The translations under genes and the position numbers were made by a program. A stretch of 64,000 nucleotides of DNA from the NCBI GenBank assembly GCA_005776945.1, contig SXOB01000030.1, positions 1-64,000 on the forward strand, written 5' to 3'. This stretch comes from Pseudomonadota bacterium. Its GTDB lineage: Bacteria; Myxococcota_A; UBA796; GCA-2862545. This document shows, in pieces, positions 1 through 64,000 of the stretch; within the stretch, counting starts at the first letter, position 1, and every line of letters begins with the position of its first letter. The notes beneath the pieces were generated by a model. It made no database searches and was not told the origin of the DNA. It was given only the letters and a program-made list of their open reading frames with translations.

Positions 1-385
1 CGGCGATGCCGAAGCCGTCGTCGTCGAGGTCGTCTTCCATGCCGTCGCAGGCGTGGTCGATGAAGTCGTAGGGGACGTCGGGCGCGCCGGGGTGGATGCT
101 GGCGTCGTTGTCGTTGCAGTCGTCGCCGCCCCAGACCTCGCCGTCGTAGCCGTCGTCGTCGAGGTCGTGGTCTTCGGTGCCGCCCGTCCCTGTGTCCGTC
201 GGATCGGGGGGATCCGTCGGGTCGGTGGGGTCCGTCGGCTCTGTTGGGGGCGAGTCCGAGTCCGTATCCGGGGGGTCTGGGTCGATCGGGATGTCCGTGT
301 CGGTCAGCGAATCCGACTCGGTCGGCACCGTAGTGACGTCGCAGGCGACGAGCGCAAGGGTTCCAAGAAGGGTGCTCAGGCGCAT
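1..385 (-). CDS. MopE-motif lipoprotein, 3' end cut by window edge
   Basis: Only the first 128 codons lie in the window; the gene runs off the left edge. The start ATG at 385-383 opens a lipoprotein signal with Arg2 and a hydrophobic stretch ending LALVAC, so Cys15 would be lipidated. A low-complexity linker rich in Asp, Pro and Thr (PTDPTDPTDPPDPTDTG) follows, then acidic repeats of the MopE type, including GGDDCNDNDASIHPGAPDVP and HACDGMEDDLDDDGFG. In this family the Asp/Cys motifs are thought to bind metal or calcium on the cell surface. It reads leftward, after the operon that ends at 513, but is separated from it by 127 bp holding a strong hairpin, so it is probably transcribed separately. 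The role is unknown beyond surface metal binding. Confidence 0.85.
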   Translation of the reverse strand, partial: MRLSTLLGTLALVACDVTTVPTESDSLTDTDIPIDPDPPDTDSDSPPTEPTDPTDPTDPPDPTDTGTGGTEDHDLDDDGYDGEVWGGDDCNDNDASIHPGAPDVPYDFIDHACDGMEDDLDDDGFGIA

Positions 386-484
386 CGAATCCCCCACGCC
401 GACCTAGCCAGATGCTCGCCGCCGCGCCCGAAGGCGTCAGACGCGACCCAGATCTTGGAGGGCCACCGGCCTTCCAGGCCGTCT

Positions 485-510
485 CCGGCGGACGCCGGGG
501 GTCACCCCGG
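485..510 (-). terminator. overlapping hairpins after the PLD operon
   Basis: Directly after the stop of the PLD nuclease gene (minus strand) two mutually exclusive stems can form: CCGGC/GCCGG (485-489 with 494-498) and CCGGGG/CCCCGG (495-500 with 505-510). There is no T run, so this would be a GC-hairpin terminator or a transcript-end stabiliser. The downstream stem contains a 14-bp sequence also found at the start of the operon. Confidence 0.4.
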
Positions 511-511
511 A
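498..511. repeat. 14-bp operon-flanking repeat, copy 1
   Basis: GGGGTCACCCCGGA at 498-511, just outside the last stop codon of the five-gene operon, is identical to 6262-6275, which touches the first start codon of that operon. The core GGGGT-C-ACCCC is an odd palindrome. Its role is unknown; chance cannot be excluded. Confidence 0.35.
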
Positions 512-512
512 C

Positions 513-2186
513 TCAGAGCGACGCGTTGTCCGTGTCGGGGGTCGCGAGAATCAGGTTCCGCCAATCCTCACGGATGGAACCTTCACCCGACGTCAACGGG
601 CAGCTCGCCCAATTCGCAGGGTCGTCGCCGGGCGCGGATGGGTCGATCCGCTCCATGGAGCGGGCGGCGTTGCCGTCGGGACCCCCCGCAAAGGGCGGGC
701 CGCCGTCGCCTGCCACGTCGATGACGTTGGCCTGCGGGTCGAGGAGACTGAGCTCCAGCGCGTGGTCTTCCAGGTAGAGCCGCAGGCCGCGGTCGTCGTT
801 GAACGGATTGATGACGAGGTCGGCCGTCGTGAGGGCAGAGGTCGCGTCCTGCGGCGCGCCATCCTGGTAGGCTTCGAGGACGTGGTCGGCGACGAGCAGG
901 GTGTCGCCCGCCGGCAGGACAGTGCCCGGCGGAAAGCCGACGACGGTGTCAAAGGGGCTCGAAACCTGCCAAAGGTCCAGAACGAGGTCGCGGTCGGTCA
1001 TGTTCTTGAGTTCGATGAACTCATCGAAGCCTTCGGGGTCTTCAGGGGTCACGCCGTACCAGTGCACTTCGTTGATGACGACGTCGCCAGCCAGGACTTC
1101 GGGGGCGTCCGGCTGGTCACCGGGGACGCGGCCGTTGAACCACAGCGATTCCCACCATGCGGTGGCCAGGCGGGCAGCTTCGCGGTCGTGGACGACGAGC
1201 AGGGTCTCATCGTTGGACTGCGTCGCTGACGCCGACCAGTTGAAGGACCCCGTGATGAGGATCGGCTCTTCACCTTCCGCATCGAGGATGATGGTCTTGG
1301 CGTGTAGCCGGCCGCCGCCGGCCTGGTAGTCGCCGGGCTGGGTGGTGGCGTCGTTGCCGTCGAGTCGGAGCGGGACCTCGCTGCGAAGGAGCCGGTACAC
1401 CTCGGTGAACTGACCGTTGCTGTGCATCTGGGACTGGTCCATGACACCCGCGACGCCCGTGCCCTCTGCGACGGACCCGCCTAGGGCTTCGTGTTGGCGC
1501 ACGAATGCTGAACCGAGCTGGTCCTTCGTGAAGGCGAAAATCGCAAAGCGAACCGACGTTTTCGCGCCGTCGACGAGTTCGAGGATGCGGCCCATCGCGT
1601 CTTCGTTCGGCGAAAACCAGACCTCTACGCTCGCATCGCCGACCGGGTAGGTGCGGCCGTTGTCGAGCGTGATCTTGTCTTGGCCGTAGGCGCCATTCCA
1701 CATTTGTTCGAATTCGGCTGTGAAGTCCGCGGCGACCGGGGGCGAGTCCAGGAACACGAAGTTGTTCGCGTTCTGTTGGAGGTCAGAGTCCGTCCAGTTC
1801 GCCGTGCCCGTGAACACGAACCGGCCGTCGACGACGACGAACTTGTCATGCATGATGTGGGCTGAATTGCCGACGCGAAGGGGCACGTCGCGGTCGTACA
1901 GCGCGGTGTAGCCGGCGTTGTGGATGTGTCCGCCGTCTCCAACCATTCGGACGGGCACACCTCGGTCGTAGGCGCGGATGACGGCGTCGACGAGCGGTTC
2001 GTGGCTGAAGCCCATCACAGCCATGTCGACCGACGCGTCGGCCTGATCGATGAGATCGATCATGAGGCGCACGGCATCGCTTTCCCAGACGGTGTCCAGG
2101 TTGCTTCCGGGGTTGTTGAAGTACACCGAGACGGGGCCTTGGTTGGGGACGTCCGGCGCCGCGCAGGCCAGCCAAAGGGCGATCAT
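513..2186 (-). CDS. PLD-superfamily nuclease/phosphodiesterase lipoprotein with C-terminal lamin-tail domain
   Basis: Last gene of the operon, 557 residues. The ATG at 2186 overlaps the upstream stop (ATGA). The N-terminus MIALWLAC suggests a lipoprotein with a very short signal. Two phospholipase D half-domains follow, each with an HKD motif: HDKFVVVDG with H113 and K115, followed by GTANW; and HAKTIILD with H295 and K297, followed by GSFNWSAS. PLD enzymes join two such motifs into one active site that cleaves phosphodiesters through a phosphohistidine. Residues from about 370 form a lamin-tail beta-sandwich starting VVINEVHWYG and ending near RSMERIDPSAPGDDPANW. LTDs are known to accompany secreted bacterial nucleases. 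The likely role is a surface-anchored nuclease; a phospholipase cannot be excluded from sequence alone. Confidence 0.9.
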   Translation of the reverse strand: MIALWLACAAPDVPNQGPVSVYFNNPGSNLDTVWESDAVRLMIDLIDQADASVDMAVMGFSHEPLVDAVIRAYDRGVPVRMVGDGGHIHNAGYTALYDRDVPLRVGNSAHIMHDKFVVVDGRFVFTGTANWTDSDLQQNANNFVFLDSPPVAADFTAEFEQMWNGAYGQDKITLDNGRTYPVGDASVEVWFSPNEDAMGRILELVDGAKTSVRFAIFAFTKDQLGSAFVRQHEALGGSVAEGTGVAGVMDQSQMHSNGQFTEVYRLLRSEVPLRLDGNDATTQPGDYQAGGGRLHAKTIILDAEGEEPILITGSFNWSASATQSNDETLLVVHDREAARLATAWWESLWFNGRVPGDQPDAPEVLAGDVVINEVHWYGVTPEDPEGFDEFIELKNMTDRDLVLDLWQVSSPFDTVVGFPPGTVLPAGDTLLVADHVLEAYQDGAPQDATSALTTADLVINPFNDDRGLRLYLEDHALELSLLDPQANVIDVAGDGGPPFAGGPDGNAARSMERIDPSAPGDDPANWASCPLTSGEGSIREDWRNLILATPDTDNASL

Positions 2187-3256
2187 GGGGCGTCCTCGGC
2201 GCCGGCGACGATGGTGGCGACCGCGGCTTCGATGGCGTCGAGTGCGGGCGTCCGACCGCCTTGGCCGAGCAAGCCCCAGGCGAGGCCGTCCACGAATTGG
2301 TCGGACGGAATGGCGGCGCCGCCGAAGGTGCGCACGGCGGGTAGTGCGGGGTGGGTCAGCACGAGGGCTCGCGGCCAGGCGCCTCGTGCGCCGGGTGGGA
2401 CCCAGAGGACGGTGGGCAGCGGCTCGGCGACGGTCAGGTGCAGGACGTCGGGGGCGGCGCTGTCCAGCAGGGCGGACAGGCTGGGGACGCGGGTTCCGAA
2501 GCCCGAGCCGGTCACGACGGTGACGCCGAAGCCGGTCTCGGCCTTCTCCTGGAGCGTCAGGATGAGGGCCTCGTCGGCAACGTCGTCCGACAACAGAACG
2601 ATGTCGCCCCGTGCGGCGAAAACCCCGTCGATGAGCCGTTTGACGAGCCGTTCCTGGGGCCCACACCAGAGCTCGAGCAAGCTGCCATCGGGCAGAGGGT
2701 AGGACCAGCGCGGGTCGGCGATGGACTTGTTGAGCGCGTCGTAGGCGTCGGTGCTCGTGGCGTCGACGCCGCCGTGCAGTTGCACGTGTTCGGCTTCGAC
2801 GTCTTGGGCGACGTCTTCGTAGGTCACGTCGATGGCAAGCTGCAGGCCCGTGCCCGTGCCGAGGGCGGTCGCCGCAAACAGGCGCCGGCGATCGACGATG
2901 GCAAAGGCGTCGGACATCACGACGTCCGTGCTGGGCCAAGCGACGTCGGTGTTGAGATCGAAGTCGAAGAGCTCGAGGCCCGCGTCAACCTGGGTGTGGT
3001 CGACGCCTTCGAGCGCCGGGAAGACGACGTCGATGTCGGTGACGAGGCGGACGTCCACGCCGGCCGCGGCGCGATCGGCGAGGGCCAGCGCGACTGTGGT
3101 GTCGTCGGCTGCGGGGAGGGCCGCCCGCACCTCGTAGGTGGCGTCTTCGACGACTTGAGCCGCGGCGGCGTCGACGTCGATGGCGTCGGCGATCAGCAGA
3201 TCGAAGGTCACGGTCGACGTGGTCGGCGCCGTGCACGCGAGGAGAACCCCGATCAT
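2183..3256 (-). CDS. catalytically degenerate PLD-like lipoprotein
   Basis: 357 residues; the ATG at 3256 sits in an ATGA overlap with the LTD gene before it, and its own stop overlaps the next start. The N-terminus MIGVLLAC looks like a short lipoprotein signal. It follows the layout of the downstream PLD enzyme: a Rossmann-like stretch (ADRAAAGVDVRLVTDID), then SDAFAIVDRRRLFAATAL where an active enzyme has HDKFVVVDGRFVFTGTANW. S115 and A117 thus replace the catalytic His and Lys. The second half (GSLLELWCGPQERLVKRLID) matches the start of PLD half two, but no HxK motif follows. I infer a pseudoenzyme, probably a structural or regulatory partner of the active copy. The homology to PLD is my reading of aligned segments, not a database hit. 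Confidence 0.75.
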   Translation of the reverse strand: MIGVLLACTAPTTSTVTFDLLIADAIDVDAAAAQVVEDATYEVRAALPAADDTTVALALADRAAAGVDVRLVTDIDVVFPALEGVDHTQVDAGLELFDFDLNTDVAWPSTDVVMSDAFAIVDRRRLFAATALGTGTGLQLAIDVTYEDVAQDVEAEHVQLHGGVDATSTDAYDALNKSIADPRWSYPLPDGSLLELWCGPQERLVKRLIDGVFAARGDIVLLSDDVADEALILTLQEKAETGFGVTVVTGSGFGTRVPSLSALLDSAAPDVLHLTVAEPLPTVLWVPPGARGAWPRALVLTHPALPAVRTFGGAAIPSDQFVDGLAWGLLGQGGRTPALDAIEAAVATIVAGAEDAP

Positions 3257-3936
3257 TCGAGGCTCCCGGCGGCGAACGCGCCCGCGTAGTCGGGGGAGTT
3301 GGGCCGGCCTGGCGTCGCGCGCGTGGTGGCCCGGCAGTCCACGTGGACGAGGTCGTCGTTGGGAACGTCGACTTCGGCACCGGTCATGAAGTGCCAAGCC
3401 GCTGGGTTGCCGCCGTCGGAACCGAACATGAGCTCGCTGCGCTCCATCGAGCGGCTGAGGGCCCCGTCGTAGCCGCCGGCGAACGGCAGCTGGTCCACGT
3501 CGCCGATCGTCTCAAGCAGTCGTTCGTCTCGGTCGCGCAACGTGAGGGCGAATCCGGCGTCCATAGGCAGCCGGAGGCCGCTGACGACGGTGGCCAGTGG
3601 CAGGCACCCCGTGTTTTTGGCGGCGTAGGCGACGTGCTCCCCTACGTTGATGAGCCGGCCGAGGTCGGGAAGGACCCACGTTTCCTCGATGGGGCCTGTC
3701 AAAGTCAGCCGCCACTGGGACAGGTCGATGGGGCGAACGCCTTCGTTGCGAAGCTCGACGAACACGTCGTCGGCAACCCATACATCGCCCTTCACGGCTC
3801 CAGACCACAAGACCTCGGAGATCTTGATGTTGCCGCGTTCGCCGCTCATCCCTTCCCCCTCCGAGAGGCCATCGCGGAAATCCACGCCCTCGTCGATGGG
3901 CGGGGGCGCGTCACACGCCAGCCACAGGGGGATCAA
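3253..3936 (-). CDS. lamin-tail-domain lipoprotein
   Basis: 227 residues. The likely start is TTG at 3936 inside a TTGA overlap with the barrel gene; translation gives MIPLWLAC, another very short lipoprotein signal with Cys8. After an acidic linker the body is a single lamin-tail domain: IKISEVLWSGA, DVFVELRNEG, PIDLSQWRLTLTG, and a late SRSMERS segment that resembles the one in the LTD of the PLD nuclease two genes on. LTDs are Ig-fold beta-sandwiches often found next to secreted hydrolases and thought to bind nucleic acid, membranes or partner proteins. It has no enzymatic motifs, so I infer an accessory subunit of the surface complex encoded by this operon. Confidence 0.85.
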   Translation of the reverse strand: MIPLWLACDAPPPIDEGVDFRDGLSEGEGMSGERGNIKISEVLWSGAVKGDVWVADDVFVELRNEGVRPIDLSQWRLTLTGPIEETWVLPDLGRLINVGEHVAYAAKNTGCLPLATVVSGLRLPMDAGFALTLRDRDERLLETIGDVDQLPFAGGYDGALSRSMERSELMFGSDGGNPAAWHFMTGAEVDVPNDDLVHVDCRATTRATPGRPNSPDYAGAFAAGSLE

Positions 3937-5453
3937 AAGCGCGTCTCAAGGCCGAGGGACGCGAGCCAAGGCGTCGCGCCGGCCGCGCTGCCGAGCGCGT
4001 CGCCGGCCACGCGGTCGATCGGGGTCTCGTAGAAATTCGCCCCGGCCACCGTGGCGCCCGTGAGCCAGACGTCGACGGGCTCGAAGCGCCAGCCGAGTTG
4101 AAGGTCGATTTCGTGTCCGAGGCTGTCCCCGAGACGCGTTTGCGCTGCGATGCTCTCCCGCGCGATCCCGAACGGGGGCGTGAGGCTCTCGACGTCCGCC
4201 GGGTCGACGAAGGACACGGCGCGGTCGCTGAGGAACCACCAGCTCGCCTTGACGGACGGCCCTTTGGACCAGCGCCAGAGCGCACTTGCATGCAGCGTGC
4301 GGGTGCCCGCCTTGCGCTCCCGGTCCTGAGGGTTGTCCTGAACGCCGCCGACGCCGACGTAGGCCGTGGGATGCAGTCCGAGGAAGCGGTTGAAGATCAC
4401 ACCGCCCGTGTGAGCGCCCTTCATCCCGACGTAGCCGTGGCTGTAGGCGATTCCCTTCGTGTCGAAGGCGCCACCGATCGCGTCGAAGAAAGCGAGGTCG
4501 GCGGCGACGTGGTGATCCTCCCCTGTCGCAAGGCGCGCGCCGCCCCCGAAGGCGACGCCGTTGCAGTCGATGTCCTGGGTCGTCGCCGCCTGACGGTCGA
4601 TGCCGGTCGACGTGTCGAAGGTCAGCCAGGGGCGAACGGGTCCCACTTCGATCGAGGCGCGGAGGCCGGCATTGGCCACCCAGTCGTTGTCCGATGCGTT
4701 GCCGAGCAGGCCGTCGTACGAGATGTCAGAGCCACTTCCGCCCGCACCGACACCCGTGAACGCCCCGTAGGGGGTGAGGTCGAGCTTCGCGGGCAAACCG
4801 TCGAGGCGCACGACGAGGGCATGCCGGTGCGTGACGGTCTTGCCGTCGAAGTCGTAGGTGGGGTCCGTGGACTGGCCCACGAAGGACACGAAGTCGGCGC
4901 CATCAATGTCCGTGCTGCCGGCGACGACGTCGACGGGAATCGCGATCACGGAGCCGAAGTCGCCGAGCGGAATGTCGATGCGGACGGCGTCGATCGTGTC
5001 GGACCAGACGTAGTCTGGCGCACCCTGCAGACCGCCGATGGAAAACGGCATGCGGCCGATCGTGGTCACCACACCCCCATCCGCCGCGGTCCGCAACTCG
5101 AGCGCGAGACGTTGGACGTACAGGAAGCCGCCGAAGGGGTCGACCTTTCCGATCTGGTCGCTGCCCCAAAGACCGCGGTGGCTCGCTGCGACGAGGAGCG
5201 AAGCGTGCGGATGCGGGCGCCAGGCGAGGTCGAGCGCGATGCCGGTCACGGCGAATCGTGCGGCGTCGTCGCTGTCGAGAATGGCCTGGTCGCTGGTGTT
5301 GTCGAGCGGCTTGAAGTCGAGGTCGTTCGATGCGAAGCCCTCCGTGCTGAATGTGGCGTCTACGGTCAGTTCGCCGGGTTCGGCTTCGGCGTCGGCCACG
5401 GTGGTTTCGGCATCTGCCGCGAGGGCGACGGCAGCGAGGAAGAGGGCGGTCAC
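3933..5453 (-). CDS. outer-membrane beta-barrel protein
   Basis: 506 residues, second gene of the operon. The GTG at 5453 overlaps the upstream TGA (GTGA). The signal is short and lacks basic residues: MTALFLAAVALA then AD, a plausible signal peptidase I site. The rest is alternating polar/hydrophobic strands with aromatic girdles and short turns, typical of a porin-like barrel, and ends in ...ASLGLETRF with the terminal Phe recognised by the BAM machinery. There is no plug or TonB box that I can see. Tightly coupled to four surface proteins, it may be a pore, anchor or receptor for the complex. The exact porin family cannot be named from sequence alone. Confidence 0.85.
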   Translation of the reverse strand: MTALFLAAVALAADAETTVADAEAEPGELTVDATFSTEGFASNDLDFKPLDNTSDQAILDSDDAARFAVTGIALDLAWRPHPHASLLVAASHRGLWGSDQIGKVDPFGGFLYVQRLALELRTAADGGVVTTIGRMPFSIGGLQGAPDYVWSDTIDAVRIDIPLGDFGSVIAIPVDVVAGSTDIDGADFVSFVGQSTDPTYDFDGKTVTHRHALVVRLDGLPAKLDLTPYGAFTGVGAGGSGSDISYDGLLGNASDNDWVANAGLRASIEVGPVRPWLTFDTSTGIDRQAATTQDIDCNGVAFGGGARLATGEDHHVAADLAFFDAIGGAFDTKGIAYSHGYVGMKGAHTGGVIFNRFLGLHPTAYVGVGGVQDNPQDRERKAGTRTLHASALWRWSKGPSVKASWWFLSDRAVSFVDPADVESLTPPFGIARESIAAQTRLGDSLGHEIDLQLGWRFEPVDVWLTGATVAGANFYETPIDRVAGDALGSAAGATPWLASLGLETRF

Positions 5454-6262
5454 AGGGTCTCCGCTGGAACGGCGAGTTGGCCAAGGGACATCACCACGAT
5501 CGCGTGGGCGCCGTAGCTGTAGAGGACGGGGCCGGTGACCTGCAGTCGGTCGCCGACGGCCGCGGTGACGCCGCGGCGCGTGAGCTCGACGTCGAGGGTG
5601 ACGACGACGTCGGCCCCCGTGTCGGTGGTCAGGGTCATCTCCCCGAAGCCATCGGGGGCGGCTGAAACCGTCCCCGTGACGCGGACGACGCTGGCGTCGT
5701 GCGAGGCGTCGAGCGGGCCGTCGGCGAGCTCGTAGTAGATTGGAATCGGCGCTTCGACGGAGATCAACTCGAACGTCGAGACGCGGGGCAGGTCGAAGGC
5801 GTTGGCCACGCTGGTGACGTCGATCGTCACCCAACTTCCGGCTGGAAAGGCGGCGAGGCGGGCGTCGCCGAGGACGAAGGTCCCGCCGCTCATGTCCTGA
5901 AGGAAGAAAGAGCCGTAGTATTTCTGGTCGCTCTCGACCTCGGACGAGCCCACGGGGACGCAGCCATCGGCCTTGAAGTAGACGCGCGGCGTCACCGTGA
6001 CGACGCCGGAGAGGGTCGCCGGCAAGTCGGGCGAGATGCCCCAACCGTCGCAGGCCGGCAGCACGGCGTCTGCGGGGAAGGACGTTCCGAAGTCCGGCGC
6101 GATCGGTAAGTCCGCGATGGGGGTGGGTCCGGTGGCGCCGTACGGGACGTCGGTGAACTCCATGGCTTCACTGACGTCGAGGGTCGAACCGTCGCCGAAG
6201 ACGGCGGTGGGGGCGTCGCCTCGCACGTCGACACAGGCGAGGCCGACAAGGGTCGCGAACAG
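5450..6262 (-). CDS. OB-fold-like lipoprotein, first gene of the surface-nuclease operon
   Basis: The frame opens right after a stop at 6268-6266. The only standard start is GTG at 6226, but that would discard an obvious lipoprotein signal. Starting at CTG 6262-6260 gives MFATLVGLAC-VDV (Cys10), in line with every other protein of the operon, so I give 6262 as the likely start (270 residues; 258 from GTG). The body appears to hold two small beta-barrel modules: one around VTVTPRVYFKADG...YYGSFFLQDMSGGTFVLGD, and one around VVRVTGTVSAAPDGFG...VGDRLQVTGPVLYSYG. These resemble the OB-folds attached to secreted nucleases, which often bind single-stranded nucleic acid. The stop overlaps the next start. 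Confidence 0.75.
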   Translation of the reverse strand: MFATLVGLACVDVRGDAPTAVFGDGSTLDVSEAMEFTDVPYGATGPTPIADLPIAPDFGTSFPADAVLPACDGWGISPDLPATLSGVVTVTPRVYFKADGCVPVGSSEVESDQKYYGSFFLQDMSGGTFVLGDARLAAFPAGSWVTIDVTSVANAFDLPRVSTFELISVEAPIPIYYELADGPLDASHDASVVRVTGTVSAAPDGFGEMTLTTDTGADVVVTLDVELTRRGVTAAVGDRLQVTGPVLYSYGAHAIVVMSLGQLAVPAETL

Positions 6263-6275
6263 GGGTCACCCCGGA
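6262..6275. repeat. 14-bp operon-flanking repeat, copy 2
   Basis: Same 14 bases as 498-511, here overlapping the proposed CTG start of the first operon gene. Within the minus-strand transcript it reads TCCGGGGTGACCCC, whose GGGGTGA could also act as the ribosome-binding site for the CTG start, though only 3 nt away. Confidence 0.35.
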
Positions 6276-6303
6276 GGCCGGGCGGGCTAACCCCAACCGG
6301 CCT
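6275..6303 (-). promoter_or_regulatory. inverted repeat in the operon leader
   Basis: A perfect 7-bp inverted repeat, AGGCCGG at 6275-6281 and CCGGCCT at 6297-6303, separated by 15 bases. It lies between the end of the PP2C gene and the operon start, so it could be a leader hairpin, an operator, or part of a terminator. A second small stem, CGCGCC/GGCGCG at 6349-6362, directly follows the PP2C stop codon. No convincing -35/-10 pair was found in the roughly 100 bp between the genes. Confidence 0.35.
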
Positions 6304-6363
6304 GACGACAAGTTGACGACTGATCGTGCTCTGGGTGACGTTTCTGCCCGCGCCTCGGCGCGG

Positions 6364-7839
6364 TCAAACCTCGACGACGAGGAGCGTCACGTTGTCTTTG
6401 CCGCCGCCATGGTGGGCCGCGCGGACGAGTTCGCGCGCCGCGATCCTGGGGTCCGAGTAGGTGTTCAGGATCGACTCCATGTCGCGGTCGTCGACCTCAT
6501 TCCACAGGCCGTCGGAGCAGATCATCAGGCGGTCGCCGGGCAGAAGTTCGACGCGGAACATCTCGGGCTCGACGTCGTGGTCCGTGCCAACGGTCCGCAA
6601 CAGAATGTTCGAGTGGGGATGATGCCGGGCCTCTTCGGCCTTGAGCTTGCCCTTGTCGACCATCTTCTGGACCCAGCTGTGGTCCTTCGTAAGTTGATCG
6701 AGGACGCCGTCGCGCAGCAGGTAGCCGCGGCTGTCGCCAACATTGGCGAGGTAGCCGACACGACCTTCGGCCACGAGCAGGCAGACCATCGTGGTCCCCA
6801 TGTCCGTGCCCTTGGCGTCGGCGTGGTCCTTGACGGCGTTGTTTGCGGCTTGGAAGGCCTCGCGCAGGCGCGTCTCGAGGCCGACGGGGTCGCTGGCCCG
6901 AACCGGACGGAGGCGTTCAACGATGGTCTCGACGGCGAGGGCACTTGCGATCTCGCCGCAGTCGTGGCCCCCCATCCCGTCGGCGACAACGTAGAACTGC
7001 AGCTGCGGCTCGACGTGTAGCCACGACCAGTTGTCCTCGTTGAGCTGCCGCAGCAGGCCTACGTCGGAAAGAACGGCGAGACGCGGCAAATAGGCCCGGT
7101 CCACCCATGCATTGTGGACGCGTTCCATCGCGCGGCCAAACCCCATCGTGTCGTCCCAGCTGCCGCGTTCGGCGTCCAAGAACAGGCGCTGCAGCCCGAT
7201 GGCCTCGGGGTCGCAATAGCGTCGGAGGATTTCCGCGAGGGACGCCAGCGTCGTGACGCGCTGCTCTCGCTCGACCGGGCGACCCACGGAGGCGATGTCG
7301 AGGTCGAACAGTCGCATCGTGCCGTCTTGTGCGACAAGCAGGTTGGCACGCTGGAGGCTGGCGACGGCGATTTCGCGCGTGTGCAAGCGGGCCAAGGCGC
7401 CGAGCGCACGTTGACCGAGGCCGAAGACGCGTCGATTGGGCAGCGGGCTGGCCTCGTCGACCATGAGGCCGTCGCCCAGGTACGGAATCACGCTGTAGAG
7501 CACGTCGGCTTCGACGAACGCAGCGACCGGCGACGCGAGACCCGCGTGGCGCTCGTTGCGAGCGACGAAGTCGAGGTAGGGCTGAAAGCCTTCGACCTTC
7601 CATCGCGCCGACACGAGGAAGCGTCGATCGGTGAGCGGGGCCTTGCACCGAACGCAAGCGCGGGCTGAACGTGGGGACTCGTCGTTGAGGCAAGCCCAAC
7701 ACTTGCGGAGGGTCCGGTCTGGTCGAATGTCGTTCGCCAGGTAGAACATGCGGCCTTCGGTCAGCCGCACAAGGCCCTCGATCGTGAAGTGTTCGCCGAG
7801 CGGGGTGCCCTGAGGCAGATGCATCGGCCGTTCACTCAT
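6364..7839 (-). CDS. PP2C-type Ser/Thr phosphatase with N-terminal zinc-ribbon pseudokinase
   Basis: 491 residues from the ATG at 7839, preceded by GGGAG; GTG 7857 and ATG 7824 are alternatives. The C-terminal half (about 255-491) is a PP2C phosphatase with the expected motifs: NEDNWSW, VADGMGGHDCGE (metal-binding Asp and Gly-Gly), GTTMVCLLV, GDSRGYLLRDG, TKDHSW, CSDGLWNEV and a final DNVTLLVVEV. The first half resembles a protein kinase fold but is catalytically empty: no glycine loop, LQRANLLV in place of the HRD..N loop, and FDLD instead of DFG. A four-Cys ribbon (C47, C50, C62, C65) is inserted near its start. It likely dephosphorylates Ser/Thr targets of kinases such as those at 20420-27102, with the pseudokinase sensing or docking. 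Confidence 0.9.
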   Translation of the reverse strand: MSERPMHLPQGTPLGEHFTIEGLVRLTEGRMFYLANDIRPDRTLRKCWACLNDESPRSARACVRCKAPLTDRRFLVSARWKVEGFQPYLDFVARNERHAGLASPVAAFVEADVLYSVIPYLGDGLMVDEASPLPNRRVFGLGQRALGALARLHTREIAVASLQRANLLVAQDGTMRLFDLDIASVGRPVEREQRVTTLASLAEILRRYCDPEAIGLQRLFLDAERGSWDDTMGFGRAMERVHNAWVDRAYLPRLAVLSDVGLLRQLNEDNWSWLHVEPQLQFYVVADGMGGHDCGEIASALAVETIVERLRPVRASDPVGLETRLREAFQAANNAVKDHADAKGTDMGTTMVCLLVAEGRVGYLANVGDSRGYLLRDGVLDQLTKDHSWVQKMVDKGKLKAEEARHHPHSNILLRTVGTDHDVEPEMFRVELLPGDRLMICSDGLWNEVDDRDMESILNTYSDPRIAARELVRAAHHGGGKDNVTLLVVEV

Positions 7840-7929
7840 CCGGGGTCTCCCGGGCACACGTCACGCGAACGGACGCGCTGCGCAAGGTTTCGTGGGCCTG
7901 CTGACGCCGAGCCCGTCGAGTCGTGGCGT

Positions 7930-10485
7930 TCACCGGGCCGATCCGCGAGCGGCCTTGGCCTTGGGGCGGTCCGGCGCTGGCTCCGCATCCGCCTCCTTGT
8001 ACCCCAGCGCCTCGAGCGCCTCGTTCATTTCATCGTCGCGCGCTTCGACGATGCCGGCCTTCGGATCGGGCTGAGGAGCGAGGCCCCATGTCAGAAGGAG
8101 GTTGCGCCCGCCGGGCAGCGCTGCGCGGCCCAAAGGCGTGCGGATGGCCCCCGGGACGACGCCGTGTGTCGGCGAGGGGACGATGACGTGCTCGGCATCC
8201 CCAAACGTCGCGCGGACTTCGAGGGTCGGAGTCGCCTCGGCGAGCGGGGCCGTGGGCGTGAAGAACACCTCGCGCGTTCCGCCGGCACCGCGATGCCAGG
8301 TCGCCGTCAGGGTCGGACTTCCTGGCGTGTGATCGAGTGTGACTTTGGAGCCCTCGAGCGGGTCGGCGCCAAGCCAGGCGGCCGCGATCCCGCCGGGCAA
8401 CGTGGCTGTGACGACGAGGTCGTGGGTGGGGGCTCCCTTTCCGATGGCCGTCACGAGCCGGAACCCTTGGTTGACGGGGCGGTTGAGCACCTCGGACAAC
8501 ACAGCCCGGTAGGGAGCACCTCGGTCGTCGGGGTCCGCCTTCAACGTGTTGGTTCGCTCGGCGGCATCCTGGGTGTGGTCGAAGGCAGCCTCGCGTCCTT
8601 CTTCAACCCACCATTTCACGTCGTTGTGAAGCACGCCCCACTGTTCCATGCCGTAGAGCGGGCGCCCGAAGGCGAGGTTGCGGGCCTCGAGGGAGGCCTT
8701 GGCGCTGGCGTCCCCCATGGCCACGGGCAACAGGCTGATGCCGTCGACAGGCTCATGAGCGATGTCCAAGGCGTCCAGGACGGTTGGGAAGACGTCGAGC
8801 AGGCTGGCCTGGCCGTCATGACGGCCGGGAGGCACACCGGGCGCCCGGACGATGAGCGGCACGCGGAGCAGTTCGTCGTACAACGTGTGCCCGTGTTCGA
8901 AGCCCTTGTGGTCCCAGAACTCCTCGCCGTGGTCGGCGTAGATGACGACGATGTCGTCGGGTCCCATGCGGTCGAGCAGGCGCCCCACCTGGTCGGTGGC
9001 GTAGCGAATGTTGTTGTCGTACCGGCCTTTGACGTAGTCTTTCGCCGCTTCGTTGTCGTGGATGGCCGCTTGGCGCACGTCGCTGAGATGGAACTGCTCG
9101 CGGAGACCACCCTGAGTTTCCCCGGCGAACATGTTCCGGTAGGCGTCGGGCTCCGTGTAGGGCAGGTGGCACGACATGTAGTGGACCTGCAGGAGGGCGT
9201 CGCGACCCTCGTGTTCGTCGAGCCACGCCAACGCATCGTTGGTCGTCGTCTCGGCGAGCGGCCACAGGCCCACACGATGAAGGTCCCAGTCCCGGTCCAT
9301 GGAGAAATTCGCGGACAAATAGACGTTGCCCGCAAACATCGCGCTGGTGTAGCCGTTCTTCCTCAGGATGCTTTGCAGCGTGGCGGTTTGGGCGTACCAC
9401 TCGGGTTGGCGGCCGGTGAGGACGGTCCGCGCCGAGGGCAGCGTCCAGGGAGCGATGGAGCGCGCTTCGGTGAAGACGGCGGCGCCTTCGGCGAACGCGT
9501 CCAGGCGCGGCGAAGTGGGGCGCTCGTAGCCGTTCATCGAGAGGTGGTCGGGCCGCAGGGTGTCGATGAATACGAGGAGAACGCGGCGGGGATTCGTCGT
9601 GCGGGTCGCGATGACGGGCTCGGCCAGGAAGGCGTAGTCGAAGCGAGGGGAGGCGCCAGGCGACGTGGTGGCGCGAAGGGTGACGGTCTGTCCGGCCCAA
9701 GCGCTCATGTCGGCCCGCAGCGGCGCAAACGTGGTGGTCAGCGGCCGACGTGCAATTTCGGTCGACGTTCCGGCGGCCTCGACGACGAGCGTGAGTTCTG
9801 CGCCGTCCGATGGGGCGCCATCGATGACTTCCGGCCGTGCCAAGCCGACGACCATGTGCAGTTCGGCGGCCTTCGGAACCGCGACCGTCCACGCGGCCTT
9901 GCCCGGCGCTGGCAGCAACAGGCCGGAGCGATGATCCCAGCCCTCGTTGATCGTCGTGCGCGTAAACGCCTCGGCGTCATCCTTTCCTGACCATGCGAGG
10001 TTCAGACTGCGCTCGCGCGCGTCGGCCTTGGGGTAGCTCAACGCGTAGGAATCCGCGGCGGGCTCGTCCGCCTTGTTCGGCGTGTAAACCACGATGTGCT
10101 CGCGGTCGTGGCTCCAGGTCGGGGTCTCGGCTTTGCCGAATCGGTCGTAGGCGAGTGCGCGGCCGTCGGATGTCCGCTTGAGGGCAATTCCCGGTTCGGC
10201 GCGGTGGAAGAACAGCCCGCGGGGGCGAATCGGAAGGGGCGCCTCCCACCTGTGCATGCCTGCGCGAGTGACGCCCGCGTATTGCCACGGGCCTGGCACG
10301 GGAATGTCGGTGGGCGGGACCACGCCGCCGCGGCTGTCAGCGGGAATCTCCAGTTCGGCAAACGCGTGCTCGGTGAGGAGGACCGCGCTGGCCTCCGCCC
10401 GATCGAACGGTTGGGGACGCGGGCCGTCGGTGGCCTCGCCGCAGCCCATGGCCCAAGCCCAAAGGCGCAGCGTCACGCCCGACAT
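7930..10485 (-). CDS. sulfatase-superfamily lipoprotein with Thr in place of the formylglycine Cys
   Basis: 851 residues; the ATG at 10485 follows GAGGAGGG. The N-terminus reaches a lipobox-like WAWAMGC (Cys15). Residues 20-300 form beta-rich modules of unknown kind, then the alkaline-phosphatase/sulfatase core begins at VLLVFIDTLRPDHLSMNGY. The nucleophile region is APWTLPSARTVLTGRQP: T348 occupies the position that is Cys or Ser in true sulfatases (C-x-P-x-R), and the Arg of that motif is Ala. The second metal site IYADHGEEFWDHKGFEHGH is intact. Members with Thr here include phosphodiesterases and phosphoethanolamine transferases, so hydrolysis or transfer of a phosphoester is more likely than sulfate ester cleavage. 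A C-terminal beta domain ends in a Lys/Arg-rich tail. Confidence 0.85.
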   Translation of the reverse strand: MSGVTLRLWAWAMGCGEATDGPRPQPFDRAEASAVLLTEHAFAELEIPADSRGGVVPPTDIPVPGPWQYAGVTRAGMHRWEAPLPIRPRGLFFHRAEPGIALKRTSDGRALAYDRFGKAETPTWSHDREHIVVYTPNKADEPAADSYALSYPKADARERSLNLAWSGKDDAEAFTRTTINEGWDHRSGLLLPAPGKAAWTVAVPKAAELHMVVGLARPEVIDGAPSDGAELTLVVEAAGTSTEIARRPLTTTFAPLRADMSAWAGQTVTLRATTSPGASPRFDYAFLAEPVIATRTTNPRRVLLVFIDTLRPDHLSMNGYERPTSPRLDAFAEGAAVFTEARSIAPWTLPSARTVLTGRQPEWYAQTATLQSILRKNGYTSAMFAGNVYLSANFSMDRDWDLHRVGLWPLAETTTNDALAWLDEHEGRDALLQVHYMSCHLPYTEPDAYRNMFAGETQGGLREQFHLSDVRQAAIHDNEAAKDYVKGRYDNNIRYATDQVGRLLDRMGPDDIVVIYADHGEEFWDHKGFEHGHTLYDELLRVPLIVRAPGVPPGRHDGQASLLDVFPTVLDALDIAHEPVDGISLLPVAMGDASAKASLEARNLAFGRPLYGMEQWGVLHNDVKWWVEEGREAAFDHTQDAAERTNTLKADPDDRGAPYRAVLSEVLNRPVNQGFRLVTAIGKGAPTHDLVVTATLPGGIAAAWLGADPLEGSKVTLDHTPGSPTLTATWHRGAGGTREVFFTPTAPLAEATPTLEVRATFGDAEHVIVPSPTHGVVPGAIRTPLGRAALPGGRNLLLTWGLAPQPDPKAGIVEARDDEMNEALEALGYKEADAEPAPDRPKAKAARGSAR

Positions 10486-10508
10486 TTGCCCTCCTCGACG
10501 CCCGTCCG

Positions 10509-10524
10509 CCTAGCAGGCTGCTGC
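10509..10524. repeat. intergenic repeat CCTAGCAGGCTGCTGC, copy 1
   Basis: This 16-mer lies between the sulfatase-like gene and the TolC-like gene and is repeated exactly at 15955-15970. Its core AGCAG-G-CTGCT is an odd palindrome. A related sequence with a 5-base insertion (TAGCAGGC, then GCTGCTG) lies near 13596-13616. Confidence 0.4.
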
Positions 10525-10555
10525 GAAAAGGCCAGAGGGTGCGACGCCGGGTCCG

Positions 10556-12052
10556 TCAAGGAACCTGGGCGGCGTCTCCCAGCTTGCCTTGGAGGGCGAG
10601 CAGGTGCGTGGCGGCGCCGTGCCAGGTGGCGCGGGCGCGGACGGCGGCGGTGCGCGCGTCGGCGGCCTGTTGCCGAGCCCAGAGGACGTCGCGCAGGGTG
10701 GACCTTCCAGCGGCGAACAGGGCTTCCTCGGCAGATCGGGCGTCCACGGTGGCACGAACGGCGTCGTCGGCCGCCCGTGTGCGGGCCTCGGCGGTCGTCA
10801 GGCGAGCGAATGCGTCGAGAACGTCCGACTCCGTCGAAACGACGAGCTGGTCCAGCTCTGCTTGGCGGCGCGCCACGAGGGCGTGCGCGCGGACGGTGTT
10901 TCCGCGCGCTTCTCTGTTCCCCAGCGGAACAGAAAGGAGACCGCCCACGCCGACGTAGGGCAACGGGCCGGTTGCGGCCAAGGTGGTGGCCCCCGCCGAT
11001 GGGCGTTGCTCGACGACGCCGGCCTCCGCGGTCAGGTCGACTTGGGGCAGCCCGTTGCCTTTCGATGCGCGCAACTCCGCCTCGGCGGCCTCGTGGAGCG
11101 AACGGGCCGCGAGGAGGGACGGACGCTGGGCGAGCGCTGCGGCGACGACGGTGGTGGCGTCCACGGTGACGGGCGCCGGGGCCGGCGGCGTCGTCGCGGG
11201 GCGGGCATCGGACTCGGGTGGGCGACCCATGGCTGCGAAAACAGCCGCTGCGGCCAGGCGTTCAGACGTGGCCGTGTCCATGGCGGCGCCCTCGGCGAAG
11301 GCGAGCGCCGCGGCGAAGCGGGCGCGATCCCCCGGCGCGAGGCGGCCGGCGGCGTCGAGGGCTTCGGCGTTCTGCGCGTCGGCCGACGCCGTGGCGCGGA
11401 GTTCCTCGGCAGCCATGCGGGCTTCGTAAGCGACGGCCCAGTTCCAGTACGCGGCTGCGGTCGAGGCCAAGGCGTCCTGGCGGGCCGATTCTGCCTGCAA
11501 CTCGGCCGCCGTGGCCTCGAGCCGTGCCCCGCGCAGGTCGCCAAGGGCAGCGCCGAGCAGAAGGCCGCGCAGCAGGGGCTGCTGCAGAGCAGCGTCGAAG
11601 CGGGTCGTGGTCAAATCCTCGATCTGTACGGATTCGGCGAGGCCCAGATTCGTGACGTACCGACTTTGGTTGCGGTCCAGGCCTCCGGTCAGCGACCACA
11701 AGGTGCCGGTGGTCAATTGCCCGTTGAAACCAGCGGTGAGACCCCAGGCGTCCACGTCTGCGACGTAAGGGAAGCCGCTGACCGAGCCGGCCTCCTCGGC
11801 CGTCCGCCAATTCCCGGCCGCGTCAAAGGTCGGATCGAAGAGGCCGGCAGCCCGAATCCTCGTTCCCTCCGCGCGGTCAGCGGCCGCGTGGGCCAACCGA
11901 GCATCGGGGTGATGAGCCGCGACTTCGGCCAACACCTCCGACAGTGCGACGGGTCGTGCGTCGGCGTCGGGTGAAAGAGCAAGCCATACGGCGGCGATCG
12001 GCATGAGCGCGCCGTACGCTGCGCTCCCCGACCATGCAAATCGGCTTGTCAT
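10556..12052 (-). CDS. TolC-family outer-membrane efflux protein
   Basis: 498 residues from the ATG at 12052 (GGAG nine bases upstream; upstream in-frame codons read as arginine-rich noise). A conventional signal peptide (MTSRFAWSG..., hydrophobic to about residue 30, cleavage near DADA) leads into two repeats of the outer-membrane-factor fold: long Ala-rich amphipathic helices broken by short strands. Signature-like parts include ALSEVLAEVAAHHPDARLA, LQQPLLRG, a second-half start VVAAALAQRPSLLAARSLHEAAEAELRASKGNGLPQVDL, and GVGGLLSVPLGNREARG. Such proteins form trimeric channels for type I secretion or RND efflux. No membrane-fusion or pump gene is adjacent, so its partner is unknown. It is divergent from the gene at 12093. 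Confidence 0.9.
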   Translation of the reverse strand: MTSRFAWSGSAAYGALMPIAAVWLALSPDADARPVALSEVLAEVAAHHPDARLAHAAADRAEGTRIRAAGLFDPTFDAAGNWRTAEEAGSVSGFPYVADVDAWGLTAGFNGQLTTGTLWSLTGGLDRNQSRYVTNLGLAESVQIEDLTTTRFDAALQQPLLRGLLLGAALGDLRGARLEATAAELQAESARQDALASTAAAYWNWAVAYEARMAAEELRATASADAQNAEALDAAGRLAPGDRARFAAALAFAEGAAMDTATSERLAAAAVFAAMGRPPESDARPATTPPAPAPVTVDATTVVAAALAQRPSLLAARSLHEAAEAELRASKGNGLPQVDLTAEAGVVEQRPSAGATTLAATGPLPYVGVGGLLSVPLGNREARGNTVRAHALVARRQAELDQLVVSTESDVLDAFARLTTAEARTRAADDAVRATVDARSAEEALFAAGRSTLRDVLWARQQAADARTAAVRARATWHGAATHLLALQGKLGDAAQVP

Positions 12053-12092
12053 TCGGGCATCTCCGTGGCACGTTGGCCGGGGCGGTGGGTTG

Positions 12093-13586
12093 GTGGACGA
12101 AGCTGCGGAGCGCGACGGGGAGCAAGCCGCGCTCTGGGCGTTGTACCGGGGGCTGCGCGGGCGCACTTATGAGCGCCCAGGCGGCGACGATTTGACGCGG
12201 TTGGCGTCGTCTCTGGGGTCCGTCTACGCTCGCCCGCCTCGCCCCATTGAGGGAGAGCGCCCGCCTCGGCGCGTCGCGGTGGCGTTCGCGCTCGCGCTGG
12301 CTTCGCTTCCCCACCTTGCGCACACGTTGCCGCGCGCCTTCGCGGTCGACGATGACGGAGTCCGACCGCTGAGCTTTCACCCCGACGTCGTTCACCGCGT
12401 TCTCGGCGTCCCCCAATGGGAATTCGACGATTTGAAGGACGAGGCCGATCGCCGGGCCGCCTTTGCGCTGAAGCAGGCGCGATTGGTGGGCTGGCTGGCG
12501 AGCCGGTTCGAGTCTGCACCGGCCGAGCGAACCGAGGGCTTGTTCCGCGGGTTGTTGCCTGACGCGCGGGGGCTCACGATCCAGCGATTTCAGACGGTCG
12601 GAACTCGCTTGTACGCCGTCGTCAGCGGGCTTCCCGCGCGTCCCCGCGGGGAGGCGTTGGGCTGGGCACCCCACCGAAGCGAGCCCGTACCGCGGGTCCG
12701 GTCGCGGTGGGTGGACGCCGGGTTGCGTCGTTCGCTTGCTCGGTCCGTGGGCGCCGAAGCAGGCGAGATTGACGCGCTGCTGGAACTCACCGTTGCCGTT
12801 CTCCCGGTCGAGGATGCCGACGAGCTGATTGAACGCGACGGCTGGCGGAGCGCTGGATGGGCGGCGCTCACCGGCATCGGCGAAGGCCATGTCGATGAAC
12901 AGCTCGCGACGATGGGCGAAGACACGGGATGGCGGCAGTGGCTGCGCGAAGACGCTGGCCGCATCGAGGTTCGCGCCGACGCACGGGCGTTGTTCGACGC
13001 GCTTGGCGCGATGCGCTGCAATCAGCTGATGTGGTCCCTGCTGGCGCCCATCCTGACCCGAGGCATCACGGTTGATTTCCCGGAGGTCCCCGACTCCGAC
13101 GACCTCGACATGCTCGATTTCTCGCATCACTTGGGCGCCGTTTGCCAACCCCTGCTTCGCTGGATCGTCGCGAACGATACCCATGCGACGTTGGCGAGGG
13201 AACTGGGAGTTCCGGTGGCGCCTGTGGCCCGCGCCCTCGTCAATGTGGCTGGGGAATGGGTCGGGCAGGCAGACTCCATGTGGCTTGGGCCACCGCGGGA
13301 GGATCAGCCGGGCGTGGCTACGCTCCTGATTCGACACGTCCTGGCACTTCAGTCGTCCCTGGCCCGCAACCGTGGGATCGATCGGGACGAGCGTCTCGCG
13401 ATGATACTGTTTGCCGCGCACCACGCGCGGGAGTCGCGGGTGGAGCGCCTCTGGCGCTGGGCCGCAGAGGGGTCAGGCAGTTCGATCGGGTGGACCGATG
13501 ACCCCGTTGGCGAGTGGTTCACGACCTTGTGGACTCGGCTGCTCGAAGCCGACGAACCGGACGTCGACCCGACGGAATGGGGCTAG
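12093..13586 (+). CDS. protein of unknown function
   Basis: About 497 residues from GTG 12093 (TTG 12090 is next to it; the ATG at 12003 would overlap the divergent TolC gene). The protein has no signal peptide or membrane segment and looks cytoplasmic, mostly alpha-helical, with moderately charged helices. Recognisable stretches include FHPDVVHRVLGVPQWEFDDL, MGEDTGWRQWLREDAGRIEV and DMLDFSHHLGAVCQPLLRWI. I see no catalytic or nucleotide-binding motif and do not recognise a family. The C-terminus is acidic (EADEPDVDPTEWG). It starts 40 bp from the oppositely oriented TolC gene, so the two probably share a promoter region, and it ends convergent with the ETF-QO gene. Confidence 0.75.
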   Translation: MDEAAERDGEQAALWALYRGLRGRTYERPGGDDLTRLASSLGSVYARPPRPIEGERPPRRVAVAFALALASLPHLAHTLPRAFAVDDDGVRPLSFHPDVVHRVLGVPQWEFDDLKDEADRRAAFALKQARLVGWLASRFESAPAERTEGLFRGLLPDARGLTIQRFQTVGTRLYAVVSGLPARPRGEALGWAPHRSEPVPRVRSRWVDAGLRRSLARSVGAEAGEIDALLELTVAVLPVEDADELIERDGWRSAGWAALTGIGEGHVDEQLATMGEDTGWRQWLREDAGRIEVRADARALFDALGAMRCNQLMWSLLAPILTRGITVDFPEVPDSDDLDMLDFSHHLGAVCQPLLRWIVANDTHATLARELGVPVAPVARALVNVAGEWVGQADSMWLGPPREDQPGVATLLIRHVLALQSSLARNRGIDRDERLAMILFAAHHARESRVERLWRWAAEGSGSSIGWTDDPVGEWFTTLWTRLLEADEPDVDPTEWG

Positions 13587-13595
13587 GAGCCTGTT

Positions 13596-13616
13596 AGCAG
13601 GCGGCTTGCTGCTGAC
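13596..13616. repeat. diverged intergenic repeat TAGCAGGC-N5-GCTGCTG
   Basis: TAGCAGGCGGCTTGCTGCTGA lies in the 53-bp gap between two convergent genes. It shares both halves of the 16-mer found at 10509 and 15955, with five extra bases in the middle, making a better hairpin. It may be a small REP-like element or a bidirectional terminator. Confidence 0.3.
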
Positions 13617-13639
13617 CGCCCGGCGTCGTTCGCAGGCGC

Positions 13640-15316
13640 TCACATCGTCGCGTATTCGGGACCCTGGCCACCTTCGGGCGGCACCCAGGTGATGATCTGG
13701 TAAGGGTCCCGGATGTCGCATGTCTTGCAATGCACGCAGTTTGCGAAGTCGACCTCGATGCGCAGCCGGCCGTCGGCCGGGTCGGGACGCATGTTGTAGA
13801 CCTGAGCGGGGCAGAAGCGCGTACACGGGTTGCCGTAGGTCTCGGCGCACGTGGTCGCGCAGATCTCCGGGTCGAGGATCTTGAGGTGGGCGGGCTGCTG
13901 CTCGTCGTGCTTGGTGCCTGAATGGTACACGTCGGTGAGCTTGTCGAGCAGGTAGGTGCCGTCGTAGGCTGGCGGCGGCGCCATCGGCGCGCGCTGGGCC
14001 ATGGTGGCCATGTGGGCGTGGTCTGGGCTCGTCTTCCTGACCTTGCCCGCGCCAAAGAAGTAGTCGACGCCGGTGCGGACGAGGCCGCCGACGAAGCCGT
14101 GTGTGGCGAAGTGGGCGTGCATGTTCGTGGCGGGTGCCATGTCTTGGCGAATCCACGAATTGCGAACGGCCGTGTCATAGGCCATCAGCGTCGACGCGCT
14201 CGCGTCGCCTGACTTCAGCGCCTCAAAGGCAGCCTCGGCGGCCAACATCCCGGACTTCATCGAGAGATGGATGCCCTTGACGCGCATCGGGTTGAGGAAG
14301 CTCGCCGAATCGCCGACGATGACGGCGCCATCCGTCGCGAGGCGAGGAACGCTGGACCAGCCGCCGATGGTGACGGCCTTCGCGCCGTAGCTGACCACTT
14401 TCCCGCCTTCGAGGATGGCGCGGATGCTCGGGTGGGTCTTGAGCCGCTGCAGCTCGCGATGCACGTCGAGATCGGGCGGCGCGGCGTCGAGGGCCACCAT
14501 GAGGCCGATGCAGGCGCGGTCGCCGCCAAGCGTGTACAAAAAGGCACCGCCAAAGACGTCGCGGTCGAGGGGCCAGCCGATCATGTGGGCGACGAAGCCG
14601 TCTTGGACGCGGCCGGCGGGCAGCTCGAGGACTTCCTTGACGCCGAGCTCGTAGGCCATTGGATTCGCGTCGGCGTCGAGCATGCGTCGCTGGATGAGCT
14701 TGCGCGCGAGGTGTCCCCGCGGACCCTCACCGAACACGGTGACGAGGGCGCGGAGGTCCATGCCGGGCTCGAATGCGCCCTTGGGCTGACCGTCCTTGCC
14801 GACGCCCTTGTCGCCGGTGCGGACGCCGACGACCTGGTCGCCTTCCCACAGCAGGTCGACGCCTGCGAAGCCGGGGAAGACGTTGACGCCGGCTTCTTCG
14901 CATAGGCCCGCGAGCCAGGCGCAAAGTCGGCCGAGGCTGACGATGGGCTTGCCCACGTTGTGCAACTCGGGGGCAATCCAAGGCGCGTCGACGTGGCCGT
15001 CGGGGGTCAGGAACCAAAGGGCCTCGCGCTCTGCCCAGCGCTCGAGCGGGAAATCCGAGCGGTCCCGCCAGTCCGGGACGAGCTCATCGAGGGCGCGGGG
15101 GTCCATCACCGCGCCGCTGAGCTGATGCATGCCGACGGCGTTGCCTTTCTCGATGACGGCAATCATCGGTTCGTCGATCGAGGGACCTTCGGCGCTCCCG
15201 TTCGCTACGGCCTCATTGTGCGCGGCCACGAGGCGGGCGAGGTGCAGCGCGCCGGCCAGATTGGCAGGTCCGGCGCCGACGAACAGGACGTGACAGGGGA
15301 GTTCTTCGCGCGGCAC
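13640..15316 (-). CDS. electron transfer flavoprotein-ubiquinone oxidoreductase (ETF-QO)
   Basis: About 558 residues from GTG 15316, preceded by GGAGG; GTG 15346 is a possible longer start. It passes electrons from ETF (fed by fatty-acid and amino-acid dehydrogenases) to the quinone pool at the inner membrane. An FAD-binding Rossmann motif opens the protein (CHVLFVGAGPANLAGALHLA), followed by EKGNAVGMHQLSGAVMDPRAL and a later VGDSASFLNPMRVKGIHLSMKSG, all typical of the family. The C-terminal domain holds the [4Fe-4S] ligands: CATTCAETYGNPCTRFCP and, further on, CVHCKTCDIRDPYQIITW. Length matches the family. The ETF alpha/beta genes are not in the window. It is divergent from lspA. Confidence 0.95.
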   Translation of the reverse strand: MPREELPCHVLFVGAGPANLAGALHLARLVAAHNEAVANGSAEGPSIDEPMIAVIEKGNAVGMHQLSGAVMDPRALDELVPDWRDRSDFPLERWAEREALWFLTPDGHVDAPWIAPELHNVGKPIVSLGRLCAWLAGLCEEAGVNVFPGFAGVDLLWEGDQVVGVRTGDKGVGKDGQPKGAFEPGMDLRALVTVFGEGPRGHLARKLIQRRMLDADANPMAYELGVKEVLELPAGRVQDGFVAHMIGWPLDRDVFGGAFLYTLGGDRACIGLMVALDAAPPDLDVHRELQRLKTHPSIRAILEGGKVVSYGAKAVTIGGWSSVPRLATDGAVIVGDSASFLNPMRVKGIHLSMKSGMLAAEAAFEALKSGDASASTLMAYDTAVRNSWIRQDMAPATNMHAHFATHGFVGGLVRTGVDYFFGAGKVRKTSPDHAHMATMAQRAPMAPPPAYDGTYLLDKLTDVYHSGTKHDEQQPAHLKILDPEICATTCAETYGNPCTRFCPAQVYNMRPDPADGRLRIEVDFANCVHCKTCDIRDPYQIITWVPPEGGQGPEYATM

Positions 15317-15401
15317 GGCGCCTCCGGGGGGGGCCTCGGCTAACACGCCAAGAGCGTTGCCCGAGGCGGGGTCCGCGCTTACGGCTCGGCCGGGGGTCGG
15401 C

Positions 15402-15959
15402 GTGTGGTGGAATCGGCGAAACCTGGTGTTCTCGACGGTGACGCTGGTGTCCCTCGTCCTCGATCAGGCAACCAAGGCTTGGGTCGTCGCAAACGTCGAT
15501 CTGTACAGGGGTGAAATCCAGATCATTCCTGGGTTCTTCTCCATCGTCCATGCCCAGAATCCGGGCGCGGCTTTCAGCATGTTGGCCGACATGGAGAACC
15601 GGCACGTCCTGTTCATGGCCATGACCGTGGTGGCGCTGTTCATCGTTGGCGACCTGTTCCGGCAGTTGGAGCGCGAAGACGTGTTCATGTCGGCCACGCT
15701 GGGTCTGCTCCTGTCGGGAGCCTTGGGCAACGCCATCGACCGGGCACGCCAACAGTATGTGACCGACTTCCTTCGGTTTTACACCGATGATCCGGGATGG
15801 ACGGCTTGGCTTGCCCAATACGGGTTGGGCAACGAGTACCCGAGCTTCAACGTTGCAGACTCGGCGCTGGTCGTCGGCGTCCTGATGTTCCTGCTGACGT
15901 ACACGTTCAAGAAAGACGCAGGACCTGTCAACGAGCCGGCGGCGAGCGCACCGACCTAG
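15402..15959 (+). CDS. lspA: lipoprotein signal peptidase (signal peptidase II)
   Basis: 185 residues from GTG 15402 (MWWNRRNLVFSTVTLVS); a TTG at 15357 would add 15 residues not usual in the family. LspA is a four-helix inner-membrane aspartyl protease that removes the signal peptide of prolipoproteins in front of the lipidated Cys. The sequence shows the first helix ending VLDQATKAWV, the FFSIVHAQNPGAAFSML block, the GALGNAIDRARQQYVTDFL segment with the first catalytic Asp region, and YPSFNVADSALVVG with the second catalytic Asp. It is isolated rather than in the usual ileS operon. It is notable here because its own window encodes well over a dozen predicted lipoproteins, many with very short signals. 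Confidence 0.95.
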   Translation: MWWNRRNLVFSTVTLVSLVLDQATKAWVVANVDLYRGEIQIIPGFFSIVHAQNPGAAFSMLADMENRHVLFMAMTVVALFIVGDLFRQLEREDVFMSATLGLLLSGALGNAIDRARQQYVTDFLRFYTDDPGWTAWLAQYGLGNEYPSFNVADSALVVGVLMFLLTYTFKKDAGPVNEPAASAPT

Positions 15960-15970
15960 CAGGCTGCTGC
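15955..15970. repeat. intergenic repeat CCTAGCAGGCTGCTGC, copy 2
   Basis: Exact second copy of the 16-mer at 10509-10524; it includes the TAG stop codon of lspA. As a hairpin (AGCAG/CTGCT) just after a gene it could mark transcript ends. Confidence 0.4.
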
Positions 15971-16050
15971 ATCGCGCCGTCCTGCTGCGCCCGCGGGGGC
16001 ATCCCGCCCCGCGGCGTCACGGGGACCCCTGCTCAGGCCCGAAGACGACG

Positions 16051-16079
16051 ACGCCCCGGACGGAAGCCCGCCGGGGCGT
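16051..16079 (+). terminator. 9-bp perfect stem downstream of lspA
   Basis: ACGCCCCGG at 16051-16059 pairs with CCGGGGCGT at 16071-16079 across an 11-base loop, in the 174-bp gap between the convergent lspA gene and the secreted-protein gene at 16134. No T run follows on either strand. It could end transcripts from both sides. Nothing else recognisable lies in this gap. Confidence 0.4.
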
Positions 16080-16133
16080 GTCAATGGGCTTGACCGCAGC
16101 CAGGATGTCCCTGTTGCGGCCTGCTCGGCGTTC

Positions 16134-16982
16134 CTACAGGTCGGCCTGAAGGATGACGCGCTGCCAAGCCGTCGAAGCATTCAGGCTGGTCGTCGTGCCG
16201 CACCGCCAGCCGCCATTGAGGAATCCACCGCCCGTGTGGAAGCAAAGGCGGGTTTCAGCGGCGGTCGAGTTGGTGTCGCAGGAATTCTTGCTGACCGTTT
16301 GGCCGTCAACGACATAGCCCATGGACCAAGAATCGGCGTAGTACCAAGCGGCGCCGTTGGCAGAATGGGTGGTGGTCGAGTCGCCGTTGCCGGTGAACCA
16401 GGTGACATCCGAGAACGGCGCGTAGGCAGCCACGGTGTACGAAGGTGCATTGGTGGGGCGGCAGGCCACCATGATGTTGTTGCCCGTGCACTTGGTGCCC
16501 CAGAGGCTGCTCAGCGGCTGTGTGGCGGCGTTGTAGTAGTCCACGTGGCAGACTTCCCAGCCCGCGACGTCGGACGCGTCAAAGTCCGTCAGGACGCCTA
16601 TAAAGGCCTGAGGCGCGTCCTGCACCATGGTGATCGAGGCGACACCCGAAATCGTGAACGTTCCATCGAGATGGGCCTCGACGACCTGGTAGGCGAGCAA
16701 CTGATCGTTCGCCATCTGGGTGTGAACTTCGAACGTGAAGTCCTCGCTGGCGAGCGTGGAGACGCGCGTGGCGAGCTTTTTGGCCGTGGTGACGCCCATG
16801 CACAGTCCGCCAAGGACGGGCGGGCACGGGCCTGCGCCGATGCCGAGGCCCTGGATAAGGTGAAGCGTGCTGCCCACCTCGTGGCCGGAGACGGTGATCG
16901 TGGCGCTGTGGCCGCGGCGAAGTTCGCTTGGAAGCGTGACAGTTTGCGCAAGCGCTGCGGTGGCGAGAAGTGTCGTCAACAT
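16134..16982 (-). CDS. small secreted beta-rich protein of unknown function
   Basis: 282 residues from the ATG at 16982. A very short signal lacking basic residues, MLTTLLATAALA before QTV, should direct export. The mature part opens with a beta-sandwich-like stretch (LPSELRRGHSATITVSGHEVGSTLHLIQGLG) and contains many Cys, Trp and Tyr. Examples are CPPVLGGLCMG, GWEVCHVDYYN, GTKCTGNNIMVACRP, and a late NSCDTNSTAAETRLCFHTGGGF followed by GGWRCGTTTSLN. Paired cysteines suggest disulfides in the periplasm or outside the cell. I do not recognise the family. The second half (FSDVTWFTGNGDSTTTHSANG) looks like a ligand-binding beta domain. It is probably monocistronic, with an operator-like palindrome in its upstream region. 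Confidence 0.8.
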   Translation of the reverse strand: MLTTLLATAALAQTVTLPSELRRGHSATITVSGHEVGSTLHLIQGLGIGAGPCPPVLGGLCMGVTTAKKLATRVSTLASEDFTFEVHTQMANDQLLAYQVVEAHLDGTFTISGVASITMVQDAPQAFIGVLTDFDASDVAGWEVCHVDYYNAATQPLSSLWGTKCTGNNIMVACRPTNAPSYTVAAYAPFSDVTWFTGNGDSTTTHSANGAAWYYADSWSMGYVVDGQTVSKNSCDTNSTAAETRLCFHTGGGFLNGGWRCGTTTSLNASTAWQRVILQADL

Positions 16983-16996
16983 GGAACCCCCTGGAG

Positions 16997-17010
16997 GTAG
17001 CGTATGCTAC
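16997..17010 (-). promoter_or_regulatory. operator-like palindrome GTAGC-N4-GCTAC
   Basis: GTAGCGTATGCTAC lies 15-28 bases upstream of the start codon of the secreted protein (minus strand), where a promoter -10 region or repressor site would be expected; the minus strand reads GTAGCATACGCTAC. A second stem, TGCGC/GCGCA at 17020-17031, lies just beyond it and may belong to the end of the comEC transcript. Confidence 0.3.
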
Positions 17011-17044
17011 ATGGGTTGCTGCGCAAGCGCAATAGGGGTTACGA

Positions 17045-19261
17045 TCAACGTCGATCTCGGCGTCGCAGGTCCTGCGTGGAACGAACTGTAGGGTCGTGGT
17101 ATTCGTCAGTTTGACGTCCATCAATATTCGAGCGACCTGGAGCCATCGTCCGCCAGGTGAGGTCGTTTGGGACCATGGTCACTTCGATCGTCCCGTCGCG
17201 GTCCGTGCGCAGCACGTGGACGCCCGCCTGGTCGAGCCGGTCCAACACTTCGGCCGTGGGGTGACCGTAGCGATTGGTGCGCCCAACGCCGATCGTCGCG
17301 AGGGCTGGTCGGGTGGCATTCAACAGTTCCGGTCCGGTGGAATGTCGACTTCCGTGGTGCCCGACTTTGAGGAGGTCGATTCTGGGAAGGTCAGGGGCCC
17401 AATGGCGCTCTGTAGTGCTCGGAGCGTCCCCGGTGAGCAAGACGCGAACGCCGCGGCTTTCGATGAGAAGGACGAGGCTGGACTCGTTGGGGTCCTGGCT
17501 GAGGAAGCCTGGCGGCGGCCAAAGGGCGTGTGGGGGGAACAGGACCGAAATGCCGGCTTCGGCCGCCGCTTGCGACAGAGTGTCTATGCGCATCGGATCG
17601 GGGCGCCAGAGCCTCCGGACCTGCAGCGTTTCGATGACGGGATGAAGGCCGCCCTCGTGGTCGCGTTGGGGATGGGTCGCGACGACGGCATCAAGGCGTG
17701 TCAGGCCGCGACGGCGCAGCCATTGGACGACGGCATCGCCGGGAGGACCGCCGTCTACGAGCCAGGTCCGGCCGTCGGCGAACTCGACGGCGACGGCGTC
17801 TCCTTGGCCAACGTCGAACTGGGTGACCCGCAGGCCAGCTGCCAAGCGTGGGCGGGCGCCGAGGCCGAGGAGGGTGAGCCCAAGGGCGAGTATGTGTCGG
17901 CGCGGTGCCCACAGTGGCAACAGCAGGAGGCCCACGCCCCAACCCGACACCGCTGGATGTACAGGCTCCGCTGCGAGCGGCCGGAGGATGGCCAAGAGCA
18001 CGTCCACGCCGGCGCCGGCGAGTCCGGCCATGGCGTCCCCGACGGGGTTGGGGGCGACGCTCGCGGCGGCGGCGGGCACGATCCAAAGGGACGCCAGCGG
18101 CAGGGCGACCAGATTGGCGACGGCTGACGTTGGGGCCAGCTCCTGAAACCACCAGGCCGAAATCGGCAGGGTGCCAAGGGTTGCCCCCGCTGAGACGGCG
18201 AGGGCCTGGATGGGCCAGCGACACCAGAACGGGGTGTCCGGGGGCAGAAAGCGGAGGAGCGCAGGGGTGAGCTGGAGGATTCCGGCGACAGCCGAAAACG
18301 AAAGCTGGAAGGAGGGTGTGCCGAGAACGGCGGGCTCGTTCACGGCCAAAAAGGCGGCCGCAAGGACCAGAACGGTCAGCGGATCGGGTTCGCGTCCGTG
18401 GGACCGGCCGAGGTGAATGACGGCAAAGGTCAGCGCTGCGCGTTGAGCTGTGACCGGGGCCCCGACGGCCCATGCGTAGGCGGCACCGGCGGCAGCGGCC
18501 AGCCAGGCGACAATGGCGGGGGGCACGCCGACTGGCCTCAGAATGGCCAGCGCATGGAGTGGCGCCCGCAGCACGGCGGCCGCAAGGGCCGCGATCGTGG
18601 CGACGTGGAACCCTGAGACCGACAGGAGGTGGGACGTCCCTGTTTTCCGCAGCGTGTCGGTGACGTTGTCGTCCACGTCGGCCCGCCGTCCCGTGAGCAG
18701 AGCCTGCGACAGCGGGTCGAGGTTGGACCCGGTTGAGTGCGCGAGGGGTCGAGGCGGGTCTTCACGGGCGTCGACCCACGTGCGGATGCCGCCGAGGCGC
18801 GCGAGGGCGACAGGGTCGGGGCCACCTGGCAGCGCAGTTCGGGTCCAATTGCGCGCATTCCCCTCGATCCGCAATGAGGCGCCGAGAGCCGGGGCGTAAG
18901 TGGGGAAGCGAACCCGGACGCGTCCCAATTCATGGTGACCGGGCCGATCATCGACGTCGACGTCGGCCTCCCGGCTACCGGCGACGCTGACCACCGTGCC
19001 ATCGAACGCCACGGGGCCCCGCCAGACCGGCCCTTCCACCAAGGCGTCCATCCGCCATTGGCCGAGGGTGGCGCCGAGGAGGCCAAGGTGGACCCAACCG
19101 AGGAAATCCAGCGAGCCGGGTCCTGTACGCCGAATGGCCCACAGAATGGCCAGGACTGTGGCCGCCGCGAGACAGACCGGCCCCGACGCTGGCGAAACCT
19201 GGATGGCCGCGCCGAGGCCCGCGAGGGCGCCGAGCGACAATGGGAGCAGGGGGGAGGCCAT
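17045..19261 (-). CDS. comEC: ComEC/Rec2 DNA-internalisation channel
   Basis: 738 residues from the ATG at 19261 (GTG 19279 possible). ComEC moves single-stranded DNA across the inner membrane during natural transformation. The order of domains fits: N-terminal membrane segments, a DUF4131/OB-like soluble part (about 75-165, VAFDGTVVSVAG...LGASLRIEG), the competence membrane core with LLSVSGFHVATIAALAAAVLRAP and FQLSFSAVAGIL, and a C-terminal metallo-beta-lactamase-like domain. The last has VTQFDVGQGDAVAVEFADG, ATHPQRDHEGG, LLTGDAP and LKVGHHGSRHST, so the putative nuclease metal ligands look intact. No other com or pilus genes are adjacent. The C-terminal tail is basic and extra-long. Confidence 0.95.
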   Translation of the reverse strand: MASPLLPLSLGALAGLGAAIQVSPASGPVCLAAATVLAILWAIRRTGPGSLDFLGWVHLGLLGATLGQWRMDALVEGPVWRGPVAFDGTVVSVAGSREADVDVDDRPGHHELGRVRVRFPTYAPALGASLRIEGNARNWTRTALPGGPDPVALARLGGIRTWVDAREDPPRPLAHSTGSNLDPLSQALLTGRRADVDDNVTDTLRKTGTSHLLSVSGFHVATIAALAAAVLRAPLHALAILRPVGVPPAIVAWLAAAAGAAYAWAVGAPVTAQRAALTFAVIHLGRSHGREPDPLTVLVLAAAFLAVNEPAVLGTPSFQLSFSAVAGILQLTPALLRFLPPDTPFWCRWPIQALAVSAGATLGTLPISAWWFQELAPTSAVANLVALPLASLWIVPAAAASVAPNPVGDAMAGLAGAGVDVLLAILRPLAAEPVHPAVSGWGVGLLLLPLWAPRRHILALGLTLLGLGARPRLAAGLRVTQFDVGQGDAVAVEFADGRTWLVDGGPPGDAVVQWLRRRGLTRLDAVVATHPQRDHEGGLHPVIETLQVRRLWRPDPMRIDTLSQAAAEAGISVLFPPHALWPPPGFLSQDPNESSLVLLIESRGVRVLLTGDAPSTTERHWAPDLPRIDLLKVGHHGSRHSTGPELLNATRPALATIGVGRTNRYGHPTAEVLDRLDQAGVHVLRTDRDGTIEVTMVPNDLTWRTMAPGRSNIDGRQTDEYHDPTVRSTQDLRRRDRR

Positions 19262-19340
19262 GGCGCTCGCCCTCAGCACACTCCGTGCCGGCCTTGGGCG
19301 CGCTTGTTGACGGTGCCGACGGCTGGACTGTCGAGAACGG

Positions 19341-19356
19341 GCCGACGGCCGTCGGC
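19341..19356 (-). terminator. perfect 16-bp palindrome after the SDR gene
   Basis: GCCGACGGCCGTCGGC is a perfect palindrome, 4 nt past the stop codon of the SDR gene on the minus strand. As RNA it can fold as a 6-bp stem with a GGCC loop. There is no T run. It may be a terminator of the SDR gene; as DNA it could equally bind a dimeric regulator upstream of comEC. Confidence 0.4.
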
Positions 19357-19360
19357 GGCC

Positions 19361-20362
19361 TCAGCGACCGTAGCGCCGACGAACCTCGGGCAAGAGCCAC
19401 TCGCGCATCATCGTCTCGAAGGTGAGGCGGGGCGCGTAGCCCCAGTCCGCGCGGGCGACGGTGTCGTCGACGTCCTCTGGCCACGAGTCCACGATGCTCT
19501 GACGAAGGGGGTTCACATCGGTCGTCAGGCGTGCGCCTGGGAAGGCTGCGCGGGCGACGTCGGCGAAATCCGAAGCCGTCGGCGCGCAGGCGCCGACTTG
19601 GTAAACGCGCTGGCTCAACCGCTCGGCGGGTGCAGCCATGAGCTTGACGATGGCGTCGATGGCGTCGGGCATCGCCATGAACGGGATGCGGGTGTCTTCG
19701 CGAACGAAGGCGGCGTAGGGCGTTCCCTGCGCGGCCTTGTGAATGAGCTCTGGGCCGTAGTCCGACGTTCCACCAGTGGGGACCGTCGTCGCGGACAAGA
19801 GGCCGGGAAACCTCAACGACCGGAAGTCGACGCCGGGGTTCGGGCCGTCGAGTAAGCGCCAGTTGCGCGCGTAGTAGGCGCCTAGCTGCTCGGCCGCGAG
19901 CTTGTTTGCGCCGTACATCGTGATGGGTGTGAGGTAGGCCCCTTCAGGGACGCGGCCCGCCCGCGTCTTCGTCGCCAGATCCGGTAGGCCGTGGGCCGCG
20001 ATGCTGCTTGGAAAGAAGAAGCGCGTCGGTGTACCGCGGCTGAGGGCCGACCGCGCCGCGAGCTCAAGGAGGTGCAGCGTACCGCCGACGTTGACGCGGT
20101 GCGCGAGCAGAGGATTGCGCTCCGAGGCCGTCGAGAGGAGCGCCGCGAGGTGGTAGACTTCTGTGAAGTCCGCCGTTTCGCCGAGGCCGAGGATGGCGTC
20201 ACCGTCGGTGATGTCGCCTCGGATGCAGCGGTCGGCGTGGCGGGCCACGACGTCGTCGGCCTCTCGAACGTCGAGGGCGACCACCTTCCGCCCAGACTCG
20301 GTGAGTTGCTGCACGAGGCTGTGACCGATTTCACCATTGGCACCCGTGACCAGGACGTTCAT
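19361..20362 (-). CDS. NAD-dependent SDR, L-threonine 3-dehydrogenase-like
   Basis: 333 residues; the ATG at 20362 follows GCGGAGGG. An extended short-chain dehydrogenase with the NAD-binding MNVLVTGANGEIGHSLV, a catalytic SSIAAHG Ser region and the PITMYGANKLAAEQL Tyr-x-x-x-Lys pair. The segments DFRSLRFPGLLS, GGTSDYGPELIH and TRIPFMAMPDAIDAIVKLM match the SDR-type threonine dehydrogenase group, which oxidises threonine to 2-amino-3-ketobutyrate. A sugar-nucleotide epimerase is the alternative, but the MPDAI signature argues against it. No glycine acetyltransferase (kbl) gene lies beside it to complete the threonine pathway. It is divergent from the kinase gene at 20420. Confidence 0.8.
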   Translation of the reverse strand: MNVLVTGANGEIGHSLVQQLTESGRKVVALDVREADDVVARHADRCIRGDITDGDAILGLGETADFTEVYHLAALLSTASERNPLLAHRVNVGGTLHLLELAARSALSRGTPTRFFFPSSIAAHGLPDLATKTRAGRVPEGAYLTPITMYGANKLAAEQLGAYYARNWRLLDGPNPGVDFRSLRFPGLLSATTVPTGGTSDYGPELIHKAAQGTPYAAFVREDTRIPFMAMPDAIDAIVKLMAAPAERLSQRVYQVGACAPTASDFADVARAAFPGARLTTDVNPLRQSIVDSWPEDVDDTVARADWGYAPRLTFETMMREWLLPEVRRRYGR

Positions 20363-20406
20363 CGGCCCTCCGCGGCCCGCGGCTATCGCGGGCCCAGGGT
20401 CAGCGA

Positions 20407-20412
20407 TACGCT
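20407..20412 (+). promoter_or_regulatory. possible -10 element for a leaderless kinase mRNA
   Basis: TACGCT ends 7 bases before the GTG start of the kinase gene and no ribosome-binding site is visible. This is the spacing expected if transcription begins at the start codon. No clear -35 box is seen 16-18 bases upstream, so support is weak. Confidence 0.25.
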
Positions 20413-20419
20413 GTGTTCA

Positions 20420-23400
20420 GTGGCAGTCGTCCCCGAGCGTATCGGTCCCTTTCAAGTCCTCCGGCCCATTGCGGCCGGCGGTATGGCGGAGGTTTATGAG
20501 GTGGTCGACCCGATCTCGGGTGGGCGCCTCGCGCTGAAGCTTCTTGTGCAAGTGGAGCCCGCCCTCAAGCGCTTCATGCGCGAATACGAGGCGATGACCC
20601 GCCTGAATCACCCAGGCATCGTCCGGGTGTACCACTACGGGTTGCACGAAGGGAACCCGTGGCTGACAATGGAATTGCTGCGGGGAAACCCAGCGCAAAA
20701 CGCCGTCAAGCGCTTTGGTCCTCCCTCGTCGCCCCAGCGATTGGCCGAGGTGTTGCGGATTGGGCACCACGTCGCGCGTGCGCTGCACTACGCCCATGAG
20801 CGCGGCCTCGTTCATCGCGACGTCAAATCGGCGAACGTGCTCGTCCTTCCCGACGAGCGGGTCAAGCTGATCGACTTTGGGACGGCCTTTGTCGTCGACG
20901 CCTTGGAGCGCATCACCGGAGGCGACGAGTTCGTTGGCACCTTCGGCTACGCGGCCCCCGAGCAGATCCGGGGCGAAAGTGTGGACGGGCGGACCGACCT
21001 TTACGCACTTGGCGTGTTGCTGTACCGGCTCGCGTCGGGGAAGCGGCCGTTCGACGACGACGACCATCGTCGACTCGCGTACAAGGTGCTCCACCACGAG
21101 CCGAAGCCGCTGCACGAGCTGGTGCCCAACCTGCCAGAGGACTTCGTCTACGTCGTCGACAAGCTGTTGAAGAAGGATCCGACGCAGCGCCCGAAGTCGG
21201 CGGACGTCGTCGGACGGGCGCTCGAACAGCTGGCGGGTGCGCCATTCTCGGTTCGAAGCCGCATCGCTGTACACGTCGCAGACCCCGTCGCACGGCTGTA
21301 CGAACGGCGCTCCGTTTGGTCCAAGCTTGCCGAAGGGGGCGCCGGACCGTTGGCGCTCGTCACTTCGGTCGATGTCACCGAGCTTCGCACCTTCGTGGAG
21401 ACCTTCGTGGCAGAAGCCTCCGAGCGGGGCTTGCACGCGGAGGTCGTCGATCTTGAGGAGACGGAGGGCCTCGGCGCCGTGCTGGAGCTGTTCGCGTCGC
21501 TATCGGGATTGGTCGCGGACCCCGACGCGTGGGCCTCGGCGATCCGTGGGCTGGGCGTGCCAGGTGGGGCGGAATGGGAGGCGGATGTCCGCAGGGTCGT
21601 TGGCGGCCTGCTGTTTGCCGCGTCCGCTCAGCCGTTGGTCCTCGTGGTGCACCGCTGGGAACATGCGGGCGTCGATGGGTTGAGGCTCCTTGCGCTGGTG
21701 CGGGCGGAAGCGGAGGCGCAGGGCTTGCCGGTGGCCTGGGTGGCGACGATGGAGCCGACAGCGCCGTTGCGCGAAGCCCACATCCAGGCGGCGGCCGCCT
21801 CCGCCACGTCTCAGGTCGATCTCGTCGCCCTGGATGTCCGGGATGTCGCGTTGGCGACGGGCGTGATGTTGGGCCGCCGTCCCCCTGCGGCCGGGATCGC
21901 GCGTCGCCTCCGAACCGCGACCGGCGGCCTGCCCAGCCTCGTCGTCGAAGCGGTCGATGCGCTCGTCCAGCGCGGAGAGATCGAGGCCGAAGGGGACGAC
22001 CTGGCATGGGCCGACCAACACGTCGATGTGCCGATTCCGCCGACCGCGGTCGCGCGGGCCGTGACGGCGATGGCGGGGGTTCCGGCGCCTGTGGCACGAA
22101 TGGCGCAGGTGCTGGTGCTGTTGGGGGAGTCCTGTGCGGAGCGCACGCTTGCGGCCGGCCTGGACTTGGCACCGGATGCCGCTTCCTATTGGATCGACCA
22201 AGGGGTGAGCGCCGGGGTGTTCGCGCGAACAGGCCGGGGTGTCGACCTGCGGCTGCCGGGGCTGGCGCAAGCCGCGCTCGGCCAATTGACGAAGGCGCGT
22301 CGACGAGTATTGCTTGCGCGCCTGCGGGGATCTCTGGAGGACGCGGGGTCCGGCGCTGTGCGCGTGCTGGTGGGTGTGTCGGACGTCGAAGGCGCGTTGG
22401 CCCGCGCGACGGTCGAGGGCGAGGCGGCTGTGCAAAGGGGCGCCTGGCGATCGGGCATCGAGGTGCTTGAGCGAGGCCTTCACGGCGCGACGGCTGCGAC
22501 GCCTGGCTACGCGCGGGCGGCGGTCGCCTTTGGCACGGCCATGGCGACGATTCGTCCTACGGACGGCGCCGCGGCACGATCCCTGGCGCGTGCGCGCGAG
22601 GTCTGCGACCCCCAAGACGTCGTGTTGCGCGCGTCGATCGACCTTGGCCTGGCGTCGCTGCATGAAGGCTTGGGCCACTACAAGAACTTCCGTCGCTTTG
22701 CGAAATCCGCGTGGGACGCCGTGGCCGGGCGAGAGGACGCCGGAACGGTCAGCGCGCGCGCCGCGTTCGAGTTGGGGCGAGGCCATGCCCTGCTTGGCGA
22801 GGTGGCCACGGCTGCGAAGTGGTTCGACAAAGCGAAGGCACTTGGCGACTCGGCCTCAGACAACGCCATCGTCGGGCGCGCAATGGTGGCGGCGAGCGTC
22901 GCCAGCGTGGCCCGCGGGGAAAACGCCCTGGCTGAACGCCAGGCGCGGGAGGTGCTCGAATTCTCGTCGCGGGTGCCCGACCCGGCGGTGCGTTGGGCGG
23001 CCGTCGGGGCGCTGGCCGAGACGCTGCGGGTTGCCGCTCGTCACACCGAAGCGCTTGACGTGCTTGTGCGAGAGTCGCGCGCTGCGAGCCAGGCCGAACA
23101 TGCGACGCCCTACCTTCGGCTCTTGCTCACGACGGCCCGCTGCGAAGTTGACCTTGCGCGCCTGGGTCGGGCCCAAGAGTGCATGGACGAGGTTCACGCC
23201 GCCCTCGAGCGGTCCGCCCACATCGCGCTGCGGCTCGAAGCGGAGCTCGTCGCCGGCTCCATTTTGGTCGCGTCGGGGCAGGAACGGGAGGCCGCTTGGC
23301 GCCTGCAACAGGTGATGGACCGGGCACGGGCGGCTGAACTGCCCGTATTGGCTGACGTGGCGCGGGCTAGGTTGGCCGAGGCGAATTGGGGATTGGGGGA

Positions 23401-23758
23401 CCGGGACGCGGCGATGGGCCATTTCCAGTCGGCGGTCTTGGGGCTGTTGTCGACGGGAGACGTCGTTGCCCTGGCGGACGCTGCGGCCTCCTACGCCCGC
23501 GCAGCCGGAGACCGAGCGGACCCGACGGTCGTCTTCCGACCCGTCGCGAAGCTGCTCGACGGGCCCGATGCGCCCCCCTTTGTGCTTGTCGAACGGTACC
23601 TCTCCGTTGCGGCCCGTGGGGGCCGGGCGGGGCAACAAGCGACCCAGGAGGCCGCCCGCCTCCTCCAACGGATCGGCTCTCGGTTCGGGGACACCGAGCG
23701 TGCCGCGCTGCGTGTGCATCCCGTGGCCAGGCGTGTGCGGGCGGGGTTGCGCGGGTGA
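20420..23758 (+). CDS. PknK-like Ser/Thr protein kinase with TPR repeats (1)
   Basis: 1112 residues from GTG 20420; longer frames upstream run antisense to the SDR gene. The kinase domain (1-275) is complete: glycine loop IAAGGMAEVYEV, K40 in LALKLL, E in REYEAM, HRDVKSANVL, DFGTA, AAPEQ and RTDLYALGVLLYRL. After it lies a region shaped like the AAA/STAND ATPase of PknK and MalT-type proteins, but its P-loop has decayed to VTSVDVTELRTF. The last 550 residues are Ala/Arg-rich helical repeats of the TPR type. No transmembrane segment is present, so it is a cytoplasmic signalling hub. It is coupled by a GTGA overlap to a paralogue with the same plan, so the two are presumably co-expressed. Confidence 0.92.
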   Translation: MAVVPERIGPFQVLRPIAAGGMAEVYEVVDPISGGRLALKLLVQVEPALKRFMREYEAMTRLNHPGIVRVYHYGLHEGNPWLTMELLRGNPAQNAVKRFGPPSSPQRLAEVLRIGHHVARALHYAHERGLVHRDVKSANVLVLPDERVKLIDFGTAFVVDALERITGGDEFVGTFGYAAPEQIRGESVDGRTDLYALGVLLYRLASGKRPFDDDDHRRLAYKVLHHEPKPLHELVPNLPEDFVYVVDKLLKKDPTQRPKSADVVGRALEQLAGAPFSVRSRIAVHVADPVARLYERRSVWSKLAEGGAGPLALVTSVDVTELRTFVETFVAEASERGLHAEVVDLEETEGLGAVLELFASLSGLVADPDAWASAIRGLGVPGGAEWEADVRRVVGGLLFAASAQPLVLVVHRWEHAGVDGLRLLALVRAEAEAQGLPVAWVATMEPTAPLREAHIQAAAASATSQVDLVALDVRDVALATGVMLGRRPPAAGIARRLRTATGGLPSLVVEAVDALVQRGEIEAEGDDLAWADQHVDVPIPPTAVARAVTAMAGVPAPVARMAQVLVLLGESCAERTLAAGLDLAPDAASYWIDQGVSAGVFARTGRGVDLRLPGLAQAALGQLTKARRRVLLARLRGSLEDAGSGAVRVLVGVSDVEGALARATVEGEAAVQRGAWRSGIEVLERGLHGATAATPGYARAAVAFGTAMATIRPTDGAAARSLARAREVCDPQDVVLRASIDLGLASLHEGLGHYKNFRRFAKSAWDAVAGREDAGTVSARAAFELGRGHALLGEVATAAKWFDKAKALGDSASDNAIVGRAMVAASVASVARGENALAERQAREVLEFSSRVPDPAVRWAAVGALAETLRVAARHTEALDVLVRESRAASQAEHATPYLRLLLTTARCEVDLARLGRAQECMDEVHAALERSAHIALRLEAELVAGSILVASGQEREAAWRLQQVMDRARAAELPVLADVARARLAEANWGLGDRDAAMGHFQSAVLGLLSTGDVVALADAAASYARAAGDRADPTVVFRPVAKLLDGPDAPPFVLVERYLSVAARGGRAGQQATQEAARLLQRIGSRFGDTERAALRVHPVARRVRAGLRG

Positions 23759-26700
23759 ACGGGTTCACCCCTCGCGCGCCGTCCCAGGTTGGGCCCTACC
23801 GGGTCGTAAGGCCGATCGCTCAGGGCGGGATGGCGGAAGTCTACGAGGTCGAGCACGAGCTGACCAATGAGCGGCTCGCGCTCAAGATGTTGTGGATGCC
23901 CGGCGTTGCCGCCGCCCGCTTCGACCGCGAATACGAGGCGATGATCCGCCTTAATCACCCGAACATTGCGCGGGTGTTCACGTATGGGGTTCACGAGGGG
24001 CAGCGTTGGCTGACGCTGGAGTTGTTCGTCGGCACCCCCATTCAGGTCTACGCAAAGTCCCTTGGTCGGGCAGGGACGCCGAGGCGCACCGAGGAGGTCG
24101 TGCGGGTCGCGCACGATTTGGCCTTGGCCATCGACTACGTGCACCGTCGCGGCATGGTCCATCGGGACCTGAAGTCGGCGAATGTCCTGGTGCTTGGCGA
24201 CGGGCGGGTCAAGCTCATCGATTTTGGAACGGCGCGCATTCGCGACGCCGTGGAGCGCATCACCGGTGAGGCCGATTTCGTAGGGACGTTCGCGTACGCC
24301 GCCCCCGAGCAGGTGTCTGGCGGCCGCGTTGACCACCGCGCCGACTTGTACGCTTTCGGTGTTCTGCTCTACCGGCTGCTGACGGGCGTCCGTCTCTTTG
24401 ACCATCCGGACCCCCGCGAGATTGCGCGACGGCACGTTCATCAGGCGCCCGAGCCGCCCCGGCATCGCGTCCCGACGCTGCCGGAGGAGTTGGACGACTT
24501 GGTGATGTCGCTCCTGGCGAAGCGGCCGGAGGAGCGGCCGATCAGCGGACGAATTGTGGCCGAGCGCCTCGAACGGGCCGCGGGGCGGCCCATGCGCGTT
24601 GGAGGACCCGGCGCAATGGGCCTGCCGGACCGCCTGATCGGTCGTGAGGTCGAACTCGCCGCGATCGAGCGCTTCTTGGATCGCGCGGCGGACGCTCCCG
24701 GAGCGCTCGCGCTCGTGACGGGGCCCCAGGGATCTGGGCGCAACCGCCTGCTCTCGGCAACCGAGGCCTCTGTGAAGCGGCGAGGGTGGACCCCCGTACA
24801 TTGGTTCGTCCGGCGCAGCGCGAGCGATCACTTCGGGTTGGCGCGCCTGCTTCAGCAGATTGGCGGAACGACCGTCGGGAGTGACGAGAGCGCTGGAGAA
24901 CGGGTCGCGGCGCAGTTGGCCACCAAGGTGCAGGCCGACGGCCAGCCCATCGTCCTGCTCGTCGCGGGTTTGGACGTCGCTGAAGAGGCCGGGGCTCGCA
25001 CGTTGGAGGAGTTGCGGCTGTCGCTGTCGGAGGCGTCCGAACCGGTCGTCGTCGTCGCAACGGCCCTCGACCGCGCCGACGAGCCGCTGACACCGCTGCG
25101 GCGTCACCACGCGGACGCCATGCGCGTGCGGATCGGCCCCCTGGACGTTCGAGCGGTCGGTCGGCTCGTGGGGGCCTTGCTCCATCGTCGGCCGCCTCCC
25201 GCCGCAATTGCGCGTCGCGTCGCGGAGGCTTCGGGCGGACTGCCGGCGTACGTGGAGGAGGTCGTCCGGAGCATGTTGGACCAGGGGTTGCTCCGCGACC
25301 GGTCGTCGGACCCGAACCGGGTGGCTTGGCCGGATGCCGAACGTTGGCCGATCCCTGTTCCTCGAGAGGCGGAGGCGCGGCTCTGGGCGGCGTTCAGCGC
25401 GTTGCCGTCACACGCACGGAGGCTGCTTGAAGCGTTGTCGCTTGCAGGCGGCGCCGCCCGGGTGGGCGTGTTGGCGGGAGCCTTGGAGCGAACGATCCCG
25501 GAGACCGAAGACGACCTCCGCCGCTTGGCCCTCGACGGCTGGATCGGGGTGTCGCCGCGGGACGGGATGGCCCGCTTCAGCGTCCCGCTGGGGGCACACG
25601 CGGCGTCGCTGGGGGTTCGGGCCGGTCGGCGTCGCTTGTTGGAGCGGCGTCTGGCGGCCTCGGTCGCGGACGAGCCGGCGCACGAGCGGCAGGCCCACTT
25701 GCTGATGTGTGTCGGTCGAACGCGGCAGGCGGGTCGGAGGGCCCGGGAGTGGGGCCTTCACCATCTCTCACATCATCGCCCGGCGACGGCGCTCGCGGTG
25801 CTTGAAGAGGTCGTGCCAAAGCTCGCGGAGGGCGGCGCATCGGACGAGGAAATCGCGGGCGCCGCGCTGTTGTACGGGACGTGTCTCGCGCTGGCGCGGC
25901 CGGCGGACCCGAAAACGGGTCGCGCGCTTGCGGATGCCCAACGTCACGGGGCTGCGCTGGGAGATGCCTTTCAGGCCGAGGTGCACCTCGTACGTTCGTG
26001 GGTCCACCGCGCGATCGGACATGTGCCCATCGCGCGTAAGCAACTGGATCGGGCGTGGGAACTTGTCCTGGGGGCCGACGAGCCCCCGTTAGACCTCGCC
26101 GTGGCGATCGCTCTTCAACTCGCGGGGTCCGAACGGGTGGCCGGCCGGCTGGAGGGCGCCGCCGGTTGGTGTGGTCGCGCACGGCGCGAGGCCGCGCGGC
26201 ATGGCCAAGGCGTGCTCAAGGCGCATGTTGACGTGGCGGTGGCACACTGGGAGGCTGCGAGCGGCCGCGCCGTCGACGCGGAGCGAACCGCCCGAGGTGC
26301 CGTGGCGGTTCTCGGCGGCGCTGGCGATTTGCGCGGCCTGGCCGACGGCATGGCGGCATGGGCGACGGCGCTCCACTTGCAGGGCCGCTTCAGCGAACTC
26401 ATCGAGGCCTGCCACGCGACACTTGGGCCCCTTCGCGATGGCGAGGTCCCCACCTGGTACGTCCGCGTCCTGCTCCCGCTGGCGCGTTGCGAGTTGGCGC
26501 TCCGGCGTCTTGGGCGCGCCCAGGAGTGGGTCGACGAACTCGTCGCCATCGTCCGACCGACCGAGCACTTGGAGCTCCGCATCGAGGCCGAGCGGCTGCG
26601 TGGGGAAATCCTCATCGCGTCGGGCCAGCCGGACTTGGCCGACGAAGTGCTGCTGCCGTTGGTCGATCGGGCAGGCGCTGCGGGCTTGACCGGATTGGGC

Positions 26701-27102
26701 GAGGCCTGCCGGGCGGCATGGGCCGAGGCGATCTACCTGACCGGAGCGCGGACGCGTGCGGTTGAGGCTTTCGATACGGCCGTGAAGCGGCTGACGGAAG
26801 CTGGCGACGTCCCGGCTTTGGTCGATGCCATGTGTTCACGCGCACGGGCGCTGCCAGAACGGCTGGCCATCGACGACCTCGCGGGCCCTCTTGCGGGGCA
26901 CTCCGAGTTCCAGACCCTCCTTCCGCTGAGACTCGAGCTGGCCGTGGCTCAACTTCGGTGGGCGCGTAGCCACGGAGGGGACATCGCGGCCCGCCTTGCG
27001 GAGGTCCGGCAGCTTCGAGGCGCCATCGATGCGCTCAACCATCCGATGGAAGTGGCGGCCCTGCGCCTGCACCCGTGGGCTCGCGCCACGGCGCTTGAGT
27101 GA
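23755..27102 (+). CDS. PknK-like Ser/Thr protein kinase with TPR repeats (2)
   Basis: 1115 residues; GTG 23755 overlaps the stop of the first kinase (GTGA). It is a tandem paralogue. The kinase core has IAQGGMAEVYEV, LALKMLW, HRDLKSANVLV, DFGTARIRD, AAPEQVSGG and RADLYAFGVLLYRL. The following ATPase-like region keeps more of a P-loop than its neighbour, LVTGPQGSGRNRLL (about residues 319-332), but Arg stands where Walker A needs Lys, so ATP hydrolysis is doubtful. Helical TPR-like repeats fill the rest, with segments near the end (RRLGRAQEWVDELVAI, EILIASGQPDLADEVLLPLV) that mirror those of the first protein. Substrates are unknown. The methyltransferase start lies 6 bp past the stop. Confidence 0.92.
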   Translation: MNGFTPRAPSQVGPYRVVRPIAQGGMAEVYEVEHELTNERLALKMLWMPGVAAARFDREYEAMIRLNHPNIARVFTYGVHEGQRWLTLELFVGTPIQVYAKSLGRAGTPRRTEEVVRVAHDLALAIDYVHRRGMVHRDLKSANVLVLGDGRVKLIDFGTARIRDAVERITGEADFVGTFAYAAPEQVSGGRVDHRADLYAFGVLLYRLLTGVRLFDHPDPREIARRHVHQAPEPPRHRVPTLPEELDDLVMSLLAKRPEERPISGRIVAERLERAAGRPMRVGGPGAMGLPDRLIGREVELAAIERFLDRAADAPGALALVTGPQGSGRNRLLSATEASVKRRGWTPVHWFVRRSASDHFGLARLLQQIGGTTVGSDESAGERVAAQLATKVQADGQPIVLLVAGLDVAEEAGARTLEELRLSLSEASEPVVVVATALDRADEPLTPLRRHHADAMRVRIGPLDVRAVGRLVGALLHRRPPPAAIARRVAEASGGLPAYVEEVVRSMLDQGLLRDRSSDPNRVAWPDAERWPIPVPREAEARLWAAFSALPSHARRLLEALSLAGGAARVGVLAGALERTIPETEDDLRRLALDGWIGVSPRDGMARFSVPLGAHAASLGVRAGRRRLLERRLAASVADEPAHERQAHLLMCVGRTRQAGRRAREWGLHHLSHHRPATALAVLEEVVPKLAEGGASDEEIAGAALLYGTCLALARPADPKTGRALADAQRHGAALGDAFQAEVHLVRSWVHRAIGHVPIARKQLDRAWELVLGADEPPLDLAVAIALQLAGSERVAGRLEGAAGWCGRARREAARHGQGVLKAHVDVAVAHWEAASGRAVDAERTARGAVAVLGGAGDLRGLADGMAAWATALHLQGRFSELIEACHATLGPLRDGEVPTWYVRVLLPLARCELALRRLGRAQEWVDELVAIVRPTEHLELRIEAERLRGEILIASGQPDLADEVLLPLVDRAGAAGLTGLGEACRAAWAEAIYLTGARTRAVEAFDTAVKRLTEAGDVPALVDAMCSRARALPERLAIDDLAGPLAGHSEFQTLLPLRLELAVAQLRWARSHGGDIAARLAEVRQLRGAIDALNHPMEVAALRLHPWARATALE

Positions 27103-27108
27103 CGCCTG

Positions 27109-27693
27109 TTGGGCGAGATCCTGGCGTATTGGCGGTGGCGTTGGCAGGCCGCCGGCTCTGCGGCGTGTGTGGCCTTCGACGAAGGATTGGGCGTGGACAC
27201 TGCGGGATGGACGTTGGACTACGAGCCCGCGGCCATCGCCGATGTGGAGGAGATCCTCGATCACCTCGGCGATCGGCCCGATGCCACCTTTGTCGATCTC
27301 GGGTGCGGGAAAGGGCGCGTTCTGATCCTCGCGGCGCGAAGGCGGTTCCGCCGCGTCGTGGGCGTGGAGATCGTCCCGTCGCTCGCATCGACAGCGAGGT
27401 GGAACGTCCAGCGTCCCGACGCGCTTCGCCGTAGCCACGACATCGCGGTGGTGGAGGGGGACGCAGGTGCCCTGCCGCTACCCCTGGGTCCGCTGGTGCT
27501 GTTCTTGTACAACCCCTTCGAGGCGAGCATCGTGGCCTCCGTGGCCCGTCGGGCCGGGGCGGTGGGCGCCACCATCGTGCTTGCCTACCCAAGGGAGGAG
27601 AAGGCGCTGCTCGATGCGGGGTTTCGGGAGGTGGCGCGCAGAGGCGCTTCAGACCTCTTTGACGACTGGCGCGTCTATTCAACGATGCCTTGA
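27109..27693 (+). CDS. class I SAM-dependent methyltransferase
   Basis: 194 residues from TTG 27109, six bases after the kinase stop, so it is likely the third gene of the kinase operon. The N-terminal AFDEGLGVDTAGW and the SAM-binding motif FVDLGCGKGRVLILAARR, followed by an acidic VVGVEIV strand end and VEGDAGALPLPLG, define a Rossmann-fold methyltransferase. The region VLFLYNPFEASIVASVA holds the motif IV-like NPF sequence. Related proteins are small stand-alone enzymes of unknown substrate. It could modify a protein or small molecule under kinase control, but only the co-location supports that. The stop overlaps the putative -35 box of the next gene. Confidence 0.85.
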   Translation: MGEILAYWRWRWQAAGSAACVAFDEGLGVDTAGWTLDYEPAAIADVEEILDHLGDRPDATFVDLGCGKGRVLILAARRRFRRVVGVEIVPSLASTARWNVQRPDALRRSHDIAVVEGDAGALPLPLGPLVLFLYNPFEASIVASVARRAGAVGATIVLAYPREEKALLDAGFREVARRGASDLFDDWRVYSTMP

Positions 27694-27718
27694 GTTGAGG
27701 GCCCATGTCCTGTAGGGT
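27690..27718 (+). promoter_or_regulatory. promoter TTGAGT-N17-TAGGGT, leaderless start
   Basis: TTGAGT at 27690-27695, a 17-base spacer, and TAGGGT at 27713-27718 match a sigma-70-type promoter. The ATG of the giant surface protein begins just 6 bases after the -10 box, so the mRNA would start at or next to the start codon. The second giant paralogue has TAGGAT at the identical distance from its ATG. Confidence 0.45.
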
Positions 27719-27724
27719 GTCGCC

Positions 27725-30700
27725 ATGATGCGTCGTGCCTTGGTGTGGGCCCTTTCGGGGGTCGCGGTTGGGCTGCCTTCGGCAGCGTACGCCCAGTCAG
27801 TTTTGATTTTCTACGATCAGTATGTTTCGCCCGACATTCCGCCGCTTCAGGCCGCAACGGCGCTGGGGTACACGGCGGTGGCGACGAACAGCGCCAGCAC
27901 GTTCCAGACCCAGTACGACGGGGGCGCTTGGGACCTTGTCGTCGTCGACTCTGCCTACAACTTTATCCCGACCGAGATCCGGAACCGGACGCTGGACCGG
28001 ATCACGGTCGCGAAGCCGCTGATCTTTCACTATTGGAATCTAGACGGGGAGACGGCGGTCAAGTCGGCCTTGGGCGTGACGACGGTCGAGTTCACGACGC
28101 AGCGGAACACGCACAAGTGCACGGCGAGCCCAACGGACCTTCACGGCGGCGTGTCGCCGCTGCCGAACCCGATGCTGTTCAAGTCGCCCGACCCGATCCT
28201 CGACAACGGCGATCAGCTCACGCCCATTGCGGGCGGGACGAAGGTCGACTGCTTCGACAGCGGCGTGGGACCGGGGTCGATTGCCGTCGTCAACGCGGGC
28301 CTGACGATTCTCAATGGCCTGAGCCCCATCGACTACAACGGTCGCGATGGTGACGCTGACGGCACCGACGACATCGTCGAGCTGTACATCAACGAGTACA
28401 CGCTGCTCATCACGCCGTCGCCGGAAGACTGCGACGACACGCTCGACAACGACTTCGACGGGCTGACGGATTGCGCCGACCTGGTCGACTGCGAGTTGGA
28501 CCCCGTTTGTGACGAGGTTTGTGATGACAGCCTCGACAATGACTTCGACGGCGACGTCGACTGCGAAGATCCAGACTGCGTGGGCCAGCCCGAGTGCCTG
28601 GAGGACTGTGACGACGGCGTCGACAACGACTTCGACGGGCTGACGGACTGCCTGGACAGCCTGGACTGCACGACGGATCCGGCGTGTGCCGAGGACTGCA
28701 CGAACTTCCTCGACGACGATGTCGACGGGCTCAAGGACTGCGCCGATCCGGACTGCGCCTTGGATCCCGCGTGTGCGGAAATCTGCGACGACGGGATCGA
28801 CAACGACTTTGATGGGCTCAAGGACTGCGCCGACGGCGACTGTTTCGGCGACCCGGCATGTGGCGAGGATTGTTCCAACGGCGTCGACGACGACTTCGAT
28901 GGCCACAAGGACTGCGCCGACGCCGACTGCGCCGGCGATCCCGCGTGTATGGAGGTCTGTGACGACGGGATCGACAACGACCTAGACGCGATGATCGACT
29001 GCGTCGATGCCGACTGCTGGGAACTCGCGACCTGCTGCGACGACGATCAAGACGGCTTCGTCGATCGTGAGGGCACCTGTGGCGGCGGAGATTGCGACGA
29101 CCGCGTCTTCGACGTCGGAGACTTGGACTTCGACCTCGTGCCCGACACCTGCGACAACTGCGACGCGGCTGCCAATTTCGACCAGGCCGACGCCGACGGA
29201 GACACGGTTGGCGACGCGTGCGACGCCTGCCCGGGTGAGGACGACCTCGACGATGGCGACGGCGACGGCGCGCCCGCGGCGTGCGACAACTGCCCTGTTG
29301 ACCCCAATCCGTCGCAAGCCGATGGCGATGTCGACGGTGTGGGCGACACTTGCGACACGTGTCCAGGCCACGACGACAACGAGGACGGCGACGGAGACGT
29401 GATCGCCGACGGCTGCGACAATTGCATTCTCGACAACAATCCCGATCAGTTCGACGACGACCTCGACGGCGTGGGCGACGTCTGCGACGCGTGCCCCGGC
29501 TTCGACGACAACGATGACGTCGACGTGGATGGCGTGGCCGACGGCTGCGACCTTTGCCCGGAGGTCTCCGACCCCGGCCAGGAAGACGCAGACCTCGACA
29601 CGGTCGGAGATGCCTGCGACGTTTGCCCCGGCGCCGACGACCTCGCCGACATCGACGGCGACAGCGACCCCGACGACTGCGACAACTGCCCGGAAGATCC
29701 GAATCCGTCCCAAGTCGACGTAGACGGTGACGGTGTTGGCAACGTCTGCGACACTTGCAATGGCTTCGACGACCTCGACGATTTCGATGTGGACGGCGTG
29801 GCCGACGGTTGCGACGTGTGCCCCGACGTGGCCGACCCGGGTCAAGAAGACGCCGACCTCGATGGTGTGGGCGACCTCTGCGACGCCTGCCCTGGATTCG
29901 ACGACCTCGACGACGACGACCTGGATGTCGTCCCCAACGACTGCGACAACTGTCCCGACGACGGGAATGCCGACCAGGCGGACGCCGATGCCGACGGCGT
30001 CGGCGACGTGTGTGACGTGTGCCCTGACTCGGACGACTCGCTCGACGAGGACGGGGATGGTCACGTCGACGGTTGTGACAACTGTCCGCTCGACCCGAAT
30101 CCGACCCAGAAGGACGACGATGGCGACTTCGTCGGCAACGCCTGTGACGCGTGCCCGGGAGCCGACGATCTCGCAGACGAGGACGTGGACCTCGTCCCCG
30201 ACGCCTGCGACGTCTGCCCCTCTGTCGCGGACCCCGGCCAAGAGGACGCCGACTTCGACGGGAACGGGGATGCTTGCGACCTTTGCGCCGGGTCGGATGA
30301 CTTCCTCGACCGGGACGGCGACGTCGTCCCCGACGACTGCGACAACTGCGCCGACGACATCAACGCCGATCAGGCCGACGTCGACGTGGACCTCGTGGGC
30401 GACGTGTGCGACGCGTGCCCGGGTTCAGACGATCGGGTGGATGAAGACGCCGACGGCGTCGCCGATGGTTGCGACGCTTGTGTCGGCCACGACGACAACC
30501 TCGACACGGACGTGGACGGGGTGGCCGACGGCTGCGACGGCTGTCCGCTCGATTCCGACCCCGGGCAGGAAGATGCCGACTTGGACGGGGTGGGCGACGC
30601 CTGCGATCGTTGCGTCGGCTCTGACGACCGCGAGGACATCGACGCGGACAGCGCCCCGGACGCGTGTGACAACTGCGCCGATGATGCGAACGCCGACCAA

Positions 30701-33184
30701 GCCGACGAAGACCTCGACGGAAACGGCGACGTTTGCGACGTTTGCCCCGGCTCGGATGACTTCCTCGACGAGGACATCGACACGTTTGCCGATGGCTGCG
30801 ACAACTGCGTCGGTCTGACCAACGACCAGGCCGACGAGGACTTCGACCTCGTTGGTGACGCGTGCGATGTCTGCCCCGGATTCGACGACCTTCAGGACGA
30901 CGACGGCGACACGGTTCCCAACGGGTGCGATGACTGCGTCGGCGACCTGGTGGACGATGACGGCGACGGCGTGGCCAATGCTTGCGACGTCTGTCCAGGC
31001 CACCCCGACGACCTCGACGACGACCTCGATGCCGTCGCTGACGGCTGTGACAATTGTGTGGGCCTCGGCAACGATCAGGCCGACGACGACGCCGACGGCG
31101 CGGGCGACGCCTGCGACCTTTGCCTCGGCGTGGCCGACGACCAGAGCGATGGCGACGGCGACGCCGTTGGCGACGCTTGCGACGTTTGTCCGGCGACGCT
31201 CGATCCGGGTCAGGCCGATGGCGACGGTGACGGCGTGGGCGATGCCTGCGACATCTGCCCGTCGTCGGGCTGCGACACGCCATGTGGCGACGTCGATCTC
31301 GACGGCGACGTGGACGTCTCCGACGTCACCACGTTGGCGACCAAGCTTGCGACGGGCGTTGTCGTCCCGTCAGAGTGCCAGCTTTGGGGTGGCGACCTCG
31401 ATGGCGACGGTTCGGTCACGGCGGCGGACGCTGACTTGTTGGCCGACCACGTCGTTGGCGGGGCCCCCATCGACTGCCGCGACAGCCAGGCCGACACCGA
31501 CGGCGACAGCGTGGGGGACGACTGCGACATCTGTCCCGGCGGGGACGACCGCGCCGAGTCGGACGCCGACGGCGTTCCCGACGATTGTGACGCATGTCCG
31601 GGTGGCGACGACCGTCAGGAGTCGGATGCGGACACAGTTCCCGACGACTGTGACGTCTGCGATGGTGGTGATGACCGCCTCGACGGTGACCTCGACGGAA
31701 TCCCCGACGACTGCGACGATTGTGACGGCACGGCGGATGACGCCGACGGCGACGGTGTCGCCGATCCCTGCGACATCTGCGAGGGCTTCGCCGACGACGT
31801 CGATACCGACCTCGACCTGGTGCCCGACGGCTGCGACGCCTGCGAAGGCTTCGACGACGCCCTGGACACGGACGAAGACGCCATTCCGGACGACTGCGAC
31901 GACTGCATCGCTCCCGATGTCGACTCGGACAGCGACGGGCTGGACGACGACTGCGACCCGTGCCCGGATTTGGCCGATGAGGCCGATTTCGACGGCGATG
32001 GCGCTTTCAGCTGCGATGACTGCGACGACGATGCCCCAGCGCTGCATCCGTTCGACCTCGATGCCGACGGCGTGAGCAGTTGCGACGGCGACTGCCACGA
32101 CGGCGACGCGGAGATCGCGCCGGGCCTGACCGAGCTGGCCAACGGGATCGACGACGACTGCGACGGGGTCGTCGACGAGGGAACCGACCTTGGCGACGGC
32201 GACGGCGACGGCGTGGCCGAAGCGGGCGGGGATTGTAACGACGCCGACCCCGCGATTCACCCCGGCGCCCGAGAGGTGTGCAACGCCAAGGATGACGACT
32301 GCGACGGTGTCGTCGACGAGACCACCGAGTGCTTCGACGACGACCTCGACGGGTTCTGCGAGGGGCCAAACTGCACGGATGGGTCCGATCCGGGTGATTG
32401 TGTGGATTCCAACGTCGCCATCCACCCCGACGCGGAGGAGGTGGCCGACAACGGCATTGACGACGACTGCGACGGCATCGTCGACGACGGCTCACCCGAT
32501 GACGATGGTGACGGCTTTGCCGACACGGTCGACTGCGAACCCGGTGACCCGACGGTGCACGAGGGCGCGCCGGAGTTGGTCGACGGGCTCGACAACGACT
32601 GCGACGGCCAGATCGATGAAGGACGCGACAGCTTTGACGACGACGGTGATGGCCTGAGCGAAGACCTCGGCGACTGCAATGACGCCGACGACAGGGTGTT
32701 CCCGGGCGCCGAGGAGACCGGAAATGGCGTGGACGACGACTGCGACGGCCTCCTGGACGAGGGGACCGACGCAGTCGACGACGATGGCGATGGTCTGACC
32801 GAGGTCGATGGCGACTGCGATGACGACAACGTCGACATCCACCCCGGGGCGCCTGAGCTGCCCAACGGGTTGGACGACGACTGCGACGGGCAGATCGACG
32901 AAGGCACCGACGACCTCGACGCCGACGGATGGACGGTCGAAGCCGGAGACTGCGACGACGAGAACGGTTGGGTGAATCCCGAGCGCCTCGAGGACTGCTA
33001 CGACGGCCTCGACAACAACTGCGACGGCGAGGTCGACTGCGACGACAGTCGGACGCCGGAGGACGAAGAGGAAATCGGGACCTGTGGCTGCCAAGGCGCG
33101 CCCAACCTGCCCTGGCCCGCAGCGATGCTGCTTTGGGCACGGTTGCGCCGTCGCAGCGCATCAGGCGCGCAGGTCCGCGGATAG
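27725..33184 (+). CDS. giant Asp-rich surface protein: MopE, TSP3 and dockerin-like repeats, MYXO-CTERM-like tag
   Basis: 1819 residues; start ATG 27725 or the adjacent 27728. A 24-residue signal ([23 protein letters not shown]) precedes a roughly 200-residue globular domain ([21 protein letters not shown]...) of unknown fold. Then come seven MopE-type units ([18 protein letters not shown]) at about 234-440, some 33 TSP3 calcium units (CDNCPxDxNPxQxDxDxDGVGDxCD) at about 457-1178, and a dockerin-like pair ([36 protein letters not shown]) near 1180-1250. About nine more TSP3-like units and seven or so MopE metal-binding motifs follow. The C-terminus, [15 protein letters not shown] then [13 protein letters not shown], is a Cys-x-Cys/short helix/Arg tag like MYXO-CTERM, implying sorting to the cell surface. 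Likely a calcium-stiffened surface fibre or adhesin. Confidence 0.93.
29095..31262 (+). repeat. tandem TSP3 repeat block in giant protein 1
   Basis: About 33 units, each roughly 20-25 codons, with the pattern CDxCP-x-DD/xN-x-Q-x-D-x-D-x-DG-x-GD/AD. Aligned by eye with the paralogue (about 27 units), this copy carries six extra units near 29281-29700, and those extra units resemble the ones right after them, pointing to internal duplication. Confidence 0.7.
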
Positions 33185-33202
33185 ACGCGGCCCGGAGGCG
33201 CC

Positions 33203-33691
33203 GTGTTCGTCGTGTGGTGGGGGTGCCGTGCTGCCGTCGACCAATTTGCGGCGGGTGACGTGCTTGCGTGTCTCGACCGGGCGGCCGACCTCCCGGTGGA
33301 TGGCGCGTTGCTTCGCGCCGCGCCGGACCCGACGATCGACTGGCTCGCCGAAAGTAGCGGTTTGTGTAGACTCGATGTGGTTCCGACGATGAGCAGCACG
33401 GGTGCTGAGGTTTGCGACCGTTTCGTAGGCGCCGATTTGACTGACGCGTCGGCTTGGTTGTCCTACAACTCGCCGGCCGCGGACGACGTAGGCCTCGTCG
33501 AGGGCGTGGATTGCACCTTTCACGGAGAAGGTTGGGCGTGTGAGCTCATCTTCCCAGAGGCGCCTCAGGAGGGAGGGACGGCGGCGCTGGCGTTCACCGA
33601 TCCCGGCTGCACGGAAGTTCATTATGGCGTCTACGCGTACGCGTTCGAGGCGGACGGATCGAGTGACCTGGTCGTTCAGGCGGTGGATTGA
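33203..33691 (+). CDS. small lipoprotein of unknown function
   Basis: 162 residues from GTG 33203, preceded by GGAGGCGCC. The N-terminus MFVVWWGC would be one of the shortest lipoprotein signals in the window. The mature part has about six further Cys, e.g. VLACLDRA, GLCRLDVVP, AEVCDRF, GVDCTFHGEGWACEL and DPGCTEVHYG, and acidic loops; it looks like a small secreted beta protein with disulfides. I do not recognise the family. It starts 18 bases after the giant protein and its stop shares one base with the next start (TGATG), so it sits in one operon with the giant and the beta-helix lipoprotein. An accessory role on the cell surface is inference from that position only. Confidence 0.75.
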   Translation: MFVVWWGCRAAVDQFAAGDVLACLDRAADLPVDGALLRAAPDPTIDWLAESSGLCRLDVVPTMSSTGAEVCDRFVGADLTDASAWLSYNSPAADDVGLVEGVDCTFHGEGWACELIFPEAPQEGGTAALAFTDPGCTEVHYGVYAYAFEADGSSDLVVQAVD

Positions 33692-35310
33692 TGGGCTTCG
33701 CTTGGATGTTGTGGGCGTGCGGACAGGCCGAGGATTGCGTGACGCCGCCCGACGCGGACGGCGATGGCCATAGGGCCCAGGGCGCCTGTGAGGTGACGAC
33801 GCCGGTCGATTGTGACGACGCTGACCCGGCGATTCGCCCAGGCGCGGTCGAGCGGTGCGACGGCATCGACAACGATTGCTCGGGAGCGGTGGATGACGAA
33901 CCGAGCGCCGACCCCTGGTTCGTCGATGCCGATGCCGATGGCGTCGGCGGCGATTTGGGCTCAGGGTGCCGGCCAGCGGAGGGTGGTTCCGACGTCTCCG
34001 GAGATTGCGACGACGCGGATTCCGACATCTTCCCTGGGGCGCTGGAACGCTGCAATGGTCTGGACGACGACTGCGACGGCGCTGCAGAAGATCGGTCCGT
34101 TCCGGCAGAGTACCCGACGTTGGCAGACGCCTTGGCCGCCGCGGCCGACGGCGAGGTGATTTGTTTGGCGGCGGGAACCCATGTGGGTGGCGCCGATTGG
34201 GGCAACAAGGCCGTCACCGTGACGGGCGAAGGGGCAGATCTCACGGTTCTGGAGGGCGGATCCCCGATCGTCGCGATGTCCGGCGATGGTGTGTTGAGCG
34301 GCGTCACGCTGCGCGGCGGCGTTGGGGATGTGGGTGCATCCGTGCGTTGGACCGGCGGCTCGCCGACATTGTCCCAAGCGGTCATCGAAGGCGCAAGCTG
34401 CGGCTCGACGGAGTCCTGTCAGGGCCTCGCCGTGTGGGCGTCCGGCACGACGGGTAGCCTCGTGGACGTCACCGTGTCGGGCATCGTCCTGGATCGACAG
34501 GCGTCGGAACTGCAAGGGGGCGTGTTTTGGCTCGAGGACAGCCCCCTGACGATGGAACGGCTCACGGTGGCAAGCAATAGCTTGGTCGTGGATGGCGAAG
34601 GCGGGTTCGACGTTCAAGGCGGCCTCGCGTACCTGAGAAGGAGCGCGGCGACGTGCCTGGGCTGCACCTTTGTCGGCAACGACGTGCTCGGCGAGGACGT
34701 GCTCGGCGGACTTTTCGACCTCGCCGACGCCTCCGACCTCTATATGGAAAATGGACGGATTCTCGCGAATACTGTCACGGCGCTGGGATTCGACCCGGAA
34801 ATCGAAGGTGGCGTGTTCCGAATGGGCGCGCCGGCCACGGTGCCGGAGCTCCAACAGGTCGACATGGTGGGGAACGTTATCGACGGTGGCGCGCTGACGG
34901 GAGGCCTGTTCTGGGTCGCAAACGCCGGCCAGGCCGCTTCGCGTTGCGGAGTGATCATCGCGAACAGCATCCTGTCCACGAACGACATCGGAGGCGGGTC
35001 GGGACGAATCCTCGCGGTAGAGACGGGCCAGGCGCATTCCGTGTCGATCGTGTACAGCGACGTGACCGACATGGGTGTCAAGGACCTCTACGACCACTTC
35101 CCTGGCCCGAACCTGGCGGACGGCAACTTGGACACGCCGCCACTGTTCGTGGACACGGCGAGCGAGGATGCCGGCGCGTGGGACCTGCACCTGCTTGAGG
35201 TTTCGCCACTCGTCGACGCCGGGGACCCCGCGCGCTCGGACGCTGACGGGTCCAAGTGCGACATGGGTTCGTGGGGCGGCGCAGGCGCGGGAATCTGGAT
35301 GGCCGAGTAG
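33691..35310 (+). CDS. MopE-motif lipoprotein with parallel beta-helix domain
   Basis: 539 residues from ATG 33691 (TGATG overlap with the previous gene). Signal MGFAWMLWAC with Cys10. Residues 15-140 carry MopE-type motifs: DCDDADPAIRPGAVERCDGIDNDCSG and [26 protein letters not shown] are the clearest. From RSVPAEYPTLADALAAAADGEVICLAAGTHVGG onward the sequence is a right-handed parallel beta-helix of the pectate-lyase/PbH1 type, with ladders such as VTLRGG, VDVTVSGIVLDR, MERLTVASNSL, CTFVGNDVLG, MVGNVIDGG and IANSILSTND. The end (PLFVDTASEDAGAWDLHLLEVSPLVDAGDP) is the usual terminal signature of such proteins. Lyase active sites are not evident, so a binding or adhesion role is more likely. 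Confidence 0.88.
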   Translation: MGFAWMLWACGQAEDCVTPPDADGDGHRAQGACEVTTPVDCDDADPAIRPGAVERCDGIDNDCSGAVDDEPSADPWFVDADADGVGGDLGSGCRPAEGGSDVSGDCDDADSDIFPGALERCNGLDDDCDGAAEDRSVPAEYPTLADALAAAADGEVICLAAGTHVGGADWGNKAVTVTGEGADLTVLEGGSPIVAMSGDGVLSGVTLRGGVGDVGASVRWTGGSPTLSQAVIEGASCGSTESCQGLAVWASGTTGSLVDVTVSGIVLDRQASELQGGVFWLEDSPLTMERLTVASNSLVVDGEGGFDVQGGLAYLRRSAATCLGCTFVGNDVLGEDVLGGLFDLADASDLYMENGRILANTVTALGFDPEIEGGVFRMGAPATVPELQQVDMVGNVIDGGALTGGLFWVANAGQAASRCGVIIANSILSTNDIGGGSGRILAVETGQAHSVSIVYSDVTDMGVKDLYDHFPGPNLADGNLDTPPLFVDTASEDAGAWDLHLLEVSPLVDAGDPARSDADGSKCDMGSWGGAGAGIWMAE

Positions 35311-35322
35311 GCCACCGCCGGC

Positions 35323-37389
35323 TCACCACCAAATGGTGGGAGCGGTCGCCTCGCCGTTCGCGTTTTCGCCCCAGCAGGTGGCGACCCCGGCGTCGTCTAC
35401 GGCACAGGCGTGTTCGGCGACGTCGACCTGCGTGAACGTGCCGATCGGTGGACCGTTGAGTTCGCCGGCGTCGGTGTAGAGACCCCAGCAGTGAATGGTG
35501 CCCGTCCCGTCGACGGCGCACGAGAAGTCGTCCCCGCACGAGAGGCTTTCGAAGGACCCCAGGGGTGCGTCGAGTTGGCCCAGGTTGTCGCGGCCCCAGC
35601 AGTGAAGAACGCCGGCGAGGTCGATGCCGCACGTATGGCTGGTACCGGCGCTGACAGCGGACATCTTCACGCCGTTGGGCGGGGTGGCCCGGCCGTAGGC
35701 ATCGGACCCCCAGCAGACCACGTCGTCATCGACTTCGATGGCGCAGGCGTGCTGGAAGCCGGCCGTGACACGCTCGTAGTTGCCGGTCAGCCCTGACGTG
35801 TCGGATTGCAACTCGGTGTTCGAACCCCAGCATTGGACGCCGTCGGAGGCGTCGAGGGCACAGTTGAAGAACTGGCCGGCCTCGAGCGCGACGATGGTGC
35901 CAACGAGGCCCGTCGTGTCGGCCTGGCCGAGCGAATCTTGGCCCACGCAGGACACGACGCCAAGGGGGTCGAGCGCGCAGGTGTGATTCTTGCCTGCGGT
36001 GATCGCGGTGTAGGTCCCTCCATTGAGACCGAGGACGCCGAAGCCGGAGCTGCCCCAGCAGGTGCTCGTCACCGCGTCGTCGATCTGGCAGCTGTGGTCG
36101 TAGCCGACCCCCACGGAGACGACGGTGGGTGAGTCCACGGTGACAGAATCTACACCGGGGCTTCCGGTCCCGATGCCGTCGTCGCCGCGAACTTCGCACA
36201 CCCAAATCTGGCCCGGCGCGATGTACGCAGCGTCGATCGTGTCGCCCGGCCACGTGGTGGTCGACGTGACGTTGAATTCCGAGCCATCGCGCAGCCACTG
36301 GAACACGTGGGTGACGTCCTCGCCCTCGGGGTCTTCCGACTCCACATCGATGAGGCAGACGAGGTCTTGCAACGCGTACGGGTTCTCGGGCTCGATGTGT
36401 ACGACGGGCACGGTGGGCGCTTCGTTGGACACGTCGAGTCGAACGGTATCGGTGCAGGACCAGCCGGCATCGTCGATCGCCTTCATTTCAATCAGATGCG
36501 TCCCGCGGATCAACGGCGGAGACAACCAGTCCACGATGCCAACGGCGTCGGGAATGACGGTGTCGAGCTGGCCTTGGATGTCCGAAGACCAGGTGACGGT
36601 GAGCAGGAGGGGTCCGACATCCTCGTCGTTAGCGCGCGCGTCGAACAGGAATGGCTGGTCGACCGTCGCAATCTGATCGTCGACGGGGCTGAGAATGTCG
36701 CAGGTCGGCGCGTGGTTGTCGCCGCCGACGTCGATGGTGACGGTCGCCTCCCCCGTCTTGCCGGTGACGTCGCGGGCCACGACGGTCAGCGTGTGCGGCC
36801 CCTGGGCCAGAGGCGCCTGGCTCGTGCTGACGCCGTCGGCGTCGGCTGGAAGGTCGGTGCCAATTGAACCGGCGATGTCCCCACTCCAAGAGGCCACCAA
36901 GAGATCTGGGGTGTCTTCGGCGTCGGCGAGACGGGCCACAAGCGGCACATCGACGTTGCGGTAGTAGCGAACGCCCGCAAGGGGCGCGAGGATGGTCGCG
37001 GTCGGCGGCAACGTGGGGGTGACGTTGACCTTGACGTCGTCTTCGGCGATGGCGAGCTCGACGTCCTGAATTTCGACGCGGACCCGATGGGAATCAGCGA
37101 GTGGGATGAGGATGCCGCATTCGGTCACGCCGATGGGTTCGGGCGGCGCCTGACAGATGACTTCGTCGCCGAGAAACCAGGTGGCTGTCGATGCTTCTGG
37201 GGGCTCGTCGTCGGTGATGTTCGCGCGAAAGTTGGCCACGTACCCCTCGAGCGCAGCGTCGCCGTCATCGTGGGACAGGATGTCGACGACCGGCGGTTCG
37301 TTCGGAATGTCGTGGACCGCGATTTCGCTGCAGCTGCAGCCCGCCGCCAGCGCCAAGGAAAAAATAGGGATCAGGCTGCGTCTAAGCAC
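35323..37389 (-). CDS. lipoprotein with Ig-like modules and a seven-blade RCC1 propeller
   Basis: 688 residues. The GTG at 37389 is preceded by GGGAGGAAAC; TTG 37401 is unlikely. A classic lipoprotein signal with basic n-region (MLRRSLIPIFSLALAAGC, Cys18) precedes about four Ig/PKD-like modules (PPVVDILSHDD, PTATILAPLAG, APTCDILSPVDD, APTVPVVHIEP) up to about residue 415. The last 270 residues make exactly seven RCC1 repeats, each with a xxC-A/Q-L/I strand and a CWG strand (HSCQI, HTCAL, FNCAL, HACAI, HTCGI, FSCAV, HACAV), which would close a seven-bladed propeller. The Cys pair in every blade suggests disulfides outside the cell. The ligand is unknown. It is convergent with the beta-helix gene and divergent from giant protein 2. 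Confidence 0.9.
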   Translation of the reverse strand: MLRRSLIPIFSLALAAGCSCSEIAVHDIPNEPPVVDILSHDDGDAALEGYVANFRANITDDEPPEASTATWFLGDEVICQAPPEPIGVTECGILIPLADSHRVRVEIQDVELAIAEDDVKVNVTPTLPPTATILAPLAGVRYYRNVDVPLVARLADAEDTPDLLVASWSGDIAGSIGTDLPADADGVSTSQAPLAQGPHTLTVVARDVTGKTGEATVTIDVGGDNHAPTCDILSPVDDQIATVDQPFLFDARANDEDVGPLLLTVTWSSDIQGQLDTVIPDAVGIVDWLSPPLIRGTHLIEMKAIDDAGWSCTDTVRLDVSNEAPTVPVVHIEPENPYALQDLVCLIDVESEDPEGEDVTHVFQWLRDGSEFNVTSTTTWPGDTIDAAYIAPGQIWVCEVRGDDGIGTGSPGVDSVTVDSPTVVSVGVGYDHSCQIDDAVTSTCWGSSGFGVLGLNGGTYTAITAGKNHTCALDPLGVVSCVGQDSLGQADTTGLVGTIVALEAGQFFNCALDASDGVQCWGSNTELQSDTSGLTGNYERVTAGFQHACAIEVDDDVVCWGSDAYGRATPPNGVKMSAVSAGTSHTCGIDLAGVLHCWGRDNLGQLDAPLGSFESLSCGDDFSCAVDGTGTIHCWGLYTDAGELNGPPIGTFTQVDVAEHACAVDDAGVATCWGENANGEATAPTIWW

Positions 37390-37521
37390 GTTTCCTCCCA
37401 ATGGCCGCCCCTATCGAGCCGAGCCCGGCACGTCCCGGCTTCGGTTCCTCCCGCTGGAGGGGCCAAGGGAGTTCCGAGCCTAGATGCACTTTTTTTTGGC
37501 GGGGTCGATGGCGGTACATGG

Positions 37522-37527
37522 TAGGAT
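37522..37527 (+). promoter_or_regulatory. -10 element 6 bases before giant protein 2
   Basis: TAGGAT ends 6 bases before the ATG at 37534, the same spacing as TAGGGT before the paralogue at 27725. An 8-T run at 37490-37497, rare in this GC-rich DNA, lies upstream and could act as an UP-type element; a -35 hexamer at normal spacing is not evident. Confidence 0.35.
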
Positions 37528-37533
37528 TGCCGG

Positions 37534-40500
37534 ATGCTGCCTCTTTTTCTGCTTCTGGCCTCCCAAGCTTCTGCGGTTGATCTCGTCGTCGACGGAACCA
37601 CAGTTGTGCTGGGCGGCAGCGCGACGTTCGACACCGTCACCATCCGCAACGGCGGGAAGCTCGTCGTGCCTGACTACGTCGGCGTTGCAGGGACGGGGAC
37701 GGTGGAGATCACGGCGACCACGCTGACCCTGGACGCCACGTCTTCCATCGTCGCCACGGGCGCGGGCTATCGCGGGATGACCAACGCGAACGGCGAAGGG
37801 CCCGGCGGTGGGATTGGTGGCGCCTGTTGTCAGGACGGCGGCGGCGGCGGTGGCCACGGCGGACCCGGGGGCCGCGGTTCGGGGGACGGGTGCGTCGGCG
37901 TCGGGCCGCCTGGCGGTCCGGCGGTGCCGGACCTGACGCCCGACATCGCGGACATGGGTTCGGCTGGCGGCGCGGCGGGTAGCGGCGACGGCGACTACGG
38001 CGGTTTGGGTGGGGCGGGCGGCGGCGGGGTGACACTTGTCGCCGACGTCATGGTGATCGCCGGCAACGTCTATGCCGACGGAGATGCCGGCCAGCTCTAC
38101 AACAATGACGCGTCGGGTGGGGGCGCGGGCGGCGGAATCGTCCTGCGGTCCGACGTCCTGACCTGTACCGGTACGTTGTTCGCCCGGGGTGGGTACGGGT
38201 CCATCGCGGACGACGCAGGCGGCGGCGGTGGCGGCGGTATCGTCGAAGTGCATTGGGACACGTCGGGCTCGGCCTGCCCGATCGTCGTCACAGGCGGAGC
38301 GTCGGGTTGCGGGGCCTTGCCCGGCGTGGGCGGTAGCTTGGAAGGCGACGCCGAGGACTTCGACGGCGACGGCTTCACGGCAGGGGACGGCGACTGCGAC
38401 CCCACCGATTTCGATGCCAGCCCGATCGGCGAAGAGGAGTGCCTCGGGGGCATCGACGAGGACTGCGATGGCTTGGTGGACTGCGATGATCCGGACTGCG
38501 GCGGCGCTCCGCTGTGCGGGGAGGTCTGCGACGACGGGATCGACAACGACCTGGACGGGGCCAAAGACTGCGCGGACAGCGACTGCTTCCTCCACCCGTT
38601 CTGCCAGGAGGACTGCTCCAACGGCCTCGATGATGACGTCGACGGCCACAAGGACTGCTTCGATGCCGACTGCATCGGGGACCCGGCGTGCGTCGAAATC
38701 TGCGACGACGGGATCGACAACGACACGGACGGGATGACCGACTGCGTCGACGGCGACTGCTGGAACTTCGAGACCTGCTGCGACGACGACCAGGATGGCT
38801 TCCTCGACCGCGAGGGCATCTGTGGGGGCGGGGATTGCGACGACCGAGCCGTCCATACAGGGGACGTCGACGTCGACCTCGTGCCAGACGCCTGCGACAA
38901 CTGCGAGGTGGACCCGAATTTTGATCAGGCCGACGAAGACGTCGACACGGTTGGAGATGCTTGCGACGCCTGCCCGGGCGTGGACGACCGCGTGGATGCC
39001 GACGCGGACAGTGCTCCCGACGCCTGCGACAACTGCCCGAACGACCCCAACCCATCTCAGCTCGACGTCGATGGCGATGGCGTTGGCAACGTCTGCGACA
39101 CCTGCAACGGATTCGACGACCTTCAGGACATGGACCTCGACCTCGTCCCCGACGGTTGCGACATCTGTCCCGAGATCGCCGACCCGGGCCAGGAAGACGG
39201 GGATTTTGACGGCGTCGGCGACGTCTGTGATGCCTGCCCGGGCTTTGACGATTTCGCCGACGACGACCTCGATGTTGTCCCCGACGCTTGTGACAACTGT
39301 CCCGAGGATGGGAATGCCGACCAGGCCGACGCGGACGGCGACAGCGTGGGCGACGTGTGTGACGAATGTGACGGGGCCGACGATACGGTCGACGAGGACG
39401 TCGACGGACATGCCGACGGCTGCGACAACTGCCCGTCGGACGCGAACCCGAGTCAAAAGGATGACGACGGCGACCTCGTAGGCAACGCGTGCGACGTGTG
39501 CCCAGGCGGCGACGATCTGGCCGACGAGGATCTCGACCTCGTCCCCGACGACTGCGACCTGTGTCCGCTCGACCCGGACCCCGACCAAGACGACGCCGAT
39601 TTCGACGGAAGCGGGGATGCCTGCGACCTCTGTCCGGGCTCCGACGACTTCCTCGACCGCGATGGCGACGTCGTCCCCGACGGCTGCGACAATTGCGCCG
39701 ACGACGCGAATGGCGACCAGGCCGACGCCGACGCCGACACCATCGGCGATGTGTGCGATGCCTGTCCCGGGGCGAGCGACCTCGAAGACGCCGACGCCGA
39801 CGGCACTGCCGATGGCTGCGACGCCTGTCCGGGGCATGACGACGGCCTGGACTTGGACGTCGACGGGGTGGCGGACGGCTGTGACGTGTGCCCTCTCGAC
39901 GCGGATCCGGGCCAGGAGGATGGGGACGGCGACGCCGTTGGCGACGCTTGCGACCGTTGTGTCGGATTCGACGACCTTGCGGATTTCGATGGTGACAGCG
40001 CGCCGGACGCCTGCGACAACTGCACCGACGACGCGAATGCCGATCAGTCCGACGACGACCTCGACGGTCGCGGCGACGTTTGTGACGCTTGTCCGGGCTC
40101 CGATGACTTCGTCGACGAGGACCTCGATGCCTTCGCCGACGGCTGCGACAACTGTCTGGGTCTGGCCAACGACCAGGCCGACGACGACGTCGACCTCGTG
40201 GGCGATGCCTGCGACATCTGCCCCGGGTTCGACGACTTTCAAGACGACGATGGCGACGCGGTCCCTAACGGCTGCGACGACTGTGTCGGCGACCTGGTCG
40301 ACGATGACGCCGACGGCGTCGCCAACGCGTGTGATGTTTGCGCTGGCCACCCCGACGACGTGGACGACGATCTGGATGCCGTGGCCGACGGCTGCGACAA
40401 TTGTGAGGGGACGCCCAACGATCAGGCCGACGGCGACGGAGACGGCGCCGGGGATGCCTGCGACCTCTGCCTTGGCCTCGCCGATGATCAGAGCGACGGA

Positions 40501-42531
40501 GACGCCGACAGCGTCGGCGACGCCTGCGATGTCTGTCCGGGGATCGGCGACCCGGCTCAGGCCGACATCGATGGCGACGGGGTCGGCGATGCCTGCGACA
40601 TCTGCCCTGGCGCCGGCTGCGAGACGCCCTGTGGCGACGTCGATTTGGACGGCGACGTGGATCTCTCGGACGTCACGACGCTGGCGACCAAGCTCGCCAC
40701 GGGCGTCGTGGTCCCGTCGGAGTGTCAGCTCTGGGGTGGCGATCTCGATGGCGACGGCGCGGTGACCGCGGCCGACGCCGACCTGTTGGCTGAGCACATC
40801 GTCGCCGGCGCAGCCATTGACTGCCGCGACAGCCAAGCGGATGGGGACGGCGACGGCGCAGGTGACGATTGCGACATCTGCCTCGGAGGCGACGACCGGG
40901 TGGAGACCGATGCCGACGGCGTGCCCGACGATTGTGACGCCTGCCCGGGCGGCGACGACCGCCAGGAGTCGGATGCCGACACCGTTCCCGACGACTGCGA
41001 CATTTGCGACGGCGGCGACGACCGTATCGACGGCGACCTCGACGGGGTCCCGGACGACTGCGACGACTGTGACGGGGGGACCGAGGATACGGATGGCGAC
41101 AGCGTCGCCGATCCCTGCGACATCTGCGATGGGGGCGATGACCTCGTCGACACGGACCTCGACACCGTTCCTGATGACTGCGATGCCTGCGAAGGGTTCG
41201 ACGATGCGTCGGATGGCGACGAAGACGGCGTGCCCGACGACTGCGACGATTGCATCGCGCCCGACGTGGACTCTGACGGCGACGGCGCGGACGACGATTG
41301 CGACCCGTGTCCGGATTTGGCCGACGAGGCGGACTTTGACGGAGACGGGGCGTTCACGTGCGACGACTGCGACGACGACGACCCGTGGTTGAACCCCTTC
41401 GACGCGGACGATGACGGGGTCAGTACCTGTGAGGGCGACTGCCACGACGGCGATTCGGAGATTGCGCCCGGCCTCAGCGAGGTGGCGAACGGGATCGATG
41501 ATGACTGCGACGGCCTCGTCGACGAGGGGACGGACCTGGGTGACGGCGACGGCGACGGTGTGGCCGAGGCCGGCGGCGACTGCAATGACGCCGATCCGAA
41601 CATCCACCCGGGCGCAAACGAAGTTTGCAACAACAAGGACGACGACTGCGACGGGATCGTCGACGAAACGACGGAGTGCTACGACGACGACGGAGACGGC
41701 TACTGTGAAGGACCCACCTGCACCGATGGCTCGGCCCCTGGCGATTGTGTCGACGCGAACCCCGCGATCCACCCAGGTGCCGTCGAGGTGCCGGACACCG
41801 GCATCGACGAAGACTGTGACGGCGTCGTGGACGACGGGGCGACGGACAACGATGGCGACGGTTGGGGCGACGTGGTCGATTGCGACCCTGAGGACCCGAC
41901 CGTCTACGACGGGGCACCCGAGCTGCTCGATGGCCTCGACAACGACTGCGACGGCCTCATCGACGAGGGTAGCGAAGCCTACGACGACGACGGCGACGGG
42001 TACAGCGAGGACGACGGCGACTGTAACGATGACGACGAAGGCGTCTTTCCCGGCGCCGACGAGACCGCCAATGGCGTCGATGACGACTGCGACGGTGGGT
42101 TGGACGAAGGCACGGACGTTGCCGACGACGACGGGGACGGACTGACGGAAGTAGACGGCGATTGCAACGACGACGACGACACCATTCACCCGGGTGCGCC
42201 CGAACTACCCAACGGCGTCGACGACGATTGCGATGGTCAAATCGACGAAGGCACCGACGACCTCGATGCCGACGGCTGGACCGTCGACGCCGGTGACTGC
42301 GACGACACGAATGGCTGGATCAGCCCGGAACGTCACGAGGATTGTTTCGACGGTCTCGACAACAACTGCGACGGCTTCGTCGACTGCGGAGTCGTCGACC
42401 CCCAAGAAGGCGAAGACGAGTTGGGGACCTGTGGCTGTCAGGGCGCGCCGAACATCCCGTGGTTCGTCGCGCTCCTGTTGTGGACTCGATTGCGCCGTCG
42501 GTCCCCGTCGGCGGGGGCCGTCGCGGCGTAG
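37534..42531 (+). CDS. giant Asp-rich surface protein paralogue with Gly-rich N-terminal domain
   Basis: 1665 residues. The signal is short and lacks basic residues (MLPLFLLLASQASA then VD). The N-terminal region to about residue 285 differs from the first giant: beta-helix-like strands (VTIRNGGKLVVPDYVGV, TLTLDATSSIVATGAG) with glycine-rich loops (GGGGGGHGGPGGRGSG). From about residue 300 the order matches giant 1: MopE-type units, about 27 TSP3 units, the dockerin-like pair ([18 protein letters not shown] and [18 protein letters not shown]), more TSP3-like units, then MopE metal-binding motifs. The same tag ends it: [29 protein letters not shown]. Role by inference: calcium-dependent surface fibre or adhesin presenting a different head domain on the same stalk. 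Confidence 0.93.
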   Translation: MLPLFLLLASQASAVDLVVDGTTVVLGGSATFDTVTIRNGGKLVVPDYVGVAGTGTVEITATTLTLDATSSIVATGAGYRGMTNANGEGPGGGIGGACCQDGGGGGGHGGPGGRGSGDGCVGVGPPGGPAVPDLTPDIADMGSAGGAAGSGDGDYGGLGGAGGGGVTLVADVMVIAGNVYADGDAGQLYNNDASGGGAGGGIVLRSDVLTCTGTLFARGGYGSIADDAGGGGGGGIVEVHWDTSGSACPIVVTGGASGCGALPGVGGSLEGDAEDFDGDGFTAGDGDCDPTDFDASPIGEEECLGGIDEDCDGLVDCDDPDCGGAPLCGEVCDDGIDNDLDGAKDCADSDCFLHPFCQEDCSNGLDDDVDGHKDCFDADCIGDPACVEICDDGIDNDTDGMTDCVDGDCWNFETCCDDDQDGFLDREGICGGGDCDDRAVHTGDVDVDLVPDACDNCEVDPNFDQADEDVDTVGDACDACPGVDDRVDADADSAPDACDNCPNDPNPSQLDVDGDGVGNVCDTCNGFDDLQDMDLDLVPDGCDICPEIADPGQEDGDFDGVGDVCDACPGFDDFADDDLDVVPDACDNCPEDGNADQADADGDSVGDVCDECDGADDTVDEDVDGHADGCDNCPSDANPSQKDDDGDLVGNACDVCPGGDDLADEDLDLVPDDCDLCPLDPDPDQDDADFDGSGDACDLCPGSDDFLDRDGDVVPDGCDNCADDANGDQADADADTIGDVCDACPGASDLEDADADGTADGCDACPGHDDGLDLDVDGVADGCDVCPLDADPGQEDGDGDAVGDACDRCVGFDDLADFDGDSAPDACDNCTDDANADQSDDDLDGRGDVCDACPGSDDFVDEDLDAFADGCDNCLGLANDQADDDVDLVGDACDICPGFDDFQDDDGDAVPNGCDDCVGDLVDDDADGVANACDVCAGHPDDVDDDLDAVADGCDNCEGTPNDQADGDGDGAGDACDLCLGLADDQSDGDADSVGDACDVCPGIGDPAQADIDGDGVGDACDICPGAGCETPCGDVDLDGDVDLSDVTTLATKLATGVVVPSECQLWGGDLDGDGAVTAADADLLAEHIVAGAAIDCRDSQADGDGDGAGDDCDICLGGDDRVETDADGVPDDCDACPGGDDRQESDADTVPDDCDICDGGDDRIDGDLDGVPDDCDDCDGGTEDTDGDSVADPCDICDGGDDLVDTDLDTVPDDCDACEGFDDASDGDEDGVPDDCDDCIAPDVDSDGDGADDDCDPCPDLADEADFDGDGAFTCDDCDDDDPWLNPFDADDDGVSTCEGDCHDGDSEIAPGLSEVANGIDDDCDGLVDEGTDLGDGDGDGVAEAGGDCNDADPNIHPGANEVCNNKDDDCDGIVDETTECYDDDGDGYCEGPTCTDGSAPGDCVDANPAIHPGAVEVPDTGIDEDCDGVVDDGATDNDGDGWGDVVDCDPEDPTVYDGAPELLDGLDNDCDGLIDEGSEAYDDDGDGYSEDDGDCNDDDEGVFPGADETANGVDDDCDGGLDEGTDVADDDGDGLTEVDGDCNDDDDTIHPGAPELPNGVDDDCDGQIDEGTDDLDADGWTVDAGDCDDTNGWISPERHEDCFDGLDNNCDGFVDCGVVDPQEGEDELGTCGCQGAPNIPWFVALLLWTRLRRRSPSAGAVAA
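38875..40626 (+). repeat. tandem TSP3 repeat block in giant protein 2
   Basis: About 27 units of the same type and in the same order as in giant protein 1. DNA identity with the paralogue is high by eye around the dockerin-like segment (31270-31400 versus 40630-40760), with mostly third-position changes. Confidence 0.7.
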
Positions 42532-42758
42532 TCGGTGCCCAAGAATGCTGGCTGGTGGCACTCCGAGTAAGCGCACGTCGGTCTTGGGACGGGTCTGGCG
42601 ACGCCTGCGGGTGCGACCCTGATCGGGGACTTTCGTCGAGATCCAATCGGCTGATAGGGCCGACCCCTCAAACGTTTGGAAAACCGATCCGACGGGATTT
42701 GGCGAGGGCTCGCACTGACAACTTGTCGGCGACGATGTCTTCTTTCGAGGGGTAAACC

Positions 42759-43583
42759 ATGGGACTCACCGTTAATACCAACCTTGCCGCGATGAATGCG
42801 TCGCGGAACCTGTCTCGCAGTTCGTCGGCCCTCAACGGGTCGCTCGAGAAATTGTCCAGCGGTCTTCGTATCAACCGTGCCGCCGATGACGCCGCCGGCC
42901 TCGCGGTAGCCAACAACCTGCGTGCCACCGGCGCCAGCCTGAAGGTCGCCGCCCGCAACGCGAGCGACGGCGTCTCTGTCATCGCCACCGCGGAAGGCGC
43001 GACGGCCGAGGTCGGCTCCATCGTCGAGCGTATGCGTGAACTGGCCGTCCAGTCCGCCTCGGAGACCCTTGCGGGCGAGGAGCGCGCCTACATTCAAGAC
43101 GAATACGACCAGCTTTCGGCCGAAGTGGACCGGATCGCGTCCACGACGTCCTTTAACGGCGTAGCCTTGGGCGACGGCACGAACGCCACACTCTCGGTGC
43201 AAGTGGGCACGGGTTCGACCGCGGACGACCAGATCGACATCACTCTTGGGGACCTGACGACCGCGACGCTTGGCGTTGGCGCCGTCGACCTCTCGACCGC
43301 CGCGGGCGCTGTGACGGCCCTCGACACCTTCGATGCGGCGATCGACACGCTCAACGGCTACCACAGCCAGTACGGTGCCGTGCAGAACCGGCTCGGGACG
43401 GCCATCACCAACCTGGAGACCTACTCGGACAACCTGACTAGCGCCGAGTCGTCGATCCGCGACGCGGACTTCGCAGCCGAGGCGGCGGCGTTGGCCAAGA
43501 ACCAAGTCATGCAGCAGGCCGGCGTATCCATCCTGTCCCAGGCCAACAGCCTGTCGCAGGGCGCGCTCCGCCTCATCGGCTGA
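42759..43583 (+). CDS. fliC: flagellin
   Basis: 274 residues; the ATG at 42759 follows GAGGGGTAAACC. Flagellin is the filament subunit, exported through the flagellar type III system, so no signal peptide is expected. The N-terminal domain is canonical: MGLTVNTNLAAMNASRNLSR, LEKLSSGLRINRAADDAAGL, ERMRELAVQSASETL. The C-terminal helix is too: NLTSAESSIRDADFAAEAA, KNQVMQQAGVSILSQAN, GALRLIG. The middle (about 145-190) is very short, so only the D0/D1 core and a minimal surface loop remain, near the lower end of flagellin lengths. No other flagellar gene or filament chaperone is nearby. The 227 bases upstream hold no gene; I could not find a convincing sigma-28 promoter there. Confidence 0.97.
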   Translation: MGLTVNTNLAAMNASRNLSRSSSALNGSLEKLSSGLRINRAADDAAGLAVANNLRATGASLKVAARNASDGVSVIATAEGATAEVGSIVERMRELAVQSASETLAGEERAYIQDEYDQLSAEVDRIASTTSFNGVALGDGTNATLSVQVGTGSTADDQIDITLGDLTTATLGVGAVDLSTAAGAVTALDTFDAAIDTLNGYHSQYGAVQNRLGTAITNLETYSDNLTSAESSIRDADFAAEAAALAKNQVMQQAGVSILSQANSLSQGALRLIG

Positions 43584-43602
43584 TTCTCCGCGCGGCGTCC
43601 TC

Positions 43603-43630
43603 GCCCTCGTCGGCTTGCGCCGGCGGGGGC
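43603..43630 (+). terminator. strong hairpin terminator after flagellin
   Basis: A 12-bp stem (GCCCTCGTCGGC at 43603-43614 with GCCGGCGGGGGC at 43619-43630, two G-T pairs) closes a TTGC loop 20 bases past the flagellin stop, followed by GCTTTCGTTG. It also lies just beyond the 3' end of the oppositely oriented sulfatase gene and could serve both. Confidence 0.65.
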
Positions 43631-43646
43631 GCTTTCGTTGTGGGGT

Positions 43647-45062
43647 TCAGCGGCCCTCGTAGACGGTTTCGGAGAGATGGGCGCTGAGAGCCGCGCGGAG
43701 CGCGTCCGTCCCCGCCACCTGTGCGCTTGTCATCGCGCTGGCGTCGAGCTCGGGACCTTCGTCGACGGCGCCCTCGACGTAGGCGAACACGGCCTCGCTG
43801 CCGTCGGCTCGGCGAATGAGCTTGAAGTCGTCGGAGCGCACGGCGTCTTCGACGATGTTGGCGTCGGCGGGGTCGCCATTTGGCCAGTGGAGGCTGGTAA
43901 AAACGTAGGTTCGCACTTCAGCGGCCGGGTCGCGCAGCACAGGGCTCAGATCGACACCGTCGAAGGACACCGGGCCGTCGGGGCCCACCTGGGGTGTCGA
44001 CGGATCTTCGCCCAACAGCGCCAGCACTGTGGGCACGATGTCGGTCGCGTGTGCGAGGGCGTCGGTCGTCCCCTGGACGACGCCGGGACCGGCCCACAAA
44101 AGTGGAACCTGCGTGCCTCCGTCGTACAACGTGGCCTTGCCGCGCCTGTGGTCAAAGGGCTCGACGATCACCGACTTCGGACTGCCATTGTCCGACAACA
44201 GCACGATGTGGGTCCGTGCTGCGACGGCGGGCGACAGGGCGTCCATCAGGCGGCCGATCTCCATGTCGAGGGCGCGGATGATGGCCTGATATGCACCGCG
44301 GGTTCCCGGGGAGGCCGTGGTCGACGCCAGCCCCGTAGGAGGAAGATCGAACGGGTCGTGGGCCGCGTTGGGGGCGAAGTATAAAAACCAGGGTTCGCGA
44401 AGGTCGGAAAGCGTGCTCACGGCGTCGTCGACTTGGTGGGTTGTCGCGTACCCTGACCTGGACCAAAGCTCGGCGTCGTCAACTTGTTCGAACAGGTAGT
44501 AGCCTTGGCCAGGCAACAGGCCGGCACCGTCCGTCAAGTTGCCCATCGTGCCACGGAAGCGCCGAAATCCCTGCTCTGCTGGGTCCCCGAGCCATCGGCC
44601 GCCGAGCGCGGTCGAGCGGGCGCTGAGGTGCCATTTGCCGACGGCGGCCGTGTCGTAGCCCCGTGCGACGAGCATCTCTGCCAGGGTCCAAGCCTCTGTC
44701 GGGAGGTCCACGCGGTCTTGGAGTACGCGAACGATCGAGCCTACACCGGTACGACGGGCCGACCGGCCCGTCAGGAGGGCCGACCGGGCGGGCGAACAGG
44801 TGGCGGAGGCGTAGGCGCGGTCGAAGCGCAGGCCCCGGGCGGCGAGCGCGTCGAGTTCCGGCGTCGGCGTCGCGGAGTCCGAACGCTCCCACGTCGCCAC
44901 CTGATCGACGCCGATGTCGTCGAGCATGAGCACGAGGAAGTTGGGCTGCGCGGCCATCTGCGCGTCGAGTGTGAGCAGCGGGGGGGGCTCCGCCCGAGGT
45001 TGGCGGGTGCGTTGCGGAGGCCCGTCTGCGAGGGCGCAGGCCAGAAGCGAAGCAGCGATCAC
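43647..45062 (-). CDS. type I sulfatase lipoprotein (formylglycine motif intact)
   Basis: 471 residues; the GTG at 45062 overlaps the upstream stop (GTGA). N-terminus MIAASLLAC (Cys9), then a Pro-rich linker. The arylsulfatase core has NFLVLMLDDIGVDQ (metal-binding Asp pair), SATCSPARSALLTGR with C89 as the residue converted to formylglycine, GKWHLSARS, HDPFDLPPTG and VLLSDNGSPKS. It should hydrolyse sulfate esters, for example of polysaccharides, outside the inner membrane. Activation needs a formylglycine-generating enzyme, which is not in the window. It is the second gene of a two-sulfatase operon; the partner differs at the key motif, so they may act on different substrates. It ends facing the flagellin terminator. 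Confidence 0.92.
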   Translation of the reverse strand: MIAASLLACALADGPPQRTRQPRAEPPPLLTLDAQMAAQPNFLVLMLDDIGVDQVATWERSDSATPTPELDALAARGLRFDRAYASATCSPARSALLTGRSARRTGVGSIVRVLQDRVDLPTEAWTLAEMLVARGYDTAAVGKWHLSARSTALGGRWLGDPAEQGFRRFRGTMGNLTDGAGLLPGQGYYLFEQVDDAELWSRSGYATTHQVDDAVSTLSDLREPWFLYFAPNAAHDPFDLPPTGLASTTASPGTRGAYQAIIRALDMEIGRLMDALSPAVAARTHIVLLSDNGSPKSVIVEPFDHRRGKATLYDGGTQVPLLWAGPGVVQGTTDALAHATDIVPTVLALLGEDPSTPQVGPDGPVSFDGVDLSPVLRDPAAEVRTYVFTSLHWPNGDPADANIVEDAVRSDDFKLIRRADGSEAVFAYVEGAVDEGPELDASAMTSAQVAGTDALRAALSAHLSETVYEGR

Positions 45063-46984
45063 AGTCCCTCGTAGATGAAGCCGGACTGGACGTGCGTCGC
45101 GTAGACCCTGAGAGAGTCGAGGTTGGCCTGTTGGTCCTCCGTCAGCGGGACGCCGGACAATAGCAGGTCCTCACCCTCGTCGATGACGCCTTCGGCATAC
45201 TCGTAGAGCTGTTCGACGTCTCTGATGATGATGTAGCGGTGGGTTGCATTTCTCGCGGTCACGTGGTGTTGGATAGCCGTGGCGGGATCACCGTTGGGGG
45301 AGAATCGCTCGTTGTAGAGCGCCTCGCGGGCGGTCGCCGCCGGATCGAGGAGAACGGGCACCAGCGAAGCGCCATCCACCGCGACGTCGGCGGCCACATC
45401 GGGTGGGTCGATCAACGAAATTCCGGACAAGTGGGCCAGCGTCGGAAGGAGATCCACCACGTGGACGAGGGCTTCCGTCTCGGAACCAGGGGTCGGAATC
45501 AACGGGCCCGCGACCACCATGGGGACCTTGGTTCCACCGTCGAAAACCGTAGTCTTGCTGCGTTCAGGGTCGAACGGTGGAAGCACCGATTCTTCGGGCG
45601 TGCCATTGTCGCCCAGGACAATGATCCAAGTATTTTCGATGGAATCTTCGGGAATATGAGAGAGCAGGCGGCCGAGCTCGGTGTCGGCAGACTCGACCAT
45701 GGGCACGTAGTAGTCCCGCTGTACCAGTGGGTAGGCGGGGACGCCGTTCGGGACGAGCTCGGCCGGAGGGATGTGGTTGGGGTCGTGTGCGGCGTGCAGC
45801 GCCACCAGGCTGAACCAGGGCTGCGGCGCATCGGCCATGAAGTTGATGGCCTCGTCGACGATACGGGTCGTCGCGTAGTCCTGGGTCCAGTTGATGACCC
45901 CGTTGTCGTTGAGTTCCCAGTTGAAATAGGAGGCCTCATCGAGACTTGGCGTGATCGTCACTTGGAGATTATCCAAGGTCCCTTTGAAGGTGGAAAATCC
46001 AAATTCTGTCGGGTGGGTCGATGGGCTGGGATGCAAATCGGCGACCAAGTGCCACTTGCCGAACATGCCACTCATGTAGGGCACGGGCGCGACGGCGAGG
46101 AGATCGGCCAGCGACAACTCGCCTTCGGAGAGCCACGTGGTCTCTTCGTAGTAGTCCATCGCGGAGCCGATGCCGGTTCGGCTCGGGTAGCGGCCGGTGA
46201 GGAGTGCGGCGCGCGTGGAACTGCATCCCGGGTGGGCGTAGGCGTTCCGGAACAGCAGTCCTTCCGACGCCAGGGCGTCGAGGCTCGGCGTGAGAGGTGC
46301 GTCGGGTTGCAGGCCATAGGTAGACGTGGAGTCGACGCCGACATCGTCCAGCAGGACGATGAGGAAATTCGGCCCTGGCACGAGGTTGGTCGCTTTTTCG
46401 ATGGGGATTGGGCCCGTCGTTGACGATGCGGCCGCCGCACCATCGCTCACGGTGGCGGTACACTGCCAGGTATCGTCGACCCGAGTCGTTCCGATCGGGA
46501 TCGTGTCGGACACAATTTGGGCCAAGGGCTCATCGAGCGCAGAGTAAACTTGATCCCAGCGGTAGGTGACCGAGAGGTCGTCGCCGTCGGCGTCGAAGGG
46601 GTCCGGCGCGGCACATACCAGCGCTTCCTTCACGATGGCCGGCAGTGGCGCGACCACGACCTCTGGCGGCTGCGGCGGGGTGTTGTCGATCTCGAACGCC
46701 AAGACGCCCGCGCTCGACTCCAGCTTGCCGTCTGACAAGACAACGCTGACGGTGACCGGAGTTCCGCGGCTCGGCGCCTCAGCGTAGACGGTGCCCTTCG
46801 TCGGCTGGTCGACGCCGCCAACGGTCCAACGGATGTCAGCCGTGACGAGATCATCGTTCGGATCTCGGCCGGTCCATGCGATTTCAATCGGCTGGCCGAC
46901 ACCGGTGGATCCGACGAGCGTCACGGTCGGTTGACCCGGCGGCGCGTTCTGGAGACAAGCGAGGATGAGTAGGCTTGCGAACAC
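45059..46984 (-). CDS. sulfatase lipoprotein with N-terminal Ig-like modules and variant C-S-S-T-R motif
   Basis: 641 residues; GTG 46984 has an excellent ribosome-binding site (AAAGGAGG). Signal MFASLLILAC (Cys10). Two Ig-like modules (about 18-100 and 103-195) precede the sulfatase core, which starts at NFLIVLLDDVGVDSTSTYG. The nucleophile motif is HPGCSSTRAALLTGR: C254 is present, but the usual Pro two residues later is Ser. That Pro is part of the recognition signal for formylglycine formation, so activation may be less efficient or use a different enzyme. GKWHLVADL, HAAHDPNHIPP and VLGDNGTPEES are intact. Its start lies 18 bp from the divergent MFS gene. Confidence 0.9.
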   Translation of the reverse strand: MFASLLILACLQNAPPGQPTVTLVGSTGVGQPIEIAWTGRDPNDDLVTADIRWTVGGVDQPTKGTVYAEAPSRGTPVTVSVVLSDGKLESSAGVLAFEIDNTPPQPPEVVVAPLPAIVKEALVCAAPDPFDADGDDLSVTYRWDQVYSALDEPLAQIVSDTIPIGTTRVDDTWQCTATVSDGAAAASSTTGPIPIEKATNLVPGPNFLIVLLDDVGVDSTSTYGLQPDAPLTPSLDALASEGLLFRNAYAHPGCSSTRAALLTGRYPSRTGIGSAMDYYEETTWLSEGELSLADLLAVAPVPYMSGMFGKWHLVADLHPSPSTHPTEFGFSTFKGTLDNLQVTITPSLDEASYFNWELNDNGVINWTQDYATTRIVDEAINFMADAPQPWFSLVALHAAHDPNHIPPAELVPNGVPAYPLVQRDYYVPMVESADTELGRLLSHIPEDSIENTWIIVLGDNGTPEESVLPPFDPERSKTTVFDGGTKVPMVVAGPLIPTPGSETEALVHVVDLLPTLAHLSGISLIDPPDVAADVAVDGASLVPVLLDPAATAREALYNERFSPNGDPATAIQHHVTARNATHRYIIIRDVEQLYEYAEGVIDEGEDLLLSGVPLTEDQQANLDSLRVYATHVQSGFIYEGL

Positions 46985-47002
46985 GGTATCCCTCCTTTGC
47001 GC

Positions 47003-48202
47003 ATGCTAGCACGAGCGGGCGGGGAGTCTGTGGGTCGAACTGGGTTTACGGTGTGGCTGGTCGTCTTTCTGGACTTGCTGGGGTTCGGCGTCGTCATTCC
47101 GCTGCTGCCGTTCTACGCGGAGCGGCACGGTGCCTCAGCGATGGCCGTGACTGGCCTGATGGCGATCTACAGCCTGGCGCAGTTTCTCGGGGCCCCGGCC
47201 TGGGGGGCACTTTCGGATCGGGTCGGTCGGCGCCCCGTGTTGCTCTGGAGCATCGCGGCGACCGCAACTTGCCTCGCTGGCTTCGCCGCGGCCGACAGCT
47301 TGGCGATGTTGTTCCTGTGGCGAGGGCTCCACGGCCTGGCCACGGCGAACTTGTCCGTGGCGCAGGCGTCCCTGGCGGACGTGACGCCCCCGGAGCGTCG
47401 GGCAGCGGCCATGGGAATGATCGGGGTGGCCTTTGGCCTCGGATTCACGGCCGGGCCGGTCCTCGGTGGGCTCGTTTCGCGGTGGGGCCTGACGGCGCCG
47501 TTGTGGTTGGCGGCCGGCCTCTCTGCGCTGAATTGGCTGGTTGCACTCGCCACGCTGCGTGAGACCCGGCACCCCGGTGGCCCTTCGACGGAGCGTTCGC
47601 TGCGGCCGGCAACCTGGGTTCGCGCGCTGCGCCATCCGCGCGTTGGGGCCTGTATCGGGCTGACCGCGGGCCTTACGGCCGCGTTTGCGCTGATGGAATC
47701 GACCTTTGCGCTCTTTGCGGGTCAGCGATTGGGAATGGGGCCGTCGGAAGTCGGTGGCCTATTCGGCCTCGCTGGCCTCACGACGATCGTCACCCAGGGC
47801 TGGGCGGTTCGGCGCCTCGTGGACCGGTTTGGTGAACAACCCCTCGTTCCGATCGGGATGGTCCTGCTCGCCTTGAGCGTCGGCGCTTTGCCATTTGTAC
47901 CCGCGGGCGGGGTAGCCATCGTCTTTTGCGCGATGGCGGCAGGTCAAGGCCTGGCCAGCCCCTCGCTGTCAGGCGTGATCAGCCGCGGAGCGGGAGAGGA
48001 TCAGGGTCTCGTTTTGGGGGTCAACCAGTCGATGGCCGCGTTGGGGCGTGTGGTCGGGCCTGCCACGGGCGGGTGGCTGTTCGTCGCCTGGGGCCCCGAG
48101 GCGCCGTTCGTTGCCGCGGCGGTGCTCCTTGTGGCGACCGGGGTTGCGTCTTTCCCAGCGTTGAGCCGCACCCGTGAAGGCATGACGGCTAGCGGCGTTT
48201 GA
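47003..48202 (+). CDS. MFS multidrug/tetracycline-type exporter
   Basis: 399 residues from ATG 47003; GTG 47030 (MGRTGFTVWLV) is an alternative with GGGGAG just upstream, and TTG 46997 is unlikely. Twelve membrane segments of the major facilitator fold are apparent. Motif A sits in the first cytoplasmic loop (GALSDRVGRRPVLL); the first helix has FLDLLGFGVVIPLLPFYA, typical of the DHA1 drug:H+ antiporters (TetA group). The motif C-like GLGFTAGPVLGGL is in helix 5. It uses proton gradient to expel small molecules; the substrate cannot be predicted. It is divergent from the sulfatase operon, with start codons only 18 bp apart, so regulation may be shared. Confidence 0.92.
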   Translation: MLARAGGESVGRTGFTVWLVVFLDLLGFGVVIPLLPFYAERHGASAMAVTGLMAIYSLAQFLGAPAWGALSDRVGRRPVLLWSIAATATCLAGFAAADSLAMLFLWRGLHGLATANLSVAQASLADVTPPERRAAAMGMIGVAFGLGFTAGPVLGGLVSRWGLTAPLWLAAGLSALNWLVALATLRETRHPGGPSTERSLRPATWVRALRHPRVGACIGLTAGLTAAFALMESTFALFAGQRLGMGPSEVGGLFGLAGLTTIVTQGWAVRRLVDRFGEQPLVPIGMVLLALSVGALPFVPAGGVAIVFCAMAAGQGLASPSLSGVISRGAGEDQGLVLGVNQSMAALGRVVGPATGGWLFVAWGPEAPFVAAAVLLVATGVASFPALSRTREGMTASGV

Positions 48203-48211
48203 TCGGCGGCC

Positions 48212-49132
48212 TCAGCTGCCGTCGATCTGCTTCTTGAGCGAGTTCGCACGGGTGGCTGCCGCCCGGCGCATGCGCTGGGCGGCTTCGAGTTCGCGTTCGC
48301 GGGCCGGCCGCTCGGGTGCGCCAACGGGCGTCCTGCCAAGCAGCGCCTCTCGTGCTCGAACCCGCTCTTCCGCTGTGCTGAGTTCCCGCGCGGCGAGGTC
48401 GGCGTCCCGAGCGAGGCGGTCACGGTGGGTGCCCGCCATGGGGGTCGCCGTCCGGTTGATGGCCGGTGCATCGGTCGCGATGTGTCGCGCGGTGGGCGGC
48501 GTATAGGTGACGTATTTGTCCTCGCCGTCTCGTTCGGCGGGGGGTTGGCTCGCGCCACTTCGCTCTGGAGCGGGCGCAGGTGTGGCCCCTGGCTGTTGAA
48601 TCCAGTCGTCGAAGCTTCGGATCAGGAAGAATACGACTGCGAGGGTGATTTGTTGCGCGAGGTAGCGTTGGTCGCTGCGTACATAGGCGCGCCCTCTGGC
48701 CGCGACCATCGCATCGACGCGCTTGAGCCAGTCTCGCGCGAGCACCACGCCACGGGCTTCGTCGGAGGTCCCAGCCAGGAGGGCGGCTTTCGTTTCACAG
48801 TGCTCTCGAGCGTCGCGAAGGCGTCGTTCGATTTTGGCAATGTTCTTTTCGCGGTCGACGATGTCGTCGATGGGCGAGATCAGCCCCATCCGCCGAAACG
48901 TGCCGCCAGTGAAGCCGTTGTGATGGAATCGCACCGGGACGAGCTTGGCTGCGAGCCGGGCGAAGTTGCTCTGCCAGACCCCGAGGACGAATGCGTCGGC
49001 GACCTCAGACCTGTACGTCGCGAACTTCAGGTCGTCCCAGAGCGCAACGTCGTGTCCTGCGCTTGCCCAAGCATCCGTAAGGTGCGTCAGGATAGGATGC
49101 AGGTCGCGATCGGCCACGACGATGAGTCGCAT
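48212..49132 (-). CDS. unknown protein: Rossmann-like front half, coiled-coil tail
   Basis: 306 residues from the ATG at 49132. The first 75 residues alternate strand and helix (MRLIVVADRDLHPILTHLTDAW, HDVALWDDLKFA, VADAFVLGVWQSNFARLAAK, VPVRFHHNG) like a small flavodoxin/Rossmann-type domain. The middle (about 85-130) is charged helix (REKNIAKIERRLRDAREHCETKA), then a hydrophobic stretch ITLAVVFFLIRSF that could be a membrane-associated helix. A Pro/Ala linker leads to a basic coiled coil (LAARELSTAEERVRAREALLG, ERELEAAQRMRRAAATRANSL). I do not recognise a family. It converges on the MFS gene with only 9 bp between stops and lies 41 bp downstream of the small lipoprotein gene, possibly co-transcribed. 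Confidence 0.75.
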   Translation of the reverse strand: MRLIVVADRDLHPILTHLTDAWASAGHDVALWDDLKFATYRSEVADAFVLGVWQSNFARLAAKLVPVRFHHNGFTGGTFRRMGLISPIDDIVDREKNIAKIERRLRDAREHCETKAALLAGTSDEARGVVLARDWLKRVDAMVAARGRAYVRSDQRYLAQQITLAVVFFLIRSFDDWIQQPGATPAPAPERSGASQPPAERDGEDKYVTYTPPTARHIATDAPAINRTATPMAGTHRDRLARDADLAARELSTAEERVRAREALLGRTPVGAPERPARERELEAAQRMRRAAATRANSLKKQIDGS

Positions 49133-49173
49133 GAACCATGGCTATCGGGCCCGCCTGCGTAGCGCCCGTGGCC

Positions 49174-49653
49174 TCAAGGGCAGGTGTCGACCACACGCCG
49201 GCAAACGGTGGGGTCGTGATCGTGGGCCTCGGTGACGACGATCACCAGGCCACCGCCGGGCGCGTCGCACCCCCCGCATTCGGAGCCGTCGGAAAAGCGA
49301 GCCTCCAGGTGGACCGTCCCCTCCACGTCGAACAGGCCGTGCCCGTCGAAGACGGCATCGCAGGTGTCCCCGACGTACCAGGCCGCCAGGGCCATCTGAA
49401 GGGTGAAGTCCGGCGCTGGCAACGTGATGCCAAGGCCGGTCATGAGTTCCTCCCAACCGGTGTCGTTGCGGACGATCTTGGAAGGCAGGAACGCGACGGC
49501 GTCGGTGAAGTAGTGGTGGTCGGTGGCTGCGAGCACTTCGTGTTCGACCTCCGGGGCCAACACGAGGGACGGGCAGGTGCCCGACACGTCCTCGTGCAGG
49601 CCAGGGTCCGTTTCGGGGGAGGCGCAGGCGAGGGCAAACAGCAACGGCGACAT
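49174..49653 (-). CDS. small lipoprotein of unknown function
   Basis: 159 residues from the ATG at 49653. N-terminus MSPLLFALAC (Cys10) with no basic residue. The mature protein has Cys pairs (SGTCPSLVL, DTCDAVFDG, SECGGCDAPGGG, TVCRRVVDTCP) that suggest disulfides, and many His/Asp (ATDHHYFTDAVAF, EAHDHDPTVC), which could bind metal, but no family is recognised. It is divergent from the large Ig/LTD protein at 49797; the 143 bp between them presumably hold both promoters. I found no clear -35/-10 pair there. Confidence 0.75.
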   Translation of the reverse strand: MSPLLFALACASPETDPGLHEDVSGTCPSLVLAPEVEHEVLAATDHHYFTDAVAFLPSKIVRNDTGWEELMTGLGITLPAPDFTLQMALAAWYVGDTCDAVFDGHGLFDVEGTVHLEARFSDGSECGGCDAPGGGLVIVVTEAHDHDPTVCRRVVDTCP

Positions 49654-49796
49654 GGCCCGACGTTACCGCGAGCGACGCCCCCTCGCACGAAGGAGGCGGA
49701 TTCGTGACGATCGGCTGGCACCTTGTCGGAGGGGTTGCCGGGGTCCCGAGGGAGCGGCTATCCCCAACCCCTGGGCTCGTTCCAGGCGGGGGTTCC

Positions 49797-52700
49797 ATGT
49801 TCGTACGTCGTGTGGCCGGCGGCTTGCTGGCGTTCTGGGCGTTCGCGCAACCCGCGGCGGCGCAAGTCGTCACGACGGATGAGTCGTCCTACACGACCGA
49901 CGACGTCGCCGTCGTCGACTATGCGTTCCTGTCCGGCACGACGCTGCAGACGTTCATCGCGATCGCGCGTACGGACATGGCGGACGACGTCTACTCCTGG
50001 TGGCTCGGGGCCCCGTTCGCCGTAAACGGGACCGTGGTTTTCGACCACCTGCCCGTAGGCGAGCACCTCGAGATCCGGGTCTACAAGGACAATGGGCTCG
50101 AGATCCTGGTCCGGTCGGCCGAGTTCTCCGTGGAGTACGGGCCGGGCATCACGCCAGACGTGGAGGCCGATCAGGCCATCTACGATCCAGCCGAGGAGAT
50201 GACCTTCTCCTGGGCAGGGGCACCTGGCTACTTCCATGACTGGATCGGCGTGTCCTTGGCGGGGTCGGCGCCGAACTCCTACATTGGCTTCGCCTATACG
50301 GAAGGCGACTACGAAGGCGACGTCACCTGGTCCGCCATGGACCACACCGCTGGCGTCGAGTTGCTTCCGCCCGGCGACTTCGAGGTGCGCGGCTACGTCA
50401 ACGACTTGTTCGATGTTTTCGCGTCGGAGACGTTCTCCGTTGAATTGCCCGCGGATTGGACGTCGACGGTCGCGGCGGACCGGACCCTTTACACGCCTTC
50501 GGACCCGGTCGAGGTGTGTTGGACGGGCGCTCCTGGCAATCCGCTGGACTGGGTCGGAATCGCGAAACGTGCGCTTTCCCCAATTGAATTGTACTCTTAT
50601 GTGGGGATCGACGGAACGCCGACCTGGGCCTACACCGACGGCTTGGTGGAGGGGTGCCGGACGTTCGAGACCGAAAAGGTGCTTGGTCAGTACGCGGCGC
50701 GCGCGTTCATGGACAACACGTACGCGGCCTTCGCCAATCAAGACCTCTTCACCGTCAACTTTGAGCCGGTCAATCCTGCGGTCCCGTTGGCGGGCTCGGT
50801 GTCTCCTGATCTGCTTAGCTACTACTCGGGCCAGCCCATCGTCGCGACCTTTTCGGGGTTGACGGGCGAACTGACTGATGTGCTCGCGGTCATGGACGCG
50901 ACAGAAGCCCCGGATGACCCGAATGCCGTCGTCTGGTGGACCTACCTGGACGGCAGCGACAGCGGCGTCGAGACGATCTTGGAAGTCCTCGACGAGGGCA
51001 CGTACGTCCTCCGGGCGTTGCACGCGGACTCTTTCAGCCTTCTCGCCGAATCCGCGGCCTTCGATGTCGTTTACGACGCGGAACTCGCGCCAGCGGTGTT
51101 TTCGTTGCCCCACTGCATCGCTCCGGGAACGCCGTCGCTCTATGTGGCGTATGAAAACGTGTCTCTCGGTACGGAAGCCTGGGTTGGGATCTTTGAGGCG
51201 GGTTCGCCCGCCGACGCCTTCTCGGAGGTTTGGGCGTACGTCGGCTCGTCGCCGTCGGGTCACGGCGACTTTGCCGTGGATCACCTCCTCGAAGGCGAGT
51301 ACGAAATCCGGCTCCTCAACGCCGCTCGAAAAATCGCCGCGTCGTCGCCGTTGACCGTCAGTGCAGCCTGCCCCGTGGCGTCGGTTTCGGTCGACAAGAC
51401 CTGGTACACGGTTGGCGACCTCATCGAGGTGTCGTTTTCAGGCCTCCTGGGGCACCCCCACGAAAACGTCGGCACGCTGCTGAGCGGCCTTGACCCGACC
51501 ACAGGCTTGTACTCCGAGGTGGCGTCTACGTTCTCCCAGCCGAGCGGCATTCTGGAGCTGGTGGCTGAGGTCGGCACCTACGAGGTGCACGCGTTCCTGG
51601 ACCCAGACGGCACGTCATTGGCGACGTCATCGACCTTCCCGGTTTGTCGCGTCGGCGAGGTCCCGGACTGCGAGTTCGACTGCGTCCCGGATTATCTCAT
51701 CCCGCCTTTTGCCTGCCTCAACGACACCGGTTCTCCGCCTGTTTTCGGAGGGTCGCTTCGGATCAACGAGGTATTGGCCGACCCGCCCAATGTCATCGGG
51801 GACGCGAACTGCGACGGCGTGACAGACTTCGCCGACGATGAGTTCGTCGAACTCGTCAACGACAGCGCGCTTTGGGTGAATCTGTCGCTCGCGACAATCT
51901 CGGACAGCTTTGGTCCCCGGCACGTCTTCCCGACGGGTGCGTCGCTGGCACCGGGCGAGACGGTTGTCGTGTTTGGTGGTGGTACGCCTACGTTCGACGG
52001 CAGCCTGCCGATGAGCTGGTGTGCAACGCTCCCGATTGGCGCCTCTGCCGAGACGGCGTCGACGGGGACGCTCGGTTTGAGCAACACTGGCGACATCGTC
52101 ACGGTCGCGGATGGCGACGGCAACGTGCTCGACACGCGGACCTATGGATCGGACGCCAATTTCGATCAGAGCATCGTGCTGAAGCCCGAAGTCACGGGCG
52201 CGTCCATGGTGCTGCATACGACGATGCCGTCAGCCGTTTCGGCCTTCAGCCCAGGGACCCGTGCTGCTGGCGGTAGCTTCCAGGACAGCGCGCCGGACAC
52301 GTCGGATCCGGGCGGCTCGAGCGCCGGCGGGCTGATCAACGAGGTGTTGGCTGACCCGGACGCCGTCTTGGGCGACGCGAATTGCGACGGCGTGGTGCAT
52401 ACGTCGGACGACGAATTCGTCGAAATTGTCAACCACACGACGGAGGTCGTCGATCTCACGGGGTCTCGCCTGGAGGACGGTTTCGGGCCTCGCCACGTGT
52501 TTGGCGCCGGCTCGGAGCTGTCGCCGGGCGACGCCATCGTCGTCTTTGGCGGCGGCAGCCCCTCGTTCGATGGCGACGCGTTCAAGGATTGGTGCGTGCC
52601 GTTGCCGGCTGGCGTGACCGCCGTTGTGGCGTCTACGGGCAGTTTGGGTCTGAGCAATGCCGGCGACGTCATCTCGCTGATCGACACACATGACGTCGTG

Positions 52701-54650
52701 ATCGATACGACGGCCTGGGACGGCACGGGGGGCGAGGACGAGAGCCTCACTCGAAGCCCGGAATTGTTGGCGTCTTCGCCGTTCATCAAGCACCTGCTCA
52801 TGGAAGACGCCACGACGTCGCAGTCACCCGGACGGCGCGCGGCCCTCGGCACCTTCCTCGATGCACCGCCCGACACGAGCGACACCGGGGACGGAGGCGG
52901 TGGGGGTCCGATCGACCCGCCTGTCGTGGACACGTCTTACCTGCAGGCGATCATCAACGAGGTGCTCGCCGACCCGGACGCGGCGCTTGGCGATGCCAAC
53001 TGCGACGGCATTCTGAGCACGACAGAAGACGAGTTCGTCGAGATTGCGAATCCGGGACCCGACCCGATGGACCTCTCGCTGGTTGTGCTCAGCGATGGGG
53101 CGCTTCCGCGGCACCAGTTCGCTCCGGGGACGATCGTCCCCGTGAACGGCGCGGTGGTGGTCTTCGCCGGCGGCACGCCGACCTTTGACGGGTCAGGCGC
53201 AGGGGCGTGGTGCGATGCACCGTCGGCGGGCGTGACGTTCGAGACGGCCAGCACGGGCCTGCTTGGGCTCACGAACACCGGCGACACCGTCACGCTGATG
53301 TTTGAGTCGACGACGATCGATTCGGTCACCTGGGGCAGCGAAGGCGGACAAAACGCGTCGCTCGTCCGTCAGCCCGAAATCGACACCGACGCCGACCTGT
53401 TCGATCACGGTGATCTCGTCGGCAGCTTGGGTGCGCAGTCGCCGGGCCGCTTCTTCGATGGCACGCAGTTCGACGGGACGGGGGGACCCGAGCCCGTGAT
53501 CGGTGGCGTTGCAGTGATCAACGAGCTGCTCGCGGACCCCCACGCGACCGAGGGCGATGCCAATTGCGACGGCATCGTCAGTACGACGAACGATGAGTTC
53601 ATCGAGATCGTCAACGCAGGCGACGATGACTTGACCCTGACGGGGGCCACAATTTCGGACGCCATTTCGGTCCGGCACACGTTCGGGGCGCTCGTGCTCG
53701 GGCCGGGCGACGCAGTCGTGGTGTTCGGGTCTGGGACGCCGTCTTTCGGCAAGGAGCTGTCGACGTCGGTCTGGTGCCACGCGCTGCCCCAAGGAACGAC
53801 GGCCATCGTGTCCAGCACGGCCACGGTGGCGCTCAACAATACGGGCGACACCGTGACGCTCAAGGACTCTGGTGGCGTGGTGCTGGATACGGTGGTGTAT
53901 GGCTCCGAAGGCGCCGCCGACACGAGCCTCGTCCGGTCTCCGGACCTCGATGGCGCGACATTCGTGCAGCACAACTCGGTGGCCGCGGCCCGCTGGAGTC
54001 CTGGTCGCGCCAAGGACAACGTCACGCCGTTCAGTGGCGACGCTTGGGCGCATGCCGTCACGATCGATGGCTCCGTGGCCGACTGGTTCGACTTCGACGA
54101 GCGCTTCGACACGACGCAAGGCGGGACCACGGGAACCTGGGCCACGTGGGACGAAGACAAGCTCTACCTGGCGGTCAAGAACTCCGACGTCCAGTTCGGG
54201 GGCAACCAGCACTGGGTCGTCATCTACCTTGGTGACGATGAGCCGGGCACGATGACCGGCATCACTCACAACACGCAACAGCCTGGCCTGCCGTTCGAGG
54301 CGCGCTACGTGATTCGGTGGAAGGCCGACGACAGCTACCAGTCGCTGCTGACGTGGACCGGGAGCGCTTGGGCAGAATCTGCCTTCTACCTTGGCACGAA
54401 CGGTAGCCTCGAGGCGGAACACAACGTCAACCAGGTCGTGGAATTCCAGTTGGACCGGGCCGCGCTTGGGCTGGGGTCGGTGATTGGGGTCCACGTTTCG
54501 TGGGTGTACGAGGGCTCGTTCTTCGAGTCGACGTATTCAGGGAGCCCTGGCTCCTCGTTCGTCAATGGCGCTTATGACCCGAACTTCTCCGACTACCTTG
54601 CGTTGGATCTGTCGTCCTCGCTGTGGCCGGTGACGCAGACGGGGCCCTGA
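49797..54650 (+). CDS. large secreted protein: six Ig-like modules, four lamin-tail domains, CBM9/DOMON-like C-terminus
   Basis: 1617 residues from ATG 49797 (the ATG-less extension to 49704 is unlikely). Signal MFVRRVAGGLLAFWAFAQPAAA. Six repeats of about 100 residues follow, each with a Y..GDxI-type opening and a DWIG- or YSYVG-like core (e.g. GYFHDWIGVSLAGSAP, GNPLDWVGIAKRALSP). Four LTDs start near residues 654, 847, 1052 and 1239. Each begins INEVLADPxxxxGDANCDG and carries an acidic loop before DEFVEIVN, which looks like a calcium site inserted in the LTD. From about 1413 a single domain (AHAVTIDGSVADWFDFDERFD, WATWDEDKLYLAVKNSDV) resembles the CBM9/DOMON carbohydrate- or haem-binding fold. 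No anchor or C-terminal tag is seen, so it is probably released or held by partners. Confidence 0.9.
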   Translation: MFVRRVAGGLLAFWAFAQPAAAQVVTTDESSYTTDDVAVVDYAFLSGTTLQTFIAIARTDMADDVYSWWLGAPFAVNGTVVFDHLPVGEHLEIRVYKDNGLEILVRSAEFSVEYGPGITPDVEADQAIYDPAEEMTFSWAGAPGYFHDWIGVSLAGSAPNSYIGFAYTEGDYEGDVTWSAMDHTAGVELLPPGDFEVRGYVNDLFDVFASETFSVELPADWTSTVAADRTLYTPSDPVEVCWTGAPGNPLDWVGIAKRALSPIELYSYVGIDGTPTWAYTDGLVEGCRTFETEKVLGQYAARAFMDNTYAAFANQDLFTVNFEPVNPAVPLAGSVSPDLLSYYSGQPIVATFSGLTGELTDVLAVMDATEAPDDPNAVVWWTYLDGSDSGVETILEVLDEGTYVLRALHADSFSLLAESAAFDVVYDAELAPAVFSLPHCIAPGTPSLYVAYENVSLGTEAWVGIFEAGSPADAFSEVWAYVGSSPSGHGDFAVDHLLEGEYEIRLLNAARKIAASSPLTVSAACPVASVSVDKTWYTVGDLIEVSFSGLLGHPHENVGTLLSGLDPTTGLYSEVASTFSQPSGILELVAEVGTYEVHAFLDPDGTSLATSSTFPVCRVGEVPDCEFDCVPDYLIPPFACLNDTGSPPVFGGSLRINEVLADPPNVIGDANCDGVTDFADDEFVELVNDSALWVNLSLATISDSFGPRHVFPTGASLAPGETVVVFGGGTPTFDGSLPMSWCATLPIGASAETASTGTLGLSNTGDIVTVADGDGNVLDTRTYGSDANFDQSIVLKPEVTGASMVLHTTMPSAVSAFSPGTRAAGGSFQDSAPDTSDPGGSSAGGLINEVLADPDAVLGDANCDGVVHTSDDEFVEIVNHTTEVVDLTGSRLEDGFGPRHVFGAGSELSPGDAIVVFGGGSPSFDGDAFKDWCVPLPAGVTAVVASTGSLGLSNAGDVISLIDTHDVVIDTTAWDGTGGEDESLTRSPELLASSPFIKHLLMEDATTSQSPGRRAALGTFLDAPPDTSDTGDGGGGGPIDPPVVDTSYLQAIINEVLADPDAALGDANCDGILSTTEDEFVEIANPGPDPMDLSLVVLSDGALPRHQFAPGTIVPVNGAVVVFAGGTPTFDGSGAGAWCDAPSAGVTFETASTGLLGLTNTGDTVTLMFESTTIDSVTWGSEGGQNASLVRQPEIDTDADLFDHGDLVGSLGAQSPGRFFDGTQFDGTGGPEPVIGGVAVINELLADPHATEGDANCDGIVSTTNDEFIEIVNAGDDDLTLTGATISDAISVRHTFGALVLGPGDAVVVFGSGTPSFGKELSTSVWCHALPQGTTAIVSSTATVALNNTGDTVTLKDSGGVVLDTVVYGSEGAADTSLVRSPDLDGATFVQHNSVAAARWSPGRAKDNVTPFSGDAWAHAVTIDGSVADWFDFDERFDTTQGGTTGTWATWDEDKLYLAVKNSDVQFGGNQHWVVIYLGDDEPGTMTGITHNTQQPGLPFEARYVIRWKADDSYQSLLTWTGSAWAESAFYLGTNGSLEAEHNVNQVVEFQLDRAALGLGSVIGVHVSWVYEGSFFESTYSGSPGSSFVNGAYDPNFSDYLALDLSSSLWPVTQTGP

Positions 54651-54701
54651 GCCGGCAGCGGACGGCGCTCGCCCGTGGTAGCCTGGGCGAGCGGAGGCGT
54701 G

Positions 54702-56183
54702 ATGCGGCTGTCATGGATCGGTGTCCTGGCCTTTCTGGTGGCATGTGGAGAGGATCCCGGGGCCGGGCCGGCTGCGACGGACGACCCGATTGGCGCAGGC
54801 GGCACCGGCGGCACGGGCGGCGCCGGCGGAACCGGCGGCACGGGAGGCACGGGAGGCACGGGTGGCACGGGTGGCACGGACAGTACGACGGACCCAGATG
54901 ACGACGGCGATGGGCTTTCCAACGCAGATGAGGAGGATTTCGGCTCGGACCCGAACGATCCGGACTCGGACGACGACGGCCTCGAGGACGGCGAGGAGGT
55001 CGACGAGGACACCGACCCGAACGACCCCGACTCGGATGACGACGGGTTGACCGACTTCGACGAGGTGGATTTCTGGGGTTCGGACCCCAACGAGGTCGAC
55101 TCGGACGAAGACGGGGTCGAAGACGGTGAGGAAGTCGACCTCGGCACGAGCCCGACGGAAGACGATACCGACGGAGACGGCCTAGACGACGGTGAAGAGA
55201 CCGGGTCTGACCCGCTGGTCGCCGACACCGACGGAGACGGCCTGGACGACGGGGACGAGGCCGACCTCGGTACCGATCCCTTGCTACCGGACACCGATAG
55301 CGATGGCCTGACCGACTACGATGAGTTCCTGTTGGGCTTCGATCCCCTGAGCGGCGACGGGGACAGCGACGGCATGCCGGATGGCGTCGAGTTGGCCGAA
55401 GGCACGGACCCGGAGTCGGCAGACTCCGATGCCGATGGCATCATGGACGCCGATGACTGCCTGATCGAGGACTACCCGGTTCTCGACTTGGCGGATGACA
55501 TGGTTCCCGCGGCCGAGATGGACTCGCCCGAGTACTGGCTCGTGACGATGGAGGCGGGCCTGAACAATGGCTTGCTGCACGACTTCACGCTGTCAGACCC
55601 GGTCGCGGGGACGATGGAGCCCGTCAGCGGCACGATCACTTACGAAATGTGGGACGACCCCAACGGCGACGGCATCCTCGATGATGGCGTTTCCGTGTGC
55701 TCCGTTGTCTTCGACGCCTCGTTCAGCGAGGCGATTCCTGAGGCCGAGATGCCGCTGACCGTCGACGGGTACTTCAACCCCGTTGCCATTCCGCCGATCA
55801 ACTATTGGCGCCTCTCGGTGTCCAATCCGACGACGGACTGTGGGCCGGTCGACGACTACTACTGGGGGACGGACAACCTCGTCACCTACTTTGAGAGCCA
55901 GGACCACGGCATCGGCTTTGGTCCGCCCAATACGATCGACGACACGATTGCGGCCGTCGATCCGACCTACTTCAACGCGTACAAGAACTTCCTCAATGGC
56001 GCCTACTGGTCGTGGAACGTCGCCGACATTGGGCTGGAAGTCATGTACGGCTTTGAGTGGACGACGCCGGATGGGTGCGGCATCTACAACACGGAAGACA
56101 GCCGATTCCGCAACCGCTACGCGGCCGGACCGTCCCAGGATGGCGTCCTGCTGCTCTTCTCCTTCTACTTCCTCGGCCCATGA
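54702..56183 (+). CDS. TSP3-repeat lipoprotein (1)
   Basis: 493 residues from ATG 54702 (GGAGG upstream). Signal [15 protein letters not shown] (Cys15). A GGT-type glycine/threonine linker of nine triplets comes next, encoded by a 9-bp minisatellite, then about nine calcium-binding TSP3-type units of the DxDxDGLxDGxE..LGTDP class ([39 protein letters not shown]). From about residue 265 ([18 protein letters not shown]) there is a single beta-rich domain with Cys residues ([33 protein letters not shown]). It would be a calcium-stiffened stalk lifting a head domain from the outer membrane. The next gene, overlapping by ATGA, is a paralogue, so the two are coupled. Confidence 0.88.
54798..54878 (+). 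repeat. 9-bp minisatellite encoding GGT linker
   Basis: Nine tandem copies of a GGCGGCACS-type unit (variants GGAGGCACG, GGTGGCACG) encode Gly-Gly-Thr (once Gly-Gly-Ala). The unit is in frame, so gain or loss of copies would change linker length without breaking the gene. Confidence 0.8.
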
Positions 56184-57568
56184 GTCCCCGCCCCTTGTGG
56201 TTGGCGATCTGGCTGGCCGCCTGCGCTGGGTCCGACGATGACAGCCCCGTTGGCAACGGGGAGGGGTCGGACCCCGCGTCAGAGGTGCCGGACCCGCCGG
56301 ACGCCGACGACGACGGGCTTTCGGACACCGAGGAGATCGAGGCAGGCAGCGACCCGAACGACGCCGATAGTGACGACGACGGTGCCGACGACGGTGCCGA
56401 GGACGACTGGGGGAGCGACCCCAACGACCCCGATAGCGACGACGACGGCCTCACCGATGGAGAGGAGCTCGAGTTCTGGGGAACCGACCCTCTCGATCCG
56501 GATTCTGACGGCGATGGCCTGGACGACCTGTTCGAGACTGAATGGGGTTCCGACCCGACGGACGACGACCCCGACCGCGACGGGCTGGACGACGGTGCCG
56601 AATTCGACGCCGGAACCGACCCCAACGAGAAGGACTCCGACGGCGACGGCCTCGAGGACGGCGAGGAGGCCGACCTTGGCACGAATCCGCTGGCCGAGGA
56701 CACCGACCTCGACACGCTGAGCGATGGCTTCGAGATCGACATTGGAACGGATCCACTGCTGTTGGACAGCGACGGTGACGGGCTCGGCGATGGCGAAGAG
56801 ATCGACCTTGGCACGAATCCGGCTCTTGCCGACTCAGACGGAGACGGCGTCCTGGACCCCGATGACTGCTTCGCGGAGGACTTTCCGGTGTCCGGCCTGA
56901 CGTGGTCGTGGGCGCCGGGCGTGGACCTGATCGAACCTGCGTACATCTCAGTGAGTTGGGACGCGGTGTACGACACCGGTGGGTACCACGACTACTACAT
57001 CGGTACGCCACCGGACACGACCTTCGCGACGGGGGCGCGCTTTTCGGCCGTTCTGTACGGTGAAACCGCGGTTCCTGGCGCGGTTGGCCCGTACCTTTGT
57101 TCCGTGGATTTCGACATCGTCGGTAGCGACCCAGTTTACGACATGATCTTGATCACTGGGAGCGGGAACGGCATTTCCGGCGACGCCTTTTCCATGGAAC
57201 GCCTGATTCTCGGTGAGGCCACATCGAATTGTGGCCCCGTGGACGAATCGGTTTGGGGGACGACGTCGATCATCGACGTCGTGGCCGCCGCGCCGTGGTC
57301 GGTGGGCGTTGGACCCGACGTAGAGATGTTCACACTGCTCGAGACGTCGAGCCCGTTCCTGATCGACAGTGATGGCGAGGTCCTTCAGGTGGGGTACGTC
57401 AGCTTCGACGACCAAATCGCTTTCGAAAGCCAGTACGGCTGGATTCGGCAGACGTCGGAATGTGCCTGGTTGGACTACGCGAATTTGGTCGAGTACCCCA
57501 CGGTGATGGCGCCGCCGTTGCCGGGTGGCCAGCAGGCCTTCTACGGGTACTACGCGTTTGCGCTCTAG
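56180..57568 (+). CDS. TSP3-repeat lipoprotein (2)
   Basis: 462 residues; ATG 56180 overlaps the upstream stop (ATGA). Signal [15 protein letters not shown] (Cys15). A short acidic linker lacks the GGT repeats of its neighbour. Then about ten TSP3-type units ([58 protein letters not shown]) run to about residue 235. The C-terminal head ([20 protein letters not shown]...) follows the same plan as in the first protein, including [38 protein letters not shown] and a late [12 protein letters not shown] in place of DGCGIYN. The pair arose by tandem duplication, and the head domains have diverged more than the stalks. Confidence 0.88.
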
Positions 57569-57586
57569 GTGGCGGATCGCGGGCTC

Positions 57587-58498
57587 TCAGGGCCCGCTGA
57601 GCGCGCACTCGGACGGCAACGGGAGCGTGCCGTCGGCGTAGGGGGACGCCTCGCCTCGGCGGTTGAGCGTCATCCAGTCCAGGGAGAACTCCCACTGGCT
57701 CGTGGGGACGATGTAGTGACCCAGATTGTGCTCACACCGGGCGGTCGTGATGCCGTCGGCGACGAGTTGGTCCTCGAGAGAGGACGTGCTCGCCTGAAAG
57801 TCGAGTACGGCGGCGGACGGGTCCGGCCAGACGTCGGCGTCGCCGGCGGTGGACAGGAAGTACGGGATGTTGGGGGCGCCGATGTAGTTGACCCAGGGTC
57901 CTTGCAGACCTGGAAGCCCAAGGGTGACGTCAGAGCCGCCAGACCATTCCGTGGCGCTGCTGAAAACGTCGGGGCGCGCCATCGTCAACAGGCTCGTCCA
58001 CAGGGCCCCGCCGGAGTGGCCCCAGACGGCGACGGCATCTTCGTCGATCGACCAGGTGTTCGTGGCACAGATCAGCAGGTCGTCGACGAGAACGAGGTCC
58101 TCCTCTTCGTCCCCCAGGATTCCCCAGAGCAGGAAATCCCCGAGCAGAGCGAGGCTCGTCGGCAAGGCTTCGGGCACCAGGAACATCAGGTTCCGCTCGT
58201 TGGCGTGCCGCGCCATGTCGTTGTCGGCCGTCGTCTTGGTGATCGGGTCGGCAGACGCCGGGTTCAGCCCGTGAAAGCCGAAGATCAGGCCCATGCCCTC
58301 CTGGGGGGCGTCCGGCAGGACGACCTGCACCTTTCGTTTCTTGCCACTCGACCGGAACTCGGATTGGATGGTCTGAGTCACGTCCGGGCACTGGCCGTTG
58401 GACAGACCTGGGAAATCCGAATTGGGCTGGATGCAGCCAGTCAGCACGAGACCTAGAAGCACGGCGCGCTCACGTTGGGGGCTTTGTAGCCTGCCCAT
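57587..58498 (-). CDS. alpha/beta-hydrolase lipoprotein, PHB-depolymerase/LpqC-like esterase
   Basis: 303 residues from the ATG at 58498; GTG 58462 would give MLLGLVLTGC, again a short signal. Either way VLTGC is a good lipobox. After the anchor, KKRKVQVVLPDAPQEGMGLIFGFHGLN opens the hydrolase fold with an oxyanion-type HG, VAVWGHSGGALWTSL carries the nucleophile Ser in GHSGG, TAGDADVWPDP likely supplies the Asp, and CEHNLGHYIVP the His. This matches polyhydroxybutyrate depolymerase and feruloyl-esterase-like enzymes that cleave carboxylic esters outside the cell. The acyl substrate is unknown. It is convergent with the TSP3 lipoprotein and lies 14 bp downstream of the epimerase gene. Confidence 0.85.
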   Translation of the reverse strand: MGRLQSPQRERAVLLGLVLTGCIQPNSDFPGLSNGQCPDVTQTIQSEFRSSGKKRKVQVVLPDAPQEGMGLIFGFHGLNPASADPITKTTADNDMARHANERNLMFLVPEALPTSLALLGDFLLWGILGDEEEDLVLVDDLLICATNTWSIDEDAVAVWGHSGGALWTSLLTMARPDVFSSATEWSGGSDVTLGLPGLQGPWVNYIGAPNIPYFLSTAGDADVWPDPSAAVLDFQASTSSLEDQLVADGITTARCEHNLGHYIVPTSQWEFSLDWMTLNRRGEASPYADGTLPLPSECALSGP

Positions 58499-58512
58499 GG
58501 CGGGCCGGCCGA

Positions 58513-59442
58513 TCAGGGCGTACCGAACAGGTCCCGTAGACCCGTCGCCAAGGCTACGCGCGCGGTCCAGCCGAGTTCGTCGCCGGCGCGTCGCACGTCG
58601 GCCGTGCTGTGGCGGACATCGCCGGCGCGCGCGGGCGCAACGACGGGTGAACGGGCGGGCGGCTGGTGGGCCCCCGCCTCACCCAGCGCGGCCCAGAGGG
58701 CCCAGAGGTCGATGGGGCGTCCGGTCCCGACGTTGAACGCGCGTCCCGCCATTGCGGACGGTGCGGCGGCGGCGGCGAGATTGGCTTCGACGACGTCCGA
58801 GACGTGGCAGAAGTCGCGAGTTTGACGGCCATCGCCGAAGAATGTCGGGGATTGGCCGTCCTGCAAACAGGTGACGAAGCGTGGAATGGCTGCGGCGTAG
58901 TCGCCTTTGGGGTCCTGGCCGGCCCCGTAGACGTTGAAGTAGCGTAGGACGACCGCATCGATGCCATATAGGGCGCCCGCGCAACGCAGAAGAGCCTCCG
59001 CAGAGGCTTTCCCCACGGCGTAGGGCGAGCGCGGGGCGAGCGGGGCCTCTTCCGGGGTCGGGACTGGAGCGTCATCGCCGTAAACGGCGCTCGAACTGGC
59101 GAAGACGACGCGACGGAGGCCTGTCGCTCGCCCGACTTCGAGAAGCCGGGCCGTCCCGACCGCGCTGACGTGCATGCTTCGGGCGGGGTCCGCGACGGAT
59201 GCCGCGACCGACGCGATGGCGGCATGGTGAAAGGCGACGTCGACGCCGGTGAGCACACGCTGAAGTGCGCCAGCGTCGCAGATGTCCCCCTTCACGAAGT
59301 GGAGGTGGGGGTGCGGGGGGAGCCGGTCCATCCGCCCCGTGGACAAGTCGTCCAGCACATGGACCACGTCGCCGCGGGCGAGCAGCCTGGCCACGAGCGC
59401 CGAGCCGATGAAGCCGGCACCGCCGGTGACGAGGACCGCCAT
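58513..59442 (-). CDS. NAD-dependent sugar-nucleotide epimerase/dehydratase (SDR)
   Basis: 309 residues from the ATG at 59442, only 2 bp past the glycosyltransferase stop. An extended SDR with MAVLVTGGAGFIGSALVARLL for NAD binding, FHHAAIASV, the active-site FASSSAVYGDD, SPYAVGKASAEALL with the Tyr-x-x-x-Lys pair, and LRYFNVYGAGQDPKGDYAAAIPRFV. This pattern fits UDP-glucose/UDP-N-acetylglucosamine 4-epimerases and related dTDP-sugar enzymes. Pairing with a GT4 glycosyltransferase suggests the two make and attach a sugar in surface polysaccharide or glycan synthesis. The exact nucleotide sugar cannot be told from sequence. Confidence 0.9.
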   Translation of the reverse strand: MAVLVTGGAGFIGSALVARLLARGDVVHVLDDLSTGRMDRLPPHPHLHFVKGDICDAGALQRVLTGVDVAFHHAAIASVAASVADPARSMHVSAVGTARLLEVGRATGLRRVVFASSSAVYGDDAPVPTPEEAPLAPRSPYAVGKASAEALLRCAGALYGIDAVVLRYFNVYGAGQDPKGDYAAAIPRFVTCLQDGQSPTFFGDGRQTRDFCHVSDVVEANLAAAAAPSAMAGRAFNVGTGRPIDLWALWAALGEAGAHQPPARSPVVAPARAGDVRHSTADVRRAGDELGWTARVALATGLRDLFGTP

Positions 59443-59444
59443 GG

Positions 59445-60545
59445 TCAGGCGCTAACGCGGACCGTGTCGTACAGGCGTTCGTAGGCTGCCACGGTCTGGC
59501 GAACGTCGAACCGCGCGATGGCCTCCTGGCGAGCGGCGTCGCCGAGCGCCCGGCGTCGCTTGGCGTCGAGGGCGAGGTCGCGAAACGCCTGGTTCAAGGT
59601 GTCCGCGTCTCCGGGGGGAACCAACAGCCCCGTCCGTCCATGGTCAAGAACGCTTGGCAGGCCTCCGACGGCTGGGGCGACCACGGCTCTGCCGACCGCC
59701 ATTGCTTCGAGAATGGACAACGGGATGCCCTCCCGTTGGGAGGACAAGGCGACGATGTCGACGGCATGCAGCAACTCGCGAACGTCCGTGCGATTGCCGA
59801 GCAGGTGGATCTGGTCGCGGTGCGGGTGGCGGGCGATGCGCTTGGTCACAGCATCGCGTTCTGGACCGTCTCCGGCGACCGCGAGGTGGACGCCGGGAAG
59901 ACCGCGGAAGGCATCGAGCAGCAAACTGTGGTTCTTGACGGGGTCGAGGCGCGCGACCACGGCGATGACCACGGCTTCGGCAGGGAGGCCGACCGCCGCG
60001 CGCCACGCGAGGCGGTCGACGTCAGGCGTAGCGAGGGAGGCGATGTCGACGCCGTTGAGCACCGTTTCGACGTCGTCCCTTCCGTACAAATCGCGTAGCG
60101 ACTGGCTCACCTCGTCGGACACGCCGACGGGGAGGGTGCCGCGCGCAAAGGCCAAGCGGTGCAGGAAGCGGCCGCGGCGGATTTCCGCGTGCGCCAGCGT
60201 GTGCGTCGTGTGGACGCTTGGACGGCCGCCAAGAAAGGGGGCCGCGTAGCCGAGCGCGTAGCGGTGGGTGTGCACGACATCGGCCCCGGAACTGCGCAGG
60301 GTGGCCCCGAGGCGCACCGCTGCGCGGAGGTCTGGGCCGCGGTGCTTGTGATGCCAGAGAATCGGGACGCCTGCGTGCTTGAGCTGCTCGACGAGCTGCC
60401 CCTCGATGGGTCCGAAGAGGGAGGCGACGACGGGCTCGTAGCGGCCGGCGGCGCAACTCAGCCGGGTGACGAGGACCTGGCCCCCTCCGAGCGTCAGATC
60501 CGGAGTGACATGGAGCACGCGGGGCACGAGGCAGGCTATCCTCAT
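59445..60545 (-). CDS. GT4-family glycosyltransferase
   Basis: 366 residues from ATG 60545; GTG 60527 (MPRVLHVTPDLTLGGGQVLV) is an alternative that trims an odd six-residue lead. A GT-B fold enzyme of family 4: the acceptor-side GGGQVLVTRL, VVHTHRYALGYAAPFLG, the domain switch VLNGVDIASLATPD and VIAVVARLDPVKNHSLLLDAF, then the nucleotide-sugar site with SSQREGIPLSILEAMAVGRAVVA (E-x7-E type) and GRTGLLVPPGD. It transfers a sugar with retention of configuration in surface glycan synthesis. It forms an operon with the downstream epimerase and starts within 2-14 bp of the divergent lipoprotein gene. Confidence 0.92.
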   Translation of the reverse strand: MRIACLVPRVLHVTPDLTLGGGQVLVTRLSCAAGRYEPVVASLFGPIEGQLVEQLKHAGVPILWHHKHRGPDLRAAVRLGATLRSSGADVVHTHRYALGYAAPFLGGRPSVHTTHTLAHAEIRRGRFLHRLAFARGTLPVGVSDEVSQSLRDLYGRDDVETVLNGVDIASLATPDVDRLAWRAAVGLPAEAVVIAVVARLDPVKNHSLLLDAFRGLPGVHLAVAGDGPERDAVTKRIARHPHRDQIHLLGNRTDVRELLHAVDIVALSSQREGIPLSILEAMAVGRAVVAPAVGGLPSVLDHGRTGLLVPPGDADTLNQAFRDLALDAKRRRALGDAARQEAIARFDVRQTVAAYERLYDTVRVSA

Positions 60546-60558
60546 CGTGGGGGTCGCC

Positions 60559-61674
60559 GTGATTGTCGCTGTGCTCCTGGCCTGTGCGGCCGCACCGTCC
60601 TCGTGGGTGTCCGGATCCGATCCGCTGACGTCGGCCCCTGGGCCGTCGGCGCCGGACGTCGTGCCGGAGGGCGATGTCGATGGCGACGGCTACTTCGCCG
60701 AAGACGATTGCAACGATGCGAACGCCGCCGTGCACCCCGATGCACTCGAGGTTTGGTACGATGGCGTCGATTCAGATTGCGACGGCGCTTCCGACTACGA
60801 CAGCGACTTCGACGGGTTCGATGCGCTTCCGTTCGGGACGGACTGTGACGACACGGATCCGTGGACCTACGTTGGCGCGGACGAGATTTGGTACGACGGC
60901 CTCGATGAGGACTGCGCTGGCGGGGACGACTTCGACCGCGACCTCGATGGCGACCGCGTTCCCGAAGGGGGTGGGGCCGATTGCGCCGACGAGGATCCTG
61001 CCGTGACGGGGTTGGATGTGGATGTCGACGGCTTCTCGGGGTGTACGGGCGACTGCGACGAGGCCGATGCGAATTCCCACCCTGGCGCCAGCGACGTCAC
61101 CTGCGATGGCGTCGACCAAGACTGTGACGGGATGGACGGGCTGTGTGAATGGCTGTTTGCCGTCGACCTCGTCGAAGCCGAATGGGTGCAGCCTGCGGTC
61201 ATGGCGACGTTGGCGCCCCTGTTCGCGCTCGACGGCCTCGGCATCCAGTTCGAGGGCTTCGACGCGTTGACAGGCACAACCGCGGCCACCGTGGTCCTTG
61301 GGACGCTTGGTGTTGGCCTGAACCCGGCGTGTGCCACACGCATCGACCTGCCCACCGGCGTGTGGCTGGACCCGGCCTTCGCGCTTGGCCCGTTTCCTCT
61401 CGACCTCGACATTCTTGGGCTCGACGTGCGCGCGACCGATGTGCAAGTGTCGGGGGAGCTTGTCGGGACGGCGCTGGAGAACGTTGTCGTGACGGGGCTC
61501 TTCGACACGCGGGGTCTCGCGGCCCTCCTGCCCGACGCGTGTGTGCTGGCGGCGTTGACGGGCGACGCGTGTATCGCCTGCCCCGACGCCGTCGTCGCCT
61601 GTCTTGCGCTCGAGGCGGTGGCCGACGTGGCGCCGGGGGAGACCCTGGATCTCGACGTCGCCTGCCCCCCCTGA
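60559..61674 (+). CDS. MopE-motif lipoprotein
   Basis: 371 residues from GTG 60559, which has GGGGG five bases upstream and gives MIVAVLLAC (Cys9); GTG 60547 (Cys13) is the alternative. Residues 30-185 hold four or five MopE-type motifs: DGDGYFAEDDCNDANAAVHP, YDGVDSDCDGASDYD, YDGLDEDCAGGDD and CDGVDQDCDGMDG, with the partner GDCDEADANSHPGAS. After GLCEWLFAVD comes a beta-rich domain of about 180 residues (VEAEWVQPAVMATLAPLFALDGLGIQFEG...) with Cys pairs near the end (DACVLAALTGDACIACPD). This domain is not recognised. It reads rightward, divergent from the glycosyltransferase. Confidence 0.85.
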   Translation: MIVAVLLACAAAPSSWVSGSDPLTSAPGPSAPDVVPEGDVDGDGYFAEDDCNDANAAVHPDALEVWYDGVDSDCDGASDYDSDFDGFDALPFGTDCDDTDPWTYVGADEIWYDGLDEDCAGGDDFDRDLDGDRVPEGGGADCADEDPAVTGLDVDVDGFSGCTGDCDEADANSHPGASDVTCDGVDQDCDGMDGLCEWLFAVDLVEAEWVQPAVMATLAPLFALDGLGIQFEGFDALTGTTAATVVLGTLGVGLNPACATRIDLPTGVWLDPAFALGPFPLDLDILGLDVRATDVQVSGELVGTALENVVVTGLFDTRGLAALLPDACVLAALTGDACIACPDAVVACLALEAVADVAPGETLDLDVACPP

Positions 61675-61710
61675 TTCGCGCTGAAGGACGGCTCGGTTTA
61701 GGCGCGCGCC

Positions 61711-62256
61711 GTGCCGTGGAAACCCGCCGCTCGCATTCTCGGGGCCGCCCTTGTGTTGGGCTTGGCGCTTGCGGCTTTGGGCGTCCTCGCCAGGGAGCCT
61801 GTGACGAACGCTTCGGAGGCGTTCGTCGGGCACTTTGGGCTGGGTGGCGTGGCCTTCATGGTCTGGGTCATCGACTCGTTCTTCATTCAAAATGAGCCCG
61901 CACTGTTCGTCGGGTACACGGGCGGGCTGGGTTTCGTGCCCGTCTGGCTGACCGCATCGGCCGCCAGCGTACTGGCCGGTGCGACCGGTTGGTCGATGGG
62001 GCGCTGGGTGGGTCCTCGGGGTCCGATGTTGTGGCTCATCGAGCGCACTGGGGCGCGGTCGCTGCTGGCTGAGTACGGAGGCTGGGCCATCGCGGTTGCG
62101 GCCGTCGGCCCCTTTCCCTACGCGCCTACGACTTGGGCGGCCGGCGCGGCCGGGGTGCCGTTCATCGAGGTCGTGATCGGCTGCCTCTTCCGGGTGCCGA
62201 AGATTGCCTTCCTCCTCGGAGTCATTGCGCTCGGGTGGAATGTCGGGGTCGCGTGA
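61711..62256 (+). CDS. small membrane protein, DedA/YqaA-like (VTT) family
   Basis: 181 residues from GTG 61711. Four to five hydrophobic segments: ILGAALVLGLALAALGVLA, VAFMVWVIDSFFI, LGFVPVWLTASAASVLAG, and WAIAVAAVGPFPYAPTTWAAG followed by VPFIEVVIGCLF and IAFLLGVIALGW. The last block has the GPFPYxxxTxAAGAAGVPF pattern of the YqaA/DedA (SNARE-associated, VTT) membrane proteins, which are tied to lipid scrambling and envelope homeostasis. The protein is shorter than typical DedA members and the usual basic residue before the re-entrant loop is missing. Its stop shares one base with the TatD start (TGATG), so the two are co-translated. Confidence 0.6.
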   Translation: MPWKPAARILGAALVLGLALAALGVLAREPVTNASEAFVGHFGLGGVAFMVWVIDSFFIQNEPALFVGYTGGLGFVPVWLTASAASVLAGATGWSMGRWVGPRGPMLWLIERTGARSLLAEYGGWAIAVAAVGPFPYAPTTWAAGAAGVPFIEVVIGCLFRVPKIAFLLGVIALGWNVGVA

Positions 62257-63062
62257 TGGGCCTCTTCGACGTCCACGCCCACTTGACCCACCCGCAGATG
62301 CCGGTCGAAGCTGACGAAGCCGTCGCGCGGGCGCGAGCCGCCGGTCTGACGACCATCGTCGTCAATGGACTCCATCCGGCAGACAACCTGGCCGTTCGCG
62401 CGCTGGCCCGTCGGCACCCCGAGGTGAAGGCCGCGCTCGGTTTTTACCCTGTGGAGGCCGTGCGCCTGGCGATGGCTGCCAACGGACAAGATGTGCCCGG
62501 TGAAAAGGAGTTGGCCGTGGCGCCCGAAGAGGGCATCGCGTCGGTCCTGGACGGCTTGGGCGAGGCGGTGGCCGTCGGCGAAATCGGGTTGGATGGGTAT
62601 TGGGTTCCGCCCGCCTACTGGGACGCACAGGAAGCGGTGTTCCGCAGGCTCGTGCGGGCTGCAATGGACGCGGACTTGCCGGTCATCATCCACAGCCGAA
62701 AGCGGGAGGAGCGGACCTTCGAGGTGTTGAGCGAAATGGGCGCGACGAAGGTAAACTGGCACTGCTTCGGGGGCCGCGTAAAGCTCGCAGTGCGCATCGC
62801 CGCCGCCGGCCACCGCCTGAGTCTTCCAGCGAACCTTCACCGCAGCCAGTCGTTTCAGCGGATGGTGGACCTGCTCCCTCGGGACGCGTTGCTGACGGAG
62901 ACGGACTGTCCGTTCCTTGGGCCGGAGGTAGGCATTCCCTCGACGCCGGCCGACGTGTCCCGGACCGTCGACACCCTCGCGGCCATGTGGGGCGTGTCGC
63001 GTACTCAAGCCATCGACCAACTCGCGAGCAACTTCGAGGGGCTGTTCGGCTTTCCGCCGTAG
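62256..63062 (+). CDS. TatD-family metal-dependent hydrolase
   Basis: 268 residues from ATG 62256, translationally coupled to the membrane protein. TatD enzymes are TIM-barrel phosphohydrolases/3'-5' DNases of the amidohydrolase superfamily. Metal ligands appear in order: MGLFDVHAHLTHP (HxH), VGEIGLDGYW (Glu), PVIIHSRKREE (His), NWHCFGGR (His) and LLTETDCPFLGPE (Asp). Length is typical. The C-terminal ASNFEGLFGFPP is the usual end of the family (N..LF). It likely works in the cytoplasm in DNA repair or turnover; relation to the upstream DedA-like protein is only positional. Confidence 0.93.
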   Translation: MGLFDVHAHLTHPQMPVEADEAVARARAAGLTTIVVNGLHPADNLAVRALARRHPEVKAALGFYPVEAVRLAMAANGQDVPGEKELAVAPEEGIASVLDGLGEAVAVGEIGLDGYWVPPAYWDAQEAVFRRLVRAAMDADLPVIIHSRKREERTFEVLSEMGATKVNWHCFGGRVKLAVRIAAAGHRLSLPANLHRSQSFQRMVDLLPRDALLTETDCPFLGPEVGIPSTPADVSRTVDTLAAMWGVSRTQAIDQLASNFEGLFGFPP

Positions 63063-63091
63063 GGGGAAGGGTCGGGCGTTAGGGGTGGGGC

Positions 63092-64000
63092 ATGTGGCTC
63101 TTGTTTGCCGCGCTGTCGTGTGACGACCCCCCGGTGGCGACATCGTTGACGAGCGACGAACGCGTCAACAGGGTTTCGATGGCGATTCGCGGTGTTCGTC
63201 CGTCGGCCGATGAGCTTGAGGTGGTCCGGCATGGGGGCGACGCTGCGTTGAGCGCGCTCGTCGACGGATGGCTCGCGTCCGACGCCTTCGGGGCAACAAT
63301 TCGGGACCTCCACAACGAGCTGTTCTTGCTTCGCTCGGATCTCGTGCCGATGCTGCCCGAAGAAGGGCCGCTCGTGGGTACTGAAGTCGCGGACCGCTAC
63401 GCCTCGACTACGGAATCGGCCCTTCGGCTGGTCGAGGACATCGTTCTGGGGGGCCGCCCGTACACGGAAATCGTCACGGCCACGGACTTTCGCGGAGATC
63501 GAATTCTTGCGAATGTTTATGGGTTGGAATTCGACGACGATGGCGAGGATCTCCAAGCCATGACTTGGATGGACGGACGCCCCATGGCCGGCGTTCTGTC
63601 CGACAGTGAGATGTGGCGACGGCACGTGTCCAACGGTTCCAATTTCCATCGCGGACGCGCAGCGATGGTGGCGCAGGCGCTTTTGTGTGACGACTTCGAG
63701 GACCGCGACGTCGTCGTCGAGGGGGGGGTGGACCTGACGAACGAGCTGCTTGTGGCCGAGATGGTGGCCACGCAGCCGTCCTGTGTGGGCTGTCATCAGA
63801 CCCTGGATCCACTGGCTGGTTTCTTCTGGGGATTCAAGGAACAGCTGATGGGCCTGGCTGTGACGCAGGCCTACCGGGAAGGCTGCCACTGGCCAAACGA
63901 TCTTGAATTACCGCCGCCTGACGGGGGTTTGCCGGAGGATTTCTGCTACCCGTTGAGGTTGTTTGCGCCCGAGCATGAGCTGGGATGGATGGACTGGGGA
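63092..64000 (+). CDS. haem-motif (CxxCH) lipoprotein, DUF1588-like, 3' end cut by window edge
   Basis: 303 codons are present and the frame is open at the right edge. Start ATG 63092 follows GGGGTGGGG. Signal MWLLFAALSC (Cys10) with no basic residue. Early RVSMAIRGVRPSADELEVV and later FHRGRAAMVAQALLCDDF then QPSCVGCHQTLDPLAGFFWGF recall the DUF1592/DUF1588/DUF1585 group of exported proteins. CVGCH is a c-type haem-binding site, and CxxCH followed by xLDPLAGF-W-F is typical of those domains. In planctomycetes and Myxococcota such proteins are thought to act in oxidative polysaccharide handling or respiration. Family assignment is by motif and remains moderate because the protein is incomplete. 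Confidence 0.75.
   Translation, partial: MWLLFAALSCDDPPVATSLTSDERVNRVSMAIRGVRPSADELEVVRHGGDAALSALVDGWLASDAFGATIRDLHNELFLLRSDLVPMLPEEGPLVGTEVADRYASTTESALRLVEDIVLGGRPYTEIVTATDFRGDRILANVYGLEFDDDGEDLQAMTWMDGRPMAGVLSDSEMWRRHVSNGSNFHRGRAAMVAQALLCDDFEDRDVVVEGGVDLTNELLVAEMVATQPSCVGCHQTLDPLAGFFWGFKEQLMGLAVTQAYREGCHWPNDLELPPPDGGLPEDFCYPLRLFAPEHELGWMDWG

Follow-up and report, generated by a model that had tools for sequence, protein, structure and literature searches.

A conserved Myxococcota gene block that probably encodes an undescribed surface device for nucleic acids or a similar polymer

Several described systems combine domains of the kind considered here, each sharing part of the logic and none having the full set. 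In the secreted nuclease ExeM, a single chain carries a lamin-tail domain (LTD), two putative OB folds within one region, and a nuclease domain (PMC6085458). ExeM of Shewanella and Xds of Vibrio resemble our locus in being exported and in uniting an LTD, two OB-like domains and a nuclease domain, but they are single chains with an EEP nuclease, without a PLD domain, a dead PLD, a barrel of their own or a set of lipoproteins. The marine DNA-degradation loci of Ca. Izemoplasma also unite nuclease, nucleic-acid-binding and lamin-tail domains at a single locus that serves growth on extracellular DNA, but as a single protein beside transporters (a 1,049-aa chain with nucleic-acid-binding, nuclease and LTD domains), and no barrel was found in their description (PMC8289736). 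NucT of Helicobacter pylori and Nuc of Salmonella are nucleases of the HKD type within the PLD superfamily, each a single small domain acting as a dimer; NucT is membrane-associated and implicated in purine salvage, and the description consulted reports no LTD, OB or barrel partners for it (PMC5714352). Finally, the alginate exporter AlgE (Alginate_exp, PF13372; PMC4118822) is an 18-strand barrel.

To our knowledge, the passage of large nucleic acids or their fragments across the outer membrane as nutrients, and the use of prey DNA and RNA by predators among the Myxococcota, are poorly understood. Here we describe a minus-strand operon of five genes at positions 513-6262 of the window, by which we mean the whole 64,000-nucleotide stretch of contig SXOB01000030.1 that was analysed. 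It encodes four lipoproteins and one outer-membrane barrel, with the LTD, OB and nuclease modules on separate genes and a PLD, not an EEP domain, as the nuclease; the one-chain combination of LTD, OB and EEP nuclease was not found here. The original prediction had called the set a candidate new module, and we found no published description of it in the literature searched, which included few subscription journals. These bacteria thus probably carry an undescribed surface device for nucleic acids or a similar polymer, since the conserved block encodes a predicted barrel together with lipoproteins of nucleic-acid-binding and nuclease-type folds.

Gene layout and protein folds

The genes and the main motifs of the last one are as follows.

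5450-6262, minus strand: G1, lipoprotein with two OB folds, lipobox LFATLVGLAC
3933-5453, minus strand: G2, predicted outer-membrane beta-barrel, AlgE-like, about 18 long strands, C-terminal Phe
3253-3936, minus strand: G3, lipoprotein with an LTD
2183-3256, minus strand: G4, lipoprotein with a PLD fold predicted to be catalytically dead (HKD motif absent)
513-2186, minus strand: G5, lipoprotein with tandem PLD domains and a C-terminal LTD
1797-1850, minus strand: HKD motif 1 of G5, HDKFVVVDGRFVFTGTAN, with H113, K115, D120 and N130 invariant in 24/24
1239-1304, minus strand: HKD motif 2 of G5, HAKTIILDAEGEEPILITGSFN, with H295, K297, D302 and N316 invariant in 24/24
708-1091, minus strand: LTD of G5, residues 366-493, from Pfam

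The five frames lie where the original prediction had placed them, and the four junctions are the 4-bp overlaps it had read (GTGA, TTGA, ATGA and ATGA), an arrangement of start and stop codons that is common in bacteria. The N-terminal lipoprotein signals are very short in G3 (MIPLWLAC), G4 (MIGVLLAC) and G5 (MIALWLAC). In G1, ATG, GTG and TTG are absent in frame ahead of the lipobox and an in-frame TGA lies just upstream, at 6268-6266, so that translation probably starts at CTG 6262, or else the run of C at 6265-6262 reflects a mistake in the assembly or a genuine shift; the start listed by the program, GTG 6226, would drop the lipoprotein signal. Scans for sigma-70 promoters and terminators gave no more matches than chance, and no Rfam RNA was found in the window. 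Ultra-short signal peptides, with 7-10 residues before the Cys and often without Lys or Arg, occur in many lipoproteins of the window, also outside the operon (e.g., 43650-46984, 49177-49653 and 63092-64000), and are shared by the sister genome (L048), while other families have signals of ordinary length.

The OB-fold, outer-membrane barrel, LTD and PLD identities, originally read from the letters and their translations, are borne out by Pfam, AF2 models and Foldseek. The model of G1 (pLDDT 88.6) has two OB folds and matches RPA, SSB and HIN domains in Foldseek (E 6e-5 to 1e-3), and its homologues match DUF5818 (19/22), DUF5689 (7/22) and the OB family 'tRNA_anti-codon' (2/22) in Pfam. G1 is thus, by its model, an OB-fold protein, and a putative nucleic-acid binder, as the fold alone does not fix the ligand. 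The model of G2 (pLDDT 75, pTM 0.79) has 18 long strands, and its 17 best solved matches in Foldseek are all AlgE (E from 4e-17), which places it among the predicted 18-strand barrels of the AlgE type, at 12% identity to AlgE. The only Pfam family that it matches is Alginate_exp, found weakly in 8 of 24 homologues (best 5e-7); the window protein itself has no Pfam match, Pfam missing the barrel on single window proteins and homologue alignments being required, and a sequence search of the PDB with G2 gave no match. The C-terminal Phe is present in 23 of 26 homologues, and Arg93, Arg134, Arg210 and Arg265 are invariant inside the strands. A basic pore lumen was considered and rejected, the conserved charges in the strands being balanced at 5 basic versus 6 acidic.

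G3 matches the Pfam LTD with an E-value of 3e-6, below the curated cut-off, aligns to the LTD of G5 with an hhalign probability of 99.4% and has weak lamin matches in the PDB. G4 aligns to G5 equally well (hhalign 99.4%), and PLDc_2 is found in all 25 of its homologues searched with Pfam. The superfamily motif HxK(x)4D(x)6GSxN, which occurs twice per active site, is carried by G5 and not by G4, in which HxK is absent from all 26 near homologues and no HxK..D motif was found in the distant copies. The PLD-like character first ascribed to G4 therefore holds for its fold and not for a second enzyme; G4 is predicted to be a conserved pseudo-enzyme, and, taken as a pair, G3 and G4 resemble an inactive copy of G5 divided over two genes, with the same domain set.

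G5 itself matches PLDc_2 over two stretches (7e-42) and LTD (6e-10) in Pfam, and MitoPLD/Zucchini (1e-18), Nuc (5e-17) and NucT (1e-14) in the PDB. Its best NCBIfam match is NucT (4e-18), while the lipid-acting PLD and cardiolipin synthase models, at 0.016 and 0.12 (0.016 for cardiolipin synthase), are far weaker than NucT or DrmC. Sequence comparison thus places G5, as had been supposed, closer to the Nuc/NucT/Zucchini nuclease subfamily than to lipid-acting PLDs, though it is not NucT itself, scoring 65.6 of the 297 bits of the equivalog cut-off, far below it. Our genome encodes a second two-domain PLD, at G000:C24:12324-13475 (L079), which adjoins a sulfatase and has neither an LTD match nor operon partners; similar stand-alone PLDs are found in many relatives.

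Conservation and genomic neighbourhood

The original prediction had named conservation of the gene order outside this strain as its test. We found the order G1-G2-G3-G4-G5, in one direction and up to the contig ends, in each of the 24 near and 20 distant loci, the latter from four other Myxococcota families, and this conserved order is the strongest test against chance for the operon. Full-length G5 is present in 28 of the 59 genomes searched (our own and 58 relatives); within the family, only G011 lacks it. A profile search with G2 recovered the same 28 genomes of the order, as well as 61 of the 379 sampled across the phylum, and none of the 8 from elsewhere in the class. Among the 58 genomes of the order searched for both, G2 and full-length G5 are both present in 28 and both absent in 30. 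The G5 tree sets the two large groups apart and tracks family labels, with 9 label changes against a minimum of 8; this indicates that the module is ancient, passed on mostly by vertical descent and lost in places.

The tight coupling of the genes is conserved only partly. By automatic start calls, junctions of <=0 bp occur in about 15 of 26 cases for G2-G3, about 15 of 26 for G3-G4 and about 13 of 26 for G4-G5, but in only 4 of 23 for G1-G2, which is otherwise up to 322 bp long. The proposal that translational coupling fixes the ratio of the products is thus not supported, G1-G2 being mostly uncoupled in relatives. In one of these (L051, genome G019) about 2.7 kb are inserted between G1 and G2 (L051 3018-5743), a stretch that encodes a small exported-looking protein and, on the opposite strand, a MopE-repeat protein.

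The recurrent order supports the five-gene set as first described, but most relatives hold a sixth gene, for an OB-fold lipoprotein, that is missing from this genus. This gene, G0, encodes a family of lipoproteins with a low-complexity tether rich in Asp/Thr, Asn or Glu/Gly and an OB-like domain, is distantly related to G1 (hhalign 98.2%) and is found in 33 of 44 related loci, usually directly upstream of G1. Our own genome has no copy, and none lies beside the operon of the sister genome (L048). The ancestral set thus probably comprised six genes and the window shows a reduced one. Across the set the folds come in pairs, OB in G0 and G1, PLD in G4 (dead) and G5 (live), and LTD in G3 and at the end of G5, plus one barrel.

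A pattern scan of 84,980 genomes, the one search that covered taxa outside the Myxococcota, returned a single full-length close relative (L034; its genome is G007) and one Spirochaete PLD-LTD protein; it missed copies of the Bradymonas type. The Spirochaete protein (L035 69-1979) is 27% identical and shows that the PLD-LTD fusion exists outside the Myxococcota; the other operon genes are absent from the piece fetched. One Bradymonadaceae-type genome has, downstream of the operon, an open frame of 1069 aa with two PLD domains (L128 8210-11416).

In the flanks of the 44 loci we found no conserved polymer-synthesis, transporter or nucleotide-metabolism gene. Otherwise just one neighbour recurs, a PP2C-type phosphatase, present in 11 loci of the same family and located at 6364-7857 (minus strand) in the window; it runs in the same direction as the operon here and divergently in relatives, and may be a regulator or merely an old neighbour. 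Purine auxotrophy was considered as a reason for keeping the operon and rejected, PurH being present in 24 of 28 genomes with it and 30 of 35 without.

Function and competing explanations

Our preferred reading, which we hold tentatively and rate a little short of an even chance, is that the operon encodes an envelope machine with which Myxococcota capture nucleic acid at the outer membrane and cut it there, next to a pore of the polyanion type. The lipoproteins G1 and, where present, G0 would hold the strand through their OB folds, G3 and G4 would form a non-catalytic platform, G5 would cut phosphodiesters via a phosphohistidine intermediate, and G2, as an 18-strand AlgE-like barrel, would pass the resulting oligomers, most likely inwards, where they could supply phosphorus, nitrogen and carbon, for example from lysed prey or sediment DNA. 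The putative complex would sit at the cell surface next to the barrel, with a function that is probably nutritional. This reading draws on the conserved order, the co-occurrence of G2 and full-length G5, the agreement of the G5 tree with family taxonomy, the nuclease-like G5 with intact HKD motifs that G4 lacks, the match of the G1 OB folds to RPA, SSB and HIN domains and the AlgE-like G2 with its invariant Arg residues, as well as on the precedent of ExeM and the marine DNA-degradation locus, which combine LTD, nucleic-acid-binding or OB-like and nuclease domains. A more far-reaching version, which we consider unlikely, sees a new machine, a surface nucleic-acid degradosome with its own barrel, in which the OB-fold lipoproteins and the dead PLD would hold the strand and the tandem PLD would cut it, the fragments entering through a pore of the AlgE type with neither TonB nor type IV pili involved, and which would be ancestral to several Myxococcota families, including predators.

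Several observations count against a nucleic-acid function. All five proteins are net acidic, at -6 to -8 per 100 aa, which is unusual for nucleic-acid binders, though other exported proteins in the window are no less acidic. The balanced charges in the barrel strands give no sign of a basic pore, AlgE itself is an exporter, and the presence of the LTD in other surface proteins, the lack of a conserved transporter, phosphatase or nucleotide gene in the flanks and the retention of PurH in carriers also weigh against the reading. The acidity of the lipoproteins and the wide spread of the LTD among surface proteins here would instead suit an exporter or matrix module, in which the barrel exports an acidic polymer that the lipoproteins bind or trim at the surface, and AlgE is both the closest solved fold of G2 and the source of its sole Pfam match. 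We nevertheless judge this explanation improbable, since alginate genes are absent beside G2, the 44 loci show no conserved polymer-synthesis gene beside the operon, and this explanation leaves the OB folds and the two intact nuclease-type HKD motifs unexplained. Somewhat less probable still is a surface phospholipase or phosphodiesterase directed against prey membranes or a glycan that contains phosphodiesters: lipid enzymes are found within the PLD superfamily, G5 matches MitoPLD, which is annotated as a cardiolipin hydrolase, and some carriers apparently belong to a predatory family, but the NCBIfam scores given above favour the nucleases, and the OB folds and the conserved dead PLD better fit a polymer.

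That the lipoproteins might protect the cell, cutting phage or other foreign DNA or trimming extracellular DNA of its own biofilm without any uptake, is compatible with all of them and with the match of G5 to the model of the DISARM protein DrmC; yet it does not account for the obligate barrel partner, and vertical inheritance over families is unlike that of mobile defence systems, so that we regard it as very unlikely. Least likely of all, and in our view barely tenable, is a role in natural transformation, as a DNA receptor feeding comEC. The original prediction had drawn attention to comEC, which lies 11 kb from the operon, at 17048-19279 in the window, and NucT affects transformation in H. 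pylori (PMC5714352). However, none of the 44 related loci has comEC in its flanks, and the gene is as frequent in genomes without the operon (30/35) as in those with it (25/28); its proximity in the window is coincidental.

Should the nucleic-acid reading prove true, it would assign a function to six hypothetical protein families and provide an instance of a conserved pseudo-PLD beside an active relative, and the module would be categorically new if the barrel proves to pass nucleic acid. The pairing of nuclease-type lipoproteins with a dedicated barrel makes the passage of nutrient nucleic acid testable genetically in cultured relatives.

Four lamin-tail domains and a weak Kelch match are also found in a 1648-aa protein of the window (49704-54647, plus strand), so the LTD is not specific to the nuclease-like protein here. 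Two giant, extremely acidic proteins with a net charge of about -29 per 100 aa lie at 27725-33184 and 37534-42528 (both plus strand), the former with thrombospondin type 3 repeats and the latter with seven MopE metal-binding repeats, and a gene cut at 2-397 (minus strand) also has a MopE motif.
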